From contig OZ037772.1 in assembly GCA_964035545.1 (NCBI GenBank), positions 2,860,501-2,924,500 of the forward strand: DNA of 64,000 nucleotides, read 5' to 3'. Below the pieces are notes generated by a model, which was not told the origin of the DNA, made no database searches, and worked only from the letters and a program-made list of their open reading frames with translations. Source of the stretch: Bugula neritina. Its lineage: Eukaryota; Bryozoa; Gymnolaemata; Cheilostomatida; Bugulidae. Position numbers and translations under genes: made by a program. Positions 1-64,000 of the stretch are shown here, piece by piece. Position 1 is the first letter of the stretch; every line of letters begins with the position of its first letter.

Positions 1-3000
1 TTACTTAACTTAATACACAAAGCTATATACCTTTAGCTTTTAGCTATTGTTCACAGTTGAGCTGCTAATTCAACATTTTAATGTAAGAAACTATACACAT
101 TAGCAGCTAAACTGTGAAAAATAGCTAAGAACCAGAGATATATGGTGTGTACTAAACTAAGTAAAATGACTCACAAGTAAACATGACCAGGAAAAGTTCA
201 GGATCTAACTGGACGTGTATGAAGAAAATGTAGAAATCTAATAAGTTGGGATAAAATTGTAGAGAGAAGACGACTCACCTACATACAGGAACTGCCATAG
301 GGTTGTCTTCCTTTCCTTTGTATAGCCTCAAGTCTTCCAACCTTTTCTGAACGCTTTTCGGACCGTTATGAAAAAACCGTAACGGTCCGCACATATAGAA
401 TATTAAGTGCATATGACATTGACCTGTGCTTTAATGTTGGGGAATCCCCTCCCAGCCTTTTCTGTTATGCGTATAGTTAAAACCAGCACATAAAAATACC
501 ATGTATAGTACATTTCAATTGATTTTGAGCAAACTTTAATGTTAGGTCATAAGTTGCTGGTGTGTACTAAATGAAGTAAACTGACTCAATAGACTCACAC
601 CTGTCACCTGCTCACACCTGTCACCTGTACACAAATGGTATTAAACCACTAAAACCTATGTAGATCAATATTTTCTTGCTATTAAAGGCCGTAAGCATCC
701 AGGTTATTTATTACATTTGAGCAAAATTTTGCGTGCTTTTCAACTGTTTTATCAGCATTTTATCCAATTTCTTATACGAAAACACTACAAAAATGCAAGT
801 AAAAGTGGTCATATTAGGTGTCTTAAACTTGCCCAGACTTGCCCGCGAGCTTGCCCTCCGTGTCCTATTCTGACGTGGGGATGGCAAAATAGCCCTATTG
901 TAGCGTGAGTTTATATCGCGTAAAGTTATTAAGAAGCGGGTTTGTCACAGATTCTCGTTATTCGTAGCTCAAATCACATGAATGTTACTCTTCGGGCGGC
1001 TACTAATAACTAACGTTAGCTACGCAACATCAAGAAAGGTAACTAATTTGACTGTTTTCAAATGGACTATTCCATTTCGCTAGTTTGTAACTTGCTGTAA
1101 ATCACAAAATAATTATTTTTCCTATTTTAATTTCAATTATCATGTCGACCACACTACCAGAAAATTACTCTTAAATATGCAGTAAATGATGATTTTCAAC
1201 CGTTTTGTGGTGAACTATAGGTTAGTAGTTGTCTACGTAAAACCAAGTTTTAAAATTTGTAATTGAATCAGTGAATCACAGTATCACTATCATAGTGATA
1301 CTCATACTGTGATTCACTGATTCAATTACAAATTTTAAAACTTAAAACTGACTATGACTATCAGTATGAGTATCACTAGTCTATGTCTATGACTCTCACT
1401 CTAAGTCTATGACTATCGCCTATTAGTATTGGTGAACTATTATTAATAATATTCAATGGTTATATTTATTAATACCATTATTAGTCATAATGATAATCAT
1501 ATGACAGTATCAGTATGTTAATGTTACGGAGCAGGATCAGTTTTGAAACTAATACAGAAATACTAATAGTAATACTTGTAATATTAGTTATAACTATAAG
1601 TATAAGTTATACCGATAGCTATATTAACATAAATATTTATATTCATAGTAATACTAATACTTAATAGCAAATCTAATATTATTATGTTAATAGTTATACT
1701 TGTAAGTTATAATATAAAGCAAACGACACAAGTATTAATTTGAACTGTTGGTCTTAAAATAAAAAGTAAAGTAAATATAAATAATAAAATATAAATTATA
1801 ATAATTTAATTATACTAATACTAATAGCAATACTAATACAGTAATATAATTATAATAAATTTATAAAACTTAAACAACTTTAGATTTAAGGAACAACTTT
1901 AAATACAAACATAAAGATAATATTAAATATTTATAATCATAATGATCATAACAATAAAGTAAGTGACTACAATTATTAGTATCAATGTTGTGTTAGAGTA
2001 CTATACCCATTGGAATTTTGATATATCCATTATATTTACAACTCTGCCTGTTACAGCTATAAATAAATTGAACCAAAATACCAACAGTGCCTAATCATCG
2101 CCTTATTTATAAAATAATCACAATCATAATGCTCAAGTTAATAGATTGGAAATTATTGAAAATTATGTTGATGCCAATAAAAATATGACATTGTATGCAT
2201 CCAAGTAGTGATGTTGTAATATATCTTGGAAGATAATTACATTTTAATAAGAGTTAAATTCCTCTAAGTAACTTTTTTTGCAATTATTCCTTAGAATAAC
2301 TATAACTTATACTCATAACATTAGTTTTAGATTGAGCTACTAATTGTATTTATTGCATGTGAAGGTTAGTTATTCTCCATCAGCTGCATGAATGCGACTG
2401 GTAAATTTTGTAACCTTTGGCAGTAATAACTTTGTAGCATAAATTAGACACATTTTATAAAAATACATAATTTTAATGCTATAGCTGCTAGTAACTCTAA
2501 TGGGTGTAATAATATTACTTTCACCAGCATTAATTTTTACTTTGTTCATGCTTCATAAAGCATTTTCTAAATTCTTTTTTGAATAAATTTCTACAATACA
2601 TATAATGTGCTGAATAGATTACATATGTTGGGGTTCTTCCTATACTGCAGCTCAGCCCACACTCCCCGCCACAAATGTCCCTAAACTACTAGCTTCATCG
2701 GGATACAGATTGATGGAGCTGTATTGATAAAAACTTCTCTTTTTAGCAGTAGAGGCATCATGAAAAAAAAGGTAAGTATTTTACTCAATAAGAATGCGGT
2801 TTTTTACTTCTACAAATTTGATAGCCTACACTATTCTATTTAAATGGAGACTGGTCTGACATAATGTGTCTGCCATTTATTAGTTATAATATAGTAAATA
2901 CTATGCGGGCCTATAGATCAAATGGGTCAAAAAAAATTAAATAAAACATTACACAACGCTGTATTTATTAGCAATGTGATACTTAGCAACTAATTTCACA

Positions 3001-3240
3001 TTATTATTGTTTGCAAAGTTTTATATATCTACATATGTTTGTTCAATTCAGTGTTCTGAAGTAGAAGGTTCCAACAGCAGGGAAAAGCCTTGAACAAGAT
3101 ATTATGTTCTACATCTCCAACTCATTTTAACTTTGCTGGTTAGTTCATTGTGTATCTGGAGCATAGTTTTGTATTTTCAAGTAGTCCATCAGATACCTTT
3201 GTAGGTAGTAAAGATTAAAATGTTTGTGCAATGATGTCCG
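1..3240. other. AT-rich intergenic DNA, no gene recognised
   Basis: No frame here resembles a known protein. Much of 1360-2000 is a quasi-repeat of short ATACTAATA/TATGAGTATCACT-like words. A 10-bp hairpin (arms 359-368 and 380-389, CGGACCGTTA) and a much larger one at 1246-1342 are listed apart. A minus-strand frame at about 285-345 ends near a GTGAGT donor and could be a short exon, but it cannot be assigned. Confidence 0.6.
1246..1342. repeat. Long near-perfect inverted repeat (hairpin)
   Basis: The left arm from 1246 (AGTTTTAAAATTTGTAATTG...) is the reverse complement of the right arm ending at 1342 (...CAATTACAAATTTTAAAACT). The arms are about 39 bp with a roughly 19-bp centre that is itself partly palindromic (CACTATCATAGTGATA). 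It could be a folded-back element end or a foldback insertion. No target duplication was recognised. Confidence 0.85.
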
Positions 3241-3276
3241 TAATGTTGAACTGATTTATTGAAACTAAAACTGTTC

Positions 3277-3477
3277 TTAATTATAACAAAACTTGACAAT
3301 CTTTACATAAAGAATAATGTCATATAATCTATCTTCATTGTAAACAAAATTAGAAAGTTCCACATCAGCAAATTGTTTATCATCATCTGTAGGTGGAAGA
3401 AGCTTGCACTCAGTTATAAAGGCAAGCTGACGGTGGTTTTCTTTGCCTTCTATGAAGATTTGGAAAGAGCCAGAAAA
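3277..3477 (-). CDS. Unassigned coding-like frame (66 codons)
   Basis: I do not recognise this protein. On the minus strand the frame is open from 3477 to a TAA at 3279-3277 and has a protein-like composition, including FITECKLLPPTDDDKQFADV. It has no start codon at its upstream edge, so if real it is an exon or a decayed fragment. A second open frame on the same strand lies at 3692-3934, which suggests both are remains of one gene or element. No splice sites were fixed with confidence. Confidence 0.3.
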   Translation of the reverse strand, partial: FSGSFQIFIEGKENHRQLAFITECKLLPPTDDDKQFADVELSNFVYNEDRLYDIILYVKIVKFCYN

Positions 3478-3691
3478 TTAATACTCTATAACTGCAAAAC
3501 CATGTTGTAGTGTCTTGTGTTATTGATTGAATCATCTAAAAGAAAAATTGTTGTATCATTGTAATTTTACTGTAAATGAATTAGCAAATTATCTACTTAT
3601 CTTGGTAAATATATTCAAGAACAAATACTATAGTGTAACTCAGTTTTGGTTATGTGTATGCTCCTTAAGCGAATTTACAGCAGATATCAAA

Positions 3692-3934
3692 CTATATATT
3701 AGAGACTGATAAAGGAATTAAATTTAAGCTAACCATGATGATGTAAATAGCTGTTGAATGTGACTTCGAGAACTCTGCTGGCCATATCAGTTCAAATACA
3801 CCAGGGTGATCTGTTACGAATGTCATGTCATTATTGAAATTCAGATTTTTTAAGTGCCTCTTCACAACTCTGGCAGCATTCTGACTGCTCCTTAGCTTTC
3901 TGCGCCTGAAATTTCTTCTACTTGCACCATTCTT
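3692..3934 (-). CDS. Unassigned coding-like frame (80 codons), basic N-terminus
   Basis: This minus-strand frame is open between two stops for 80 codons. It starts with an Arg-rich stretch (RRNFRRRKLR) and continues with ordinary protein composition (NNDMTFVTDHPGVFELIW). It sits upstream of the open frame at 3277-3477 on the same strand. No family was recognised. It may be a gene relic or a transposon-derived exon. Confidence 0.3.
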   Translation of the reverse strand, partial: KNGASRRNFRRRKLRSSQNAARVVKRHLKNLNFNNDMTFVTDHPGVFELIWPAEFSKSHSTAIYIIMVSLNLIPLSVSNI

Positions 3935-3939
3935 CTATT

Positions 3940-5071
3940 GGTGGAATGTTAGCCTATAACAAACAGGTGTACCACAGCTAAAAAATATCTAATTCACTGC
4001 ACTAGGATATTATTCAACTCATTTAAATTTAATATATAGCAGTAAAACAATCACATACTTGTATTTATTTTATCAGCTTTACTTTACAAAGCTGAACCAT
4101 ATGAGTTAGTAACTTGTCACCATAATAAACATTGTACAACATACAAATTGAAAACCTGATGTGATTGCTTTTTTAATAGAATATACATTACAAACATGTT
4201 ACTTTGATAAGCGTGTTCATAATAAAAGTATTAAACCAGTTTGAAAAAAATTATTTTGTTATGTAATGGATCACAAAACTACATAATTTTAGACCTGTAG
4301 CTCGATGTTCTTCAAGCAACGGGCTGCTATGACTAATTAATTTTCTATCATTGCATTTGATTGTTCTACTCATAGTGTATTAGCGAGTTGAAATTATTGG
4401 TAATTTAATGTATATTTTAGCTACCTCTGTACAATCAATGTTATAGTAATATCAATTAGGTTTTAAATTTCACTGAGTTTATAGTAAATTATTGCAACTG
4501 TTACATAACATTTGGCTAGTTCTCTAGTTCATTAAATAACCATACGAACTTAAATTTACAACATGACAAAACACACAAAGCAAAATTAAAATAAGCATAT
4601 TATGAACCAATGTAATTGATAAGTGATAATGCTGTTGTAAAACATAAATTATCAAATTTAAATAGTTATTATTACTATTAGTATCACTATCATTATAACA
4701 ACTATAATCATTATTACTATTACTATTAGTATTAGCATTAGTAGTAAAAAATGAGTAGAGTTCAACATATACAATCTAGCGTACTATAAAAGTAGAAGTA
4801 GAACTTCTAAAATTATCATCTGCATCATTAACAGAACTATGAGTAATACTAGTAGTTGTACTAATAGTAATACCAATTATTAATACTAATAAACAATAGT
4901 AATAGTATCGCTATGAGTATGAGACTTGGGCTGGCAGTGATTATCACTATCAGCATCGTCATAGTCAAAAGTTACAAGAATTAGAAGCCATATTCATATT
5001 GATATTCTCATTGAGTTATGCATAGTCATATTCACAGTATTAGTCAATCACTGATTGAGTTAATGTCATAG
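3940..5071. other. AT-rich DNA, no gene seen
   Basis: Low-complexity AT-rich sequence. 4670-4990 is rich in imperfect ATTACTATTAGTAT/CATAGTGATA words like those at 1360-2000. No protein frame or RNA gene was recognised. It ends at the ATAG target duplication (5068-5071) of the LTR element that follows. Confidence 0.6.
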
Positions 5072-5423
5072 TGTAGTAATTTGTGCAATTACTGAGCGTG
5101 AGTTATTTACTTGCGTATAGTTAGCTGGTTATTCTGTTATCAATTACTAAGGTAGCTGTCGAGTAATTATATTTATTATCCACAATAAAGCATCAACCAA
5201 ACATCACATCAAATTATCCTATACAAGAGTCAACTACTAACACATGTTACTACTACAAGCCTCCGCTTACAACAACGTGATATAATGTTAATAACCCGGG
5301 AAGTGTCACGTGACTCGGAAGCATATCTTCCGGAGCTGCTAATTGGTTGCTACATAAGAGTCTAAGTATTCCAAGAGTAGGGAGAGGGCGATTCCTGTAT
5401 TTGTACTTGCACTACTCACTACA
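5072..5423 (-). repeat. 3' LTR of element A
   Basis: The 352-bp LTR begins TGTAGTGAGT and ends AATTACTACA when read on the minus strand. It contains CACGTGACACTTCCCGGG and an AATAAA-like signal (GGATAATAAATA). A G-run (C-run on plus, near 5427-5433) lies just inside it and probably acts as the polypurine tract. Confidence 0.9.
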
Positions 5424-5714
5424 CCGTCCCCCCCAGCAGAAAGCCCTACTTTCTGATAACACAAAAAAAAAACATAATGAAAAACCATACAATAATCCAA
5501 AAAGGAAAACATATATAAGTAAACCCACAAAGAGTAAGAAAAGAAATAGTTAAACACGACAACGTTTACATTAGAAGACAACAGGGTGATCGATCACACA
5601 CATCTAGTCAGCTATTAAGAGAGAGGGTGCTTACCAGCACGCGGGCCAATGTCGGAGCGCTCGTCACATTCCAAACGAGCTATAGCTCAACGAAGGTGCC
5701 TACCCCAGGCATTC

Positions 5715-6481
5715 TCATTGGTTGGACTCTGCTTCTTGTAGCGACCGTGCTCTGTGTCGAGCCTGTCGGGCACGTAGCCGCCTCTTCAGTCGCCCTACTG
5801 AGTCCTTCAACTGGTATAGACCTGTCGTCGTATCCAGCAAGTCAGGGGCAAGTTGTGTGAACTCGGCTTGCAGTCTTAGAAGCCGCTCTTCTACGTTAGC
5901 CAGCTGGCTAGGCCTTGGTGGGGTTGTAGGGGTCTCCGTTAGACGGGATATGGTTGTTTCTTCTAATTCTGGGGTGTTGCTAGGGTTGACGGGGGTAGGA
6001 GGTGGGCCCTGAACCATAGGGGACTTATGGCGGGCGGATAGTAGCAGTACGTGAAACCCTGACGTTAGTGCGGCCAGGGTGATAGCCTTCCTGATGACTG
6101 GCTTGATGGCATCCAGGTATAGGGGGAAACTGTCTTCATCAACAGTGTGGTTCTCTTCGGCGAAGCAGCTTATCTTATGTACTGTCACGGGATACGGGTA
6201 GACGTCGTGGAACCCGCAGGGACAGAAGTGGAGTAGGAAATGGGCGTCTACATGTAAACGCAGGGAGCGGTGCGACGGGCACTCCTCAAAGCAGACCTGG
6301 CAGGTTCGGTGTGGTCCACTGGGTCCCCAGGCTTCTTCAATTCTCCTCTCTGTCGTGGGTGACACCCAACGGTGTCGTCGGCGGAGTACTACTGGTATGC
6401 CATTCTCCATTACAGGCTCTTCTTCCATAGACAGAGAGGTTGGCTGGTCCCGTGACCGGGAGGTGGTCACTCGAGTGTGAT
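5715..6481 (-). CDS. Element A accessory protein, main exon: zinc fingers plus coiled coil
   Basis: This is the downstream ORF of element A. The unspliced frame opens at 6521 with GTG rather than ATG. A spliced start explains it: a short exon at 6767-6743 (ATG, eight codons plus one base, donor GTGAGT) joins this exon after TTTCAG at 6482-6484, and the phase fits exactly. The protein (about 263 aa if spliced) has a classical C-x2-C-x12-H-x3-H finger (CQVC...HVDAH), then a C-x-C-x12-H-x3-C motif, a Pro/Thr-rich linker, a leucine-rich predicted coiled coil (LLRLQAEFTQL) and a basic Arg-rich tail. No signal peptide or membrane segment is visible, so it is not an envelope. DNA or RNA binding is inferred. 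The ORF is nearly identical in element B, whereas the pol region between them is more diverged. Confidence 0.75.
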
Positions 6482-6742
6482 CTGAAAGAGTAGCAGTGTT
6501 AAAGATTATACACTGAGACACCGTCGGCTTGTACAGCCTGACCGGTACTCTGTTCAGTTACACTCGTGAGATTCAGGCTAATGAATAGTTGATGGAGAAC
6601 ACACTCGCTATGACAGATTATTTAAAATCAAAGTCGACGTGTATTCCCACCACTGTTTATCATTATCGAATCTCCAGCTAGCTAGTGTAGCTAAGCTGAC
6701 TGATGCAGTCTAGTTATCGTACCAAAAACATAATTAACTCAC

Positions 6743-6767
6743 CCTTCGATCCAGAATAGTAAGACAT
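6743..6767 (-). CDS. Short first exon of the element A accessory protein
   Basis: The ATG at 6767-6765 starts eight codons (MSYYSGSK) plus one base, followed by the donor GTGAGT at 6742-6737. The acceptor TTTCAG ends at 6482. The single base carried over completes an Asp codon in the frame of the main exon. The same exon, donor and acceptor occur in element B. The 261-base intron has a pyrimidine-rich end (CTACTCTTTCAG). Confidence 0.6.
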
Positions 6768-6790
6768 TTTGGAATGAGAGTGGTAAATGA

Positions 6791-9049
6791 TTACTGTTTA
6801 CTGGCACGTCTACTCTCGACTGCATCAACATAGGAAAAGACCGGACAGCGTGGTTGTGAAACATGGCTAGGGCTTTTCACTTCCAGCGGATGAATCTCGT
6901 GTGAGATTCCGCCGAGGCAAAAGTTGAGATTCTCGTGGTGATCACAACTCCCACGGCTCTTTGCCTGTTTTCCCATGCGAGGCTTCTCTAGACTTTTGTT
7001 ACTGCCGCTTATACCGCGGTCACGTACACAGTCTCTGAGACACGCTGGAAGTTGCCTAGTGTGTGGTCCTGGTCCTATGTTGGTATCTCCTTGCGGAGCC
7101 CCTCCCACGGGGGGTTTTTGCACTTCCGGACCTGTTTCTGGTTCCGGAAGTGGTGATGGTGGCAGGCTTGACGTTGGGGGCGGTGAGCGCACTTTCAAGG
7201 ACGGAAGTGGCCTTTCTCGCCTCGCCAAGTCTTCCTGACGTGTCATGGAGGTGTTTCCGGCCAGGTTGACAGTCTCCGCCTGCCGAGACCTTCTTGCACA
7301 ATGCGTCTGCCGCCCCACTTCACCAGGGAGACGGCTATGCTTGTTGGTCTGGCAGACTTTGCACCGTCTCACTCTGCGTCGGATATCCCGTTCCATGTTA
7401 GGCCAGTACCACCGGAGTTGTAGCTTGGTGACCACCCCTTGGACTCCTCCGTGAGTCTCCTCATGGGTGTCTTGTATCAACTTCCGGCGGATGGCAACTG
7501 GGCAGACAACCCTCTTCCTGGCTGGCTGTCTGCTGTTGGCGGCCAAGGTCATGGTTAGCAGACCATCTGGCCTGACCCGCAGAGAGCTCCAACGTTGACA
7601 GTACAGCCGTAACTCGGCGCATCCCTGTCGCCGTTGTGTACTACTGGGTCGTCGCCCCTCCTGTTTCGCTCGGTACACGTCGGCTACCACCCCAGGAAGG
7701 CATTCCTGGAGCTTCGGCAGCTCCCTAACGTTACCAGCCCATACAGGTTTGGCGCGGAGGCTCTGGGCAGCCTCCGGGGGCGTGTCAGCCCTCTGTTGGA
7801 GTGGCTGAGCAGGGGCGGTCTTCGCCGCCCGTGGTACCTCACGGCAGCCTGCTCTATTTAGGCGGGCTCCGTGGTCTGTGTGGCTGAACGCCTCACTGTA
7901 CCCATGTGGCAACCTAGCCATAGCCTGGCGCTTCCCGTTGCCTGTGCAGCCACGCGTCCCTGGAGGAGGGGAGGCGTGGGTTGGGACGGTCCTCCGCCCT
8001 CGAGACGGGCTCTGCTGAGGACCTTCCGTCGTAGCTCCCGACGACGGCCCAATGGCTTCCTCCTGGACAGGATGGAAGCGACCCAGCATGGATCTGGGTG
8101 GTAGGTCTACTGTCTCTGAGAAGGGGTTGACACACTGCACTGAGATCTCTCCTTGCCTCGTGAGCCGGCTAAAACTACGGGCAAGTTGGACTCTCGAGTG
8201 CGTACTTTCGACAACTCCCAACTTAGAGGTTTGGCCACCGTCTACCTTGCAGCGGACGGTAGCCCGGGAGTGGCCTGGTATAGTACAGCTCCGTACTACC
8301 TGCACTGCTCCCGCTAGAGGACGACCAAACTTATCGACACAAGCGAGCTCCTTGTCGCCCATGATTATCGCAGATTTACTGAAATCGATGCGACAACCGT
8401 GTCGTTGTAAGAATGGCATCCCGAGGATAGCATCCTCGTTGAGCTGCCCGACGATAAACGTCTCTTGGATGGCCTGGTTACGGACGTAACCAGTTAGCTC
8501 AATAATGCCGTAGAAGGGAATGCATGACCCGTCTGCCAGGGTGCCATGATCCCCCTCATACGGTGCCAACCCGTCCTTGACCTTAGCGCTGAGGGTGTCA
8601 AAGAACTGACGGCTAAGGAGGTTGGTGGTGCAGCCGGAGTCCAGGAGGAAGTTGGCAGGCTTGCCGGCTAACTTCCCTGGTAGGAAGTAGCTACTTCCGT
8701 GCGGCTGCAATTGAGTGTGCCGTGGTTGCACCTCCCTCGCTGTGGGTCGAGGGGTCCACGGTTGGCGGCGACTATTGACCAGCTGCCGAGGTTGGGGCGG
8801 TACGCCTTGCGGCGCTTGTACCGTTTCCCTCGCAGGCTCTGTGGTCAACCGTCTGCCGGCTCCGTGTTGGTGCCGGAGTGGCGTAGAGGACCCAGGCGGC
8901 GAGTGGCTTGAGCCTACTTGCCGCGGGGGTCGCCACTTCACAGCATCTCCTCGCGGCGCCCAGCGGGGCGACAGACGCGCGGGCCTTCCTGGGTGATTCA
9001 CAGACGGCCCGCAGGAGGTGGGAACATCTGCGGGCCGGGGTAGTTTAAC
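6791..9049 (-). CDS. Element A residual pol: protease and integrase zinc domain
   Basis: This frame lies in the -1 frame relative to Gag and is open up to 9151, overlapping Gag by about 150 bases, so it is probably made as a Gag-Pol frameshift product. The protease is clear: LLDSGCTTNLL (active-site D-S-G, near 8630) and DAILGMPFL (flap-proximal ILG motif). Then comes a Gly/Pro/Arg-rich stretch, then an integrase N-terminal zinc domain with HEETHGG (near 7455) and CKVC (near 7360). RT, RNase H and the integrase catalytic core are missing. The C-terminal end (EVKSPSHVSQPRCPVFSYVD) is almost the same in element B, so this tail seems to be kept. The start is placed at the putative slippery site because the ATG-less upstream end of the frame is inside Gag. 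Confidence 0.75.
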   Translation of the reverse strand, partial: VKLPRPADVPTSCGPSVNHPGRPARLSPRWAPRGDAVKWRPPRQVGSSHSPPGSSTPLRHQHGAGRRLTTEPARETVQAPQGVPPQPRQLVNSRRQPWTPRPTAREVQPRHTQLQPHGSSYFLPGKLAGKPANFLLDSGCTTNLLSRQFFDTLSAKVKDGLAPYEGDHGTLADGSCIPFYGIIELTGYVRNQAIQETFIVGQLNEDAILGMPFLQRHGCRIDFSKSAIIMGDKELACVDKFGRPLAGAVQVVRSCTIPGHSRATVRCKVDGGQTSKLGVVESTHSRVQLARSFSRLTRQGEISVQCVNPFSETVDLPPRSMLGRFHPVQEEAIGPSSGATTEGPQQSPSRGRRTVPTHASPPPGTRGCTGNGKRQAMARLPHGYSEAFSHTDHGARLNRAGCREVPRAAKTAPAQPLQQRADTPPEAAQSLRAKPVWAGNVRELPKLQECLPGVVADVYRAKQEGRRPSSTQRRQGCAELRLYCQRWSSLRVRPDGLLTMTLAANSRQPARKRVVCPVAIRRKLIQDTHEETHGGVQGVVTKLQLRWYWPNMERDIRRRVRRCKVCQTNKHSRLPGEVGRQTHCARRSRQAETVNLAGNTSMTRQEDLARRERPLPSLKVRSPPPTSSLPPSPLPEPETGPEVQKPPVGGAPQGDTNIGPGPHTRQLPACLRDCVRDRGISGSNKSLEKPRMGKQAKSRGSCDHHENLNFCLGGISHEIHPLEVKSPSHVSQPRCPVFSYVDAVESRRASKQ

Positions 9050-9948
9050 CCTGGTGGGAGCTGAGGGCAGTTTCTCTGGAAATGTCCTGGCCTTCCGCAT
9101 TCCCAGCAGAAGTGGTGCCCCATGCCTGGTGATTGTACCTGCGGCCCGCAAGGCTCACGGGCAGTATCTACCTGGCTTGGGGAGGCTAATGTGGTGACCA
9201 GTTTATCTAGCATGTCAGTCATCTGTGAGATTTTTGACGCTAGTGACATCTGGTTCACATTAGCCACCGCGGAGGGTTCCGCATTTAATTCGGTGTGAGC
9301 AGTAGAGTGCTCCGTGGTCACCTGGCGGGAGGCCACGCGGTTGCGGTGCATATGAGTCGCCAAGAGGTAGGCTTCTCCCACCGCAAGTGCATCTTCGACT
9401 GTGGTGACTCTCCTCGCTTGGAGTTGATGGTGGAGCCCCAAGTCGTTGATGGACTGCACGAAGGCATCATAGGTATACCTCTCACGGTGTACCGGAGGCA
9501 GATCGCGGAATGCGATCTGCGCTAATGGGTACACCGTGGCAGCGTGCTCTTCTAGTGACGTGTGAGGATCACGCCGCATCCTCTGTAGACGGGCCCGCGC
9601 ATCTATGGGAGAGATGCCAAAACGGGCCCGCAGGGAAGCAAAGATTCCGTCTATGTCAGGTCCAGCTCCGTACGGCTTAGCTTTGCCCGTCAGCGCCATC
9701 CTGAGCTTTAGCAACGCCACCCTTGGCGGCCATTCTGCAATCTCCATCACATCCTGGAATTCTTGGATGAACTGCTCCACTGCTTCTTCGCCGGTGAAGT
9801 TGGGCGCCTTCAGCCGGTATCTATCTTCACCATGCTCTCTAAGAATTCTCACTTCTTCATCTAACACCACTGGTTCCACAGGTATATCAACATTATCTCT
9901 CTCACCTTCATTCAGTGGAATGGGTAGCTCCGTGCCGTCTTCTGCCAT
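8998..9948 (-). CDS. Element A Gag (capsid-like domain and CCHC zinc knuckle)
   Basis: Gag starts with ATG at 9948 (MAEDGTELPIPL), shortly after the primer site. The frame is open five codons further upstream but has only TTG there. A retrotransposon Gag capsid-like region follows (FTGEEAVEQFIQEFQDVMEI onwards), then a C-x2-C-x4-H-x4-C knuckle (CWECGRPGHFQRNC) near the C-terminus, typical of nucleocapsid. It is about 316 aa, normal for a compact Ty3/gypsy Gag. In the overlap with pol it has G_TTA_AAC in the Gag frame (9049-9043), a known type of -1 frameshift heptamer, about 45 bases before the stop. It should form particles that package element RNA. Confidence 0.85.
   Translation of the reverse strand: MAEDGTELPIPLNEGERDNVDIPVEPVVLDEEVRILREHGEDRYRLKAPNFTGEEAVEQFIQEFQDVMEIAEWPPRVALLKLRMALTGKAKPYGAGPDIDGIFASLRARFGISPIDARARLQRMRRDPHTSLEEHAATVYPLAQIAFRDLPPVHRERYTYDAFVQSINDLGLHHQLQARRVTTVEDALAVGEAYLLATHMHRNRVASRQVTTEHSTAHTELNAEPSAVANVNQMSLASKISQMTDMLDKLVTTLASPSQVDTAREPCGPQVQSPGMGHHFCWECGRPGHFQRNCPQLPPGLNYPGPQMFPPPAGRL
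9043..9049 (-). promoter_or_regulatory. Putative -1 ribosomal frameshift heptamer GTTAAAC
   Basis: The heptamer lies in the Gag-Pol overlap, phased G_TTA_AAC in the Gag frame, and a -1 slip enters the protease frame directly. GTTAAAC is a documented slippery site in nidovirus-type frameshifting. A downstream stimulatory structure was not verified. Confidence 0.5.
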
Positions 9949-9964
9949 GACTGCTATACGCAAG

Positions 9965-9982
9965 ATCCCACCGCTGCCACCA
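9965..9982 (-). other. Primer-binding site of element A (tRNA-Leu type)
   Basis: On the minus strand, one base after the LTR, the sequence TGGTGGCAGCGGTGGGAT is complementary to a tRNA 3' end including CCA. From general knowledge it matches eukaryotic tRNA-Leu(AAG)-type 3' ends. Element B has the same 18 bases. Confidence 0.8.
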
Positions 9983-9983
9983 C

Positions 9984-10335
9984 TGTAGTAATTTGTGCAA
10001 TTACTGAGCGTGAGTTATTTACTTGCGTATAGTTAGCTGGTTATTCTGTTATCAATTACTAAGGTAGCTGTCGAGTAATTATATTTATTATCCACAATAA
10101 AGCATAAACCAAACATCACATCAAATTATCCTATACAAGAGTCAACTACTAACACATGTTACTACTACAAGCCTCCGCTTACAAGAACGTGATATAATGT
10201 TAATAACCCGGGAAGTGTCACGTGACTCGGAAGCATATCTTCCGGAGCTGCTAATTGGTTGCTACATAAGAGTCTAAGTATTCCAAGAGTAGGGAGAGGG
10301 CGATTCCTGTATTTGTACTTGCACTACTCACTACA
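9984..10335 (-). repeat. 5' LTR of element A
   Basis: The 352-bp partner of the LTR at 5072-5423, almost identical to it. The ATAG duplication follows at 10336-10339. Confidence 0.9.
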
Positions 10336-12326
10336 ATAGTGATACTCATACTCATAATTAATTTATACGATTACGACACTCATAGTGATAGTCATAGTCA
10401 TACTGATACTCATAGTGATACTTCTTCGTGAATTTAATAATAATTTAATATTATTATCATTGTTGCTAATATTATGTCTCACTCTTAGTCTAACAGCAGC
10501 TCTATGAAGAAGTTAAAGATAACTGATAAAACAAATTTAAAAAATAATACTGCAACAATCAATATAATGTATATCAATATGCTAGCAACCTAATTTTCAG
10601 CTCACTTCATTAACTTTCCGTGCAGTATTGTGATAAAATAAATTTATTAATGGTGACCTTGACATCTTCGTCTGAATGCCTTTCACATCAAGCCCCGAAC
10701 CAATTTGTAAAAATTTTGGATTTTTTACTTTTAAATATTTTTTACGAAAAGAGCTTCAAAATAAATTTAAAAAAAAGTGAGCTGTTGTCCACATGAAAGG
10801 AAATATATGAGCCAATTTTCTAAATTCTGGAAGTTACCAGAGGGTCACAATATTTTTTTTTAAAATCTTTATTTTCACGACAAGCTCTATATATAATAAT
10901 ATAGAAAAAAAGAAGACAACTCTTCTTTAAGATTTTTCATTTGCCACGGTCACGTCAATATCAGTGCTATTAACACATATATTTTAATTCATTTTTTCTG
11001 GTATATTGAGTTGAGATTTTTTTTATATATTTTGTGAATGTAACTAAAAAAGTATGATCTTTCAATTAACAGTAATTGATTTTATCAAAATAACCTGGAT
11101 GCCTACGATGTTTAACTTCTCTCTTTGTTTGTGATTGCATCAATCTGTGTACAAAACGTAATCAATTCTAGTATCTCAATTGTTCGTAGAAAGTAAGTCG
11201 TATATTTGTCTCAAAGTTATTAAAAAGTAATTCCTGTGTTGATACCCATCTGATCTTAAAATAGTAATAGTTTTAGATAACATAAAAATCTGACATTTAC
11301 ATTCGCATAACCACAGCTGAGCAGTAGTAGACCATAATATTTTTAGTCTCACTGAACACGTTCCTTTATCATACTCCGACATAATAGTTATAGTAGATAT
11401 TAATATAGAGATTTGAACTATACTACTCAGTTCTACTACCCGATCCAACACCGCGGCTACAAACAAACATCTTAACCTTGGCTTTGCTTTGCGCTACTCC
11501 ACATCAGCACGTCATACATTACATCTAAACAAACATTAAAATAATTGAGTGGGCCTAAGTGACAACTATAACAAAAATTGACTCTTCAATTCTAATGAAA
11601 AATCACGAAATTTTCAGACAAACTATACTGCATTTCAACTTTGTGACTATCACATAATAATAATCATTGTCATTTGAAAGATTCTGCTAAAATCGAAATG
11701 CCAATGTTAATCACAAGGTCAACCATAAATGACTCAGTCTGATGACAATTATGCTTAATGATTAATTAGTAATATGAATAGATTGCAAGTGATCAGCATG
11801 ATGATGGTGATGATTGCTTTTCACCATCAAAGGTCAAACTTTGTAATTGCAGCTTGAAATGTAATATTAAATAATATTACTTTTATTTAATTATACAAGT
11901 ATAACTTACCATCATAACAACATTCAACTTTATGTAGTCATTATGAACATGATAACGGTTTACCTTTTACTTTAGGTGATAATTATACTATTCACGATTA
12001 TCATTATGTCTACCATTATGATTATCTCAACTTTAACTTATCAATTACGATAATTAACCATATGTTTTCAATGATAAAAACTTAAATCATTGAATGAACA
12101 TTAAAAATGATTTAATTTCACACTTTTATTATCATAACTATGAAATTAATATTAATAGGCATATTTGATTTTTAGATTACAATAATAATTATCAAATCAT
12201 GGTATAAAATTAAATATTATAGTTAAAATTACAAATATAATTAATATAATTGTATATATTGAAAGTAAAATAGTAAGGTAAACTAAATGAATTATCGACA
12301 TGAGTATGAGTATGAGTAGGCCACAA
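10336..12326. other. AT-rich intergenic DNA, no gene seen
   Basis: AT-rich sequence without a recognisable protein frame. Minus-strand open frames here (for example around 11176-11466) have no family features and are probably chance frames. Short runs of CATAGTGATA-type quasi-repeats flank element A. Confidence 0.55.
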
Positions 12327-12716
12327 CTAGAAGGTGCAGCAGCAATTTGAGATCCCCGTTTGCAATACCTCATCAGAGATATAGAACAGGTGCAAAATAA
12401 TGCAATCAGATTCATTGCTAAATTGAAAGGCAGAGACAGTATCACTGTGGCACGTGACAAACTAAACCTAGAATCTCTCCCCGACAGACGCTTCAAGCTG
12501 AGGCACAAGTTACTGTTGCGACTTCTATCTAATGAGGGAAATCAGGCATCTCTAACCAACTCCTATGAACTGATGAACAGTAAAACCTAAAATACTAGGT
12601 TTACTAAGGCATCAAGCAGGGACGATCCCCCAACCATTTTTGTAAAATCAGCAGCCTACTACAGCAGCTTCTTTCCAAAAACGGCCCGGGAGCTTAAGTC
12701 TATGCTAAATAATTAG
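12327..12716 (+). pseudogene. CR1/jockey-type LINE, C-terminal end of the reverse transcriptase ORF
   Basis: One reading frame from 12327 to the TAG at 12714-12716 carries the typical tail of a non-LTR retrotransposon ORF2: DPRLQYLIRDIEQVQNNAIRF, then LNLESLPDRRFKLRHKLLL, then YYSSFFPKTARELKSML. The final motif matches the family's usual 'NSFFPRTIR-W' end. Two in-frame stops break it: TGA at 12348-12350, where the family normally has Trp (A-V-W-D-P), and TAA at 12588-12590. The catalytic RT and the endonuclease are absent, so this is a 5'-truncated dead copy, as expected for LINE insertion. Confidence 0.8.
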
Positions 12717-13414
12717 TCAATACACCAGAGTTGTATATGTGCAACATACTGAAAATACTTGCTAGCCTGTAATCGGCAACTGTAGAGGTGTGCCTCTTGC
12801 TACATGCTCTAATGCGTGTAAGAGGTAAGAGGACTATCAATATTAGTAGGAGTACCCAAGTACCAGTAGACATAGTAGCTGTAGAAAGTCTATCCCAATC
12901 AGTAACTGTAAGCCGTAAGGGCTAAGACTATCACTAGGAATATAAAAAACTATAACTTGAGTATAACTAATTGAAGGTGAGTTAACATAAATTAAAAAAT
13001 AATAAATATAGTTACTACAAAATCAAAATGAAATATGCATTATAAATATTTATATTTTTATTTTATAATAATTTTTAAATTTATTTATATAATTTTATTT
13101 AGGTTCATCACCTTTCATTATGATTAATGAAAGTCATAAATCATATTCATAACGATAATGATAATCACTTAAAAAAATGAAAAGTGATAAACCCATAATC
13201 ATAATGATTATTATTATCATTTATCGCTTATCAGTGATACTCATAATCATAATGATAATCTTGATCATAATCAATATGAATATCAATATAATGTTATACT
13301 TATTCAATAATTATAATTGATCGATTCTTATTCATATTAAATATTAATAATGAATAAAAAATTATATTAACAGTAACACGACAACTTACTTAATTAGAGT
13401 ATTAGTATTAGTAT
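12717..13414. other. AT-rich DNA, no gene seen
   Basis: Low-complexity AT-rich DNA with ATAATGATAATCAT-like words and the GTAT target duplication of element B at 13411-13414. Part may be the 3' tail of the LINE fragment. Confidence 0.55.
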
Positions 13415-13766
13415 TGTAGTGAGTAGTGCAAAGTACAAATACGGGAATCGCCCCTTCCCTACTCTTGGAATACTTAGCCCTTATGTAGCAACCAATTAGC
13501 AGCTCCGGAAGACATGCTTCCGATTCACGTGACACTTCCCGGGCTATTAACATTATATCACGTTGTTGTAAGCGGAGGCTTGAACTAGTAACATGTGTCA
13601 GTAGTTGACTCTTGTATAGGATAATTTGATGTGATGTTTGTTTTATGCTTTATTGTGGATAATAAATATAATTACTGGACAGCTACCCTAGTAATTACTA
13701 GCAGAATAACCAGCTAACTATACGCAAGTAAATAACTCACGCTCAGTAATTGCACAAATTACTACA
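13415..13766 (+). repeat. 5' LTR of element B
   Basis: 352 bp, TGTAGTGAGT...AATTACTACA. Same layout as the element A LTRs, with AATAAA-like signal in GGATAATAAATA. Confidence 0.9.
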
Positions 13767-13767
13767 G

Positions 13768-13785
13768 TGGTGGCAGCGGTGGGAT
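13768..13785 (+). other. Primer-binding site of element B (tRNA-Leu type)
   Basis: TGGTGGCAGCGGTGGGAT, one base after the LTR, identical to the site in element A and complementary to a tRNA-Leu-like 3' end with CCA. Confidence 0.8.
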
Positions 13786-13801
13786 CTTGCGTATAGCAGT
13801 C

Positions 13802-14938
13802 ATGGCAGAAGACGGCACGGAGCTACCCATTCCACTGAATGAAGGTGAGAGAGATAACATTGCTATACCTATAGAACCAGAAGTGGCACAGGACCCCCAC
13901 GCCGAACCTGTCTCAACCGATGGCGTCAAGGAGCTAGGACACCTTCAGGAAATTATTCCAGGGGTGGTAGCCGACGTCTATCGAATGAAACGGGAAGGGA
14001 GACGACCCAGTGACAGACAGTGGAAGCTGGGCTGCCCTGAGTGGCAGCTGTACTGCCGAAGTTGGAACGCACTGCAGATCGGGCCGGATGGTCTACTGTC
14101 CATATCCTTGGCCGATAACCACCACCAGCTAGACCAGGAGAGGACCCTCTGTTCTGCCGCCATCCGCCAAGAGTTGATAGAAGAGGTACACCAACAGGCT
14201 CATGGGGGAGCCCAACAGGTGTTCACCGAACTACAACTCTGGTGGTATTGGCCTCACATGGAGCGTGATGTACGACACAGCGTTGGGCAGTGCGGAGTCT
14301 GCCGGGTCAGTAAGCACGGCCCCCCTACTGAGGAGGTAGGGCGGCGAAGGCAAAGTGCAGAAAGACCCGGGCAGACGGAGACTGCTAACCTGGTCGACAA
14401 ACCGCCTAGTATGCAACCCAAAGCAGTGGCGAGGCAGGAAAAGCCACACCCGTTCAGGGAAGTGCGCTCACCGTCGTTAGCGTGCAAGCTGCCACCGCCA
14501 CTCCCTAGGTCAGGAACCGACCTGGAAGTGCAAAAACCCCCCAAGGGAGGGGCTCCGTGCGGAGGTACTGGGAAAGCTCCATTTGTCACAAACTGGCTGA
14601 AGGCACCACCCAAGCGACGTGACCGTCCACGGGTGCGTAAACCGCCTTGGTTAGTGACGACACCTGGGAAACGGTGTTCTAAGCCAGGCCCCGCGTATCG
14701 CAAGGACTTACCACGTTCCGTTAAGGGCGCGGTCAAACGTCCTACGAGACGCCGTGAGGGGAAGGGAGCAGAGCGTGGGAGTTGTGAGCACCACGACAAT
14801 ATTGACTTTTGCCTCGGCGGAATCTCACACGAGATTCGTCCGCTGGAAGTGAAAAGCCCTAGTCACGTTTCACAACCACGCTGTCCGGTCTTTTCCTATG
14901 TTGATGCAGTCGAGAGTAGACGTGCCAGTAAACAGTAA
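13802..14938 (+). CDS. Element B fused ORF: Gag N-terminus joined to integrase zinc-domain region
   Basis: A single 378-codon frame starts with ATG at 13802 (MAEDGTELPIPL, the Gag start of element A). After about 30 residues it jumps to the region just before the integrase zinc domain (ELGHLQEIIPGVVADVY). The zinc ligands are kept: HQQAHGG near 14190 and CGVC near 14290. It ends with the same tail as element A (EVKSPSHVSQPRCPVFSYVD). The deletion removed the rest of Gag, protease and RT but kept the frame. Against element A the integrase segment is much less similar than the tail. A long open frame after a large deletion hints that the product or the RNA is kept by selection, but chance is possible. 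Confidence 0.7.
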   Translation: MAEDGTELPIPLNEGERDNIAIPIEPEVAQDPHAEPVSTDGVKELGHLQEIIPGVVADVYRMKREGRRPSDRQWKLGCPEWQLYCRSWNALQIGPDGLLSISLADNHHQLDQERTLCSAAIRQELIEEVHQQAHGGAQQVFTELQLWWYWPHMERDVRHSVGQCGVCRVSKHGPPTEEVGRRRQSAERPGQTETANLVDKPPSMQPKAVARQEKPHPFREVRSPSLACKLPPPLPRSGTDLEVQKPPKGGAPCGGTGKAPFVTNWLKAPPKRRDRPRVRKPPWLVTTPGKRCSKPGPAYRKDLPRSVKGAVKRPTRRREGKGAERGSCEHHDNIDFCLGGISHEIRPLEVKSPSHVSQPRCPVFSYVDAVESRRASKQ

Positions 14939-14961
14939 TCATTTACCACTCTCATTCCAAA

Positions 14962-14986
14962 ATGTCTTACTATTCTGGATCGAAGG
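14962..14986 (+). CDS. Short first exon of the element B accessory protein
   Basis: ATG at 14962-14964, codons MSYYSGSK plus one base, then the donor GTGAGT at 14987. The acceptor TTTCAG ends at 15252. One carried base completes an Asp codon at 15252-15254, keeping the frame of the main exon. The intron is 266 bases. Identical in layout to element A. Confidence 0.6.
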
Positions 14987-15252
14987 GTGAGTTAATTATG
15001 TTTTTGGTACGATAACTAGACTGCATCAGTCAGCTTTAGCTACACTAGCTAGCGAGCTGGAGATTCGATAATGATGAACAGTGGTGGGGATACACGTCGA
15101 CTTTGATTTTAAATAATCTGTCATAGCAAGTGTGTTCTCCATCAACTATTCATTAGCCTGAATCTCACGAGTGTAACTGAACAGAGTACCGGTCAGGCTG
15201 TACACGCCGACGGTGCCTCAGTGTATAATCTTTAACACTGCTACTCTTTCAG

Positions 15253-16019
15253 ATCACACTCGAGTGACCACCTCCCGGTCACAGGACCAGCCAACCTCTC
15301 TACCTATGGAAGAAGAGCCTGTAATGGAGAATGGCATACCCGTGGTGCTCCGCCGACGACACCGTTGGGTGTCACCCACGACAGAGAGGAGAATTGAAGA
15401 AGCCTGGGGACCCAGTGGACCACACCGAACCTGCCAGGTCTGCTTTGAAGAGTGCCCGTCACACCGCTCCCTGCGTTTACATGTAGACGCCCATTTCCTG
15501 CTCCACTTCTGTCCCTGCGGGTTCCACGACGTCTACCCGTATCCCGTGACAGTACATAAGCTAAGCTGCTTCGCCGGAGAGAACCACACTGTTGATGAAG
15601 ACAGTTTCCCCCTATACCTGGATGCCATCAAACCAGTCATCAGGAAGGCTATCACCCTGGCCGCGCTAGCGTCAGGGTTTCACGTACTGCTACTATCCGC
15701 CCGCCATAAGTCTCCTATGGTTCAGGGCCCACCTCCTACCCCCGTCAACCCTAGCAACACCCCAGAAGTAGAAGAAACAACAATATCCCCTCTATCGGAG
15801 ACCACTACAACCCCACCAAGGCCTAGCCAGCTGGCTAACGTAGAAGAGTGGCTTGTAAGACTACAAGCCGAGTTCACACAACTTGCCCCTGACCTGCTGG
15901 ATACGACGACAGGTCTATACCAGTTGAAGGACTCAGTAGGGCGACTGAAGAGGCGGCTACGTGCCCGACAGGCTCGACACAGAGCACGGTCGCTACAAGA
16001 ATCAGAATCCAACCAATGA
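15253..16019 (+). CDS. Element B accessory protein, main exon: zinc fingers plus coiled coil
   Basis: Counterpart of the element A ORF at 5715-6481, with the same length and only a few residue changes. The unspliced frame would have to start at GTG 15213, so the spliced ATG at 14962 is the better start. It carries the C-x2-C-x12-H-x3-H finger (CQVC...HVDAH), the second Cys/His motif (CPCGFHDV...), a Thr/Pro-rich middle, a leucine-heptad stretch and an Arg-rich C-terminus. The neighbours are the pol remnant upstream and the 3' LTR downstream. Function is unknown; nucleic-acid binding or regulation is inferred from the fingers and basic tail. Confidence 0.75.
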
Positions 16020-16317
16020 GAATGCCTGGGGTAGGCACCTTCGTTGAGCTATAACTCGTTTGGAATGTGACGAGCGCTCCGACATTGGCCCGCGTGCTGG
16101 TAAGCACCCTCTCTCTTAATAGCTGACTAGATGTGTGTGATCGATCACCCTGTTGTCTTCTATTGTAAATGTTGTCGTGCTCAACTATTTCTTTTCTTAC
16201 TCTTTGTGGGTTTACTTATGTATGTTTTTCTTTTTGGATTATTGTATAGTTTTTCATTATGTGTTTTTTTTATTGTGTTATCAGAAAGTAGGGCTTTCTG
16301 CTGGGGGGGGGGGTCGG

Positions 16318-16669
16318 TGTAGTGAGTAGTGCAAAGTACAAATACGGGAATCGCCCTCTCCCTACTCTTGGAATACTTAGCCCTTATGTAGCAACCAATT
16401 AGCAGCTCCGGAATATATGCTTCCGATTCACGTGACACTTCCCGGGCTATTAACATTATATCACGTTGTTGTAAGCGGAGGCTTGAAGTAGTAACATGTG
16501 TTAGTAGTTGACTCTTGTATAGGATAATTTGATGTGATGTTTGTTTTATGCTTTATTGTGGATAATAAATATAATTACTGGACAGCTACCCTAGTAATTA
16601 CTGGCAGAATAACCAGCTAACTATACGCAAGTAAATAACTCACGCTCAGTAATTGCACAAATTACTACA
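16318..16669 (+). repeat. 3' LTR of element B
   Basis: 352-bp LTR preceded by a G-run at about 16303-16313 (probable polypurine tract). GTAT duplication follows at 16670-16673. Confidence 0.9.
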
Positions 16670-17899
16670 GTATTACTAATACTATTAGTATTACTTACAA
16701 CTGTCTTATGCAAGAGAATTAAATCTTTAAAGCGTAGCATCCTTTTCAAGCAAAATAAGGATAATAAGTTTCGTCAAATTGAGTTAAAAACTACAACTTA
16801 TAAGTCACAAGTATAAAGCAACTTATGCTCAGTCATCACTAATCCTAGTGGGTACGGCAAGCATATAGCATAATTTATTTCACAATGCGACAAGATTATC
16901 TAGACGGTGCGATTACGCCTCTCATTGTACTTAAGCAATATCCAATTGTACGGTTCTCATGACTTTAAAATCCGTTTTTGAGAAGCAAGGCTAGATAGAA
17001 GTTAATGATCAATATTGACTCGCTAAGAGTACTCATGTAAACCCGCAAACTACAACTTTTAACTTGACCGCAAAGCTGGAAGTACGATAAGCGTCGCCGT
17101 ATTGATTTCAGGCGAATTTTAGTTGATTTCTTTCAAACTGCTGAGAAGTAATATTTGCTTCCATTTTATGTCTGTATCAGCCATCAGGGCTATCGCGATA
17201 CACTTATAAATGTTCTTAATTCAATCAATATTATGAAATAATTAATGTAGGAAATTCAATTTTGACTATATAGAATAATCTCAATATGAATAAGTATTTT
17301 TTATTTATTGTAACACTTGCACTTCGTCTTACTCTTACTCTTAGTCAGATAACATAGTACATACTCATACTGATAGTTGAAGACCATGCGTTAAAATTAA
17401 CTGTTTCTCTCTTTTCTAAGTTACATTTCAAGTTGCACACTAATAGACACATATGCTTTCAATTTTTTTGATCTATCTTCAAGTTGTGAAACTTGACCAG
17501 TATGACTACGACTAACTGTAACTAGAATAAAATATTGGATGATAGAGAAGTTCCATACCGTTACACCTCCGTTGACTTGTGCTACCGTCGGTAAAACTAA
17601 AAGAGTGGAGCCAAAGAAAAGCATAATCACAGAATTCACAACTTGCTGGTTTGAGATTTTTGTGGTCTAGAGATTGTACTGGGTTACAGGGATCTTTTTC
17701 CCCGTCTGTGAATTTTTGATCCCTGCGGTTGTTTCTGACTGTGGGTAGTTGGAGGTGTTGAGGGAGTGGGCTCACTGGGTAGGCTATATTATTGTAATCA
17801 TATTAACCAATTTGACAGTTTACTAATTCATTGTCTAACTCTGTCTGTCTTAGTCTAGTAACACTATTTATTTATTTATTTACTTATTAATTTAATTAA
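16670..17899. other. Intergenic DNA, no gene recognised
   Basis: No known family seen. A minus-strand frame near 17512-17775 is open for 87 codons but shows no domain and is probably chance. TTTA-type simple repeats occur at 17866-17893 before the satellite. Confidence 0.5.
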
Positions 17900-18031
17900 A
17901 TTACTAGTTTATATTACCAAGTTATATTACTAGTTTATATTACCAAGTTATACTACCAGTTTATATTACCAAGTTATATTACTAGTTTATATTACCAAGT
18001 TATATTACTAGTTTATGTTACCAAGTTATAT
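17900..18031 (+). repeat. 26-bp AT-rich satellite, block 1
   Basis: Tandem 26-bp units made of two related 13-mers, TTACTAGTTTATA and TTACCAAGTTATA, so the unit looks like a dimer of an older 13-bp repeat. The block is cut by the solo LTR at 18032 and continues at 18362. Confidence 0.9.
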
Positions 18032-18361
18032 TGTAGTGAGTAGTGCAAAGTACAAATACGGGAATCGCCCTCTCTCTACTCTTGGAATACTTAGACCCTT
18101 ATGTAGCAACCAATTAGCAGCTCCGGAAGATATGCTTCCGATTCACGTGACACTTCCCGGGTTATTAACAATTTATCACGTTGTTGTAAGCGGAGGCTTG
18201 AAGGAGAAACATGTATTAGTAGTTGACTGATGTATAGGATAATTTGATGTGATGTTTGTTTTATGCTTTATTGTGGATAATAATTATAATTACTAGCAGA
18301 ATAACCAACTAACTATACGCAAGTAGATAACTCACGCACAGTAATCGCACGAATTACTACA
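18032..18361 (+). mobile_element. Solo LTR of the element A/B family
   Basis: 330 bp, begins TGTAGTGAGT and ends GAATTACTACA, matching the 352-bp LTRs with small deletions and more substitutions. It is flanked by ATAT on both sides (18028-18031 and 18362-18365), so it inserted as a full element and lost its interior by LTR-LTR recombination. It sits inside the 26-bp satellite. Confidence 0.9.
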
Positions 18362-18500
18362 ATATTACTAGTTTATATTACCAAGTTATACTACCAAGTT
18401 ATATTACTAGTTTATATTACCAAGTTATATTACTAGTTTATATTACCAAGTTATATTACTAATTTATGTTACCAAGTTATATTACTAGTTTATGTTACTG
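18362..18500 (+). repeat. 26-bp AT-rich satellite, block 2
   Basis: Continuation of the block at 17900-18031 after the solo LTR, with the same alternating 13-mers. Confidence 0.9.
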
Positions 18501-18668
18501 AAGTAAATTTGTGTCTGACACCAGGTGTCACTATTGACGGTAAGTAATCTCACTTAACAATGAGGGTCGGAATAGAATTCCCTTGTGCGGAAAACTAATT
18601 AAACTATCTAATACTGTTTGTTGCCAAATTATTTGCTAATGTGATTTTAATATTTTCCAGTGACTATT

Positions 18669-18995
18669 GATTTCTGGTGTTTGGTAACAGTGCTGAAGTG
18701 TGATAGGGACACGGCTATGGTTCGCCGATTTATATCACAGCAACTGTAGTCAGAGACAGTGACAGAAAATCTGATTCCTGATGTTCGAATCGCAGAGACT
18801 CGACAGGAATTCCGCAACGCAAGAGAGTCACTACAGTGGAAAAATGATTTCTGGTGTTCGGTAACAGTGCTGGAGCGTGACAGGGACACGGCTATGGTTC
18901 GCCGATTTATATCACAGCAGCTGTAGTCAGAGACAGTGACAGAAATCAGATTCCTGGGATTTGAATCACCGAGATTCAACAGGAATTGCAGCGCA
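18669..18995. repeat. Tandem duplication, 177-bp unit
   Basis: GATTTCTGGTGTTTGG at 18669 and GATTTCTGGTGTTCGG at 18846 start two copies of about 177 bp that share GCTATGGTTCGCCGATTTAT and CAGAGACAGTGACAGAAA. No protein is assigned. The second copy ends near 18995. Confidence 0.85.
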
Positions 18996-19316
18996 AGTAA
19001 TCACCATTGACAAACCTATAGAAACTAACTACCACTGTTGCCAACTCAATAGCAACCTAATCAAAGAGCAGAGTATTTCGCAAAGAATAAAATTTATTAT
19101 ATTTATAAGAGTCAATTATAAACATTACAACAGGCAACAGTCGACTGACTGCTACTAAAAATTACAACTCTATTTATATCCATATTACGGACGTCTTGGA
19201 GCACAAAACGGACGTCTTGGGGTACAACCAATTATTTACATACAAAAATTTTATAAAACTCAACAAATTTAATATAAAATTAGCATTACAACTTGTATCA
19301 ACCAATCACAATATAT

Positions 19317-19679
19317 TGTTGTAGATTCGCACAAATATACCATGTCCTTGTTTTATTTTAGAGTTATATTCCCTCGCGCACGTTTCTTTTTTTTGTTATT
19401 ATTATTATATGTAAGCCGAGACTCGTGCGAAGTCGGAGCCCGAAGACGCGATATCGGAGGGGCCTGCCCGAGATCGGGCAGGTCTTCCTCCGATGTCGGT
19501 CGGCGGAACTCCGACGTTCGCACGAGTTTCGGTCCCTCATTAAGTGGCGGGAATTTCCCCCTATATAAGTACGAAGTTTTTCCAAAGCAATTCATTCTTA
19601 TACTGGAGCTCGGAACAGTCAGAAGAAATAAATACTCATATATTCATTTGAATCAAGACTCTTTATTTCTATAACAACA
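19317..19679 (+). other. GC-richer island with nested palindromes; possible old LTR
   Basis: The outer arms CTCGTGCGAA (19422-19431) and TTCGCACGAG (19517-19526) enclose ATCGGAGG/CCTCCGAT (19453-19460, 19487-19494), which enclose CCTGCCCG/CGGGCAGG (19463-19470, 19475-19482). Downstream is a TATA-like CCTATATAAG and AATAAA-like sequence. The stretch from TGTTG (19317) to CAACA (19679) has LTR-like ends, but no target duplication was found, so the LTR reading is tentative. Confidence 0.4.
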
Positions 19680-19918
19680 ACTGGCATGCAGACTACTAGT
19701 CTATTCTGATAATCCACAAAATCACAACAATATCAAAATTAGTTGACCTAGCTTTGAGTTAGTTAAATTATATTGCCAGAATGATTTAACTTGCAAGTCC
19801 GATAAAAATCACCTTGACCTAGTCTCTATATTCACAATATTGTTATTCAGGGCCGTCAACTTGACGCAACGTGTACTGCTCGATGGCTCTAGTAATATGT
19901 TTTACTACATTACCAAAT

Positions 19919-20183
19919 CAAATTACTAGTTTATATTACCAAGTTATATTACTAGTTTATGTTACCAAGTTATATTACTAGTTTATATTACCAAGTTATA
20001 TTACTAGTTTATGTTACCAAGTTATATTACCAGTTTATATCACCAAGCTATATTACTAGTTTATATTACCGTGTTATATTACTAGTTTATATTACCAAGT
20101 TATATTACTAGTTCATGTTACCAAGTTAAATTACTAGTTTATATTACCAAGTTATATTACCAGTTTATATTACCAAGTTATAT
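19919..20183 (+). repeat. 26-bp AT-rich satellite, block 3
   Basis: About ten units of the same 26-bp satellite as at 17900-18500. The block ends at the ATAT duplication (20180-20183) of LTR element C and resumes on the other side of that element at 27904. Confidence 0.9.
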
Positions 20184-20870
20184 TGCTATAGATGTATTCA
20201 AGTATTATTTCATACTTGACATTTTGTATGCTATACCACTACAATATAATATACTACAGATATAGCATCCTGCTTCCCTGCAACCTTAGTTAGGGCTTAA
20301 TATTGTTTTGTATTGAATACTTCCATGTATTCTATCTTTTCCCCATTTATAATATCTCTTTTCTTCCATACATAGTGTATGCCTAATATATAGAATAACA
20401 GTAACATTAAATAGACACACACTTACAAGGTTATACACCATGATACAGGACATACAACTAGTTATTGGAGATGGTACAACATTAGCCCTAAAATTATACT
20501 TCCACATATATGATGTTTCGCAACAGGACTTCTAGCCTAAGGATTATAGCACTTCGCTCTTTAGCTATAAGGTACTTATCACTTTCGTACCCTTACCTTT
20601 TATGTTGAGTGACGGAGCTCTGGCTACAAGAAGTAAGCAATGAGAGAACCTTCTGTCTAAACGTGGCAGCTTTGGTACAGGATTCCAGATCTCTTGTACA
20701 CTAGAGTCCGTCGTAAGCAGATGTGACTGAAGAGAAGAATAATACCGGTAAGTGTGATACCAACTATCAACGCGTTATAGTTATACACATGTAGAATATT
20801 CTAATTGTATGCATACCCTGTGTTATATTAGGTACTTAGTAGTTGAAAACCCCCAGTACTCAATATAACA
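20184..20870 (+). repeat. 5' LTR of element C
   Basis: 687 bp, TGCTATAGAT...CAATATAACA. Contains no clear protein frame. Confidence 0.9.
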
Positions 20871-20873
20871 TTT

Positions 20874-20888
20874 TGGAGGAGGCACTGG
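20874..20888 (+). other. Possible primer-binding site of element C
   Basis: TGGAGGAGGCACTGG starts three bases after the LTR. It begins with the TGG complementary to CCA and is close to, but not identical with, the complement of tRNA-Cys 3' ends as known generally. Tentative. Confidence 0.4.
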
Positions 20889-21989
20889 CTTTTGCCCAAG
20901 GTTGCCCTTGTTAAATATTGTGTCCAGCTTTGAATTAATAGCTCTTGACACTTGGTTAACCACCCCGTGCGCCAGGGGATAAAATTATATTAATACTTTA
21001 GATAGTGTTGATCAGGCCTCATTTGGCTGTTCACTAATATTTTCCTGTAGGTTTTCTATTCGCTGAGCTTATATTTTGCTCGTGGGTAGACCGTAGAAGT
21101 GCTAGGCCGCACTGAGAAAATATTAATTGAAGCCAAAAAGGATCAACTTTTACATATTACCCCAAAACAATATACATCCATAGACTAATAGTAATAGAGC
21201 GAGAATTCCTATATGTTTAATTTTTCTCTGCTGCTTAAAAGGTGAAAACAAGCCAGTTTTAATTTTTTTAGCCTAGAGATAATTAATTGTAGAAGTGAAT
21301 TACCTCCCTTTGCTAATAGGCTAATTTAGTTGTATAATTGGGTGAGCTGCAGATAAGGTTAACACGCTCCTTATTTAGCAGTTAATAAATTCCAAACAGA
21401 TTCAGTCTACGACTGTCTGTTGAGGTATAGGCGCTGACAAGTACTATAATTAATAGTCTTGTCCTAAACATAATTTCTTATAATTATCTACAATTTACTT
21501 TGCAGTGCATTGCCAATCAGAGCATCACTGAATTGTATATTATATATTTACACAGTATATGAATATTACATTGCAGTACTAAGTATTGCAACACCTGCAG
21601 TGCAGTCAGAGTATTATAGTACAAAGCATTGTCCTATTACGTATTATAGTACCTAAGTACAACAACCGCCTTACTACATAGTACGAATATCAAACTAATT
21701 AATTACTGTGGTTGACTAAATTTAGAGTTTAGACTAGGCTTGAATAGCAGAAATAACTGAATAATTTGTAGTGTACAGAGGTCATAATAAAAGACTTCCA
21801 CTAACTTAAAGTATTTAACTGCAAGCCACACCTTGTCATATATACAGGATAGTACATGCACACATATCGTTGAGTAAGAAATAGACACATAATTGTACAT
21901 TAGCACAAAGTATAAACATTAATAACATTGCAAACAAGTACTGCTGAACTCACTTATTAATTGAGAATTATAAGTCACGCACCAACAAT
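20889..21989 (+). other. Leader region of element C
   Basis: About 1.1 kb without a recognised ORF on the sense strand. It probably acts as 5' untranslated and packaging sequence. A minus-strand open frame at 21703-21906 is not supported by anything else. Confidence 0.5.
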
Positions 21990-24900
21990 ATGAGTACCGG
22001 AATCGTGACCACCGCCACAACTACAGTCACCACTAGTGTTAGTACTATTGCGACACCAGGTAGTGCCACAAATGTAGCCACGGGCTTAGACACTCCTACT
22101 CTCTCACAAGACTCGACAAGAGAAGGAGCTCACGCATTGGTTGAGTTGTCCGCAAGACGACTCCCAATGAACCCGCATGAAATTGCAAGGTTCTACGAGT
22201 TAGAATACAAGAAACTTGTAGAGGAGCAGGAAAAGCAAAAGGATGTATGGAGATATGAGCAAGAACAATGGCGACAGTATCAACAAACGAAAGAGCATGA
22301 ACTGGCGGAACAGTTTCAGCGCCTCGAGGTAGAAAGACAAGAGCAAGCAAGAAGACGGTACGAGATGGAGGAACGTTTTGAAATCCAACGGAGAAAGTTC
22401 TATGAGGAACAGAGCGCTGTTCAAGAACAACAGCAAAATGAGTTCCTGGAAAAAGAGCATCGGCTCACAATCCAGCAACAAAAGTTACAACAACAACTTG
22501 AAGATTTTCGGAATTTCACCTTGGGTCAAAGATCTACCAATGATGCAAATGTCATGCCGGAACCAACTCCGCCACCTCGAACTCGCCTACCTCCACCAGT
22601 TACGCCACGAAAAACAAGTAGAAGACAACTTCATGAACAACCAGCACCTACAAATACTACCTTGGAATTCACATCAAGTTATCCCCACATTGCTAATCAA
22701 CGATCACCAAAACCTCATAACTCACCAATTCAAAGCTTAGCTGAAACACCATCTGAACCCAGCATTGGAGTAGCTGATGCGGGAAAATTTCACAACTCAC
22801 CTATTATTCTGAGAGAGCCTCCACAGAACATCAAATTTAAAGGAACTCCTGGTTCCAGCTGGGAGTTATTTCTTGAAAAATGGGAAAAGAACATAAAAAA
22901 ACTGCAGCTTAGTGATTATCAGATGGCACAAAACCTTCCATATGCCCTGGAAGGTGGTGCCTATCAGGTTTTCAAGGCAGTAGTTGCAAAGGAGCCCACG
23001 CTAGCGATTAGTTACAAAAGTCTTCGAGAGAGGTTATGCAAAGAGTTTGTCGACTCAAGCAAATTAGTGTGGAACATAAAGATGAGGAAGAAAAGCGTAT
23101 TAGAATATTATGGCGAATTTATGGAAGCTGCCAACACCCAATGGCCTGACCTCTCCCTTGAACATAAAGATAGCGAACTAGTATCTGCTTTTATTACTGG
23201 TCTACGACCAGGATTGAAGAGGCACATCCTCTCTAAAAACCCCACAACTGTAGAAAGTGCTAGGAAACTTGCACTTAAGCAAGAAAATGTAGAACATCAG
23301 ATGGGAGATGACACCCAGAGAATAGTGGCAACGGTAAACTCATCGGACTCAGTTCAAAAGCTAGAAAAAGAGGTAGAATGGTTGAAAACTTTAGTGCACA
23401 ACCAAGCTAAAGAGCAACGGCAGCCCCAATACCAACAGCACCAACAACAGAGTCAAGGGTTTGGAATGAGAAATGACAGAGGTAGAGGTGGTGGATGGAG
23501 AGGAACAACAAACCGAGGAAGAGGACGAGGTAGATACTTCAACCAGGGGAAGCCTCAACCCTACTACCAATCTTCTCCCCGGTACCCTCATCCACCAGCA
23601 CAACTTCCTTCCTGCCCACCTCAACCACCCTCTCACCAGCAACCACAACGTAATCAGTGCTCTGGTCAACAGAGAAAAACCAAAGATTACAGTGGGACGC
23701 GACACATCAATGCTATTGAGAGCCTGGAAGGTGATGAATTTGCCGAGGCCCTTCTGACTCAGCCTCCTCAAGATGAGATAGCTGAGGAATCAGTGAATTC
23801 AATTCAAACCTCCCCAAATGAATTCATCTCTGACAGAAAACCCAAAAGAAAAAGAAGCAGAGGACGGGGGACTGGTTTGTCAACAATGCAAACCTACATG
23901 TTGGCACTAGTGGCAATGTGTATGCTAATCAGTGTAGCCGCAGCCACTGCACCAGTAAAAGGCACAGCTCTCCTGGGGCCAGCTTTGGCCAGTCAGACTC
24001 TCACCAGCATACTATCTGTGTTAGTGTTGACAGCAGTAGTGAATGCATTGTCTAACACGACTGTTTTTAACACTACACAGAAGGCACAGCCGCAGTATGC
24101 CAGGTATCCTTTGGTGTGTAGTTCCAGTGAAGTGAGGCGACCATCTATTCATCAATTGAATCATGACTTCCAATGTGATCCGACTCCAAGACCCAATAGT
24201 ACTCATGCGCCAACCCCTGTGAAGGCTACGGTTTACAGAAAAAATGTAGTGGAATGGCGTACAGCAGCCTATCAATGCACTAAAATGCTGTACACCATCT
24301 CCACACAGATATCACTTTTTACGGACGTGAAAACTAAGAAGGAATCTCACCGGTCACTGCCAGTTAGCCGCAGCGAATGCGAAAATATGGTACTAGAGAA
24401 GAGATGCAATGAAGGTGCCCTATCTGGAAGTGATGGTGCATACACTACAAAAAACAAAGCTGTAGGATTAGCTTATGTTTGGTGCTGCAAGTGGCATCAC
24501 TTTGAAGTGAAACAATGCAGTTATATTTCAGCTTCGGTATACAAGACATTTGGGAAAAGTTCTTTTGAAAGCACCGCAGGTGACGTTTCCCATTGCAACT
24601 CATACTCTGATGGCTACTGCAAACTCAGAGATCAATCTATGCTAATATGGGAAACAGAACGAGAAGCTAATTGTCCATACGAGGAGTGGTATGAAGTTGA
24701 AGGAAGTTTCCTTGATGGCTATTTTGTTAGTGATCAAGGAGACTTGGCTTTAACTTTCCGCAAGAACCCCTTTGAGAATATTACCACTTGTGACGGCAAG
24801 TCAGGCACAATGTCGGACCAAGGTTTGCTTGTTGTTTTTAATACTTCAGACCTGTTCAACACCACTCTAACGCAACACGTTGAAAAAGCTCCTGGACTAG

Positions 24901-25997
24901 AATGGGACCGCAGGAGTCGTTTGAGTCCAGCATATGCTGTCATGGACGCTATAGCTCAGTCCCTAGAAGTACAGATCCTCGGAATCGAATCAAAACTGTA
25001 TTGGACATCTTATCAATATACCTGTAAAAACATAGTTCAAGTCCTCAAAACCGTAGCTCTCCTCGCAGAGCAACATGCGACGAGTACAGCCAGATACTTA
25101 CTAGGGGTAAGCAATATCCGAGCTGAGTCTGGTCCTGGTTTTCTAAAGATTTACCCATGTACGGAAATAAAAAGCTACAAAATGCTCCCTATGCCAGAGA
25201 ATAATTGCACCATGTTTATTCCAGTGGAATTGGAACTCAGTGGGGAAACGCACACTGGTTTCATGGATCCAATGGATAACATTATTCACACACAAAGTGC
25301 ACAAGCACCGTGCACATCCAAATCAGCAATTGCATTCCGGATGAACGATGAATTGTTTTGGTATAACCAAGATGGTACCGTAGAAAAGGTTAATCTTGGA
25401 GAAGAGCTGAGTTTACCTGGAATTTCTCTAGGTGCACACCCTCTTAAAATCCATGAAACAATCTACAGCCGTGCCCATCACTTAAGTTGGCCTGACCTGT
25501 CAGCACACTCTGACTTGAATGAATTGCTAGCTACTTTGTCAAGACAGAAACAAGTTTTAGAAGCAATGGGAATTCAATCCAACAGACATGTTTCCTTTAA
25601 AAACAATGTCATTGAGTCGAAAGAAAACTTGATAGGGAACTCTTGGTTTGCTTTCCTGTTTGGAGGGCATGTGGCGAGTGCATTCGAATTGTGGACTTTG
25701 ATATCCAACTGTTTAGTCACCATATTGTCAATTGCATTGCTAGGTATTTTCCTATATAATCGTTGTTGCCAGCGAAGGAGAAATATTGTAGCAGCTATCG
25801 ACATTGAGGACACAGAGAACACATCTGACAATGATGTTGAGGCAGGAGAACAGGATGGGTTCCTGGACGCTTCCGATCAGACTAGCTTCACAGAATTCGT
25901 AGATATGGTAGAGGTGGACACTAGACCAACCCCTAGTGCTCCTTCGCCTGCATCCTCAATTCAGCAATATCGCCCCCTCTATCCGAAACTGCAATGA
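21990..25997 (+). CDS. Element C Gag-Env polyprotein (1335 aa)
   Basis: One uninterrupted frame holds two proteins that are normally separate. Residues 1-60 are Thr/Ser-rich, about 60-180 are a Gln/Glu-rich coiled coil, and 190-215 are Pro-rich. Residues 279-440 resemble a retrotransposon Gag domain (KFKGTPGSSWELFLEKWEKN onwards). Residues 490-525 are an RG-rich nucleic-acid binding stretch in place of CCHC knuckles. After a basic KPKRKRSRGRG motif a signal-peptide-like segment starts at Met633. It leads into a Cys-rich ectodomain with several N-x-S/T sites, a membrane anchor at about 1232-1256 and an acidic tail. The ectodomain has Cys pairs around WCCKWHHFEVKQC and a GYCKLRDQSMLIW motif. 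This is reminiscent of invertebrate virus fusion glycoproteins, but the family was not established. The alternative is expression of Env by splicing. Confidence 0.8.
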   Translation: MSTGIVTTATTTVTTSVSTIATPGSATNVATGLDTPTLSQDSTREGAHALVELSARRLPMNPHEIARFYELEYKKLVEEQEKQKDVWRYEQEQWRQYQQTKEHELAEQFQRLEVERQEQARRRYEMEERFEIQRRKFYEEQSAVQEQQQNEFLEKEHRLTIQQQKLQQQLEDFRNFTLGQRSTNDANVMPEPTPPPRTRLPPPVTPRKTSRRQLHEQPAPTNTTLEFTSSYPHIANQRSPKPHNSPIQSLAETPSEPSIGVADAGKFHNSPIILREPPQNIKFKGTPGSSWELFLEKWEKNIKKLQLSDYQMAQNLPYALEGGAYQVFKAVVAKEPTLAISYKSLRERLCKEFVDSSKLVWNIKMRKKSVLEYYGEFMEAANTQWPDLSLEHKDSELVSAFITGLRPGLKRHILSKNPTTVESARKLALKQENVEHQMGDDTQRIVATVNSSDSVQKLEKEVEWLKTLVHNQAKEQRQPQYQQHQQQSQGFGMRNDRGRGGGWRGTTNRGRGRGRYFNQGKPQPYYQSSPRYPHPPAQLPSCPPQPPSHQQPQRNQCSGQQRKTKDYSGTRHINAIESLEGDEFAEALLTQPPQDEIAEESVNSIQTSPNEFISDRKPKRKRSRGRGTGLSTMQTYMLALVAMCMLISVAAATAPVKGTALLGPALASQTLTSILSVLVLTAVVNALSNTTVFNTTQKAQPQYARYPLVCSSSEVRRPSIHQLNHDFQCDPTPRPNSTHAPTPVKATVYRKNVVEWRTAAYQCTKMLYTISTQISLFTDVKTKKESHRSLPVSRSECENMVLEKRCNEGALSGSDGAYTTKNKAVGLAYVWCCKWHHFEVKQCSYISASVYKTFGKSSFESTAGDVSHCNSYSDGYCKLRDQSMLIWETEREANCPYEEWYEVEGSFLDGYFVSDQGDLALTFRKNPFENITTCDGKSGTMSDQGLLVVFNTSDLFNTTLTQHVEKAPGLEWDRRSRLSPAYAVMDAIAQSLEVQILGIESKLYWTSYQYTCKNIVQVLKTVALLAEQHATSTARYLLGVSNIRAESGPGFLKIYPCTEIKSYKMLPMPENNCTMFIPVELELSGETHTGFMDPMDNIIHTQSAQAPCTSKSAIAFRMNDELFWYNQDGTVEKVNLGEELSLPGISLGAHPLKIHETIYSRAHHLSWPDLSAHSDLNELLATLSRQKQVLEAMGIQSNRHVSFKNNVIESKENLIGNSWFAFLFGGHVASAFELWTLISNCLVTILSIALLGIFLYNRCCQRRRNIVAAIDIEDTENTSDNDVEAGEQDGFLDASDQTSFTEFVDMVEVDTRPTPSAPSPASSIQQYRPLYPKLQ

Positions 25998-26001
25998 CTA
26001 G
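25995..26001 (+). promoter_or_regulatory. Stop codon in a readthrough-type context (CAA TGA CTA G)
   Basis: The only stop between the 1335-codon ORF and the protease frame is TGA at 25995-25997, preceded by CAA and followed by CTAG. UGA CUA is a known leaky-stop context in RNA viruses and some animal genes. The downstream frame is in the same phase and open for 169 codons. Confidence 0.6.
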
Positions 26002-26507
26002 AAGCCGACACACCCAGTACTAGTAGCCGCATTGAAATAGTAGCAGGAATAAATGGTAGTCAATGTAGGAGTGCGTTAATTGATGTCAAAATAGCAGGAA
26101 AACCGTATCAAGCATTAGCTGATGCCGGGGCTACGGTGACATTGATGCGCTCTGACATTGCTAAAAGATTGAGTCTACCATTATATTCAGGTACCTTGAC
26201 TGCAAAAGGGGTTAACAGCTCTAAACTTCATATAATAGGACGCACGGCCGCTGAGATTACAATTGGATCGAAAGTGTTTAAGCAGTGTTTTCATGTAGCT
26301 GATGATATTGGCCATGAGGTACTGCTTGGAACTGATTTTCTTAGCAAACTGGGTGATGTCACCTACAATTTTGCAAAAGGAGAGTTTCGTTTCTCTGGCG
26401 AAACTTTACCCATGGGAGAAACCAACGCACTAACTACTTTTAAAATAAGAACTGTGAATGCAGTACACATACCACCATATTCTCACCCGATTCATTACTC
26501 TACATAA
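25998..26507 (+). CDS. Element C retropepsin-like aspartic protease
   Basis: This frame follows the TGA without a shift and ends with TAA at 26505-26507 (169 codons). It has the retropepsin marks: ALADAGATVTLM with D-A-G in place of the more common D-S/T-G (Asp near 26121), and HEVLLGTDFL, the hydrophobic-x-G-x-D-F-L motif close to the domain end. The first ATG (26136) lies after the catalytic Asp, so a separate start there would give a dead enzyme. Expression by readthrough from the upstream ORF is the simplest explanation. In known elements such a protease cuts the Gag precursor. Here the upstream product would be Gag-Env-Pro. No RT follows. Confidence 0.75.
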   Translation, partial: LEADTPSTSSRIEIVAGINGSQCRSALIDVKIAGKPYQALADAGATVTLMRSDIAKRLSLPLYSGTLTAKGVNSSKLHIIGRTAAEITIGSKVFKQCFHVADDIGHEVLLGTDFLSKLGDVTYNFAKGEFRFSGETLPMGETNALTTFKIRTVNAVHIPPYSHPIHYST

Positions 26508-27216
26508 CCATGCAGATATACCAGATATACTAATATTTACTACCATATTAATAATCAAGTTTTTCAACGGAACACAGGAGTTTTCCTGTTGTTCACAGGG
26601 GGAGTACTTTAACATTTTTTTCAGCATTACAGGTTAACATCTCCTACAGTTTTGGCTTCTTATAAAACAAACTTACTAAAAATTGCAGAAATCAAATTGA
26701 CTTTTGATTAAAATAAAATTAAGTAAGCTCTGTATTGGGAAAATTGAATCAAATCAAGCGGAATTTTTAAATATTCAAAGTTGGATAAAATGCGGAGTCG
26801 ATTGTTATCACCACCTCCTGTGACTTATGTTTATAATATTCATAATTAGTGTATTTTTAGTAAATGTTTACTTATGGCTAAAGTCTTGTTTTTTTATTTT
26901 ATCAACAGATATAGTTCATCAAAAAAAAAATAATAATGAAAATATGGTTACAAAAAAAAAGGAACAATGTAAGAAATGAGTGAAAAAAAAATATGTGACC
27001 AGAACAAAAAAAAATACTCACTCTAATCGATGAACTCACTAGTACTAATAGAATACATATATACAACAGCTAGTATACATAATTTTCAAATTTTACTCAT
27101 TCTATTGTGAAAGGTTTTTCTTCCTTTTTTTTTTATTTCAGAGTAGTAATGCTTAATTGTTTATGCTTTCAACAAGCATAAGCCACCGGAGGTGTCTTTC
27201 TCTAAATTGGGGAGGA
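26508..27216 (+). other. AT-rich 3' region of element C, with polypurine tract
   Basis: No RT, RNase H or integrase frame exists here. It holds poly(A)/poly(T)-rich DNA and, directly before the 3' LTR, GGGGAGGA (27209-27216), a likely polypurine tract. Confidence 0.7.
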
Positions 27217-27903
27217 TGCTATAGATGTATTCAAGTATTATTTCATACTTGACATTTTGTATGCTATACCACTACAATATAATATACTACAGATATAGCA
27301 TCCTGCTTCCCTGCAACCTTAGTTAGGGCTTAATATTGTTTTGTATTGAATACTTCCATGTATTCTATCTTTTCCCCATTTATAATATCTCTTTTCTTCC
27401 ATACATAGTGTATGCCTACTATATAGAATAGCAGTAACATTAAATAGACACACACTTACAAGGTTATACACCATGATACAGGACATACAACTAATTATTG
27501 GAGATGGTACAACATTAGCCCTAAAAGTATACTTCCACATATATGATGTTTCGCAACAGGACTTCTAGCCTAAGGATTATAGCACTTCGCTCTTTAGCTA
27601 TAAGATACTTATCACTTTCGTACCCTTACCTTTTATGTTGAGTGACGGAGCTCTGGCTACAAGAAGTAAGCAATGAGAGAACCTTCTGTCTAAACGTGGC
27701 AGCTTTGGTACAGGATTCCAGATCTCTTGTACATTAGAGTCCGTCGTAAGCAGATGTGACTGAAGAGAAGAATAATACCGGTAAGTGTGATACCAACTAT
27801 CAACGCGTTATAGTTATACACATGTAGAATATTCTAATTGTATGCATACCCTGTGTTATATTAGGTGCTTAGTAGTTGAAAACCCCCAGTACTCAATATA
27901 ACA
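27217..27903 (+). repeat. 3' LTR of element C
   Basis: 687 bp, near-identical to 20184-20870. ATAT follows at 27904-27907. Confidence 0.9.
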
Positions 27904-28078
27904 ATATTACCAGTTTATGTTACCAAGTTATCTGACTAGTTTATATTACCAAGTTATATTGTCAGTTTATATTACCAAGTTATCTTACTAGTTTATATTA
28001 CCAAGTTATATTACTAGTTTATGCTACCAAGTTATATTACTAGTTTATATCACCAAGTTATCTTACTAGTTTATACTG
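27904..28078 (+). repeat. 26-bp AT-rich satellite, block 4
   Basis: Same satellite as blocks 1-3. It joins block 3 (19919-20183) once element C is removed. Confidence 0.9.
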
Positions 28079-28774
28079 CTAGTATTCAACAACTATTCTC
28101 CATCACATCTCAACTCTGACGCAACTACACTGACTAATCATCCGTATAGTTTATAGTTTATGTTGAACTCTTCAGACCCTGAGAACTGTGCGTGTGGCTT
28201 CACCTGCGAGTGTGGTGCCTGTGTTGGGGTATGTGACCTTGACAGAGACTGTGGGAAGCTGCAGATCTGTTTGGAGAAAAGATGTTATCAGCAGGCCTCA
28301 CCAGATGACAGAACAGTTGTCTGGGATCTTTATCACTCTGAACTAGTAGAATGTTCTTCAGGTATGACCTTTGCTCCATTGGAGTTTAAAAGTGTTGCTT
28401 TCTGTTGTACTTATATCTGTGCTGGCCAGGATTTTTGAATGATTTTTGTAATGTATTTACGTAACAGAGTGTAAAATTAAAGCTGAATTTGCTTTATTTT
28501 CTATATATTTTGTTTGTGATTATCAGCATTTTTATTTGTAGAGATAAAATTTATCAAAAGAGTTTCATACACTTGTATTTACTTAGACTCGGACTGTGTT
28601 GGTGTGTGTGTGGGGGGACTTTGCTCAGACACCTGCAAGTACGAGCTGTCATGCACACTTGGCAGGACGTGTCAAGGTGGCAAGTGCTTCTATCCGTGTA
28701 CTGACAACACAGCCTGTCCTAGTGATGGACAGATCTGTCACCATGGTGACTGTAAAGAGGGCTGTCAGGTGAGT

Positions 28775-29015
28775 AGTCACTATGACTTATACTGCGAGTA
28801 TCGATGATTTTCATACTATGAGTTATGACTACCTACTATAATTTATACTGTGAGACCAAGTAGCTGCTGTAACTTATGCTGTAAATCATGACTAACTAAT
28901 ATCACTACTACTGTGAGTCATGACTAACTAATATCACTAATACTGTGAGTCATGACTAACTGATATCACTTATACTGTGAGACCAAGTAGCTGCTGTAAC
29001 TTATACTGTGAGTCA
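28775..29015. repeat. Intronic imperfect repeat, about 30-bp unit
   Basis: Repeats of ACTGTGAGTCATGACTAACT and AATATCACT-type words after the 28768 donor. No coding value. Confidence 0.7.
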
Positions 29016-29089
29016 ATTATCAAAAATAGCAAAGAAGTAGAGATATACTGTGTATTAAATTTAGTAAAGTTACCTAATTATGACTGGAT

Positions 29090-29200
29090 GCTCTTCCTTG
29101 CATCACCAAAGGTTTTTACTGGGGCTTAAACCCATTACTTTAAGTTTACTAAGCAAACACTCTAACCCCTAGATCACTGCTGCACTTGCTAATGATCACA
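29090..29200 (-). repeat. tRNA-like SINE head (degenerate)
   Basis: On the minus strand GATCTAGGGGTTAGAGTG resembles a tRNA A box and GGGTTTAAGCCCCAG a B box at tRNA-like spacing. No good cloverleaf was drawn, so a tRNA-derived SINE fragment is more likely than a tRNA gene. Confidence 0.35.
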
Positions 29201-29324
29201 CTTTATGTATGATTGGTACCCAAATAGGACAGAGCAAAGATAACTAAAGCGAAGATAGAATATATTTTGACACTGCTGAAAAGAATTAAGCATAGAGCGT
29301 GTTATCTCATAAAGCCTTAATATA

Positions 29325-29632
29325 ATTAAGTATAGTTACTCTGTTAGTATAGTTACTCTGCTAGTATAGTTACTCTGTTAGTATAGTTACTCTGTTAGTA
29401 TAGTTACTCTGTTAGTATAGTTACTCTGTTAGTACAGTTACTCTGTTAGTACAGTTACTCTGTTAGTATAGTTACTCTGTTAGTATAGTTACTCTGTTAG
29501 TATAGTTACTCTGTTAGTATAGTTACTCTGTTAGTATAGTTACTCTGTTAGTATAGTTACTCTGTTAGTATAGTTACTCTGTTAGTATAGTTGCTCTGTT
29601 AGTATAGTTGCTCTGTTAGTATAGTTACAGTA
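29325..29632 (+). repeat. 17-bp tandem repeat
   Basis: About 18 copies of GTTAGTATAGTTACTCT with few changes. Confidence 0.95.
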
Positions 29633-29879
29633 ACAGTTTGCTAGTCATAATAACTTGCACTGTTAGTTGCTTAACAAGTTATTCTACATCTCTTGTAGCC
29701 ACAACCAAAGTGGTGTCTATATATCCTGCTAGTGACTTGAGTAATGACTCATATGTCTCCTACAGTACGAGTGGTCAGCTTGCGGCAGTGTTGGAAGAGA
29801 GTGGAGACAACTTGGATCAGAGGTATAGGTATTGCTTAGTATAAGTTATACCATTACCATATATTAGCAGAATGACAGA

Positions 29880-29967
29880 TGAACTGACTGACAGACTGAC
29901 TGATTGACTGACAAACTGACTGACTGACTGACAAACTGACTGACTGACTGACTGACTGACTGACTGA

Positions 29968-30000
<33 letters not shown>

Positions 30001-30065
30001 TTGCTGACTGACTGACTGACTGACTGACTGACTGACTGACTGACTGACTGACTGACTGGACAGAC
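29880..30065 (+). repeat. (ACTG)n microsatellite
   Basis: Tetranucleotide run with ACTG and GGCT variants. A homologous run is at 43440-43576 in the duplicated copy. Confidence 0.95.
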
Positions 30066-30524
30066 AGACAGACAGATAAACAGGTAGGTAAATATCGATC
30101 AGATATATAGTGAAGCTACCAACTGAGACCCAGACTGTGTTTTGATACTGGTATATGATATCTTTCTACAATGTGTTTACAGTTCACTCTACAAAGTATA
30201 GTTTCATCAGATGGACTCACTCTACTCATGTGTAAGACTCATCAAGAATGTCTACCCAATCTGATCTGTGTTAGCGAGGTGTGCACACTGACGTGTAAAA
30301 GTGACTCCGAGTGTGCATCTAACCAGGTTAGATACTGCATACATGTCTCTATCCTAGCAGGTATTTCACAAACTATTCTGAAACCCATACTTTTATTGTT
30401 CATTGTCTATGTATTCTCCACCATATTTTTACTAGAAGTAAACTTTATTTCAGTAATGAGTTTAAAATAAATTATTGTTTCGCATTGTACAGTTTATTAT
30501 TGCCTGAATCTTGTAATAAGAATA

Positions 30525-30775
30525 TTGACAATATTAGAGCAGCAATGTGATTGGCTTAACAATACCAGAGCAGGGATTTGATTGGCTTAACAATATCAGT
30601 GCAGCGATGTGATTAGCCTAACAATATCAGTGCAGCGATGTGATTAGCTTTACAATATCAGCGCAGCGATGTGATTAGCTTTACAATATCAGTGCAGCGA
30701 TGTGATTAGTTTTAGAATATCAGAGTAGGGATGTTATTAGCTTTACAATATCAGAGCAGGGATGTTATTGGTTAC
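30525..30775 (+). repeat. 31-bp minisatellite in the collagen intron
   Basis: Copies of GCAGCGATGTGATTAGCTTT plus ACAATATCAGT. The same repeat occurs near 31550-31640, 44040-44165 and 45145-45245, always before collagenous exons. Confidence 0.85.
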
Positions 30776-31089
30776 TCTGTTCTGTTCTGCAGGGCTTCAG
30801 AGGAAATTGAGGGGAAATGGGATTGCCCTGTGCTGTAGGGGATTGCCCTGGAAAACCCATACATCAATGTCCAATGGGAGAGAGCCGGTCGACTGGGCTC
30901 AAGAGATTCCTCGGACCAGTCGGTGCTCCTGGTTATCCTGACCTGCAAGAACCGAGGTTGGTGAATAGTATCTTTGTGGGGCTCACTGCTTGTGTGGAAG
31001 TTGTCTCCTCTGAAATATTTGGAAGTATAGCTTGAGTTCCTTGCCCTGTATTCTCAGTTAGCCACACCTAGGTGTTTCACAGTTTATTA

Positions 31090-31525
31090 CAGGGTTGGGG
31101 TAATTGTAATTTGTAATTGTAATTAGTTGTATTTAATTACATTTTTTCAAGTAATTGAATGTAATTTGTAATTGATGTATAGACATGTAATTGTAATTGT
31201 AATTAATTACATATCTAATGTAATTGATTTTTACAATTACATCTCAATTACTTCAAACTTTTAAATCTTAAAAAATTCATTCTTTTTTAACATGCCTACT
31301 GTTAAATAACAAGTTCAGGTTAAGTCAATGTAGTATAGTATCAGTGTTGAGAACAAAGGAGGTTCACCACTGTCAAAATTGCCCCTGCTAGTTGGATCCT
31401 AGAAAGGAAATTGTATAACTTCTATTTGTCCTTTGTGAGAACAAAAGTAATTGTAATTGTACTTAATTGCTTTACAATGTAATTTTGTAATGTAATTAAT
31501 TACATTTATTTCAACTGTAATTATA
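31090..31525. mobile_element. hAT-type MITE, copy truncated at its right end
   Basis: Starts with CAGGGTTGGGGTAATT after GTTTATTA (31082-31089) and is rich in TAATTGTAATT. It matches the complete copy at 44472-44977, but its right terminal repeat has been replaced by an AATAC run. Confidence 0.75.
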
Positions 31526-31866
31526 ATACAATACAATACAATACAATACCACTGCAGCGATGTGATTGGTTTGACAATATCAATGCAGTGATGTGATTGG
31601 CTTGACAGTATCAGAGTAGTGATGTGATTGGCTACTCTGTTCTGTTCTGCAGGGCAATGCCTACTTGTATTACGTGTTAATCTTGTTTTGCAGTGAACAG
31701 AAAGGGAGAATGGGTTATAAAAGACACCCAGGATTTTACAGAACTGATGGAGAGGGAGGGTTCACCCGATGTTGATGGCCTGCCTGGTATATCCGGCAAT
31801 CCTGGGATGCAGGAGAAAGGAGACCACCTTGTTTCCCAGGAGATACCGAACTTTTTGGAGAACCAG

Positions 31867-32931
31867 GTAATGTGCAGAACCTAAAGCACTTTTTTAGTCG
31901 TTTATGCAAAATTGTTCTTTCAGTCCAATATATGAAAGTTATAAAACACGCACTAACTGAAAGCCAATTTTTTTTCAATAAAGTATATCATAGACCTGCA
32001 TACTTTGTTCAGGAAAGAAGAGAGAGCCACGCCTACCATGTGTCCAATGAAAACAGATCTGTCATACTAAGTAGCTACAGACCTGCTATACCAGATAAAA
32101 ACAAACCTGCCATATTGCACAAAACTGAACCTGCAGTACTGAGCAAAGAGCAACCAATCAAATATTCCAAGCAAAGAGAAAACAATTCAGCATGCTTACC
32201 TTGTTCTGGTAACCACTACACAACTGTGAAGAGAAAGGGCTGGAAAGCTACACAACTTTGAGAGATTTCTCATACAGACAGCTGTTCTATAGGAAGTGTT
32301 ACATAAGAGTTGTGACTATTGACTATTATATACAGGGTTGTAAGAATGTGGACACAGTTTTAGGATTTATTATTTTAGGAATCCAATACGTTAGTTATGT
32401 TATGATAGCATTAACTTAGCAGAAGCTTTGGTGGAATTTGATATAATGCTTGATTACTACTCAAAGCAGGAAAGTTCAGTATTTTTTTAAAAAGATTATA
32501 ATATTATATTTGTATTTTCGTATAAATATATGTTCATTATACACGCCGGTCATAAAAGTCAATTCATTATATGGTATACAAAATTACATCTGCAAATAAA
32601 CATGTGCATGCTGCAGCTGAAGAATTACAAATAAAATGAAAAGGAAACAAAACATATTCAACTGGATGAGTCATCAAATGACATTGCTGTATAAAATGAC
32701 GAATTAGGAAAGAGAAAGCCTGTGGAAACAAAGCAACACTGAACTACAATGTGGCTAACAAATACCAGGTCAACAGAAATAATATCAAAACTAATGAATA
32801 AAATACCAAGAGGTGTAAAATGTCAATATAAGTACACATAGAAAAAATATGTGATATACAGAATAAAAAGTAACAGTTTAATATTGATAAAGCTTTTCAT
32901 TTTCACACAAACATAACATCTTTACAAGGCA
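31867..32931. other. Region between collagen-like gene 1 and the kinesin 3' end
   Basis: A plus-strand frame at 31872-32261 is open for 129 codons and contains a loose repeat (RPAIPDKNKPAILHKTEPAV), but it shows no domain and no safe splice border, so it is not called as a gene. The rest is AT-rich and probably includes the 3' UTR of the minus-strand kinesin. Confidence 0.4.
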
Positions 32932-35900
32932 TTATTGTATATATATATATTGATGCACCGCCTTGTCTGTGTTTCTCAGCAGTGCCTGCAAACAAATATG
33001 GAGATATTACTCAGGAAATGAGCAGAATTCTTTTTATTTTAGATATTTTACATATTCTTACATTAACAAAGGCATAAACTTTAAACATCTACATAAAATA
33101 TTGGAGATATTTTAACTTTTTCTGCAACATCTGTAAGTTAAACAGTAAAAAACAAGTTTCTACCCAACATAAAATGTCAACCATAGGACAATCACCTGCA
33201 TGAATTGAATGATGAGCCTGGATATCTTATTGCTGAGCTGTGACATCCTCTGCACAGTGTCTGCCAGGTGCTCTGAGTCAATATCATCACACACACTAGA
33301 GCACAGCTGGCACTGTTCCAACAACACCTCCGATGAGGTCACCAGTTGCAGACAACACGCCCCTGTAGCTTCTTGACACTGGGAATCTTCTGGCTCTATA
33401 AGTTTGTATCATGAGGATATATTTAATACGATGTTACGTGATTATATGGAGTTGTCATCACAATACAAAATAGTGATAGTTTTGAGCAACAAATCTTATA
33501 TTATTATATGAACTTATTGAGAAATAGCATCTTGGGAACATAGGCTTTACATTACAACATTACCATACATACACATGTATAACAGAAGTTGAACAAAATA
33601 TTTTTATATTCCTATCCTAAAAATTTCAATATTTTTCAAGTCAGTTGGTTCTACACTGTTCAGTGGAATGCTTTTTTTTAAACAAAGAAAGTGTTATTTA
33701 CATTCATTAATTTTAGTTGCTAAGAGAGATAAAGTTGCAGATAGTTCTTTTCCTTTCAGATAAAACGTGTTACATATGCATATGAATATGTTCAACTGAT
33801 GATATCAATTAAAATACAAATACCTTGCAACATAAAATAAAACAACACCTGCAAAATACTGCTTACAATCGAATTTGCAGCTCAAACTGTAATGCTGAGT
33901 TCACCCTGTGGCCCCTGTAGTGTAATGGTAGCACGCTAGCGGGTGGAAAAGTTTTTAATTAAGTTCTGGGTTTGCAATGCAATTAGGACTCACCTGCTGA
34001 CGCTGCCTTGTAGCTCTCCAGAATGCTGCCAGCAGAGATTCTACACAACTCACACTGCCGCAGTATGCAGTCAAACACCTTCCTGCTCCCTGCATTGGTT
34101 GCTATAAACAGTACAGAGCTACACGTATGAGATAAGAGTGGACTAACAGAGTAGTCTCTGAGAATATATACGAGGTATATGATCAGAGAGGAGATTATTC
34201 CAAAACAGCCGAAACTAGGTTGGTGTGAAAATAATCCGACTTAATTAATGACTTTAGTAGTAAAACTACTGCTACTGTTGCAGGCACACTCAGCTCTCAT
34301 GTGCCTCACAGACGTCTCAAACATAAGGTAGTAAACTGCTTTATTAATTGAATTTTTTGTAAAAAGGGTGACAAACAATTGAGTGAAGACAAAAAAACAG
34401 AAACATAACCAGTACCTTTATTTTTTTGTAAACTGTAGGAGATGAAATCTTTGCACATGGAGAACATGGTACTGGAAGACATGAGCTTTGACCTTGACCT
34501 GCCTCTGACCTTCATAGATGGAGACTGCTGATTGGCTGAAGCAGAGGTAAAGACTAACTCCATAGAAGTGAGTTTATTCTCAGAGCTAAGGCTCTCGCTC
34601 AGACTGTCAATAGAGAAACACAGAGATAGAGCTGCTCTACTCATACGTGGTGGAAGTTGATAAATGTCAAATTAATACCAAAATATTACACTCATTTGTA
34701 CTGGAAATCGAATGAAATCATTAGAAAGTAAATGAGATATTTGAATTATCAAATAGCAAGGAGGTTATGTTGTTGGCAATTTAATTAACTATTTTCTCAA
34801 ATCAATATTATAAAGTATAAAACATAGTCTTAGAAAAACTCCACTGACAAAAATTGAACTTAAATTGGTGATCGAGCCAGCCCTAACATGTAAACACTAA
34901 ATTTATCCCAGTGATTAGGCCAACAGAACTAAACTATAAGATTCTTAGGCAGATGCGAGGAGTAGTTAGTGGAACTGTTATAGTGCAGACCATACTTAGC
35001 CTTAGTAGCTAGATTACCTGGTAACCTGCTGATTGAGGAGGTCAAGGAACTCTTCCAGCTGTCACCTGGGTTGGAGAAAACAGCCAGACACTCCTCATGA
35101 GGTGAGTTTCTGTGAAGTAACTCTCGCATGTCTGCTAGTCTCTCCTCAAACTTGGACACAGTGAAGTGTGTGTATCTATTGAGTTGTTTATCCGTTACCT
35201 TTACAACCATAACATTGTCCACTTCTTCCTGTTCAAATATCTAGAACAGACAGACGCATGGTGTAACATATTTACACGAATATTTATAAATGTATATATA
35301 TAAATAAACAAGTGTATGTGAGTGTATGTGTGTGTGTGGTGCGTGTGTGGTCTGTGTGTGCGTGCATGTATCTGTGTGTATTATTGACACAATCAAAGGC
35401 AAAATTCAACCTAAACAATTTTATCAATAGCTGGGTAGAAAGTACGGATCACATAATTTTTGTGAAAAAAAAACTTTTACACATGATAATTGAAAAACTA
35501 AAATAAAAATGCATATTTTTAATATCATCTGGTACATGCTTTAATTATGGCAGACACAAGGCATGCACAGAGAAAGATAATTTCTTTAGTACATACTGTG
35601 GGTAATGCTGATGTGGACACTATGAACAATGCAAGTATTATACAGGAGTTGTCTACTCTTTGAAAACAGATAACTTGCTGTAGGCATTGACTTTAATTGA
35701 ATCAGTTTATTGCCTTCCCTTATAAGAAGAGCGACCTTATAAAGGTCAGTTTTACCCGACTCTACAATAAATAGGAGTAACTCAGACTAACATTATAGGC
35801 CCTCCTGGGTTATTTTATCATGTAGTTTTCTCATCATACGTTACAACTCATTAGGATCTGGTAGTAGGAAAATATAAAAAAGATATTTTAATTTAGGAGG

Positions 35901-36967
35901 AAAAACTGAAAAGTTACCAAAATCGAAGATGAGGTCTAGCGGAATATTAAGAAACTTCTCACAACAAAGTAATTAGCAATGAAGGGTCAGAGGTCAAGCA
36001 TACACCAAATCTAGCAAATTTATTATCTTTAACAGCCTCTCAATGAAACCATGCCATGCCTAGTTCATGTCATAGCAACATACAACTGAGGGGGTGGGGG
36101 GGAGCATGACTAGGTTAGGAGAACATAACTCTGAAAAGAAAACAATGAGCTGTGTAATTATGTATGTTGATTTTCCAGGTACAGCAGGTGTAGAGCTCAA
36201 AGGATTACCAAATTTTAATATTGATATAGAATGCAATATTGAGTTTTAAAGGCAGTCATAAAAATGAAAAAGAAATAAAAGTAATGGCGCTGTGATGAAT
36301 ACAGATAATTAAAGCTGAAACTTCTGAACTTTCTAAAACCACACTATGAGAGACTACGCCGCCGTTGCAATCAACAATTGCAAATAAATGTTGTAAAAAC
36401 TCATATTTCTTTTTTATTTGCTTCCACAACAATGCTGAAGGAGATGAAGACTATGAGTGAAAACAACACAACCCTTTCTCTCTTACAGATCTAGATTGAG
36501 TATAGATTCACCATAATCCATTAGAGGGTATCGAGACACCAAATTACCGACCCCTACTAACTGAAGCTCACCACTAGGAACTGAAGCTAGGCTCTTCACA
36601 GCCACTTCCTCTTTGCCTCCTTTTAGGTGTTTGAGTCCCGCAGACTGGAGAGGAAGCGCTGGGCCGAGGAGATGGTAGGTAAAGAGTCCGTCAGCACGGC
36701 AGTGTGTGTGCGCTGCTTTACCTGCAACGGAGTATTTAGAAATATTCTCAGCAAAAACATTTCAATCACTGACTGTGTAGTTACAGTGAAAGTATAATAA
36801 TACCATAATATATAAGTCATCATAACATTGAAGTATACAATGATAACTAAACATATATGCCGAGTGATGACCAATGTGCGTGGGAACATTAATATATACA
36901 CATCAAACGACCAATATGCTTGGGGAATACTAATGAAGACATGACTGTACACAATAAACAGGCTTAC

Positions 36968-37674
36968 TGATCATTCTTCGCTTCCTCAATCTTAGTCTTG
37001 GCAAACAGGAAGTCCTTAGGAATGCTGGAGGACGTGCGTTTAGATGGGTCAACGCCGGCGAGGTGATTAAAGTGGAAATAGAGATCACCACCGATAATAA
37101 CTCGGTCTACCTACAGACATGATAACAGGAAATGATTCAAGATTGAAAATATTACACTAAACTAGCATAGTAAATAAACTACAAACACTAATCTATCAGT
37201 TTCATAAGCAATTTCATCACCCATATAATTGGATAGAATCAAGTAGAGTTTGTCACCTAATACACTTCACAATTGCTATAAAATCGAAAATGTAACGCTG
37301 TAGAAATTTTGTAAGCAAATTAGAAATGTTAATTGACGAGTTTTATACACAATTGCATCACACATGTAACTAAAAAGAATTTAGCATGAGCAAGTGCATT
37401 CCATAATTTCTTACAGGTTATTCTAATACTTAAACACCACAAGGTTCATATATACAGTATAAGTAATGCAGTCATACAGTGTCATTAGATGCACATAGCT
37501 AGCAGAATCTGGCCACACAGTAAGCTGGCAGGTCCACAGTCAGTGAGGTTACAGTTCACACGTCTTACGTGGTTCAGTGTCATTGAGTCCACAATCTGCT
37601 CTCCATTCACAAAAGTGGGAGCTTCCTTATCAATAGGAGTTATCACCACCTGGTTATCTTTATGCACCAACAGA
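36968..37674 (-). CDS. FHA-domain exons of the KIF14-like kinesin
   Basis: Two exons (37674-37569 and 37110-36968) join in phase 0. Together they give the FHA core: a strand with QVVITPIDKEA, the conserved VNG turn (PTFVNGEQI), then L-x-H-V-D-R-V-I-I-G-G-D. FHA domains bind phosphothreonine. In kinesin-3 members this one follows the neck. Confidence 0.75.
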
Positions 37675-38489
37675 CTGTAACAAGGACACTACATCTGAAC
37701 AGATTGACTTTTGACTTTTTTTCTTTAATATTTGTTCATGCCTACTTATATTATAGCCAGTATTTACACTGAATTTCACAACGTGTTGTCATGTCTGTGA
37801 TATGCAATCAATCAATCAATCGAATCACCAATCAACTAAAACTGCGTCTTCTTTCGAGATGTGACTTAAATTTAACACTTTACTCTACACCACCACGTTC
37901 TCTATGACATAGTATTCTATTTGAAAATTAAGAAATGCTTGCTTTTTAAGTACCACATGTATACTTGGACCAAATGTAACTGTAAGAATACCGTAGATAG
38001 TAAAACAATTTGTGTCGAAAGTACAAACACGAAGAATAATACCACCAAGATCAAAAGATTTGGCAGCAAATTATACTTCATTACAATTACAAACTAATGC
38101 ATAGTTACACTGATTGAAATTGAGTTATACTTCACTTTACTAATATATTGATGGATTGGTTTATTACATATCACAGACATGAAAACATGTTGTGAAAGTC
38201 AGTGTAAATACTGGCCATAAAAAGTAGGCATGAATAAAATTGAAAAAAGAAAAAAGTCAGAACTCTGTTGGATTATTTAAAATAAAAGATCATTTAAAGC
38301 ATTAACAAGGTATCTCTGCCCCATGCTTCTCTATATTTAATGGTTTGATATCCTGGTATTGGCAGTAAGTCATATTTCACTATACTAATAAGCTGAATAA
38401 ATGACAAATTTTATTAGAATTAATTAACTTTAACCAGAAATGCTATTTCACTTTCTATAGAAAAGTTACTGTTTAAGGGCAGACAATCA

Positions 38490-38715
38490 CTAATACTCAC
38501 CAGTATGTACGAGGGTAGACAATTACTAGTACTCACTCTCAAGGGCAGATAATTACTAGTACTTATGAATATGATCAAGGGCAGACAATTACTAATACTC
38601 ATCAGCATGTTCAAGGGTAAACAATTACTAATATTTATCAATGTGATCAAGGGCAGACAATTACTAATACTCATCAGCATATTCAAGGGCAGACAACTAC
38701 TAATATTCACCAGTA
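38490..38715. repeat. Minisatellite in a kinesin intron
   Basis: Repeats of CAAGGGCAGACAATTACTAA followed by TACTCATCAGCATGTT, with a unit of roughly 36 bp. Confidence 0.8.
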
Positions 38716-39480
38716 TGTTCGAGGGCGGATGCCTCTTCTCTCACATTTTCCTCAACCAGTTTCTGTTTCAACTGCCAATCTCTCTGCTGATTTTCCAAGT
38801 TCAACTCTTTCTCCTAAACACAAGCATGACTTGATATATATAACTGTCCTACAGTAACAGCAGTAGTCACATGTATTGAGATACAAAAGAGGTATTATAA
38901 GTATAGACAACAACTTGGCAGTCAAACAGATCTGAAATTTATAGTCTTTGTCTGGTTTGTAGTCTAACATCAGCTCTAAATTAAATTAAAAAGAATGCAT
39001 TACGAAATGCAATACATAGTAACCGCCTATGATTTATTTAGAATAGACTACATTATATATATTATTGTATACATTATATAATATCATATAACATGGCAAA
39101 TATCACATAATACTGTATAAATTATACAGTATTATATAGTATATAATATTACCCCGCCACACGCGCAGGACCACGGCGGTGAAAGGTGACCAAAGATGAT
39201 CATAGTAAATAATATTACATATAATTATATTTTATAAAATTATTTTATAAAACTACTATAATGTTTACGTAACGTCATAAAACAACCGACTACAGACACG
39301 AGAGGAAGTTGTATCACCTTCAGAGCTTTGCGAAGATCCACAATCCCCTGCATGGTGGAGAGACTGTCCCGCCCTAACCTGATTGCTTGGCCCTCAGTCT
39401 ACCTTTCTCAGCCCACAGCTCTCTGATCAACTTGACAATGAGATTTTTATTTACTCTAGCGAGGTTGACTATAGAACGGG

Positions 39481-41254
39481 CTGTAGATGTGAAGAAAACA
39501 TGCTACCCAACACCAAGATTCATACCCTCAATTATAACTTTTCAAAAGAAAAATAAAAATTGTAGAAACTTTGGAAGTTAGATGTGTTTTCAAAATGTGA
39601 AGTAAAAAACACAATCCAAAAAGAATATAACCAATCACATGACTTGTTACATATTTAGACGCTGAACACTTTTTAAATGAAGCAGATAATCATAAGTGGG
39701 CTGAAAAGCATATTACAGTAGCTAGTTAAAAACACACATACTCCCACTTTTCTCATAAACTGTAAATACGCCCACACTCACATTGGTACCTGAACTCATA
39801 CTGAAAGCGTTGCTCATAGCTGGTTCATATTGATACTGATATCATGAAGTTAATAATGATATTCATCCTCAATAGTAAAGTTAGTAAATGGTATTGATTC
39901 ACCCACAATGACAATTACTTGCAAAAGTTATATATTATTTATTTATTGACTTGGTGAGTTATTTAATTTTATCAGTTATAATGTGTATCATTCAAATGCG
40001 AATGTTGAAAATGATCTAGTCAATTTGATTACCTCATACTAATTTCGATTCATCACAATTGTCGCAATAATTTTGCCAATAATTCAGTTTCACGATGCTC
40101 ATTCAGTGATTGACAGCTAGTCTTACATTGACCTTCAAGCCTAAAGCAACAGAATCTAACAGTAAGTGTAACTATAAGATTAAGTATATTTAGTTTACTA
40201 TCAAGTATTAACATTACCACGTAAAATTAAAATCTGTCAGTGTCTATAAAATTAAATTCTATAAAGCAAAATTACAAACCATTTTTATTCATGCTCTAAC
40301 TTTGAAACCAGTGATACAAAAATAGTGTCATATCACTATTTGATATTCATGATGATATTGTTCTTGTAATTGATGTTCACATTCTGTTAATGTTATTCGT
40401 ATTGATATTATTATTGGTATTGTGATACTGATCGTCATTCTGATTTAGTGAATTTCACTATGATTGTGGTTGCCCCTGGCCTGGCAACTGGCTCTTCTCA
40501 TTGCCACACTCAGTCAGTCACTCGTACTGAGAGTGAGTACGCCGTACGGTATTCACACTCACAGTGATTGTCGTTGGGATTGTCAATATTGTCATACTGA
40601 TACTCATAGTCATTCAACCATACTCATTGTGATTCACAGCGAATGCTTGAGTGAATTGATACTGATAGCACATTGAGCTTGACATTAGGCATTAATTGAT
40701 TAATTTCAAGTGATTATCTTTTACTTCGAGTTTTACCTCGTAGTCGTTGGGTTCAGCTTCAACTTGGTGTTGGTTTCAAAGTTGAAGCATCAGGATATTG
40801 TGAATATGAAGAGAAGATGAAGCAGCTGTTTGGGGTGTAAACAAACCTAAATAGTACGCAAAAATTATAAATACTAAACGAAGAAATCAGCGGCGATGAA
40901 AAGCACCGCTTGTTACAGGGTTTCTAAATTTATATTGCTATAGTGATGAGAAATCGCTTGAAGCAGCATTGAATAGGTAGTCACCGAGTGTATTGACTTA
41001 AGAGCATCAAGTTTAAAATGCAAACAAATTCTTACACAAACTTTGCACGTGGTCACTACTCATTCGGTGCTGCTTCTAGTGATCTTCAGAACAACAATAA
41101 TGGTGACAGACAGTGAGCGTAACGCATGATAGTTTGAAAAATCTGTAAGTTTATAAATTTATATTGCAGTTGCTTGTAGATAGTGCTAGTATATTAATAG
41201 TGATAAATTGATTTATAATTATGTTTTATTGTTATACTATTGTACTTGTAGCCT
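39481..41254. other. No gene recognised; searched for kinesin motor exons
   Basis: Read on the minus strand for kinesin motor motifs (P-loop GxxGxGKT, SSRSH, DLAGSE, TLSTLRYA) without success. The sequence is AT-rich with ATACTGATA/CATTCTGAT-type quasi-repeats. A short minus-strand frame ending at a GTAAAA donor near 40740 cannot be assigned. Confidence 0.5.
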
Positions 41255-41730
41255 ATATATATATATATATATACTGTGAGTTATTATATTATATACTGTG
41301 AGTTATTATATTATATACTATGAGGCATTATACTATATACTATGAGTTATTATATCATATACTGTGAGTTATTATATTATATACTGTGAGTTATTATATT
41401 ATATACTATGAGTTATTATACTATATACTATGAGTTATTATATTATATACTATGAGTTATTATATTATATACTGTGAGTTATTATATTATATACTGTGAG
41501 TTATTATATTATATACTGTGAGTTATTATATTATATACTATGAGTTATTATATTATATACTTTGAGTTATTATATTATATACTATGAGTTATTATATTAT
41601 ATACTATGAGTTATTATATTATATACTGTGAGTTATTATATTATTTACTATGAGTTATTATATTATTTACTATGAGTTATTATATTATATACTATGAGTT
41701 ATTATATTATATACTATGAGGCATTATAAT
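41255..41730 (+). repeat. 22-bp tandem repeat
   Basis: About 20 copies of GTTATTATATTATATACTAT with GA, preceded by a TA dinucleotide run. Confidence 0.95.
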
Positions 41731-41737
41731 ATTATAA

Positions 41738-41890
41738 ACTGTTTCCCCAACAATGAGTGGAGACACAACTCCAACAAATGGCCAGTTGATGCTCCAATGA
41801 CCACGGCTCTCTTCACAGAAGGTGTGACAACTCTACAGGGGGACTATGTCCAAGGGTTGGGCTACTACGAGTACGTCCCGCAATACTTCA
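41738..41890 (+). CDS. Unassigned coding-like exon
   Basis: The frame reads like protein (NNEWRHNSNKWPVDAPMTTA, then FTEGVTTLQGDYVQGLGYY) and has codon use unlike the surrounding AT-rich DNA. No family recognised. It lies upstream of, and on the same strand as, collagen-like gene 2 and may be a 5' exon of it. Splice borders are not fixed. Confidence 0.35.
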
Positions 41891-42448
41891 GATGTTCTGC
41901 TTTTTTCTTTAAACCCTTTATACTATACTAAAATTTATGTTAGATTTCTAGTTAAGCTTCCAGGCTACGTTACATCCAGAGCCTTTGCAGACACGCTGCC
42001 TGCAGCTCAGACACATGCAGACACTTGGCAATAGCTGCCAGTGAACTGATTCACTAGTGAAATAATATTGATAGTGTCATCCATGTGTCATGTTAGATTA
42101 TTGGTATAATGAGGTTACATCAGTGATGATTAAAATTACTTGTCAGTCTAGTTCACAATAATGCCTTTGCTGTCTATTTCTCTACATTCTTTACATTCCA
42201 CAACATTGCTTGGCTATTTCTTTAAACCTCTACATTATAGCCTACGGCATTCATAGTCTGTTGCATTAGATATGAAGTCATGGAATATAGAAGAACCACG
42301 TTTATGTGAATCTCACACAAGTTCTGATTGGTTCTTGTGAATCTCACACAAGCTCTGATTGGTCTCATTACCTGTCTAATTACAAATATTGACAGAAGAA
42401 GACTTTAACTAACTGAAACTCTATCTCTATATTGATAATCTGCTTTAG

Positions 42449-42780
42449 TAAAAAGTGAGTACCTGGGGTGGAGAGAGCCAGTTCTCAGGAAGCTGATTAT
42501 AGAGAGGGCTGAAGGAGCTGATTTTGTGCCAGTCTTGGAGACAGAGCAGGTTTTGGCCGGGACGGCTTTGAGAGTAACGATTAATGTGACAGCGGAGTTT
42601 GAAAGTCATCAACTTGAAGTGAGTGTGGATGCTTACCCACGTCTGCTGATTATAAACGAGTGTAGAGTTTTATTTACTGGGAAGCGGTTTGTTTTACCCC
42701 CTCATAAGTGCAGAGAGGTAAATTTTCAGTTTCGTGGAACAGTTGATTTAGTTTATACAAAACACTCTCAATGCACTCTT
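42449..42780 (+). CDS. Unassigned coding-like exon, beta-rich
   Basis: An open frame begins after TGCTTTAG and includes LGWREPVLRKLIIERAEGAD and TALRVTINVTAEFESHQLEV, with alternating hydrophobic residues typical of beta strands. It has no clear donor. It could be a 5' exon of collagen-like gene 2 or of a separate gene. No domain was recognised. Confidence 0.35.
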
Positions 42781-43439
42781 CTAGAATACAAAGTTACAAG
42801 CTACAGGCTACAAAGTTATATAAGACATGCGTTATTGGAGGTGAAAAAGGTTTTGTTTTCTCTTTTTATTTTTCTTTATTTACTGATTATAGATATTTAT
42901 TTTGAAAAGTTTTTGTCAACCACTGAGAGTTCCAAACACAGATGCGGGCGGTGACTTTAAGCAGTGTTACAAGTTCTGTACCTTTGAGGCTCAATGTCAA
43001 GGGATTCCAGGGTCCACCTGCCACCTTAGTGAGTTGTCTTCTCACAGCATACAGTTTGAAGTATGCTTATCAACTACCTAGTATGCTGAAACAAATGTGG
43101 GTTTTTAGTGTATAAGTGCTTTCTGACTCTCTTCAGTTTGTATAATACAAGAACCCAGTAGAATCACTGAATTGGTATAACATAGATATATATTCATCAG
43201 AAATGTACATGATGTAGCAGTGCAGCCCAATGAAGTCATTCGGAAAGTTAAATGATGTTCTTTTAGACATTGCTCTGTAGAACTCAGACTGAGCATGTGA
43301 CATCCAGGTTCCGAGTGTATTACCATCAGTGGTGGAGACGAAGGAGGTTGTTGGTGTACAGGGGGTACTCACTACTACAACCGAGCTTGTGTACCTGGCA
43401 TTACTAGTAAGTGTGTATCTAAAGACAAGCAGAGTGACA

Positions 43440-43576
43440 GATGAACTGACAAACTGACTGGCTAACTGGCTGGCTGACTGACTGACTGACTGACTGACTG
43501 ACTGACTGACTGACTGACTGACTGACTGACTGACTGGCTTACTGGCTGGCTGACTCACTGACTGACTGACTGACAG
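43440..43576 (+). repeat. (ACTG)n microsatellite, duplicated copy
   Basis: Counterpart of 29880-30065, shorter. Confidence 0.95.
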
Positions 43577-44471
43577 GTAAACAGATAGGTAAATATTGAT
43601 CACATATATAGTGAAGCTACCAACTGAGACCCAGACTGTGTTTTGATTTAGCATATACTGGTATATGATATCTTTCTACAATGTGTTTACAGTTTACTCT
43701 ACAAAGTATAGTTCCATCAGATGGACTCACTCTACTCACGTGTAAGACTCATCAAGAATGTCTACCCAATCAGATCTGTGTTAACGAGGTGTGCACACTG
43801 ACGTGTGAAAGTGACTCTGAGTGTACATTCAACCAGGTTAGATACTGCATACATGTCTCTATCATAGCAGGTATTTCACAAACTATTCTGAAACCCATAC
43901 TTTTATTGTTCATTGTCTACGTATTCTCCACCATATTTTTACTAGAAGTAAACTTTATTTCAGTAATGAGTTTAAAATAAATTATTGTTTCGCATTGTAC
44001 AGTTTATTATTGCCTGAATCTTGTAATAAGAATATTGACAATATTAGAGCAGCTATGTGATTGGCTTAACAATACCAGAGCAGGGATTTGATTGGCTTAG
44101 CAATATCAGTGCAGCGATGTGATTAGTTTTACAATATCAAAGCAGGGATGTGATTGGCTACTCTGTTCTGTTCTGCAGGGCTTCAGAGGAGACGAGGGGA
44201 AACGGGATTGCCCTGTGCTGTAGGAGATGCTGGAAAACCCGGACCTCAATGTCCAATGGGAGAGAGCCGGTCGACTGGGCTCAAGAGATTCCTCGGACCA
44301 GTCGGTGCTCCTGGTTATCCTGACCTGCAAGAACCGAGGTTGGTGAATAGTATCTTTGTGGGGCTCACTGCTTGTGTGGGAGTTGTTTCCTCTGAAATAT
44401 TTGGAGGTGTAGCTTGAGTTCCTTGCCTTGTGTTATCAGTTAGCCCCGCCTAGGTGTTTCACAGGTTATTA

Positions 44472-44977
44472 CAGGGTTGGGGTAATTGTAATTTGTAATT
44501 GTAATTTGTTGTATTTAATTACATTTTTTCAAGTAATTGAATGTAATTTGTGATTGATGTATAAAAATGTAATTGTAATTGTAATTAATTACATATCTAA
44601 TGTAATTGATTTTTACAATTACATCTCAATTACTTCAAACTTTTAAATCTTAAGAAATTCATTCTTTTTTAACATGCCTACTGTTAAATAACAAGTTCAG
44701 GTTAAGTCAATGTAGTATAGTATCAGTGTTGAGAACAAAGGAGGTTCACCACTGTCAAAATTGCCCCTGCTAGTTGGACCCTAGAAGTGAAATTGCATAA
44801 CTTCCATTTGTCCTTTGTGAGAACAAAAGTAATTGTAATTGTAATTAATTGCTCTACAATGTAATTTTGTAATGTAATTAATTACATTTATTTCAACTGT
44901 AATTATAATTGTAATTGACAAATTCTCATGTAACTGTAATTAATTACATTCACATGTAATTGACCCCAACAACCCTG
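44472..44977. mobile_element. hAT-type MITE, complete copy
   Basis: 506 bp with terminal inverted repeats CAGGGTTGGGGTAATT and AATTGACCCCAACAACCCTG. The flanking 8-bp duplication is GGTTATTA/GTTTATTA (44464-44471, 44978-44985). The interior is TAATTGTAATT-rich and has no ORF. The older copy at 31090 has the same left flank, so insertion came before the segmental duplication. Confidence 0.85.
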
Positions 44978-46290
44978 GTTTATTATGGAGCTCATACTTT
45001 TATTGTTCAAGGTCTAGATGTATTCTCGTCCACCATGTTTTTACTAGAAGTAAACTTTAATTCGGTAATAAGTTTAAAATAAATTGATTTTTCCTATTTT
45101 GCTGTTTATTGTTGCCTGAGTATTGTAATGAGAATATTAGCTTCACAATACCAGTGCAGCGATGTGATTGGTTTGACAATATCAATGCAGCGATGTGATT
45201 GGCTTGACAGTATCAGAGTAGTGATGTGATTGGCTACTCTGTTCTGTTCTGCAGGGCCATGCCTACTTGTATTATGTGTTAATCTTGTTTTGCAGTGAAC
45301 AGAAAGGGATAATGGGTCCTAAAAGACACCCAGGATCTTACAGAACTGATGGAGAGGAAGGGTTCACCCGATGTTGATGGCCTGCCTGCTATATCCGGCA
45401 ATCCTGGAGATGCAGGAGAAAGGAGACCACCTGGTTTCTCAGGAGATACCGGACTTTTTGGAGAACCAGGTGATGTTTATGCTCAATTGAGTTTAATCTG
45501 TCAAGTTATGTTGGGATCTTTTTCGTTTTCATTATTTTATGTTTGTTATGTGGAAAAGGGGAAAACTCTATCTCGAAGCATTTTTGTTTTTTCAGAGAGC
45601 TTTGGATTATTTGATTATGGTCTACACAGGGGTGTAGACAAACTAAACTAGACAGGGGTGTAGACAGACTAAACTTACTACGAACTTATAACTACCCTGC
45701 GTCATGCTGTCATGAGGTCTCTATTCTCTCCTATAATTTGACCTTTATTTAGCGAGCAGATTTCAAGTGGGCTATTCTATAGTGACCAGTCACACTGTTT
45801 ATTATAGCAACAGAGAAATCAAGTTGAAAACTAGTTGCACCTGTTGTGATGCTATCACTGGGTGCTTACCGGTAGAGACGGAGTACCTGGACCTGTTGAG
45901 ATAGGATATCAGGGTAAACAAGGAGATCAAGGTCCTGCAGCTAAGAATTCGGAGTTAATCACTATTGTTTGTGTATTTCTATTCTTTTTAGGTATTCTAT
46001 AATATGCTGGGGTTGTCAGATTGATCTAGTGGAGTTACCTCCTCTTAAGTGAAAGATACTTTAATATTATAATTTGCTCATCAATCTGACTGATTAAAGC
46101 TACTGCTGTCAAAAAACAAGATTGTTGCAGTCTAAAAATTAACGCCAGCTATAAACTATACGCAGCAAATCTTTTAGCTTGGAGTAAATTGACCAATCTT
46201 TGATAATCAATTTTAATTTTTTAGCTTTTATAGTATGGATGTTGATGAGTGTTGCTATAGTAACATGTTGGTTTCCTGTATGGATTGTAG

Positions 46291-47093
46291 TTTGAGTATC
46301 AGGCAAAGTTTTCCCGATTCAACTTCCTTCGAATTCACTCTGAGAGAGCAAAGCAAACCCTGACTCACAGGTAATAGTCACTGCTAGCAGCTTATCAAAT
46401 AGTCACTAGTTGCTAGTCACCAGATATTAGTCCTCTACTATGTTGCTAGTCACTTGATAATCTGAACAATCACTGGCTTCTTCTTAAGCTGAGTGAGTTG
46501 TTGGTATGACTGTTCCTTTTGCTGATTGTAGATGTATAAACTCAGTGGCAGTACAAGATGCATGCGAAAGGAAGAATAAGTCAGTCATTTTATATACAGC
46601 TGGTGATAAAGAATACACAGCGACAGATAGCAGGTCCCAATATTCCGTGCTGCAGGATTTTTACAAGGTATCTAAATCTGACCTATATACTGTAAATCTG
46701 ACCTATATAGTGTAAATCTGACCTATAAAGTGTAAATCTGACCTATATAGTGTAAACCTGACCTATATAGCATAAATTCGACCTGCACTTGAACATGATT
46801 GCGATAGTTGCATTTTTTTTATATTGATATACAATATAGCTTGCCTTTGAGGCTTTTTAACAACTACTCATGAGTTCAACCCAAAAGCCACTTTGATTTC
46901 TGTGCAAGTTTAGAGTTTTGAGTTTGCCGTCTGCCATTTTGTAGTATTCCAAATACCATCAGAAGCTCTGACAGTGATTGAGATTGACACCAAGACCCCC
47001 ACCCACTTGCATATTAATGACATTGCTCCTGGTGACATCAGGACCACCCACAAAGAGTTTGGGGTTCAGCTTGGAGAAGTCTGCTTTTCATAG
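46291..47093 (+). CDS. Fibrillar collagen C-propeptide (COLFI-like) exons
   Basis: Three exons: 46291-46370 (FSRFNFLRIHSERAKQTLTH), 46532-46667 (RCINSVAVQDACERKNKS...YSVLQD) and 46945-47093 (ALTVIEIDT, LHINDIAPGDI, EFGVQLGEVCFS, stop TAG 47091-47093). They match the fibrillar collagen C-terminal domain in order: the LRLLS/TYHC-N-S block, the V-L-x-D block and the final FG-x-x-x-G-x-VCF. The domain directs procollagen chain trimerisation in the secretory pathway. Exons 1 and 2 join in phase 2. The 2-3 junction is one base out of phase with the visible AG (46943-46944), and the usual Cys in the V-L-x-D-x-C block is Tyr. The first part of the domain was not found. This supports a real collagen origin, but perhaps a gene in decay. 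Confidence 0.7.
46675..46775 (+). repeat. 20-bp tandem repeat
   Basis: About five copies of GTAAATCTGACCTATATAGT directly after the 46667 donor. Confidence 0.9.
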
Positions 47094-47837
47094 ACTCATA
47101 TCTAACAACAGTTTTATTTGTCTGATTTGTAAGACTGTTCCTGATTAGATAATTAGTGGCCAATCAGAGAATGCAATCAATGTTTGGTTGGCTGAGACCA
47201 GCAGTCTGATTTTTATATAACCTAATTTTAAATGAAAGATTTGATTACTCTAAATAAATTTATCTGAGACTTCCAAGGCAGTGATGGTGATTTTTGTACA
47301 TATAAATTTGAAGGAGTTTAGCTATAGAGTTTATGCTGTTTTTTTAATTATTCCACCATAACCTGAGATTGTGAGTAGTAATTCTAGAATGAGATAGGGA
47401 GGGTGTTATGCCCCTCCCTGTGATTTTATATATTTAGAAATTGTTGTTGATTTAGTAATTCTGTTGGTGCTACATTTTTGAATTAATTTAATCCAATCAT
47501 TTCTTTAATATTGCAAAATATATTTTACCATACAGCACTACACAATTTATTTCTCAGCTTGTAAATTTCACCATCAAAATTATTATAGTACTAAAGTTGG
47601 TCACAGATTTCTGATAAGCTGCAGTTTTCAGATCTGATTATTTATCCTATTCATCCTGAAATGAGACATTGTTAGTTTAAAATGGAATTTTACATATATT
47701 TTAGTTACTTAGTTCCAACTGTGTTGACCATATGAACATTTTAAATTTTACTTTGGCTGCTATGAAGTATATAAGCAAATGGCATTAAGTTATTAATATA
47801 TAATAAGGTTTGCAAAGACTTAATATACCAAGCAACT
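47094..47837. other. Probable collagen 3' UTR and intergenic DNA
   Basis: No frame recognised. AT-rich with several AATAAA-like hexamers near 47250-47260, plausible as the end of the collagen transcript. Confidence 0.45.
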
Positions 47838-48162
47838 GTGACAAGACATGCCAATAACTCCAGCCAATCATACATAGGACTTTGTTCAACTACCTTCAAA
47901 GCCAGACTCAGCAACCATAAAGCCTCTTTCCTACATGCAGATAAAGCCAACAACACACAACTCAGCAGACACATCCGGGATTTAGAACAAAAACAACACG
48001 AAATTCAGCCTAAAATGGATCATTTTAAAAATTTGTAAATCATACTCAAAACCTAATCAACAGATGTAACTTATGTAGCTATGACAAATATGTAATTTTG
48101 AAACAACCGGAGTTATCCACTCTCAACAAACGCAACGAGCGAAGTGTGAGAATTCCATGCTA
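47838..48162 (+). pseudogene. Penelope-like element fragment: GIY-YIG endonuclease domain
   Basis: The frame at 47838-48038 contains SYIGLCSTTFKARLSNHK and TQLSRHIRDLEQ, the GIY-YIG endonuclease segment found at the C-terminus of Penelope-like retroelements (Y-I-G-L-T-x-x-T-F-K-x-R, then T-E-L-S). After a frameshift, the next piece (NRCNLCSYDKYVI...LNKRNE) matches the C-x-L-C and LNKR-x-E end of the same domain. RT is absent and the frame is broken, so it is a dead 5'-truncated copy. Confidence 0.75.
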
Positions 48163-48344
48163 GTGACCTGCCACACACAGTGCGTGTGTTGCGAGTGCAA
48201 AATATTATTAGCAAATGATGTTAGCGTTAAACTTTACTGCTCGCCTACAGACGTTTGTTTTTAAACAGCGTCACCGGGCAAAGTAATTTGGATATTATAA
48301 AAGCGGAAATGTAAAATATATAAAACTGTTTTAATTCAGCTCAG

Positions 48345-48832
48345 TATATTATGTCATACAGCATATTATGTTATACAGTATATTATGTTATACAGTATAT
48401 TATGTTATAGAGTATATACTATGTTATACAGTATACTCTGTTATACAGCATATTATGTTATACAGTATATTATGTTATACAGTATATTATGTTATACAAT
48501 ATATTGTGTTATAATACAGTGTATAATGTTATACAGTATATTACGCTATACAGCATATTATGTTATACAGTATACTATGTTATACAGTATATTATGTTAT
48601 ACAGTATATACTATGTTATACAGTATACTCTGTTATACAGTATAATTATTATGTTATACAGTATACTCTGTTATACAGTATACTATGTTATACAGTATAT
48701 ACTATGTTATACAGTATACTATGTTATACAGTATATTATGCTATACAGTATACTATGTTATACAGTATACTATGTTATACAGTATATTATGTTATACAGT
48801 ATATTATGTTATACAGTATACTGTATACTGTC
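48345..48832 (+). repeat. 17-bp microsatellite-like array
   Basis: About 28 copies of TATGTTATACAGTATAT with small changes, including TATACTA variants. It produces long repetitive open frames in several phases that are not genes. Confidence 0.95.
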
Positions 48833-48949
48833 ATTGAGCTGGTTTACAGTGAAGGATGATTTGCTAAATTTTGTGTTTTTATATAAGATAGGATTCCTTC
48901 AATTAATATGCTAATGGTTAGGAATCAGCAAATAAACTGCCTTGACCTG

Positions 48950-49245
48950 CAAAGTGACCTACAATGTGCAGCTTGTCAAAACCCAAGTCAAACTTAAGCA
49001 AGCTGCAGCACAAATTCACCAGCTTCAGCCATAATATTAATAATTGAACTGCTTTGTGCTTTTTACATGCATAATATAATAATCATAATCTTATTATTAT
49101 AATCAAATATACTAGAACAAATATAGACTTCTATTGTATATTATGCCTATCATTCATAAATTGCACTTTTAGAAAAAGGGGAACTTAATAGTAAACAGTT
49201 ATGGAAGGGGAGATGATATGGCATGAAAAAGGTTTGGAACCACTG
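48950..49245 (-). mobile_element. hAT-type MITE family 2, truncated copy
   Basis: Ends with AAGGTTTGGAACCACTG and its interior matches, in opposite orientation, the MITE at 52777-53288 (shared GCAGTTCAATTATTAATATT). The other end is missing. Confidence 0.7.
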
Positions 49246-52200
49246 AGCTAAACGAACCACCATACCTCTACCATAGCATCACATCCCTCTGCCATCTTGA
49301 TTGCAGCCTGCCAATTAAGAAAATTCAGGATTAACCAGAGATTCAGTGATGTCGCTGAATATGCTAGTACTAAACAGCTCAACTTAAACAAAATAAATAT
49401 ATTTTACATAATGAAAGTACAAACAAAAAGATGCAAGTGCTAGCTGACACTCAAGACTACTGATAAGAGACAAATTTCTTGTAGATATTTTGCTACTATA
49501 GAGGACATTGACGTTATCGGTATATTTGTAATTTGAAAATATACATTCTAAATTAGCTCAATTGAAAAATATGTACACTTCCTGCCCTGGATAATTTTTT
49601 AGATTTCAACCTAAGAGTTGTCTATCTTCGACACAATATAGCGATCGGCTCACTGAATGCAACATTTCTTTCACGTGATTATTATAGAGCTTTGTATCGA
49701 CCTTTGTAGTCGAGTGACGTGTAATAATCCTTCTGCGCGCAGAACTTCCTCGTTATTTTGGTTTTATTGTGCCTCATCTAAGTTACTACTTACTAGTAAT
49801 AAATACTAGTTACCAAGTTTCTTACCAGTTTACAGACTGACACTATTGACTCTCGTGAGGTGAGAACAGTTTGAGTTATCTCATCATTTCTCAAATTAAT
49901 CAGGTACCCGTACTTTAATACTTGCAGTTAGATTTACTATTTTACTTTTAGTTTTAGTATTTACTATTTAAGTATTTTAGTATTTAGTATTTTACTATTT
50001 TAATTCTAGATTTACTTTTACTTTTAGTTTTAGTTTTACTTTTAGCCTTTAGGCTTTAGGTTTAAGTCTAGGCTTATAACTTATATAATATCAATATAGG
50101 ATTAAGCTTAAGACTACGTTATATTTAAATTATAAGTTATATAAATTAAAATTCTTACAGTTAATGTTATAATGTTAATTAAATATAATTGTTTCTCTTT
50201 CAGTCTTTGATTTGAAATTTACAATAGACATAGTAATACCATAGCTCATAGGCATATGATCTATAATTAATTAATTATAATGATTTATCGAGTAATATAA
50301 ATATGAATATCGTATTAATAATACTAAATTTATTATTATTATAAAAAATTTAATCGACTTCAAGTTTAGGTTCAAGTTTTAATACTAAAAAAATTGATCT
50401 ACTAGTAGTAGTACTAGTACTACTACTACTACTATTCATATTGTGCCTCATCTCAGTTACTAGTTACCAAGTGTCCGACCAGTTTACTGACTAACACTAT
50501 TGACTCTCGTGAGGTGAGAGCATTTTGAGTCATCTCATCATTTCTCAAATTAATCAGGTACTTTACTACTTACAGTTTCCGTTAGATTTACTAATTACTT
50601 TGTCTTTTAGACTAAGAGTACTACAATATGACTATGAGTATGACTATGAGTATAGACTATAGTGTATACTATTACTATTAGTATTAGTATTAGTATTAGT
50701 ATTACTATTATAATTTGTATTGTTGTATGAGTAATTAGTATTATCTTCTTTCACTCATTGCACTACATTTACTATAAGTATAAGTATAATTATAACTATA
50801 AACTTAAAGTGTAAGTTACTATATTAATATTACTGCACTACTATAACTGTCAGTATTACTTTTAGCGTTACAGTTGGTCTTACTGCCAGTGCCAGGTCTG
50901 CTACCAACATCATTAAATTTATTTATAATGATAATATTGCCATTGGTGATTATCACACAATATTATTGATTATCGACATAGCTCGACTTTGTTAAGTCAA
51001 TATTTAACAAGTTGGTTTTATAATACTAATACCAATAGGTTTATTATAACCAGTGAGTCGCTTATTTTTACTTTGTGAATTTATGATTGTAGCATTTTCA
51101 TACTTATAATATTTATTGCAAATTTTTGAATTAATGTTACACTTACTCAATTTGAATATCAGAATATCTTACCACTGGCACTAGTCAGTTATTAATTAAT
51201 GACAGTGCATAGTGATCACTGCATGTGAGACATTGTCATACCCTGCACATCCCAATGCACTGCCCTTCTGGATTCATTGTGAATAGCGTATTCGGTTGGC
51301 TTATATTATTTTACTCAGCTTTGATTATACAACTAACACGTACTGCACTGCTCTAATTTATGTAACAATGCTTGCTAGTTGCTGCTATCTTTACCTCTAT
51401 ATTTCTGTCATTCAAAAACTAACATAATTACATAATAGGTACATAATTGGAATTTGACTATTCTATAAATTACTGAGAATATATGGTTAGCCACATTTAT
51501 ATGATGTACTCTTGTTGTAGACATAAAATATGAGGTTAGTGTTAATAAATCATTTGCTAGGTAAGAGTGTAGAATAAATAATTGACTAGAGATGAGTGTA
51601 GAAGCTGCCAACTCATGAAACAACTACACCTGATCTAACAGAAGCACAAACATGTTAAATTAGTTTGTTTCACACCACCATAGTTTCTATTAGATGATTA
51701 GAATAGCAAACTAGCCGTTGATGGCATGTTTCCTGGCTGGTCGAAGGATTAGCCAATGCATCACCAATATTCCAGAGATGTTAAAATAAGTTTTTTAATT
51801 TAGATTATTAAGATAACAAATAATTTTTAACACCCAGCACAAAATATTTTATGAGACTATGTTTTCTCCCACTGCTATGTTTCCCCCTGTTTTGTGTCTT
51901 AGCGTGAGCCCACTCTACATATTAGAAACACTTGATTAGTGATGTTCAATAGAAGTAGAATAATAGTGTTCACTGAAGCACACAACATTGCTTCATATTT
52001 ACTGTATGTGGAGTTTGAGTCACCAGCAAAAACCTATTCAGTGATTACAATGGAAACAATACAGCCTTTGTTAGAGAGTTAAAGCTGTGAGCTCAGCATG
52101 TTGTAGCTGGCTATCATGTATACCAGTGTTATTAACTGCCTTTGTTTAACATTATTTTTCACTTTATTTTGTATGGTTTGTTGTTAATGGTTAAGTCTTT

Positions 52201-52264
52201 GATTTGGAAACCTTCACAGATGTGGTGTGAAATATTATGCTAAGAGTATGTGCATCTTTTACAG
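49246..52264. other. AT-rich intergenic DNA with a 120-140 bp direct repeat
   Basis: No gene recognised. ATTGTGCCTCATC...CAGGTAC occurs at 49766-49907 and again at 50440-50561, sharing GACTCTCGTGAGGTGAGA. TAG/ACT trinucleotide and TATGAGTA runs lie around 50400-50720. Confidence 0.6.
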
Positions 52265-52287
52265 GATTTCCTTATTATATAACCAAG

Positions 52288-55200
52288 ATGGCAGAATCCA
52301 GAGTCGTGAAAAAGAGACTCAACAATTCGTATCGCTGTGGGTACTGCTCGCAGTACTTCAACAAACTTGAAGATCCCAGAACTCTGCCCTGTCTGCATGT
52401 GTACTGCATGAGATGTTTGAAGACTGACATAGGTGGTAGGAAGGATCATATTAGATGTGCTTATTGTAGGTGAGTTACAGTACATAACACAATATATCAT
52501 GTCATAGGCTTGCGTATGATTTTCTCACTATCATCTAGGAGTTGTCTGATCTGTGTCTATGAAAAGCAAACAATACTGTATATTCTATGTGAACTCTGGT
52601 TACTAACTTGTGGAGTGTGTGGATATCTTTTCATCAGGTAGAGAAAGTAACTGTTATGTAGATTGCACCATCAGCTGTCCTCTCTTGTTGATTTGTGGTG
52701 CCGTTGGATGTCATGGGAGTCAGGTTGTCTCCCCATTATATTATTTTGTTCTCGTACAGTACAATACTTGTTAGAGCAGTGGTTCCCAACCTTGTTCATA
52801 CCATTCCCACTTTTATACATGTTTACTATTAAGTCCCCTCCATTTCGTCAATCGGAAATTTTTATGACTGTCATAATGATAATATAGATTACTATGCAAT
52901 ATTTTTCCTATTACATTTGAATATAATATAATTATTTCTGATAATTATATTATGCATGTGTAAAACACAGAGCAGTTCAATTATTAATATTATGGCTGCA
53001 GCTGATGATATTGTACCAGCTTGCTTTCAAACCTTCCACCCCAACCCCTAAACCCCAACCCCAATATTGTAATTAAAAACACATTCATGTAGAAGTAGAC
53101 TGAGATGGCAGAACTGGTTAAATAGATAAGCTAAGATGAATGCTTATAGATATACATGTACATGTAACTTGCAAGAGCTCAAAAGTCTTCAACAAACTGC
53201 TTGAAATTTTCAAAATCGAAATCCAGGCTCCCCCTAAAATGCCCAAATTCCCTCTTATAGGGGGATTCTCCCAGGTTGGGAACCACTGTGTTGAATTGAC
53301 TTGTGTTTACTATCTTCTTTCCTGTGATTAGAAACATGTATGATGTTGTCATGACAACAGAGTTGCTGTGGCACAAAGTACAGTTTACTAGTATGTAGTG
53401 ATTGTGTAGTGAGAGTGGAGTGTCTGGTTATTGTCCCTGGTTATGTGTGATCTGTAAGGAGTAGAATTATATTATTTTAATATAATGTTGAGAGAGGTAC
53501 TTTTATAATGGCAGTTTGCTCAATAGCTTTAGTTCTTATGCGATAGACTCATAGCTCTGGAGTCTAGCAGCTGTTACTATTACCACTAGCTGTTCAAAAT
53601 TCTGCCAACATCCGGGCTGCCAAAGCATAATAGCCATTGACAAGGCCAAGCAGTCACTAGGAAATTATTTGACTAAAGAGCAGGTCTTATGACAATTAGT
53701 AGTCAGTCCCTTAGACAGGAATCAGTGATTCTGTGACCTATTTAGTTAAATCCAATGCTGACCTTTTGATTGATTATTAGATAGCCATCACAATTTTATT
53801 TGGTACAATATAATATTATGGGGTGTCAATCAGTGTCTAATATAGTCTGTGAATTGAGTGTCTCCTTTAGCTTTGATGAGTTGATTACTTCTTCTACCAT
53901 CAGTCAGTTGTATTGAGTGTTACTTTGTATTGAGTCATGAATAGTGTTGAAGATTTGGGCCTATATTATGCCAACCCCCCCCCTCTGACTTAGACTGAGA
54001 CCCAACCTGCTGCACATACATAGTAGTACTACACTGAAGATAGTTAACATGTGTATATATCATATACATATATATATATATATAACATAATTATATATAT
54101 ACATGCATATATCATCCTACTAGTAATGGATTACTAAGTACAAGTTATCCTATGACTCACTCTTCTTATGCTAGCTGCACGAGATAGACAACACTCACAC
54201 GTGACACGAACTCACAGTGCACTAGCTCTTGACACATTGCCAAGGATGATGAAATGACAGTTTCGCGCCACTCCTAGCAGTTAGAGTGGCAGGGAATAGT
54301 TGTAGTATGTTGTAGTATTGGATCCTCAGAATTCACTCCTCAGTAATTAGTTGCATTGCACAAACTTGCAACAATAGTGAATAATTATTGACAATATGGC
54401 CTCCACTTAGTAGTAAACTAGTAATTTATCTATCATTTTACAATACAAGTTACAGTTGAGTCTATTTGTTGAGTAGCAGTTCTTTGTCATGAGTGACTAT
54501 TTTCCAGCATATTAGTACATAATATAGTCAAGTGTGTTTTTGTGATAGCCTGTGGTCTATATAATGAATGTGTGTTGATGAGTGATGAGTATTTATTTGA
54601 GTATTTGTCAAGGACACAGCTGTGTGTGTGGATGGAGTATTTCATTACTTGAGATATACTAAACACAGCTAACACAGATAACATACTGATTGCTATATAT
54701 TGTAGGAAAGATCACTATGACATCACAGATCCCACAACACTACCAGTAGCTCAGCATGGAGACCCCTTAGAATACAAGTCTCCACCCAAACCTGCACCCA
54801 TTCCCTGCGATGTGTGTAAAGGTGGAACACAAGCTGCTGTGTTTTGTCTTGAGAGTCAAAAAAAGTTGTGTCAGCAGCATCAAGAAGTGAGTCTTTCTTA
54901 TATAATTTCTCAAGATTAGTTACTAAACCAGTTCTGGTTTGTATGTAGAATATTATTGAAAAGAAATGTTGAGTCTGTGTGACTTTTTATACTAAACACA
55001 CAGTTTCACAGTGCAGTGAGTCAACTATGACAGACTTGTTGGTGAAAATACAACCAACTAAACTGTTGACCTTTATTATACAGAATCACAGGGAGCTGAT
55101 GGGAGATAGACATCAGTTTATTGACATTGAGGTCTACAGAGCTTCTCCCCAAAGATATACTATCACTGAATGTGAACATCATAAAGAGGAACAGCTGACA

Positions 55201-58200
55201 GAAGTGTGTTCCAAGTGTCACCAGATATTCTGTATGAGATGTGATATGAGGACTGGCTGTAAGGATAAGACAGGTATTTACTTGCTGTTTCTATTTCTGT
55301 AGAAAGAAACTGGGAAATATTACAAGAACCTGTTTATTATTTTATTATTAAAGTGAGTTATGCAACAGTAAAAGAGGAAGTCAGTTTGTCAGCATTAGGG
55401 TTTGTGTGAGACAGAAGTGGATAGTGCAGGAGTTGATATTCTCACTGTTATGTTGAATATTTAGTATATTTCATCCTTCAAGTGTCTGTTTCCTTGATAA
55501 GATGGTATAGGCATAGCTTTAACTCAGTGGTGTCTCACCTTCTTCATACCATCCTCCTTTTTATGATTATTTTCTATTAAGTTTTCCGCCTTTTTGATAA
55601 AATTGTAATTTCATTTATAAAGAAAATCTGGGACAGGTTGTTTTCCTAATAATTCATTGAATGTAGAAAAAAGCAGCTAGAGTAGAGTGAATATTAGACA
55701 CATGGATGTAGAAGTAAACTTAGATTGTAGAGTGTAATGTGGATAAATAAATGAACTACATAAAATGAAGGAGTTATAATTATACATATTCATGTAACCT
55801 GGAACACAAGGCAAGAGCTCAAAAAGCTGGTAACAAACTCTGTGAAATTTTAGAAATGAAAACCCCTAAAAAACTCAAATTTCCTGTGAAGGGGAAATTC
55901 CCCAAGGTTGAGAGCCACTGCTTTAATTTTTTCAACTATTTCATTCCAAGTGCAGTGATTAATGAGCTAACCTCTGACATCTTTCTAGTCCAAGTTCAAC
56001 TGTCTATAGTTATTACATAGTATGTGTGTAGTGATACATCATCAACCTGTAGGTACAAGTAGCAGGTGTAGAATAAGTACAATATCACATCTATAATAAT
56101 GTTTTTATAAATAGTGTGATTTTATGTATACAGAGGAGACAGTAGCATCCCATGACTTGGCATCTTTGAGTGATTTGTCTTGTGAGTTACGAGAAAGTCT
56201 GACTGGTGGAATAGAGACTCTGTCTGAGAAAGTTGCAAAGTTGAATGACATCTCAAAGGATGCCTGGAAAGAACTGAGTAAAATAGAAGATGAAGTGAAG
56301 AAGATGGTTGCCAGAGTAAACGCTGTAGCTGACGCTCAGGTATGCTGACATGGTGATGCCATGTAATATTATTTCTGTTTGTCTGAAATTGGAATTTGCA
56401 TTTGGTCTTTGAGTTGTAATCAGAAATGAATTTCATTTGCCACTAGAATTAACTGGCCATTAAAGTATTATCATTCTGTGTACAAGTAGCAGTAGTCATT
56501 CATCACATGTTACTCAGTGCAGAGGAACCTGTCAATACAGATGACTCACTCATCCTTCTGCAACTGTCAATCACTCACACACAGAGGTTGGCTGGGTGAG
56601 TGATTGACAGGTGTCAGGAGGAGGAGACTAGTCACGTGATGTACTAGCTCTCTGCTGTGTATAGAGTGTCACGTGACTGAGTCATTGTCCACTCAGTGGG
56701 TGATCTGTCACTTTCATTTCCAGTGTAGAGGTTGTGAGGTACAGATGTGGTTACACTGTGTTACTATTTATTAGATAGAAAAGATTAGAAAGAGAGCTAC
56801 AAACCTGAGGCTAGAAATATATGGATATTTGAAGAGCTGCACACAGATAGTGGATAATTATAGAATAGAGCTGGCCTTGAGTAAGACAATGGGCAGACAG
56901 TCTCTGCTGGACATAGTACAACATGCAGTTGATAAGTTCAATGATGCAGGGATTGTGAGAGACTACAAAGAGCTGAGTGAGAAGGTGGAAAAGGCGTCAG
57001 ATATTGGTGTAATAGAGAAGTGTGTACTTCCAGACAGCATCTTGTTACCAACATGTAGGTGGAGTCTATAAATAGTAACACTAACTATAAATAACTTTCT
57101 GCTTGTAATCATGTGAGTTGTTTTCACTGAATATTTGAATAGTAGAATAAGTAGATAGAGTTTATTTATTAGAGAATTGAGTTTTGTTCTACTCTCACAT
57201 TATGAGACATTTCTGCAGTGTTTCAGAGTTTATGGTGTATAAGTGAGCTGCTAAACTGTGTTATGCTGACTACCTGCTGTCAGTATTAACAAGATATTCT
57301 CACTTAGACCTGTGCATCACGTAGCAACTTGTAGTAACTACAGACTGCTTGTATTTAAAACATTTTTTTATTTCAAGTTTGAAAAGCTGTTCCCTACTTC
57401 TTCAGGTGATGAGATTCTCAAATTATAGAATTGTTATTTTGTTGTTCCAGTCAGTGAAGACAGTCTGGGACTGAAGCTGCTGCAGCCACCATCTTCTCTC
57501 CAGTCTGATGGACTTCCTGTACGTGACTCGTGTTTCACAGTAAACATCTCAGCTGATGGACATCTTATGTGTTGGACATGGGGAGGTGTAGAAGTAATAA
57601 ATAGAGACACTCTGGATACTATCAGCTCAGTGAAACACACCAACACTACAGGGTGGGGGGAGATAATCCAACCTGAAGGGGTGATGGTTGGCATCTGGTA
57701 TAACATAGAGGAGGAAACAGCTGAAGCCTCACTTCTTGATCCGAACTCCTTTGAGAAGACTCGCTCCCTCTACAAGCAGCCATTAGGTGTACCTGCTTAC
57801 TATAGAATAGCTCAGCACGACTCACTGCTCTATATTGTAGACATGATAGAGAAACAGCTGGTAGTCTGTAATCTAGTTGACAATAAAATACAGAAGTTCC
57901 CACTTCCTGAGATGGAGAACCCTCTACCTGTATGCATCCTCCCAGACTCATCTCTCCTCATTGGAGACCGTGCTGCAGATGGTAAAGTGAGAAGATATAA
58001 AGTGGAGAACACAACTCTCACTCTAATGTGGGAGTTTCCTCACATCTCACATCCATCTGGTATTTCCTTTGATCCAACATCTGAACTGATTCACATCTGT
58101 ACACTGGAAGGACCTCTCCTCATCCTCTCACTTGAAGGTAAATACTCTGTTTATTATAGTAAGTTTAGTTGTTTTATATATAATTATGTTGTAGTAAACA

Positions 58201-59271
58201 ATATATTTTAATAATTAACAGTAAACAACTTCCACTCATAAGATATATTATGATATTGTTAGTATTTATCAAGTCACTGATATTATTTTTAGCTAAAAGT
58301 TATGTAATAAAGACTGTAACATGCTGATAGTAGATGTTATATTCTTCATCACATGACTTGTAGCTAATAATAATATTATTGAATAATACTGCCTCCCTAC
58401 AATAAGTTTATTTCCAGCTGCAGTAACATGCAGGATGTAAGCACAGGTAGAAGTGTATATTATATTGTATAGGTTTAAGGTGTACTCTGTGTAGTGTGCA
58501 GTGAGCTCTTAGTAAACTCTCTATTCAGTCTTCCTTTCCAAGGGTTCACCTGGTAGAGTAGAGAATAGGGACTCCACACTGCTGAGTGAGTTGGTGCTGC
58601 AAGGGGTTTAAAACCACCTATCAGCATGTCTAGTTAGTATACTATGCAAGTGTTTTACAGTAATTTTAGAGGTGCTCAGTCTAACAACTGTACAGACTGC
58701 CAGCTACACATGAGTTATGAGTTGTAGTTTGACTTCAGTCTAGTGCTGCTATTGTTTTGGTCATCAGATAATTTAAATGTTAATAATTTGATACTTTTTG
58801 ACTGCCATTACTGAGACTATGTAATTTGATGATGGCTGGTAGAGCAGTGTTTGCTGGTGGGACTCAGGTGGCTGTGGTTGGTTCTTGTCAAGTATTTAAT
58901 ATGTGATAATGTTGGAGTAGCTGCAGTATTATTAGAAGTAGACACGTGGGTGTGTTCTTGCTCAGAGCCACAGGCTAAGTTTATGGGTCAAGGTCAATAT
59001 TGTTGTATAACGAGACACTGTTTTCTATTTGAGTATTTACTTCATGCATGTAACCTGCTTAGTTGCATCTTTAAAGGCAGTCTGTCTGTTTCTCTCAATA
59101 CACACCAACTGATACAATATGATGCTATTATTTACAGGTCAACTGGTGCTTACTGTTCCCAGAGAAAGTCTTGGTGTTAGTGACTGGGTGTTTGACATTG
59201 CTGCGTATAACAGAGACACAGTGTTTTTAGCATGTGTAGATGGTCTGAGGAGATACACAATAAAATACTAA
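52288..59271 (+). CDS. TRIM-type protein: RING, two B-boxes, coiled coil, beta-propeller-like C-terminus
   Basis: Seven exons: 52288-52469, 54706-54886, 55084-55273, 56134-56339, 56775-57054, 57451-58137, 59138-59271. All have AG/GT borders, all phases agree, and they total 1860 bases (619 aa plus stop). The RING is C17, C20, C35, H37, C40, C43, C57, C60 (C3HC4). B-box 1 has C95, C98, C108, C116, H119 and H123. B-box 2 has C151, H154, C163, C166, C171 and C174. About 195-300 is coiled coil. From about 347 a repeated pattern (VNISADGHLMCWTWGGVEVI, SLLIGDRAADGKVRRY, FLACVDGLRRYTIKY) suggests a WD/NHL-like propeller. TRIM proteins are usually ubiquitin E3 ligases, with the RING recruiting E2 and the C-terminus binding substrate. 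An AATAAA lies at 59449-59454. The exact subfamily is not resolved. Confidence 0.88.
52777..53288. mobile_element. hAT-type MITE family 2 in TRIM intron 1
   Basis: 512 bp with ends CAGTGGTTCCCAACCTTG and CAGGTTGGGAACCACTG, flanked by TGTTAGAG and TGTTGAAT (5 of 8 match). No transposase frame. Confidence 0.75.
55525..55920. mobile_element. hAT-type MITE family 2 in TRIM intron 3
   Basis: 396 bp with ends CAGTGGTGTCTCACCTT and AAGGTTGAGAGCCACTG and the 8-bp duplication CTTTAACT/CTTTAATT (55517-55524, 55921-55928). Related to the copies at 52777 and 48950. Confidence 0.8.
56564..56610. repeat. Perfect 15-bp inverted repeat in TRIM intron 4
   Basis: CTGTCAATCACTCAC (56564-56578) and GTGAGTGATTGACAG (56596-56610) with a 17-base loop. 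Confidence 0.9.
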
Positions 59272-59448
59272 ACTTATCAGCTACAGTCTACTAATAATCA
59301 GCTCAGTGAGGTACTGAGAGATAAATTGGATAATATTTGTCATCAACATAATTATATTCATTACAATTCATCAATACACACACTCTGTATTTATAGTTGG
59401 ATATGAGATGTTTTACTGTATCAAATATATGTTGCTATTTTACCATCT

Positions 59449-59454
59449 AATAAA
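59449..59454 (+). terminator. Poly(A) signal of the TRIM gene
   Basis: AATAAA about 180 bases after the TAA stop at 59269-59271, followed by a T/G-rich stretch. Confidence 0.6.
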
Positions 59455-59459
59455 GTTTA

Positions 59460-59989
59460 TTTGTTAGTGAAAACATAGTCTGTTTTCATGCCTCATTAGC
59501 TTTAGTTCAAGTTGAGTTTGGTTAGTAAAAATAATCTATACTGGAGCAGTAACTGTAAATGACTTGTTTGTGGGAGAATTTATTCACTGAATTGACATGC
59601 AGGTGCAAGTACCTCCAACATGACTAAGTAAATTTATTCCAACCATTCATAATAATATACATTCCATTGCTGTGTACAACAGCATTGAGTAGCCAATCAA
59701 ATTGTTTCTTGTCACGCAATCAGGAATCTGATAAATAATATATAAGGCAATCAACTAGATATAAACACTGTATTACTCTACACATGAGCTGTCTATGATA
59801 CAGCTGTTTTGTAAACTGTGTGTAATTTGATGAGTTTAGTTCAATTGGTTGCAGTTTAATTATGACATGTTCCCCATTCACCTGGTAGAAATACCTTGTG
59901 TGCACAGACAAGTTGTAATGACTAACAGAAACTTTTTCAGTAGGTTCCAGTTCATCTTGAATATAATAGTACAGCTTGTTGTCATTTGG
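59460..59989. other. Intergenic DNA, no gene seen
   Basis: AT-rich. A minus-strand frame at 59720-59911 has no domain. Confidence 0.5.
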
Positions 59990-60495
59990 TCTCCATAGTA
60001 TTGATGGTACACTACCTTGTTTGGCCTTAATATTATAGATGGTATATTACCTTGTTTGGCCTCAATAGTATTGTTGGTAGACTACCTTGTTTAGCCTCAC
60101 TAGTATTGATGGTACACTACCTTGTCTGGCCTTAATATTATAGATGGTACATTACCTTGTTTGGCCTCAATAGTGTTGATGGTACACTACCTTGTTTGGC
60201 CTCAATAGTATTGGTGGTAGACTACCTTGTTTGGCCTCAATAGTATTGATGGTATACTACCTTGTTTGGCCTCAATAGTATTGGTGGTAGACTACCTTGT
60301 TTGGCCTCAATAGTATTGATGGTATACTACCTTGTTTAGCCTCAATAGTGTTGATGGTAGACTACCTTGTTTGGCCTCAATAGTATTGATGGTATACTAC
60401 TTTGTTTGGCCCTAATAGTATAGATGGTACACTACCTTGTTTGGCCCTAATAGTATAGATGGTACACTACCTTGTTTAGCCTCAATAGTCTTGCT
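59990..60495 (+). repeat. 35-bp minisatellite
   Basis: About 14 copies of GGTACACTACCTTGTTTGGC plus CTCAATAGTATTGAT, with variant bases (TATAC/TAGAC) arranged in blocks. Confidence 0.95.
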
Positions 60496-61850
60496 AACAG
60501 CACAACTTACAAGATTCAACTAATTTAACTTGTTGAGATTTACATGAATATAATACATATGAAATGTGAAAATAGCATTAAAAGTCAAGCAAGGAATTCA
60601 CATGTTGACACAATTATATACTTTCACTTGAAGGTAAGCTTGATGAACCAATATGAACTGTTCACAGAGTTTACTGTGTAGGATTTGCACCTAGAATATT
60701 TAGTTACATCAGAGCTAAGTGAAAAATCTAACAGTTGATTTATTCTGTTGAGTATTGATCTTATTACCCAACTTCACCCTTTTTACTGTAGAGTTTGTTG
60801 ATGTAAGTTCACTTAATTAAACTATTCTCATGCAAGGGGTGGGGGTGGAATATTATTGTGAATTTATGCTTTACTTGTTATTATAGGGTCTATTTAGGCA
60901 AAGCTATTTCACCAGGTTTGTGATTGCTAACACTTTATTCTATTTATTTCAAGATACTAATAAAACTGTACAACTATCAAAAACACGTTCCATAATAAAA
61001 GAGAGAATATACAAGACTTTACAATAACAATTCCAAGTGCTCTCTGCCTGCTAGTCAAATAGACTAGGGCCCACTACAAGTATTCAGCTCCGCCTACTAC
61101 TAATTATTAACAGTCACTGATTGGCCATCACGATGGCACCATCACACTAGTTGATCTGCATGCTGCAAAATGCATCATGTCCTCTAGTTAAAGTGTGTGC
61201 ACGGAGTTATCATTTCGATATAATAACATAATATACAAAATCTCTGCAATATGCCACCTGGGATATCTGTATGATAAACTTAACCAATCAACTAGCAGCA
61301 TCTTCACTATTCAATGAAATTATCAAACTATATTATTTAACTGTAACATTATCCTAGTGAAACCTCTCAACTGTTCCTCCTATTCACTAATCATCAAATT
61401 ATTCTCCTCTACCAAATCAATACATTGTGCAGACTCCATATTTAATCTCCTCTACATACAGTTTATATTCCAGCTATCAGAGTCATGATTCTACATCACA
61501 TGAATGTTCTCTACTTTAACAAGAGAATAGCCAACTATAAAAACCTGCTATAGCACACAATATAGCAACCTGTTATAACATGACACACAGTACATCAATA
61601 TTCATTCACTACACAAAATATCTCAATACACATAACAACTGGAGCTGCTGAAGTTCAATGGCTTATACAAGTTGAATTGAACAAAACACTACGTTGTTCT
61701 TCAGCATATCAACTAGTATGAGTAGTGTGGAGAGATCTTTTATATATATAAAAACTTGTGTTTGAAGGAAATATTAAATTATATTATTCCTCTTAGCATC
61801 ACATGTAGCATGAATATCAACTTATAGTTAGTGAGTTACTAGAAGTTTCT
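60496..61850. other. Intergenic or intronic DNA, no exon recognised
   Basis: AT-rich; no protein frame was recognised on either strand. It may lie downstream of the minus-strand valyl-tRNA synthetase gene or inside it. Confidence 0.45.
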
Positions 61851-61921
61851 TTGTAACGGAAACCAGTCCGGGTTCCCCTGCAGTTCCATCTCAACGAGTC
61901 TGGCCTGAGCTGAGGTCACCG
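61851..61921 (-). CDS. Possible terminal exon on the minus strand, unassigned
   Basis: After GACCTCAG the minus strand reads AQARLVEMELQGNPDWFPLQ and reaches TAG within a few codons. Codon use is GC-richer than its surroundings. It does not resemble the usual end of valyl-tRNA synthetase, so its gene is unknown. Confidence 0.3.
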
Positions 61922-62213
61922 CATGATGACATCATTCACTAGGTTCTTCTTGGTGTCTGGAAATTTTCTACCAGTTACTCCAGTGACTGAAAATGAAGTA
62001 CTAATACCAGTGACTCGGTCTCAAACTTACTTACTGAGTCATTGTGATTATTAGTTGATGACTTAATGTTTTAGTGAAGTTATAGTTATAGTTAACTTAT
62101 AGTCCTACTGACACTAATAGCTAATGTGCCATTCAGTCTCATCTTCATTCTCAGTAATTGTAATACTGATATTAAGACTAACTAACGCCTAATGCTAAGT
62201 TCAACTACTAATT

Positions 62214-62310
62214 ATTACACTACTAGTACTACTACTACTACTAGAAGTAGTGGTGGTGGCGGTAGCGGTAGCAGTAGTAATGGGAGTACTAGTATTATTA
62301 GTAGTAGTAT

Positions 62311-62352
<42 letters not shown>

Positions 62353-62394
62353 TAGTACTAGTAGTAGTAGTAGTAGTATTAGTAGTAGTATGAC
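62214..62394 (+). repeat. (AGT)n/(ACT)n trinucleotide repeat
   Basis: Imperfect AGT repeats with GGT variants. The Ser-rich and Thr-rich open frames on either strand come from the repeat. Confidence 0.95.
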
Positions 62395-62526
62395 AGCGCT
62401 TCTTCATAGGATCTGCCAGTCACCCAGTAGTTGTTGTCACTAAACTATGTAAAATATATAGAGGTTAAAAGGTCACTAAACTATGTGAAATATATAGAGG
62501 TCAAGAGGTCACCAGACTATCACCAA

Positions 62527-62690
62527 CTTTCCATGTACCAATCTCAGATCGATCTCAGCGAGATCGATCCATGGAAAGACGCCAAAGATCGATCTCCGTC
62601 GATCTGAGCTGGTCGGTCTGTGGAGCTCGAACTCAGATCGATCTCATGTCAATAAGACCATGGAAAGACACCAGATCGACCTGAGAAGTA
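62527..62690. repeat. Palindromic cluster with AGATCGATCT motifs
   Basis: CTTTCCATG (62527-62535) and CATGGAAAG (62570-62578) form arms around CAGATCGATCTC/GAGATCGATC. Further CAGATCGATCTCA and CCATGGAAAGAC copies follow up to about 62690. It looks like a compound inverted-repeat element of unknown type. Confidence 0.7.
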
Positions 62691-62970
62691 GAAAAAGACT
62701 GCGTGCTACAATGTTGTCTGCTAATAAAAATGATAACTTATTGATAATTACTAAGCAAAGTATTAAATAATCATGATAGCCGCCTTTTCAGATGCCAAAA
62801 CTTTGACTTTCAGTACAATGATTAAGAAAACTCAATTATATGCAGAAGAAGGTAAAAAAAAATGGGAGAATTTAAATTGAGTTCAAATGACTATATTAAA
62901 ACTCAGTTTCATAAGCTATTTCCTTTGTAATTTTAAGCCTAACAGTCCTGTAAGTTTATTAATAATCTGC

Positions 62971-63170
62971 AAGGGCCACACCCACTCCCGAAAGGGCCAC
63001 ACCCACTCCAGAAAGGGCCACACCCACTCTAGAAAGGGTCACACCCACTCCAGAAAGGGTCACACCCACTCCAGAAATGGCCACACCCACTCCGGAAAGA
63101 GCCACACCCACTCTAGAAAGGCCACACCTACTACAGAAAGGGCCACACCCACTTCAGAAATGGCCACATT
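62971..63170 (+). repeat. 21-bp minisatellite
   Basis: About nine copies of AGGGCCACACCCACTCCAGA plus A. The resulting GHTHSRK peptide repeat is a by-product. Confidence 0.95.
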
Positions 63171-63284
63171 AGAGGGAATTCATAGTTTATCAACATAAAC
63201 ATAGTCTGTGGTAAATATTAGGTCTGTGCTAAACCCACTTGCTTTCTGTAAATAACACCAGACAAAATGAAGAATGACTCATAC

Positions 63285-63446
63285 CTCAGCCTTAGGTTGC
63301 CCCTGGATCTGCACAAAGTAGGCTGGTATTCTGTGCCCCCACCATAGCTGTCTGGAGATACACCAGCCCTTGGAGTTCCTCAGCCATTTGTACCAAGTGA
63401 CTGTGTGATAGTCTGGTATGATCTTTAGCTTGCCTGATTCTACTAC
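63285..63446 (-). CDS. Valyl-tRNA synthetase, one internal exon
   Basis: A 162-base minus-strand exon (54 codons) between AATGCAG and GTATGA encodes [20 protein letters not shown] followed by [35 protein letters not shown] is the signature of class I valyl-tRNA synthetases, located after the editing domain in the returning Rossmann fold. The enzyme charges tRNA-Val in the cytosol or mitochondria. Upstream exons lie beyond the right edge of the window. The downstream exons, including the KMSKS region, were not seen between 59.5 and 63.2 kb, so the gene may be broken here or have a long intron. Confidence 0.85.
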
Positions 63447-63454
63447 CTGCATTA

Positions 63455-63735
63455 TACATTCTATACTATAGATATACTATGCTATAGATATACTATGCTA
63501 TAGATATACTATACTATAGATATACTATGCTATAGATATACTATGCTATAGATATACTATGCTATAGATATACTATGCTATAGACATACTATACAGTACT
63601 AATATATATACTACACAGTACCAATATATTATATACTATACACAGTACTAATATATATACTATACAGTACTAATATATTATATACTATACAGTACTAATA
63701 TATATACTACACAGTACTAATATATATATACTAAT
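63455..63735 (+). repeat. 16-bp and AT-rich tandem repeats in the synthetase intron
   Basis: TATAGATATACTATGC repeats (about 63460-63595) followed by AGTACTAATATATATACTA-type repeats to 63735. Confidence 0.9.
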
Positions 63736-64000
63736 TGTGAAACAGCCAAAATAGGAAAATAAGACCTTGTAGTGCAGTGAGCAAGGCAAGTTCAAGCCAT
63801 ACAACTTTAACATGTTGCATTACAGAAGAAAGACCTGCTTCATTTTGGTAAACAACTATAAGTAATATTGGGAGTTACGCCACCTATGAGTAACAACATG
63901 GAGTTGTGTTTCTTTTCATAAACGCAAAAAGGTAAAAATTACTTGTTTCTTCAAGGTAGCATAACTCCTAATTGTGTGACATATTTCTAAGTTGAAATGG
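63736..64000. other. No feature seen to the window edge
   Basis: AT-rich sequence, presumably intron of the minus-strand valyl-tRNA synthetase gene. Confidence 0.4.

What the first reader, a model, noticed from the sequence alone, without database searches (positions are those of the whole stretch)
21990..26507. LTR element with gene order Gag-Env-stop-Protease and no polymerase
One 1335-codon frame joins a Gag-type protein to an envelope-like glycoprotein (signal-like segment at Met633, Cys-rich ectodomain, membrane anchor near 1232-1256), followed in frame by a retropepsin. The known order is gag-pro-pol-env, and one deletion cannot turn that into gag-env-pro. The LTRs are nearly identical and the frame is intact, so this is not simple debris. 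A pol-less element making an enveloped particle with its own protease would be a new kind of retroelement parasite.
Basis: partly seen in the sequence, partly recalled or inferred. Interest (0 to 1): 0.88.

Follow-up and report, generated by a model that had tools for sequence, protein, structure and literature searches.

The report
Envelope-first retroelement and its pol-less offshoot
This is a retrovirus-like mobile element of an animal that has lost its polymerase, and it belongs to a lineage that carries its envelope gene in an unexpected place: fused to the capsid gene, in front of the protease and polymerase genes, rather than last.

Summary
The anatomy is real: an LTR element (20184-27903; 687-bp LTRs, ATAT target duplication, PBS, PPT) with one open Gag-Env frame, a UGA, then an in-frame retropepsin; no RT or integrase was found. 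It is not a one-off: five independent insertions share Gag-Env-UGA (four with Pro), and 5 of 9 database homologues are single-frame Gag-Env proteins, with congruent Gag and Env trees. The C-terminal half belongs to the Monjiviricetes (mononegavirus/chuvirus-type) fusion glycoproteins, judged through relatives 38-52% identical.

The 'pol-less new kind' reading is only partly right. The same genome holds an element with identical LTRs and intact frames in the order Gag-Env-UGA-Pro-RT-RH-IN (C7), and a decayed copy of the window's own family that still has Pol after Pro (C1). The window family is thus a pol deletion derivative of a gag-env-pro-pol lineage. The novelty is the lineage: Env between Gag and Pro, followed by a UGA-CUA readthrough context, whereas ICTV places Metaviridae Env downstream of integrase. 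Purifying selection on Gag, Env and Pro among pol-less copies suggests they still use their own proteins. Expression, envelopment and helper use are inferred.

The parts
20180..20183 (+). target site duplication ATAT, 5' side
   Evidence: the element sits in a 13/26-bp minisatellite
20184..20870 (+). 5' LTR, 687 bp
   Evidence: 7 mismatches to the 3' LTR
20874..20885 (+). primer binding site TGGAGGAGGCAC
   Evidence: same behind the 5' LTR of the six copies compared; the C7 element has TGGTGGAGGTACC; primer tRNA not identified
21990..23885 (+). Gag part of the Gag-Env frame; capsid domain 22941-23210; RG-rich basic tail, no CCHC knuckle
   Evidence: PF03732, 1e-5
23886..23960 (+). internal signal-peptide-like hydrophobic segment
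   Evidence: alignment A3
23886..25994 (+). Env part: Monjiviricetes-type fusion glycoprotein, in frame with Gag
   Evidence: through relatives; no direct Pfam hit
25689..25757 (+). C-terminal transmembrane segment of Env
25977..25991 (+). LYPKL in the Env tail; (L/V/I)YPxL present in 10 of 10 tails compared (ALIX-type late motif or YxxPhi sorting signal; both names recalled)
   Evidence: the decayed C1 copy has LYLKL
25992..26001 (+). CAA TGA CTA G: stop in readthrough context
   Evidence: CAATGACTA in 11 of 11 copies that keep this border
25998..26507 (+). retropepsin (Pro), 169 aa, same frame as Gag-Env; about the last 13 codons lie in sequence that aligns with the parent's 3' untranslated region
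26051..26173 (+). RNA stem, lowest z of 127 windows of the element
   Evidence: folds in other copies
26466..26486 (+). approximate scar of the pol deletion (Pro side to parent 3' UTR)
   Evidence: Pro similarity to C7 runs to about residue 163
27207..27216 (+). polypurine tract
27217..27903 (+). 3' LTR
27904..27907 (+). target site duplication ATAT, 3' side

Best explanation
The window holds a pol-deleted, non-autonomous member of a Ty3-type LTR retroelement lineage whose gene order is gag-env-pro-pol. A Monjiviricetes-type fusion glycoprotein lies in frame between Gag and Pro. Shown: the order in two families of this genome, the shared CAA-UGA-CUA between Env and Pro, and a pol-bearing (decayed) parent of the window's own family. 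Inferred: the unspliced RNA is translated into Gag-Env. An internal signal peptide threads Env through the ER membrane, as at the capsid/glycoprotein border of a flavivirus polyprotein (recalled analogy), leaving Gag in the cytosol. Occasional UGA readthrough adds Pro (in autonomous relatives Pro-Pol) to the cytosolic Env tail, so enzymes would enter the particle attached to Env rather than to Gag. The Env tail carries a YPxL motif that may recruit ESCRT for budding. The pol-less copies would package their own RNA in particles of their own Gag-Env and borrow RT and integrase from a pol-bearing relative.
For: Order: the C7 element (12.3 kb, LTRs identical over 640 bp, TSD TAGC) has a Gag-Env frame of 1220 aa, TGA, then a 1288-aa Pro-RT-RNaseH-IN frame in the same phase. 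Its RT is nearest Ty3 RT among solved structures (2.1e-69). An old C1 copy of the window family has Env (pieces 82-93% identical), Pro (96% DNA over 386 bp), RT, RNase H and IN, then the window's 3' UTR (92%) and an LTR piece. Age and coupling: 5 of 9 homologues are Gag-Env in one frame; Gag and Env identity matrices agree over 7 elements (Mantel r 0.857; 13 of 5040 permutations as high, observed order included) and trees share the same three groups. Readthrough: CAATGACTA in 11 of 11 copies that keep the Env-Pro border; last residue Gln in 9 of 10 tails; C7 has a strong stem at the stop (z -5.46; a window 12 nt upstream of it ranks 2 of 147). Selection: Env 3' half, 33 variable sites in 4 copies, 23 silent/10 replacement against 10.1/21.8 expected (0 of 2000 shuffles as high); Gag, window vs C1:4745748, 17/16 vs 9.7/22.2 (p 0.005); Pro 10/8 vs 5.0/12.9 (p 0.0135).
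Against: No expression, splice, ribosome or particle data. The window Env itself and the C7 Env have no significant Pfam match, and no fold was obtained (structure queue full). The window RNA has no stem in the first 120 nt after the UGA (z +0.98); its strong stem starts about 60 nt downstream, outside the usual 6-12 nt. The C1:4745748 copy lacks most of Pro, yet its LTRs differ at 1 of 687 sites, so Pro may be dispensable in cis, if the loss preceded insertion. C2 and C9 copies have broken frames; C9 Pro has a TAA near its end. YPxL is also a YxxPhi sorting signal. For the database proteins only the last residue, not the stop codon or what follows, is known. The selection tests rest on few sites, and some of the signal may date from autonomous ancestors.
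Confidence: 0.82

Rival explanations
1. Passenger only: the pol-less copies are mobilised wholly in trans (Gag, Env, Pro and Pol from a helper); their own frames are hitch-hiking remnants of the autonomous parent.
For: Some copies have broken frames (C2, C9) or lack most of Pro (C1:4745748); C7-type Pol is present with intact frames and shares TG..ACA LTR ends, a 4-bp TSD and a similar PBS.
Against: Excess of silent changes in Env, Gag and Pro among the pol-less copies; three independent insertions (window, C8 tandem, C1:4745748) keep Gag-Env open. Gag is only 22% identical to C7 Gag, so C7 Gag is an unlikely packager.
Confidence: 0.25
2. One-off rearrangement of a canonical gag-pro-pol-env element.
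For: Env after integrase is the rule for Metaviridae (PMC7879559, whole text).
Against: Five independent insertions, each with its own flanks and 4-bp TSD, Gag-Env fusions in 5 of 9 database homologues, pol-bearing relatives in the same order.
Confidence: 0.02
3. Env is expressed from a spliced mRNA as in errantiviruses, and the Gag-Env frame is incidental; Pro is reached by frameshift or reinitiation.
For: Spliced env is known for insect gypsy-type elements (passages of PMC12992720); the leader of about 1.1 kb could hold a splice donor (not searched).
Against: The join stays open and in frame across seven elements with Env identity down to 37%; Pro stays in phase behind CAA-UGA-CUA in two families; sequence on the Gag side of the join is conserved (DEFAxxxLxQPP).
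Confidence: 0.15
4. The C-terminal half is not a viral glycoprotein but a host or Gag-specific membrane protein.
For: Window and C7 proteins alone have no significant Pfam hit.
Against: P0001, P0004, P0006, P0007 and the L052 protein pass the Monjiviricetes_fusion cut-off; signal segment, TM, conserved Cys and NxS/T sites.
Confidence: 0.04

Closest known systems
Metaviridae / Ty3-gypsy (including Errantivirus)
   Same: LTRs, PBS, PPT, Ty3-like RT, RNase H and H2C2/rve integrase order inside Pol (C7, old C1), 4-bp TSD
   Different: Env lies between Gag and Pro in frame with Gag; [quoted passage not shown]
Anakin: BEL/Pao elements with captured chuvirus glycoprotein (PMC7642597, passages)
   Same: LTR element with a glycoprotein of the chuvirus type (Monjiviricetes)
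   Different: BEL/Pao, not Ty3-type; passages seen describe the Pao canonical structure plus a glycoprotein, not Gag-Env in one frame. The follow-up found no clear capture by Gypsy elements (PMC10084718, passages)
TelKA2n of bdelloid rotifers (PMC5408684, passages)
   Same: non-autonomous family with an env-like ORF while lacking most of pol
   Different: env is ORF3 after pol in the TelKA clade, paramyxovirus F-type; lacks the end of gag
Type II stop readthrough of alphaviruses and OPRL1-type genes (PMC11166343, PMC4132726, passages)
   Same: UGA-CUA(G); C7 also has a strong stem directly downstream
   Different: joins an envelope tail to a protease-polymerase in a retroelement; the window stem lies farther downstream

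Membership tests
LTR retroelement | paired LTRs, TSD, PBS, PPT | tested here: met
Metaviridae (Ty3/gypsy) | Ty3-like RT-RH-IN | tested here: met
   met for C7 and, by Pfam and tblastn, the old C1 copy; the window copy has no RT to test
Metaviridae (Ty3/gypsy) | Env, where present, downstream of integrase | tested here: not met
   Env directly upstream of Pro in window, C7, C5, C4, old C1; Pol follows Pro in C7, C5, old C1
Monjiviricetes fusion glycoprotein (PF24664) | score above Pfam cut-off | tested here: inconclusive
   window and C7 Env: no hit; 4 of 9 homologues over the cut-off, P0002 below it, P0003, P0005, P0008 none; P0009 not at E 0.01 though its stored annotation lists it
class III fusogen | class III fold | not tested
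   structure job never accepted
Type II programmed readthrough | UGA followed by CUA or CGG | tested here: met
Type II programmed readthrough | stem-loop 6-12 nt downstream (many cases) | tested here: inconclusive
   C7: stem reaching the stop in the 123-nt fold, main stem 6 nt after the UGA in the longer fold; window: no, stem about 60 nt downstream
non-autonomous LTR element | no RT/IN, yet several insertions | tested here: met
Retroviridae | env after pol (recalled; also a passage of PMC10309623) | tested here: not met

The most novel reading that the evidence does not exclude
A lineage of enveloped Ty3-type retroelements builds its particles from a Gag-Env polyprotein, and delivers protease and polymerase as a UGA-readthrough extension of the envelope's cytosolic tail instead of as Gag-Pol. 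It has spawned pol-less satellites that keep their own Gag, envelope and protease under selection and borrow the polymerase.
Probability: 0.45. Interest if true: 0.92.

Novelty: new variant of a known kind. Interest (0 to 1): 0.8.

Why it matters
In retroviruses and in the Metaviridae as defined by ICTV, env comes last, and enzymes are packaged through Gag-Pol (the latter recalled). A lineage that places env inside the gag-pro-pol unit shows that the order is not fixed. It gives a further case of a retrotransposon acquiring a glycoprotein of negative-strand RNA virus type, and it makes a testable prediction: enzymes carried on the envelope tail. The pol-less family offers a possible natural satellite-helper system.

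Tried and rejected
Scans of IMG/VR with the Env protein and with alignment A2 found no relatives (in one search, 11 stretches matched a pattern and none was confirmed). Solved structures: no match to the Env protein at E 1; the Env profile gave one hit at E 0.19, discarded. Troyka was considered and rejected: no Env, 3-bp TSDs, CG ends (PMC12440569, abstract and passages). C. elegans Cer1/CERV (PMC10309623, passages): CERV lies at the end of the Cer1 polyprotein and is not supported as an Env. Paper searches: 'gag-env-pol' 0 papers; env 'between gag and pol' 33 papers, 20 listed, 2 of them opened as passages; 'upstream of pol' 10 listed, 1 opened as passages; two searches found 0 papers, one search listed 3, none opened; one search listed 6, 3 opened; one search listed 12 of 16, two of them (PMC12992720 passages, PMC7879559 whole) opened from that list. 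None of what I saw describes this order. The library lacks most subscription papers and preprint servers, so this is weak evidence of absence. The RT search of the genome scored only 94 of 1602 candidates and did not list the old C1 pol, so it does not show that no other pol-bearing copies exist. Downstream of Pro in the near-identical copies the 3' LTR follows within about 0.7 kb, too short for pol. The primer tRNA search, the Gag search and the C7-Env search of the genome did not complete.

Full report
WHAT IS THERE. The window element runs from 20184 to 27903 with 687-bp LTRs (7 mismatches), TSD ATAT, a PBS (TGGAGGAGGCAC) and a PPT. A 1.1-kb leader precedes one open frame, 21990-25994 (1335 aa), then TGA, then a 169-aa retropepsin frame in the same phase. 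tblastn finds neither RT nor integrase in it. The genome is held: 215.8 Mb, 295 contigs; wnt-family matches (42, counted exon by exon) show an animal host.

THE FAMILY. A genome search with Pro gave 14 matches (51 of 51 candidates scored); with the LTR 45 matches, solo and partial LTRs included; with Env 25 matches (25 of 25 scored). Near-identical copies lie at C8:1746523, C2:1605004, C9:3565354, C8:2512534 (tandem LTR-internal-LTR-internal-LTR) and C1:4745748. TSDs: window ATAT, C2 ATGT, C9 ACAG, C8 tandem ACAT, C1 ACAT, the last two with different flanks. C8:1746523 has the window's TSD and shares 1500 bp of flank on each side with it (100% and 99.9%), so it is a duplicate of the same insertion. 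That makes five independent insertions. LTR mismatches of 687: window 7, its duplicate 6, C2 0, C9 6, C1 1, C8 tandem 0. Gag-Env is open in the window and its duplicate, the C8 tandem and C1:4745748; in C2 Env is split over two frames, and in C9 the open frame is 1044 aa. C1:4745748 keeps the UGA-CUA but lacks most of Pro. In the copies with Pro the 3' LTR follows within about 0.7 kb.

WHAT THE ENV IS. The Env half alone gives nothing significant in Pfam, nor does the C7 Env. Three database searches (each scored the 8000 best candidates) found nine homologues, P0001-P0009. Monjiviricetes_fusion (PF24664, cut-off 27 bits) is passed by P0001 (33.1), P0004 (43.1), P0006 (28.6) and P0007 (27.5), missed by P0002 (20.4) and not hit by P0003, P0005, P0008 or, at E 0.01, P0009 (its stored annotation lists it). 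Five of the nine (P0002, P0006-P0009) are Gag and Env in one frame of 1173-1374 aa; the other four (407-740 aa) cover Env only, P0001 starting in the end of Gag. Retrotrans_gag passes its cut-off in P0007 and P0008 and is below it in P0002, P0006 and P0009. P0005 is nearly the C7 Env. Gag and Env identities across seven elements are correlated (Mantel r 0.857, 13 of 5040 permutations as high, observed order included), and both trees give the groups {window, P0006, P0009}, {P0002, P0007}, {C7, P0008}. Gag and Env have therefore travelled together since before the window and C7 lineages split.

THE POL-BEARING RELATIVES. At C7:4541394-4553711, LTRs identical over the 640 bp aligned flank a Gag-Env frame (1220 aa), TGA, and a 1288-aa frame with protease, RVT_1, RNase H, H2C2 and rve. 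Its RT is nearest Ty3 RT in the PDB. A second copy on C5 is 95-99% identical by segment and broken by stops. C4 keeps Env in pieces, TGA-CTA and 107 aa of Pro; C3 keeps Gag and part of Env. A fragment at C7:5404665 has the Env end close to Pro and RT, but the border itself is deleted. At C1:17299577-17312716 lies an old copy of the window's own family: Env pieces 82-93% identical, Pro 96% at DNA level over 386 bp, CAATGACTAG, then RT (60-65% to C7), RNase H and IN, then the window's 3' UTR (92%) and an LTR remnant, interrupted by a DDE transposon-like ORF and a non-LTR-type RT. Comparing it with the window places the scar of the pol deletion near 26466-26486; about the last 13 Pro codons of the window lie in sequence that aligns with the parent's 3' UTR. 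Window 26384-26466 has no match at that place in the old copy, so the border is approximate. The window family is therefore a pol deletion of a gag-env-pro-pol element.

READTHROUGH. CAA-TGA-CTA separates Env and Pro in 11 of 11 copies that keep the border: window, C8:1746523, C2, C9, both internal parts of the C8 tandem, C1:4745748, C7, C5, C4, old C1. The last residue is Gln in 9 of 10 tails (P0003 has Arg; P0004 has no tail; P0005's Gln is not at the C7 position), although the tails vary widely; the stop codons of the database proteins were not seen. UGA-CUA(G) is a known readthrough context, often with a stem 6-12 nt downstream (passages of PMC4132726 and PMC11166343). C7 has a strong stem there: z -5.46 with pairing up to the stop, -4.2 with another 40 shuffles, a window beginning 12 nt upstream of the stop being second lowest of 147, and in a longer fold the main stem starts 6 nt after the UGA. 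C5 and C4 each break 2 of its 41 pairs; C4 has one double change that keeps a pair. The window lacks it in the first 120 nt (z +0.98), but its most structured window of 127 starts 56 nt after the stop (z -5.45). (L/V/I)YPxL occurs in 10 of 10 tails; it fits an ALIX-type late motif or a YxxPhi sorting signal (both recalled). The decayed C1 copy has LYLKL.

SELECTION. Among four pol-less copies (window, C2, C9, C8 tandem) the Env 3' half has 23 silent and 10 replacement sites (expected 10.1 and 21.8; 0 of 2000 shuffles reach it); Pro 10/8 (expected 5.0/12.9, p 0.0135); Gag, window against C1:4745748, 17/16 (expected 9.7/22.2, p 0.005). The duplicate at C8:1746523 and the second tandem unit were left out. 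This argues that the copies were under selection for their proteins, although part of the signal could come from a shared autonomous past, and C1:4745748 without Pro shows that not every copy needs it now.

NOVELTY. [quoted passage not shown] Chuvirus-type glycoproteins are known in BEL/Pao (Anakin, PMC7642597, passages), and the follow-up saw no clear capture by Gypsy (PMC10084718, passages). Searches returned no paper that I could see describing gag-env-pro-pol; most of the listed papers were seen as listings only.

VERDICT. Observation confirmed; interpretation partly supported. The pol-less state is ordinary; the envelope-first, readthrough-linked organisation of the lineage is not.

Noticed in passing
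L053 4850-5500 and L052 1-3617 (C4:12454349-12458616): A different Env-bearing element: CCHC-like knuckle (read by eye), dUTPase (1.3e-27), Env over the PF24664 cut-off (3.9e-8), then an rve-type integrase (30.8 bits, just under its cut-off); again Env stands before integrase, and no RT relative of C7 was found between them.
   Followed up: partly
window 5715-9963 (-): CCHC Gag-like ORF overlapping an ORF with aspartic protease and H2C2 integrase zinc domain, but no RT hit in Pfam between them.
   Followed up: partly
window 13787-14938 (+): ORF with H2C2 integrase zinc domain; neighbouring ORF 15213-16019 without hits.
   Followed up: no
window about 18684-29403 and C8:1745023-1755739: The insertion and at least 1.5 kb of flank on each side are duplicated 1.13 Mb away on the same contig: segmental duplication or assembly artefact.
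   Followed up: partly
C8:2512534-2527328: Tandem LTR-internal-LTR-internal-LTR array with three identical LTRs.
   Followed up: partly
window 22990-23690: Window-family Gag lacks the CCHC-type knuckle pattern that C7 and the five Gag-Env homologues have, perhaps a change in RNA packaging of the pol-less family.
   Followed up: no
window 19909-20188 and 27907-28075: The element is inserted in a 13/26-bp minisatellite; similar arrays occur at 17896-18032 and 18362-18504.
   Followed up: no
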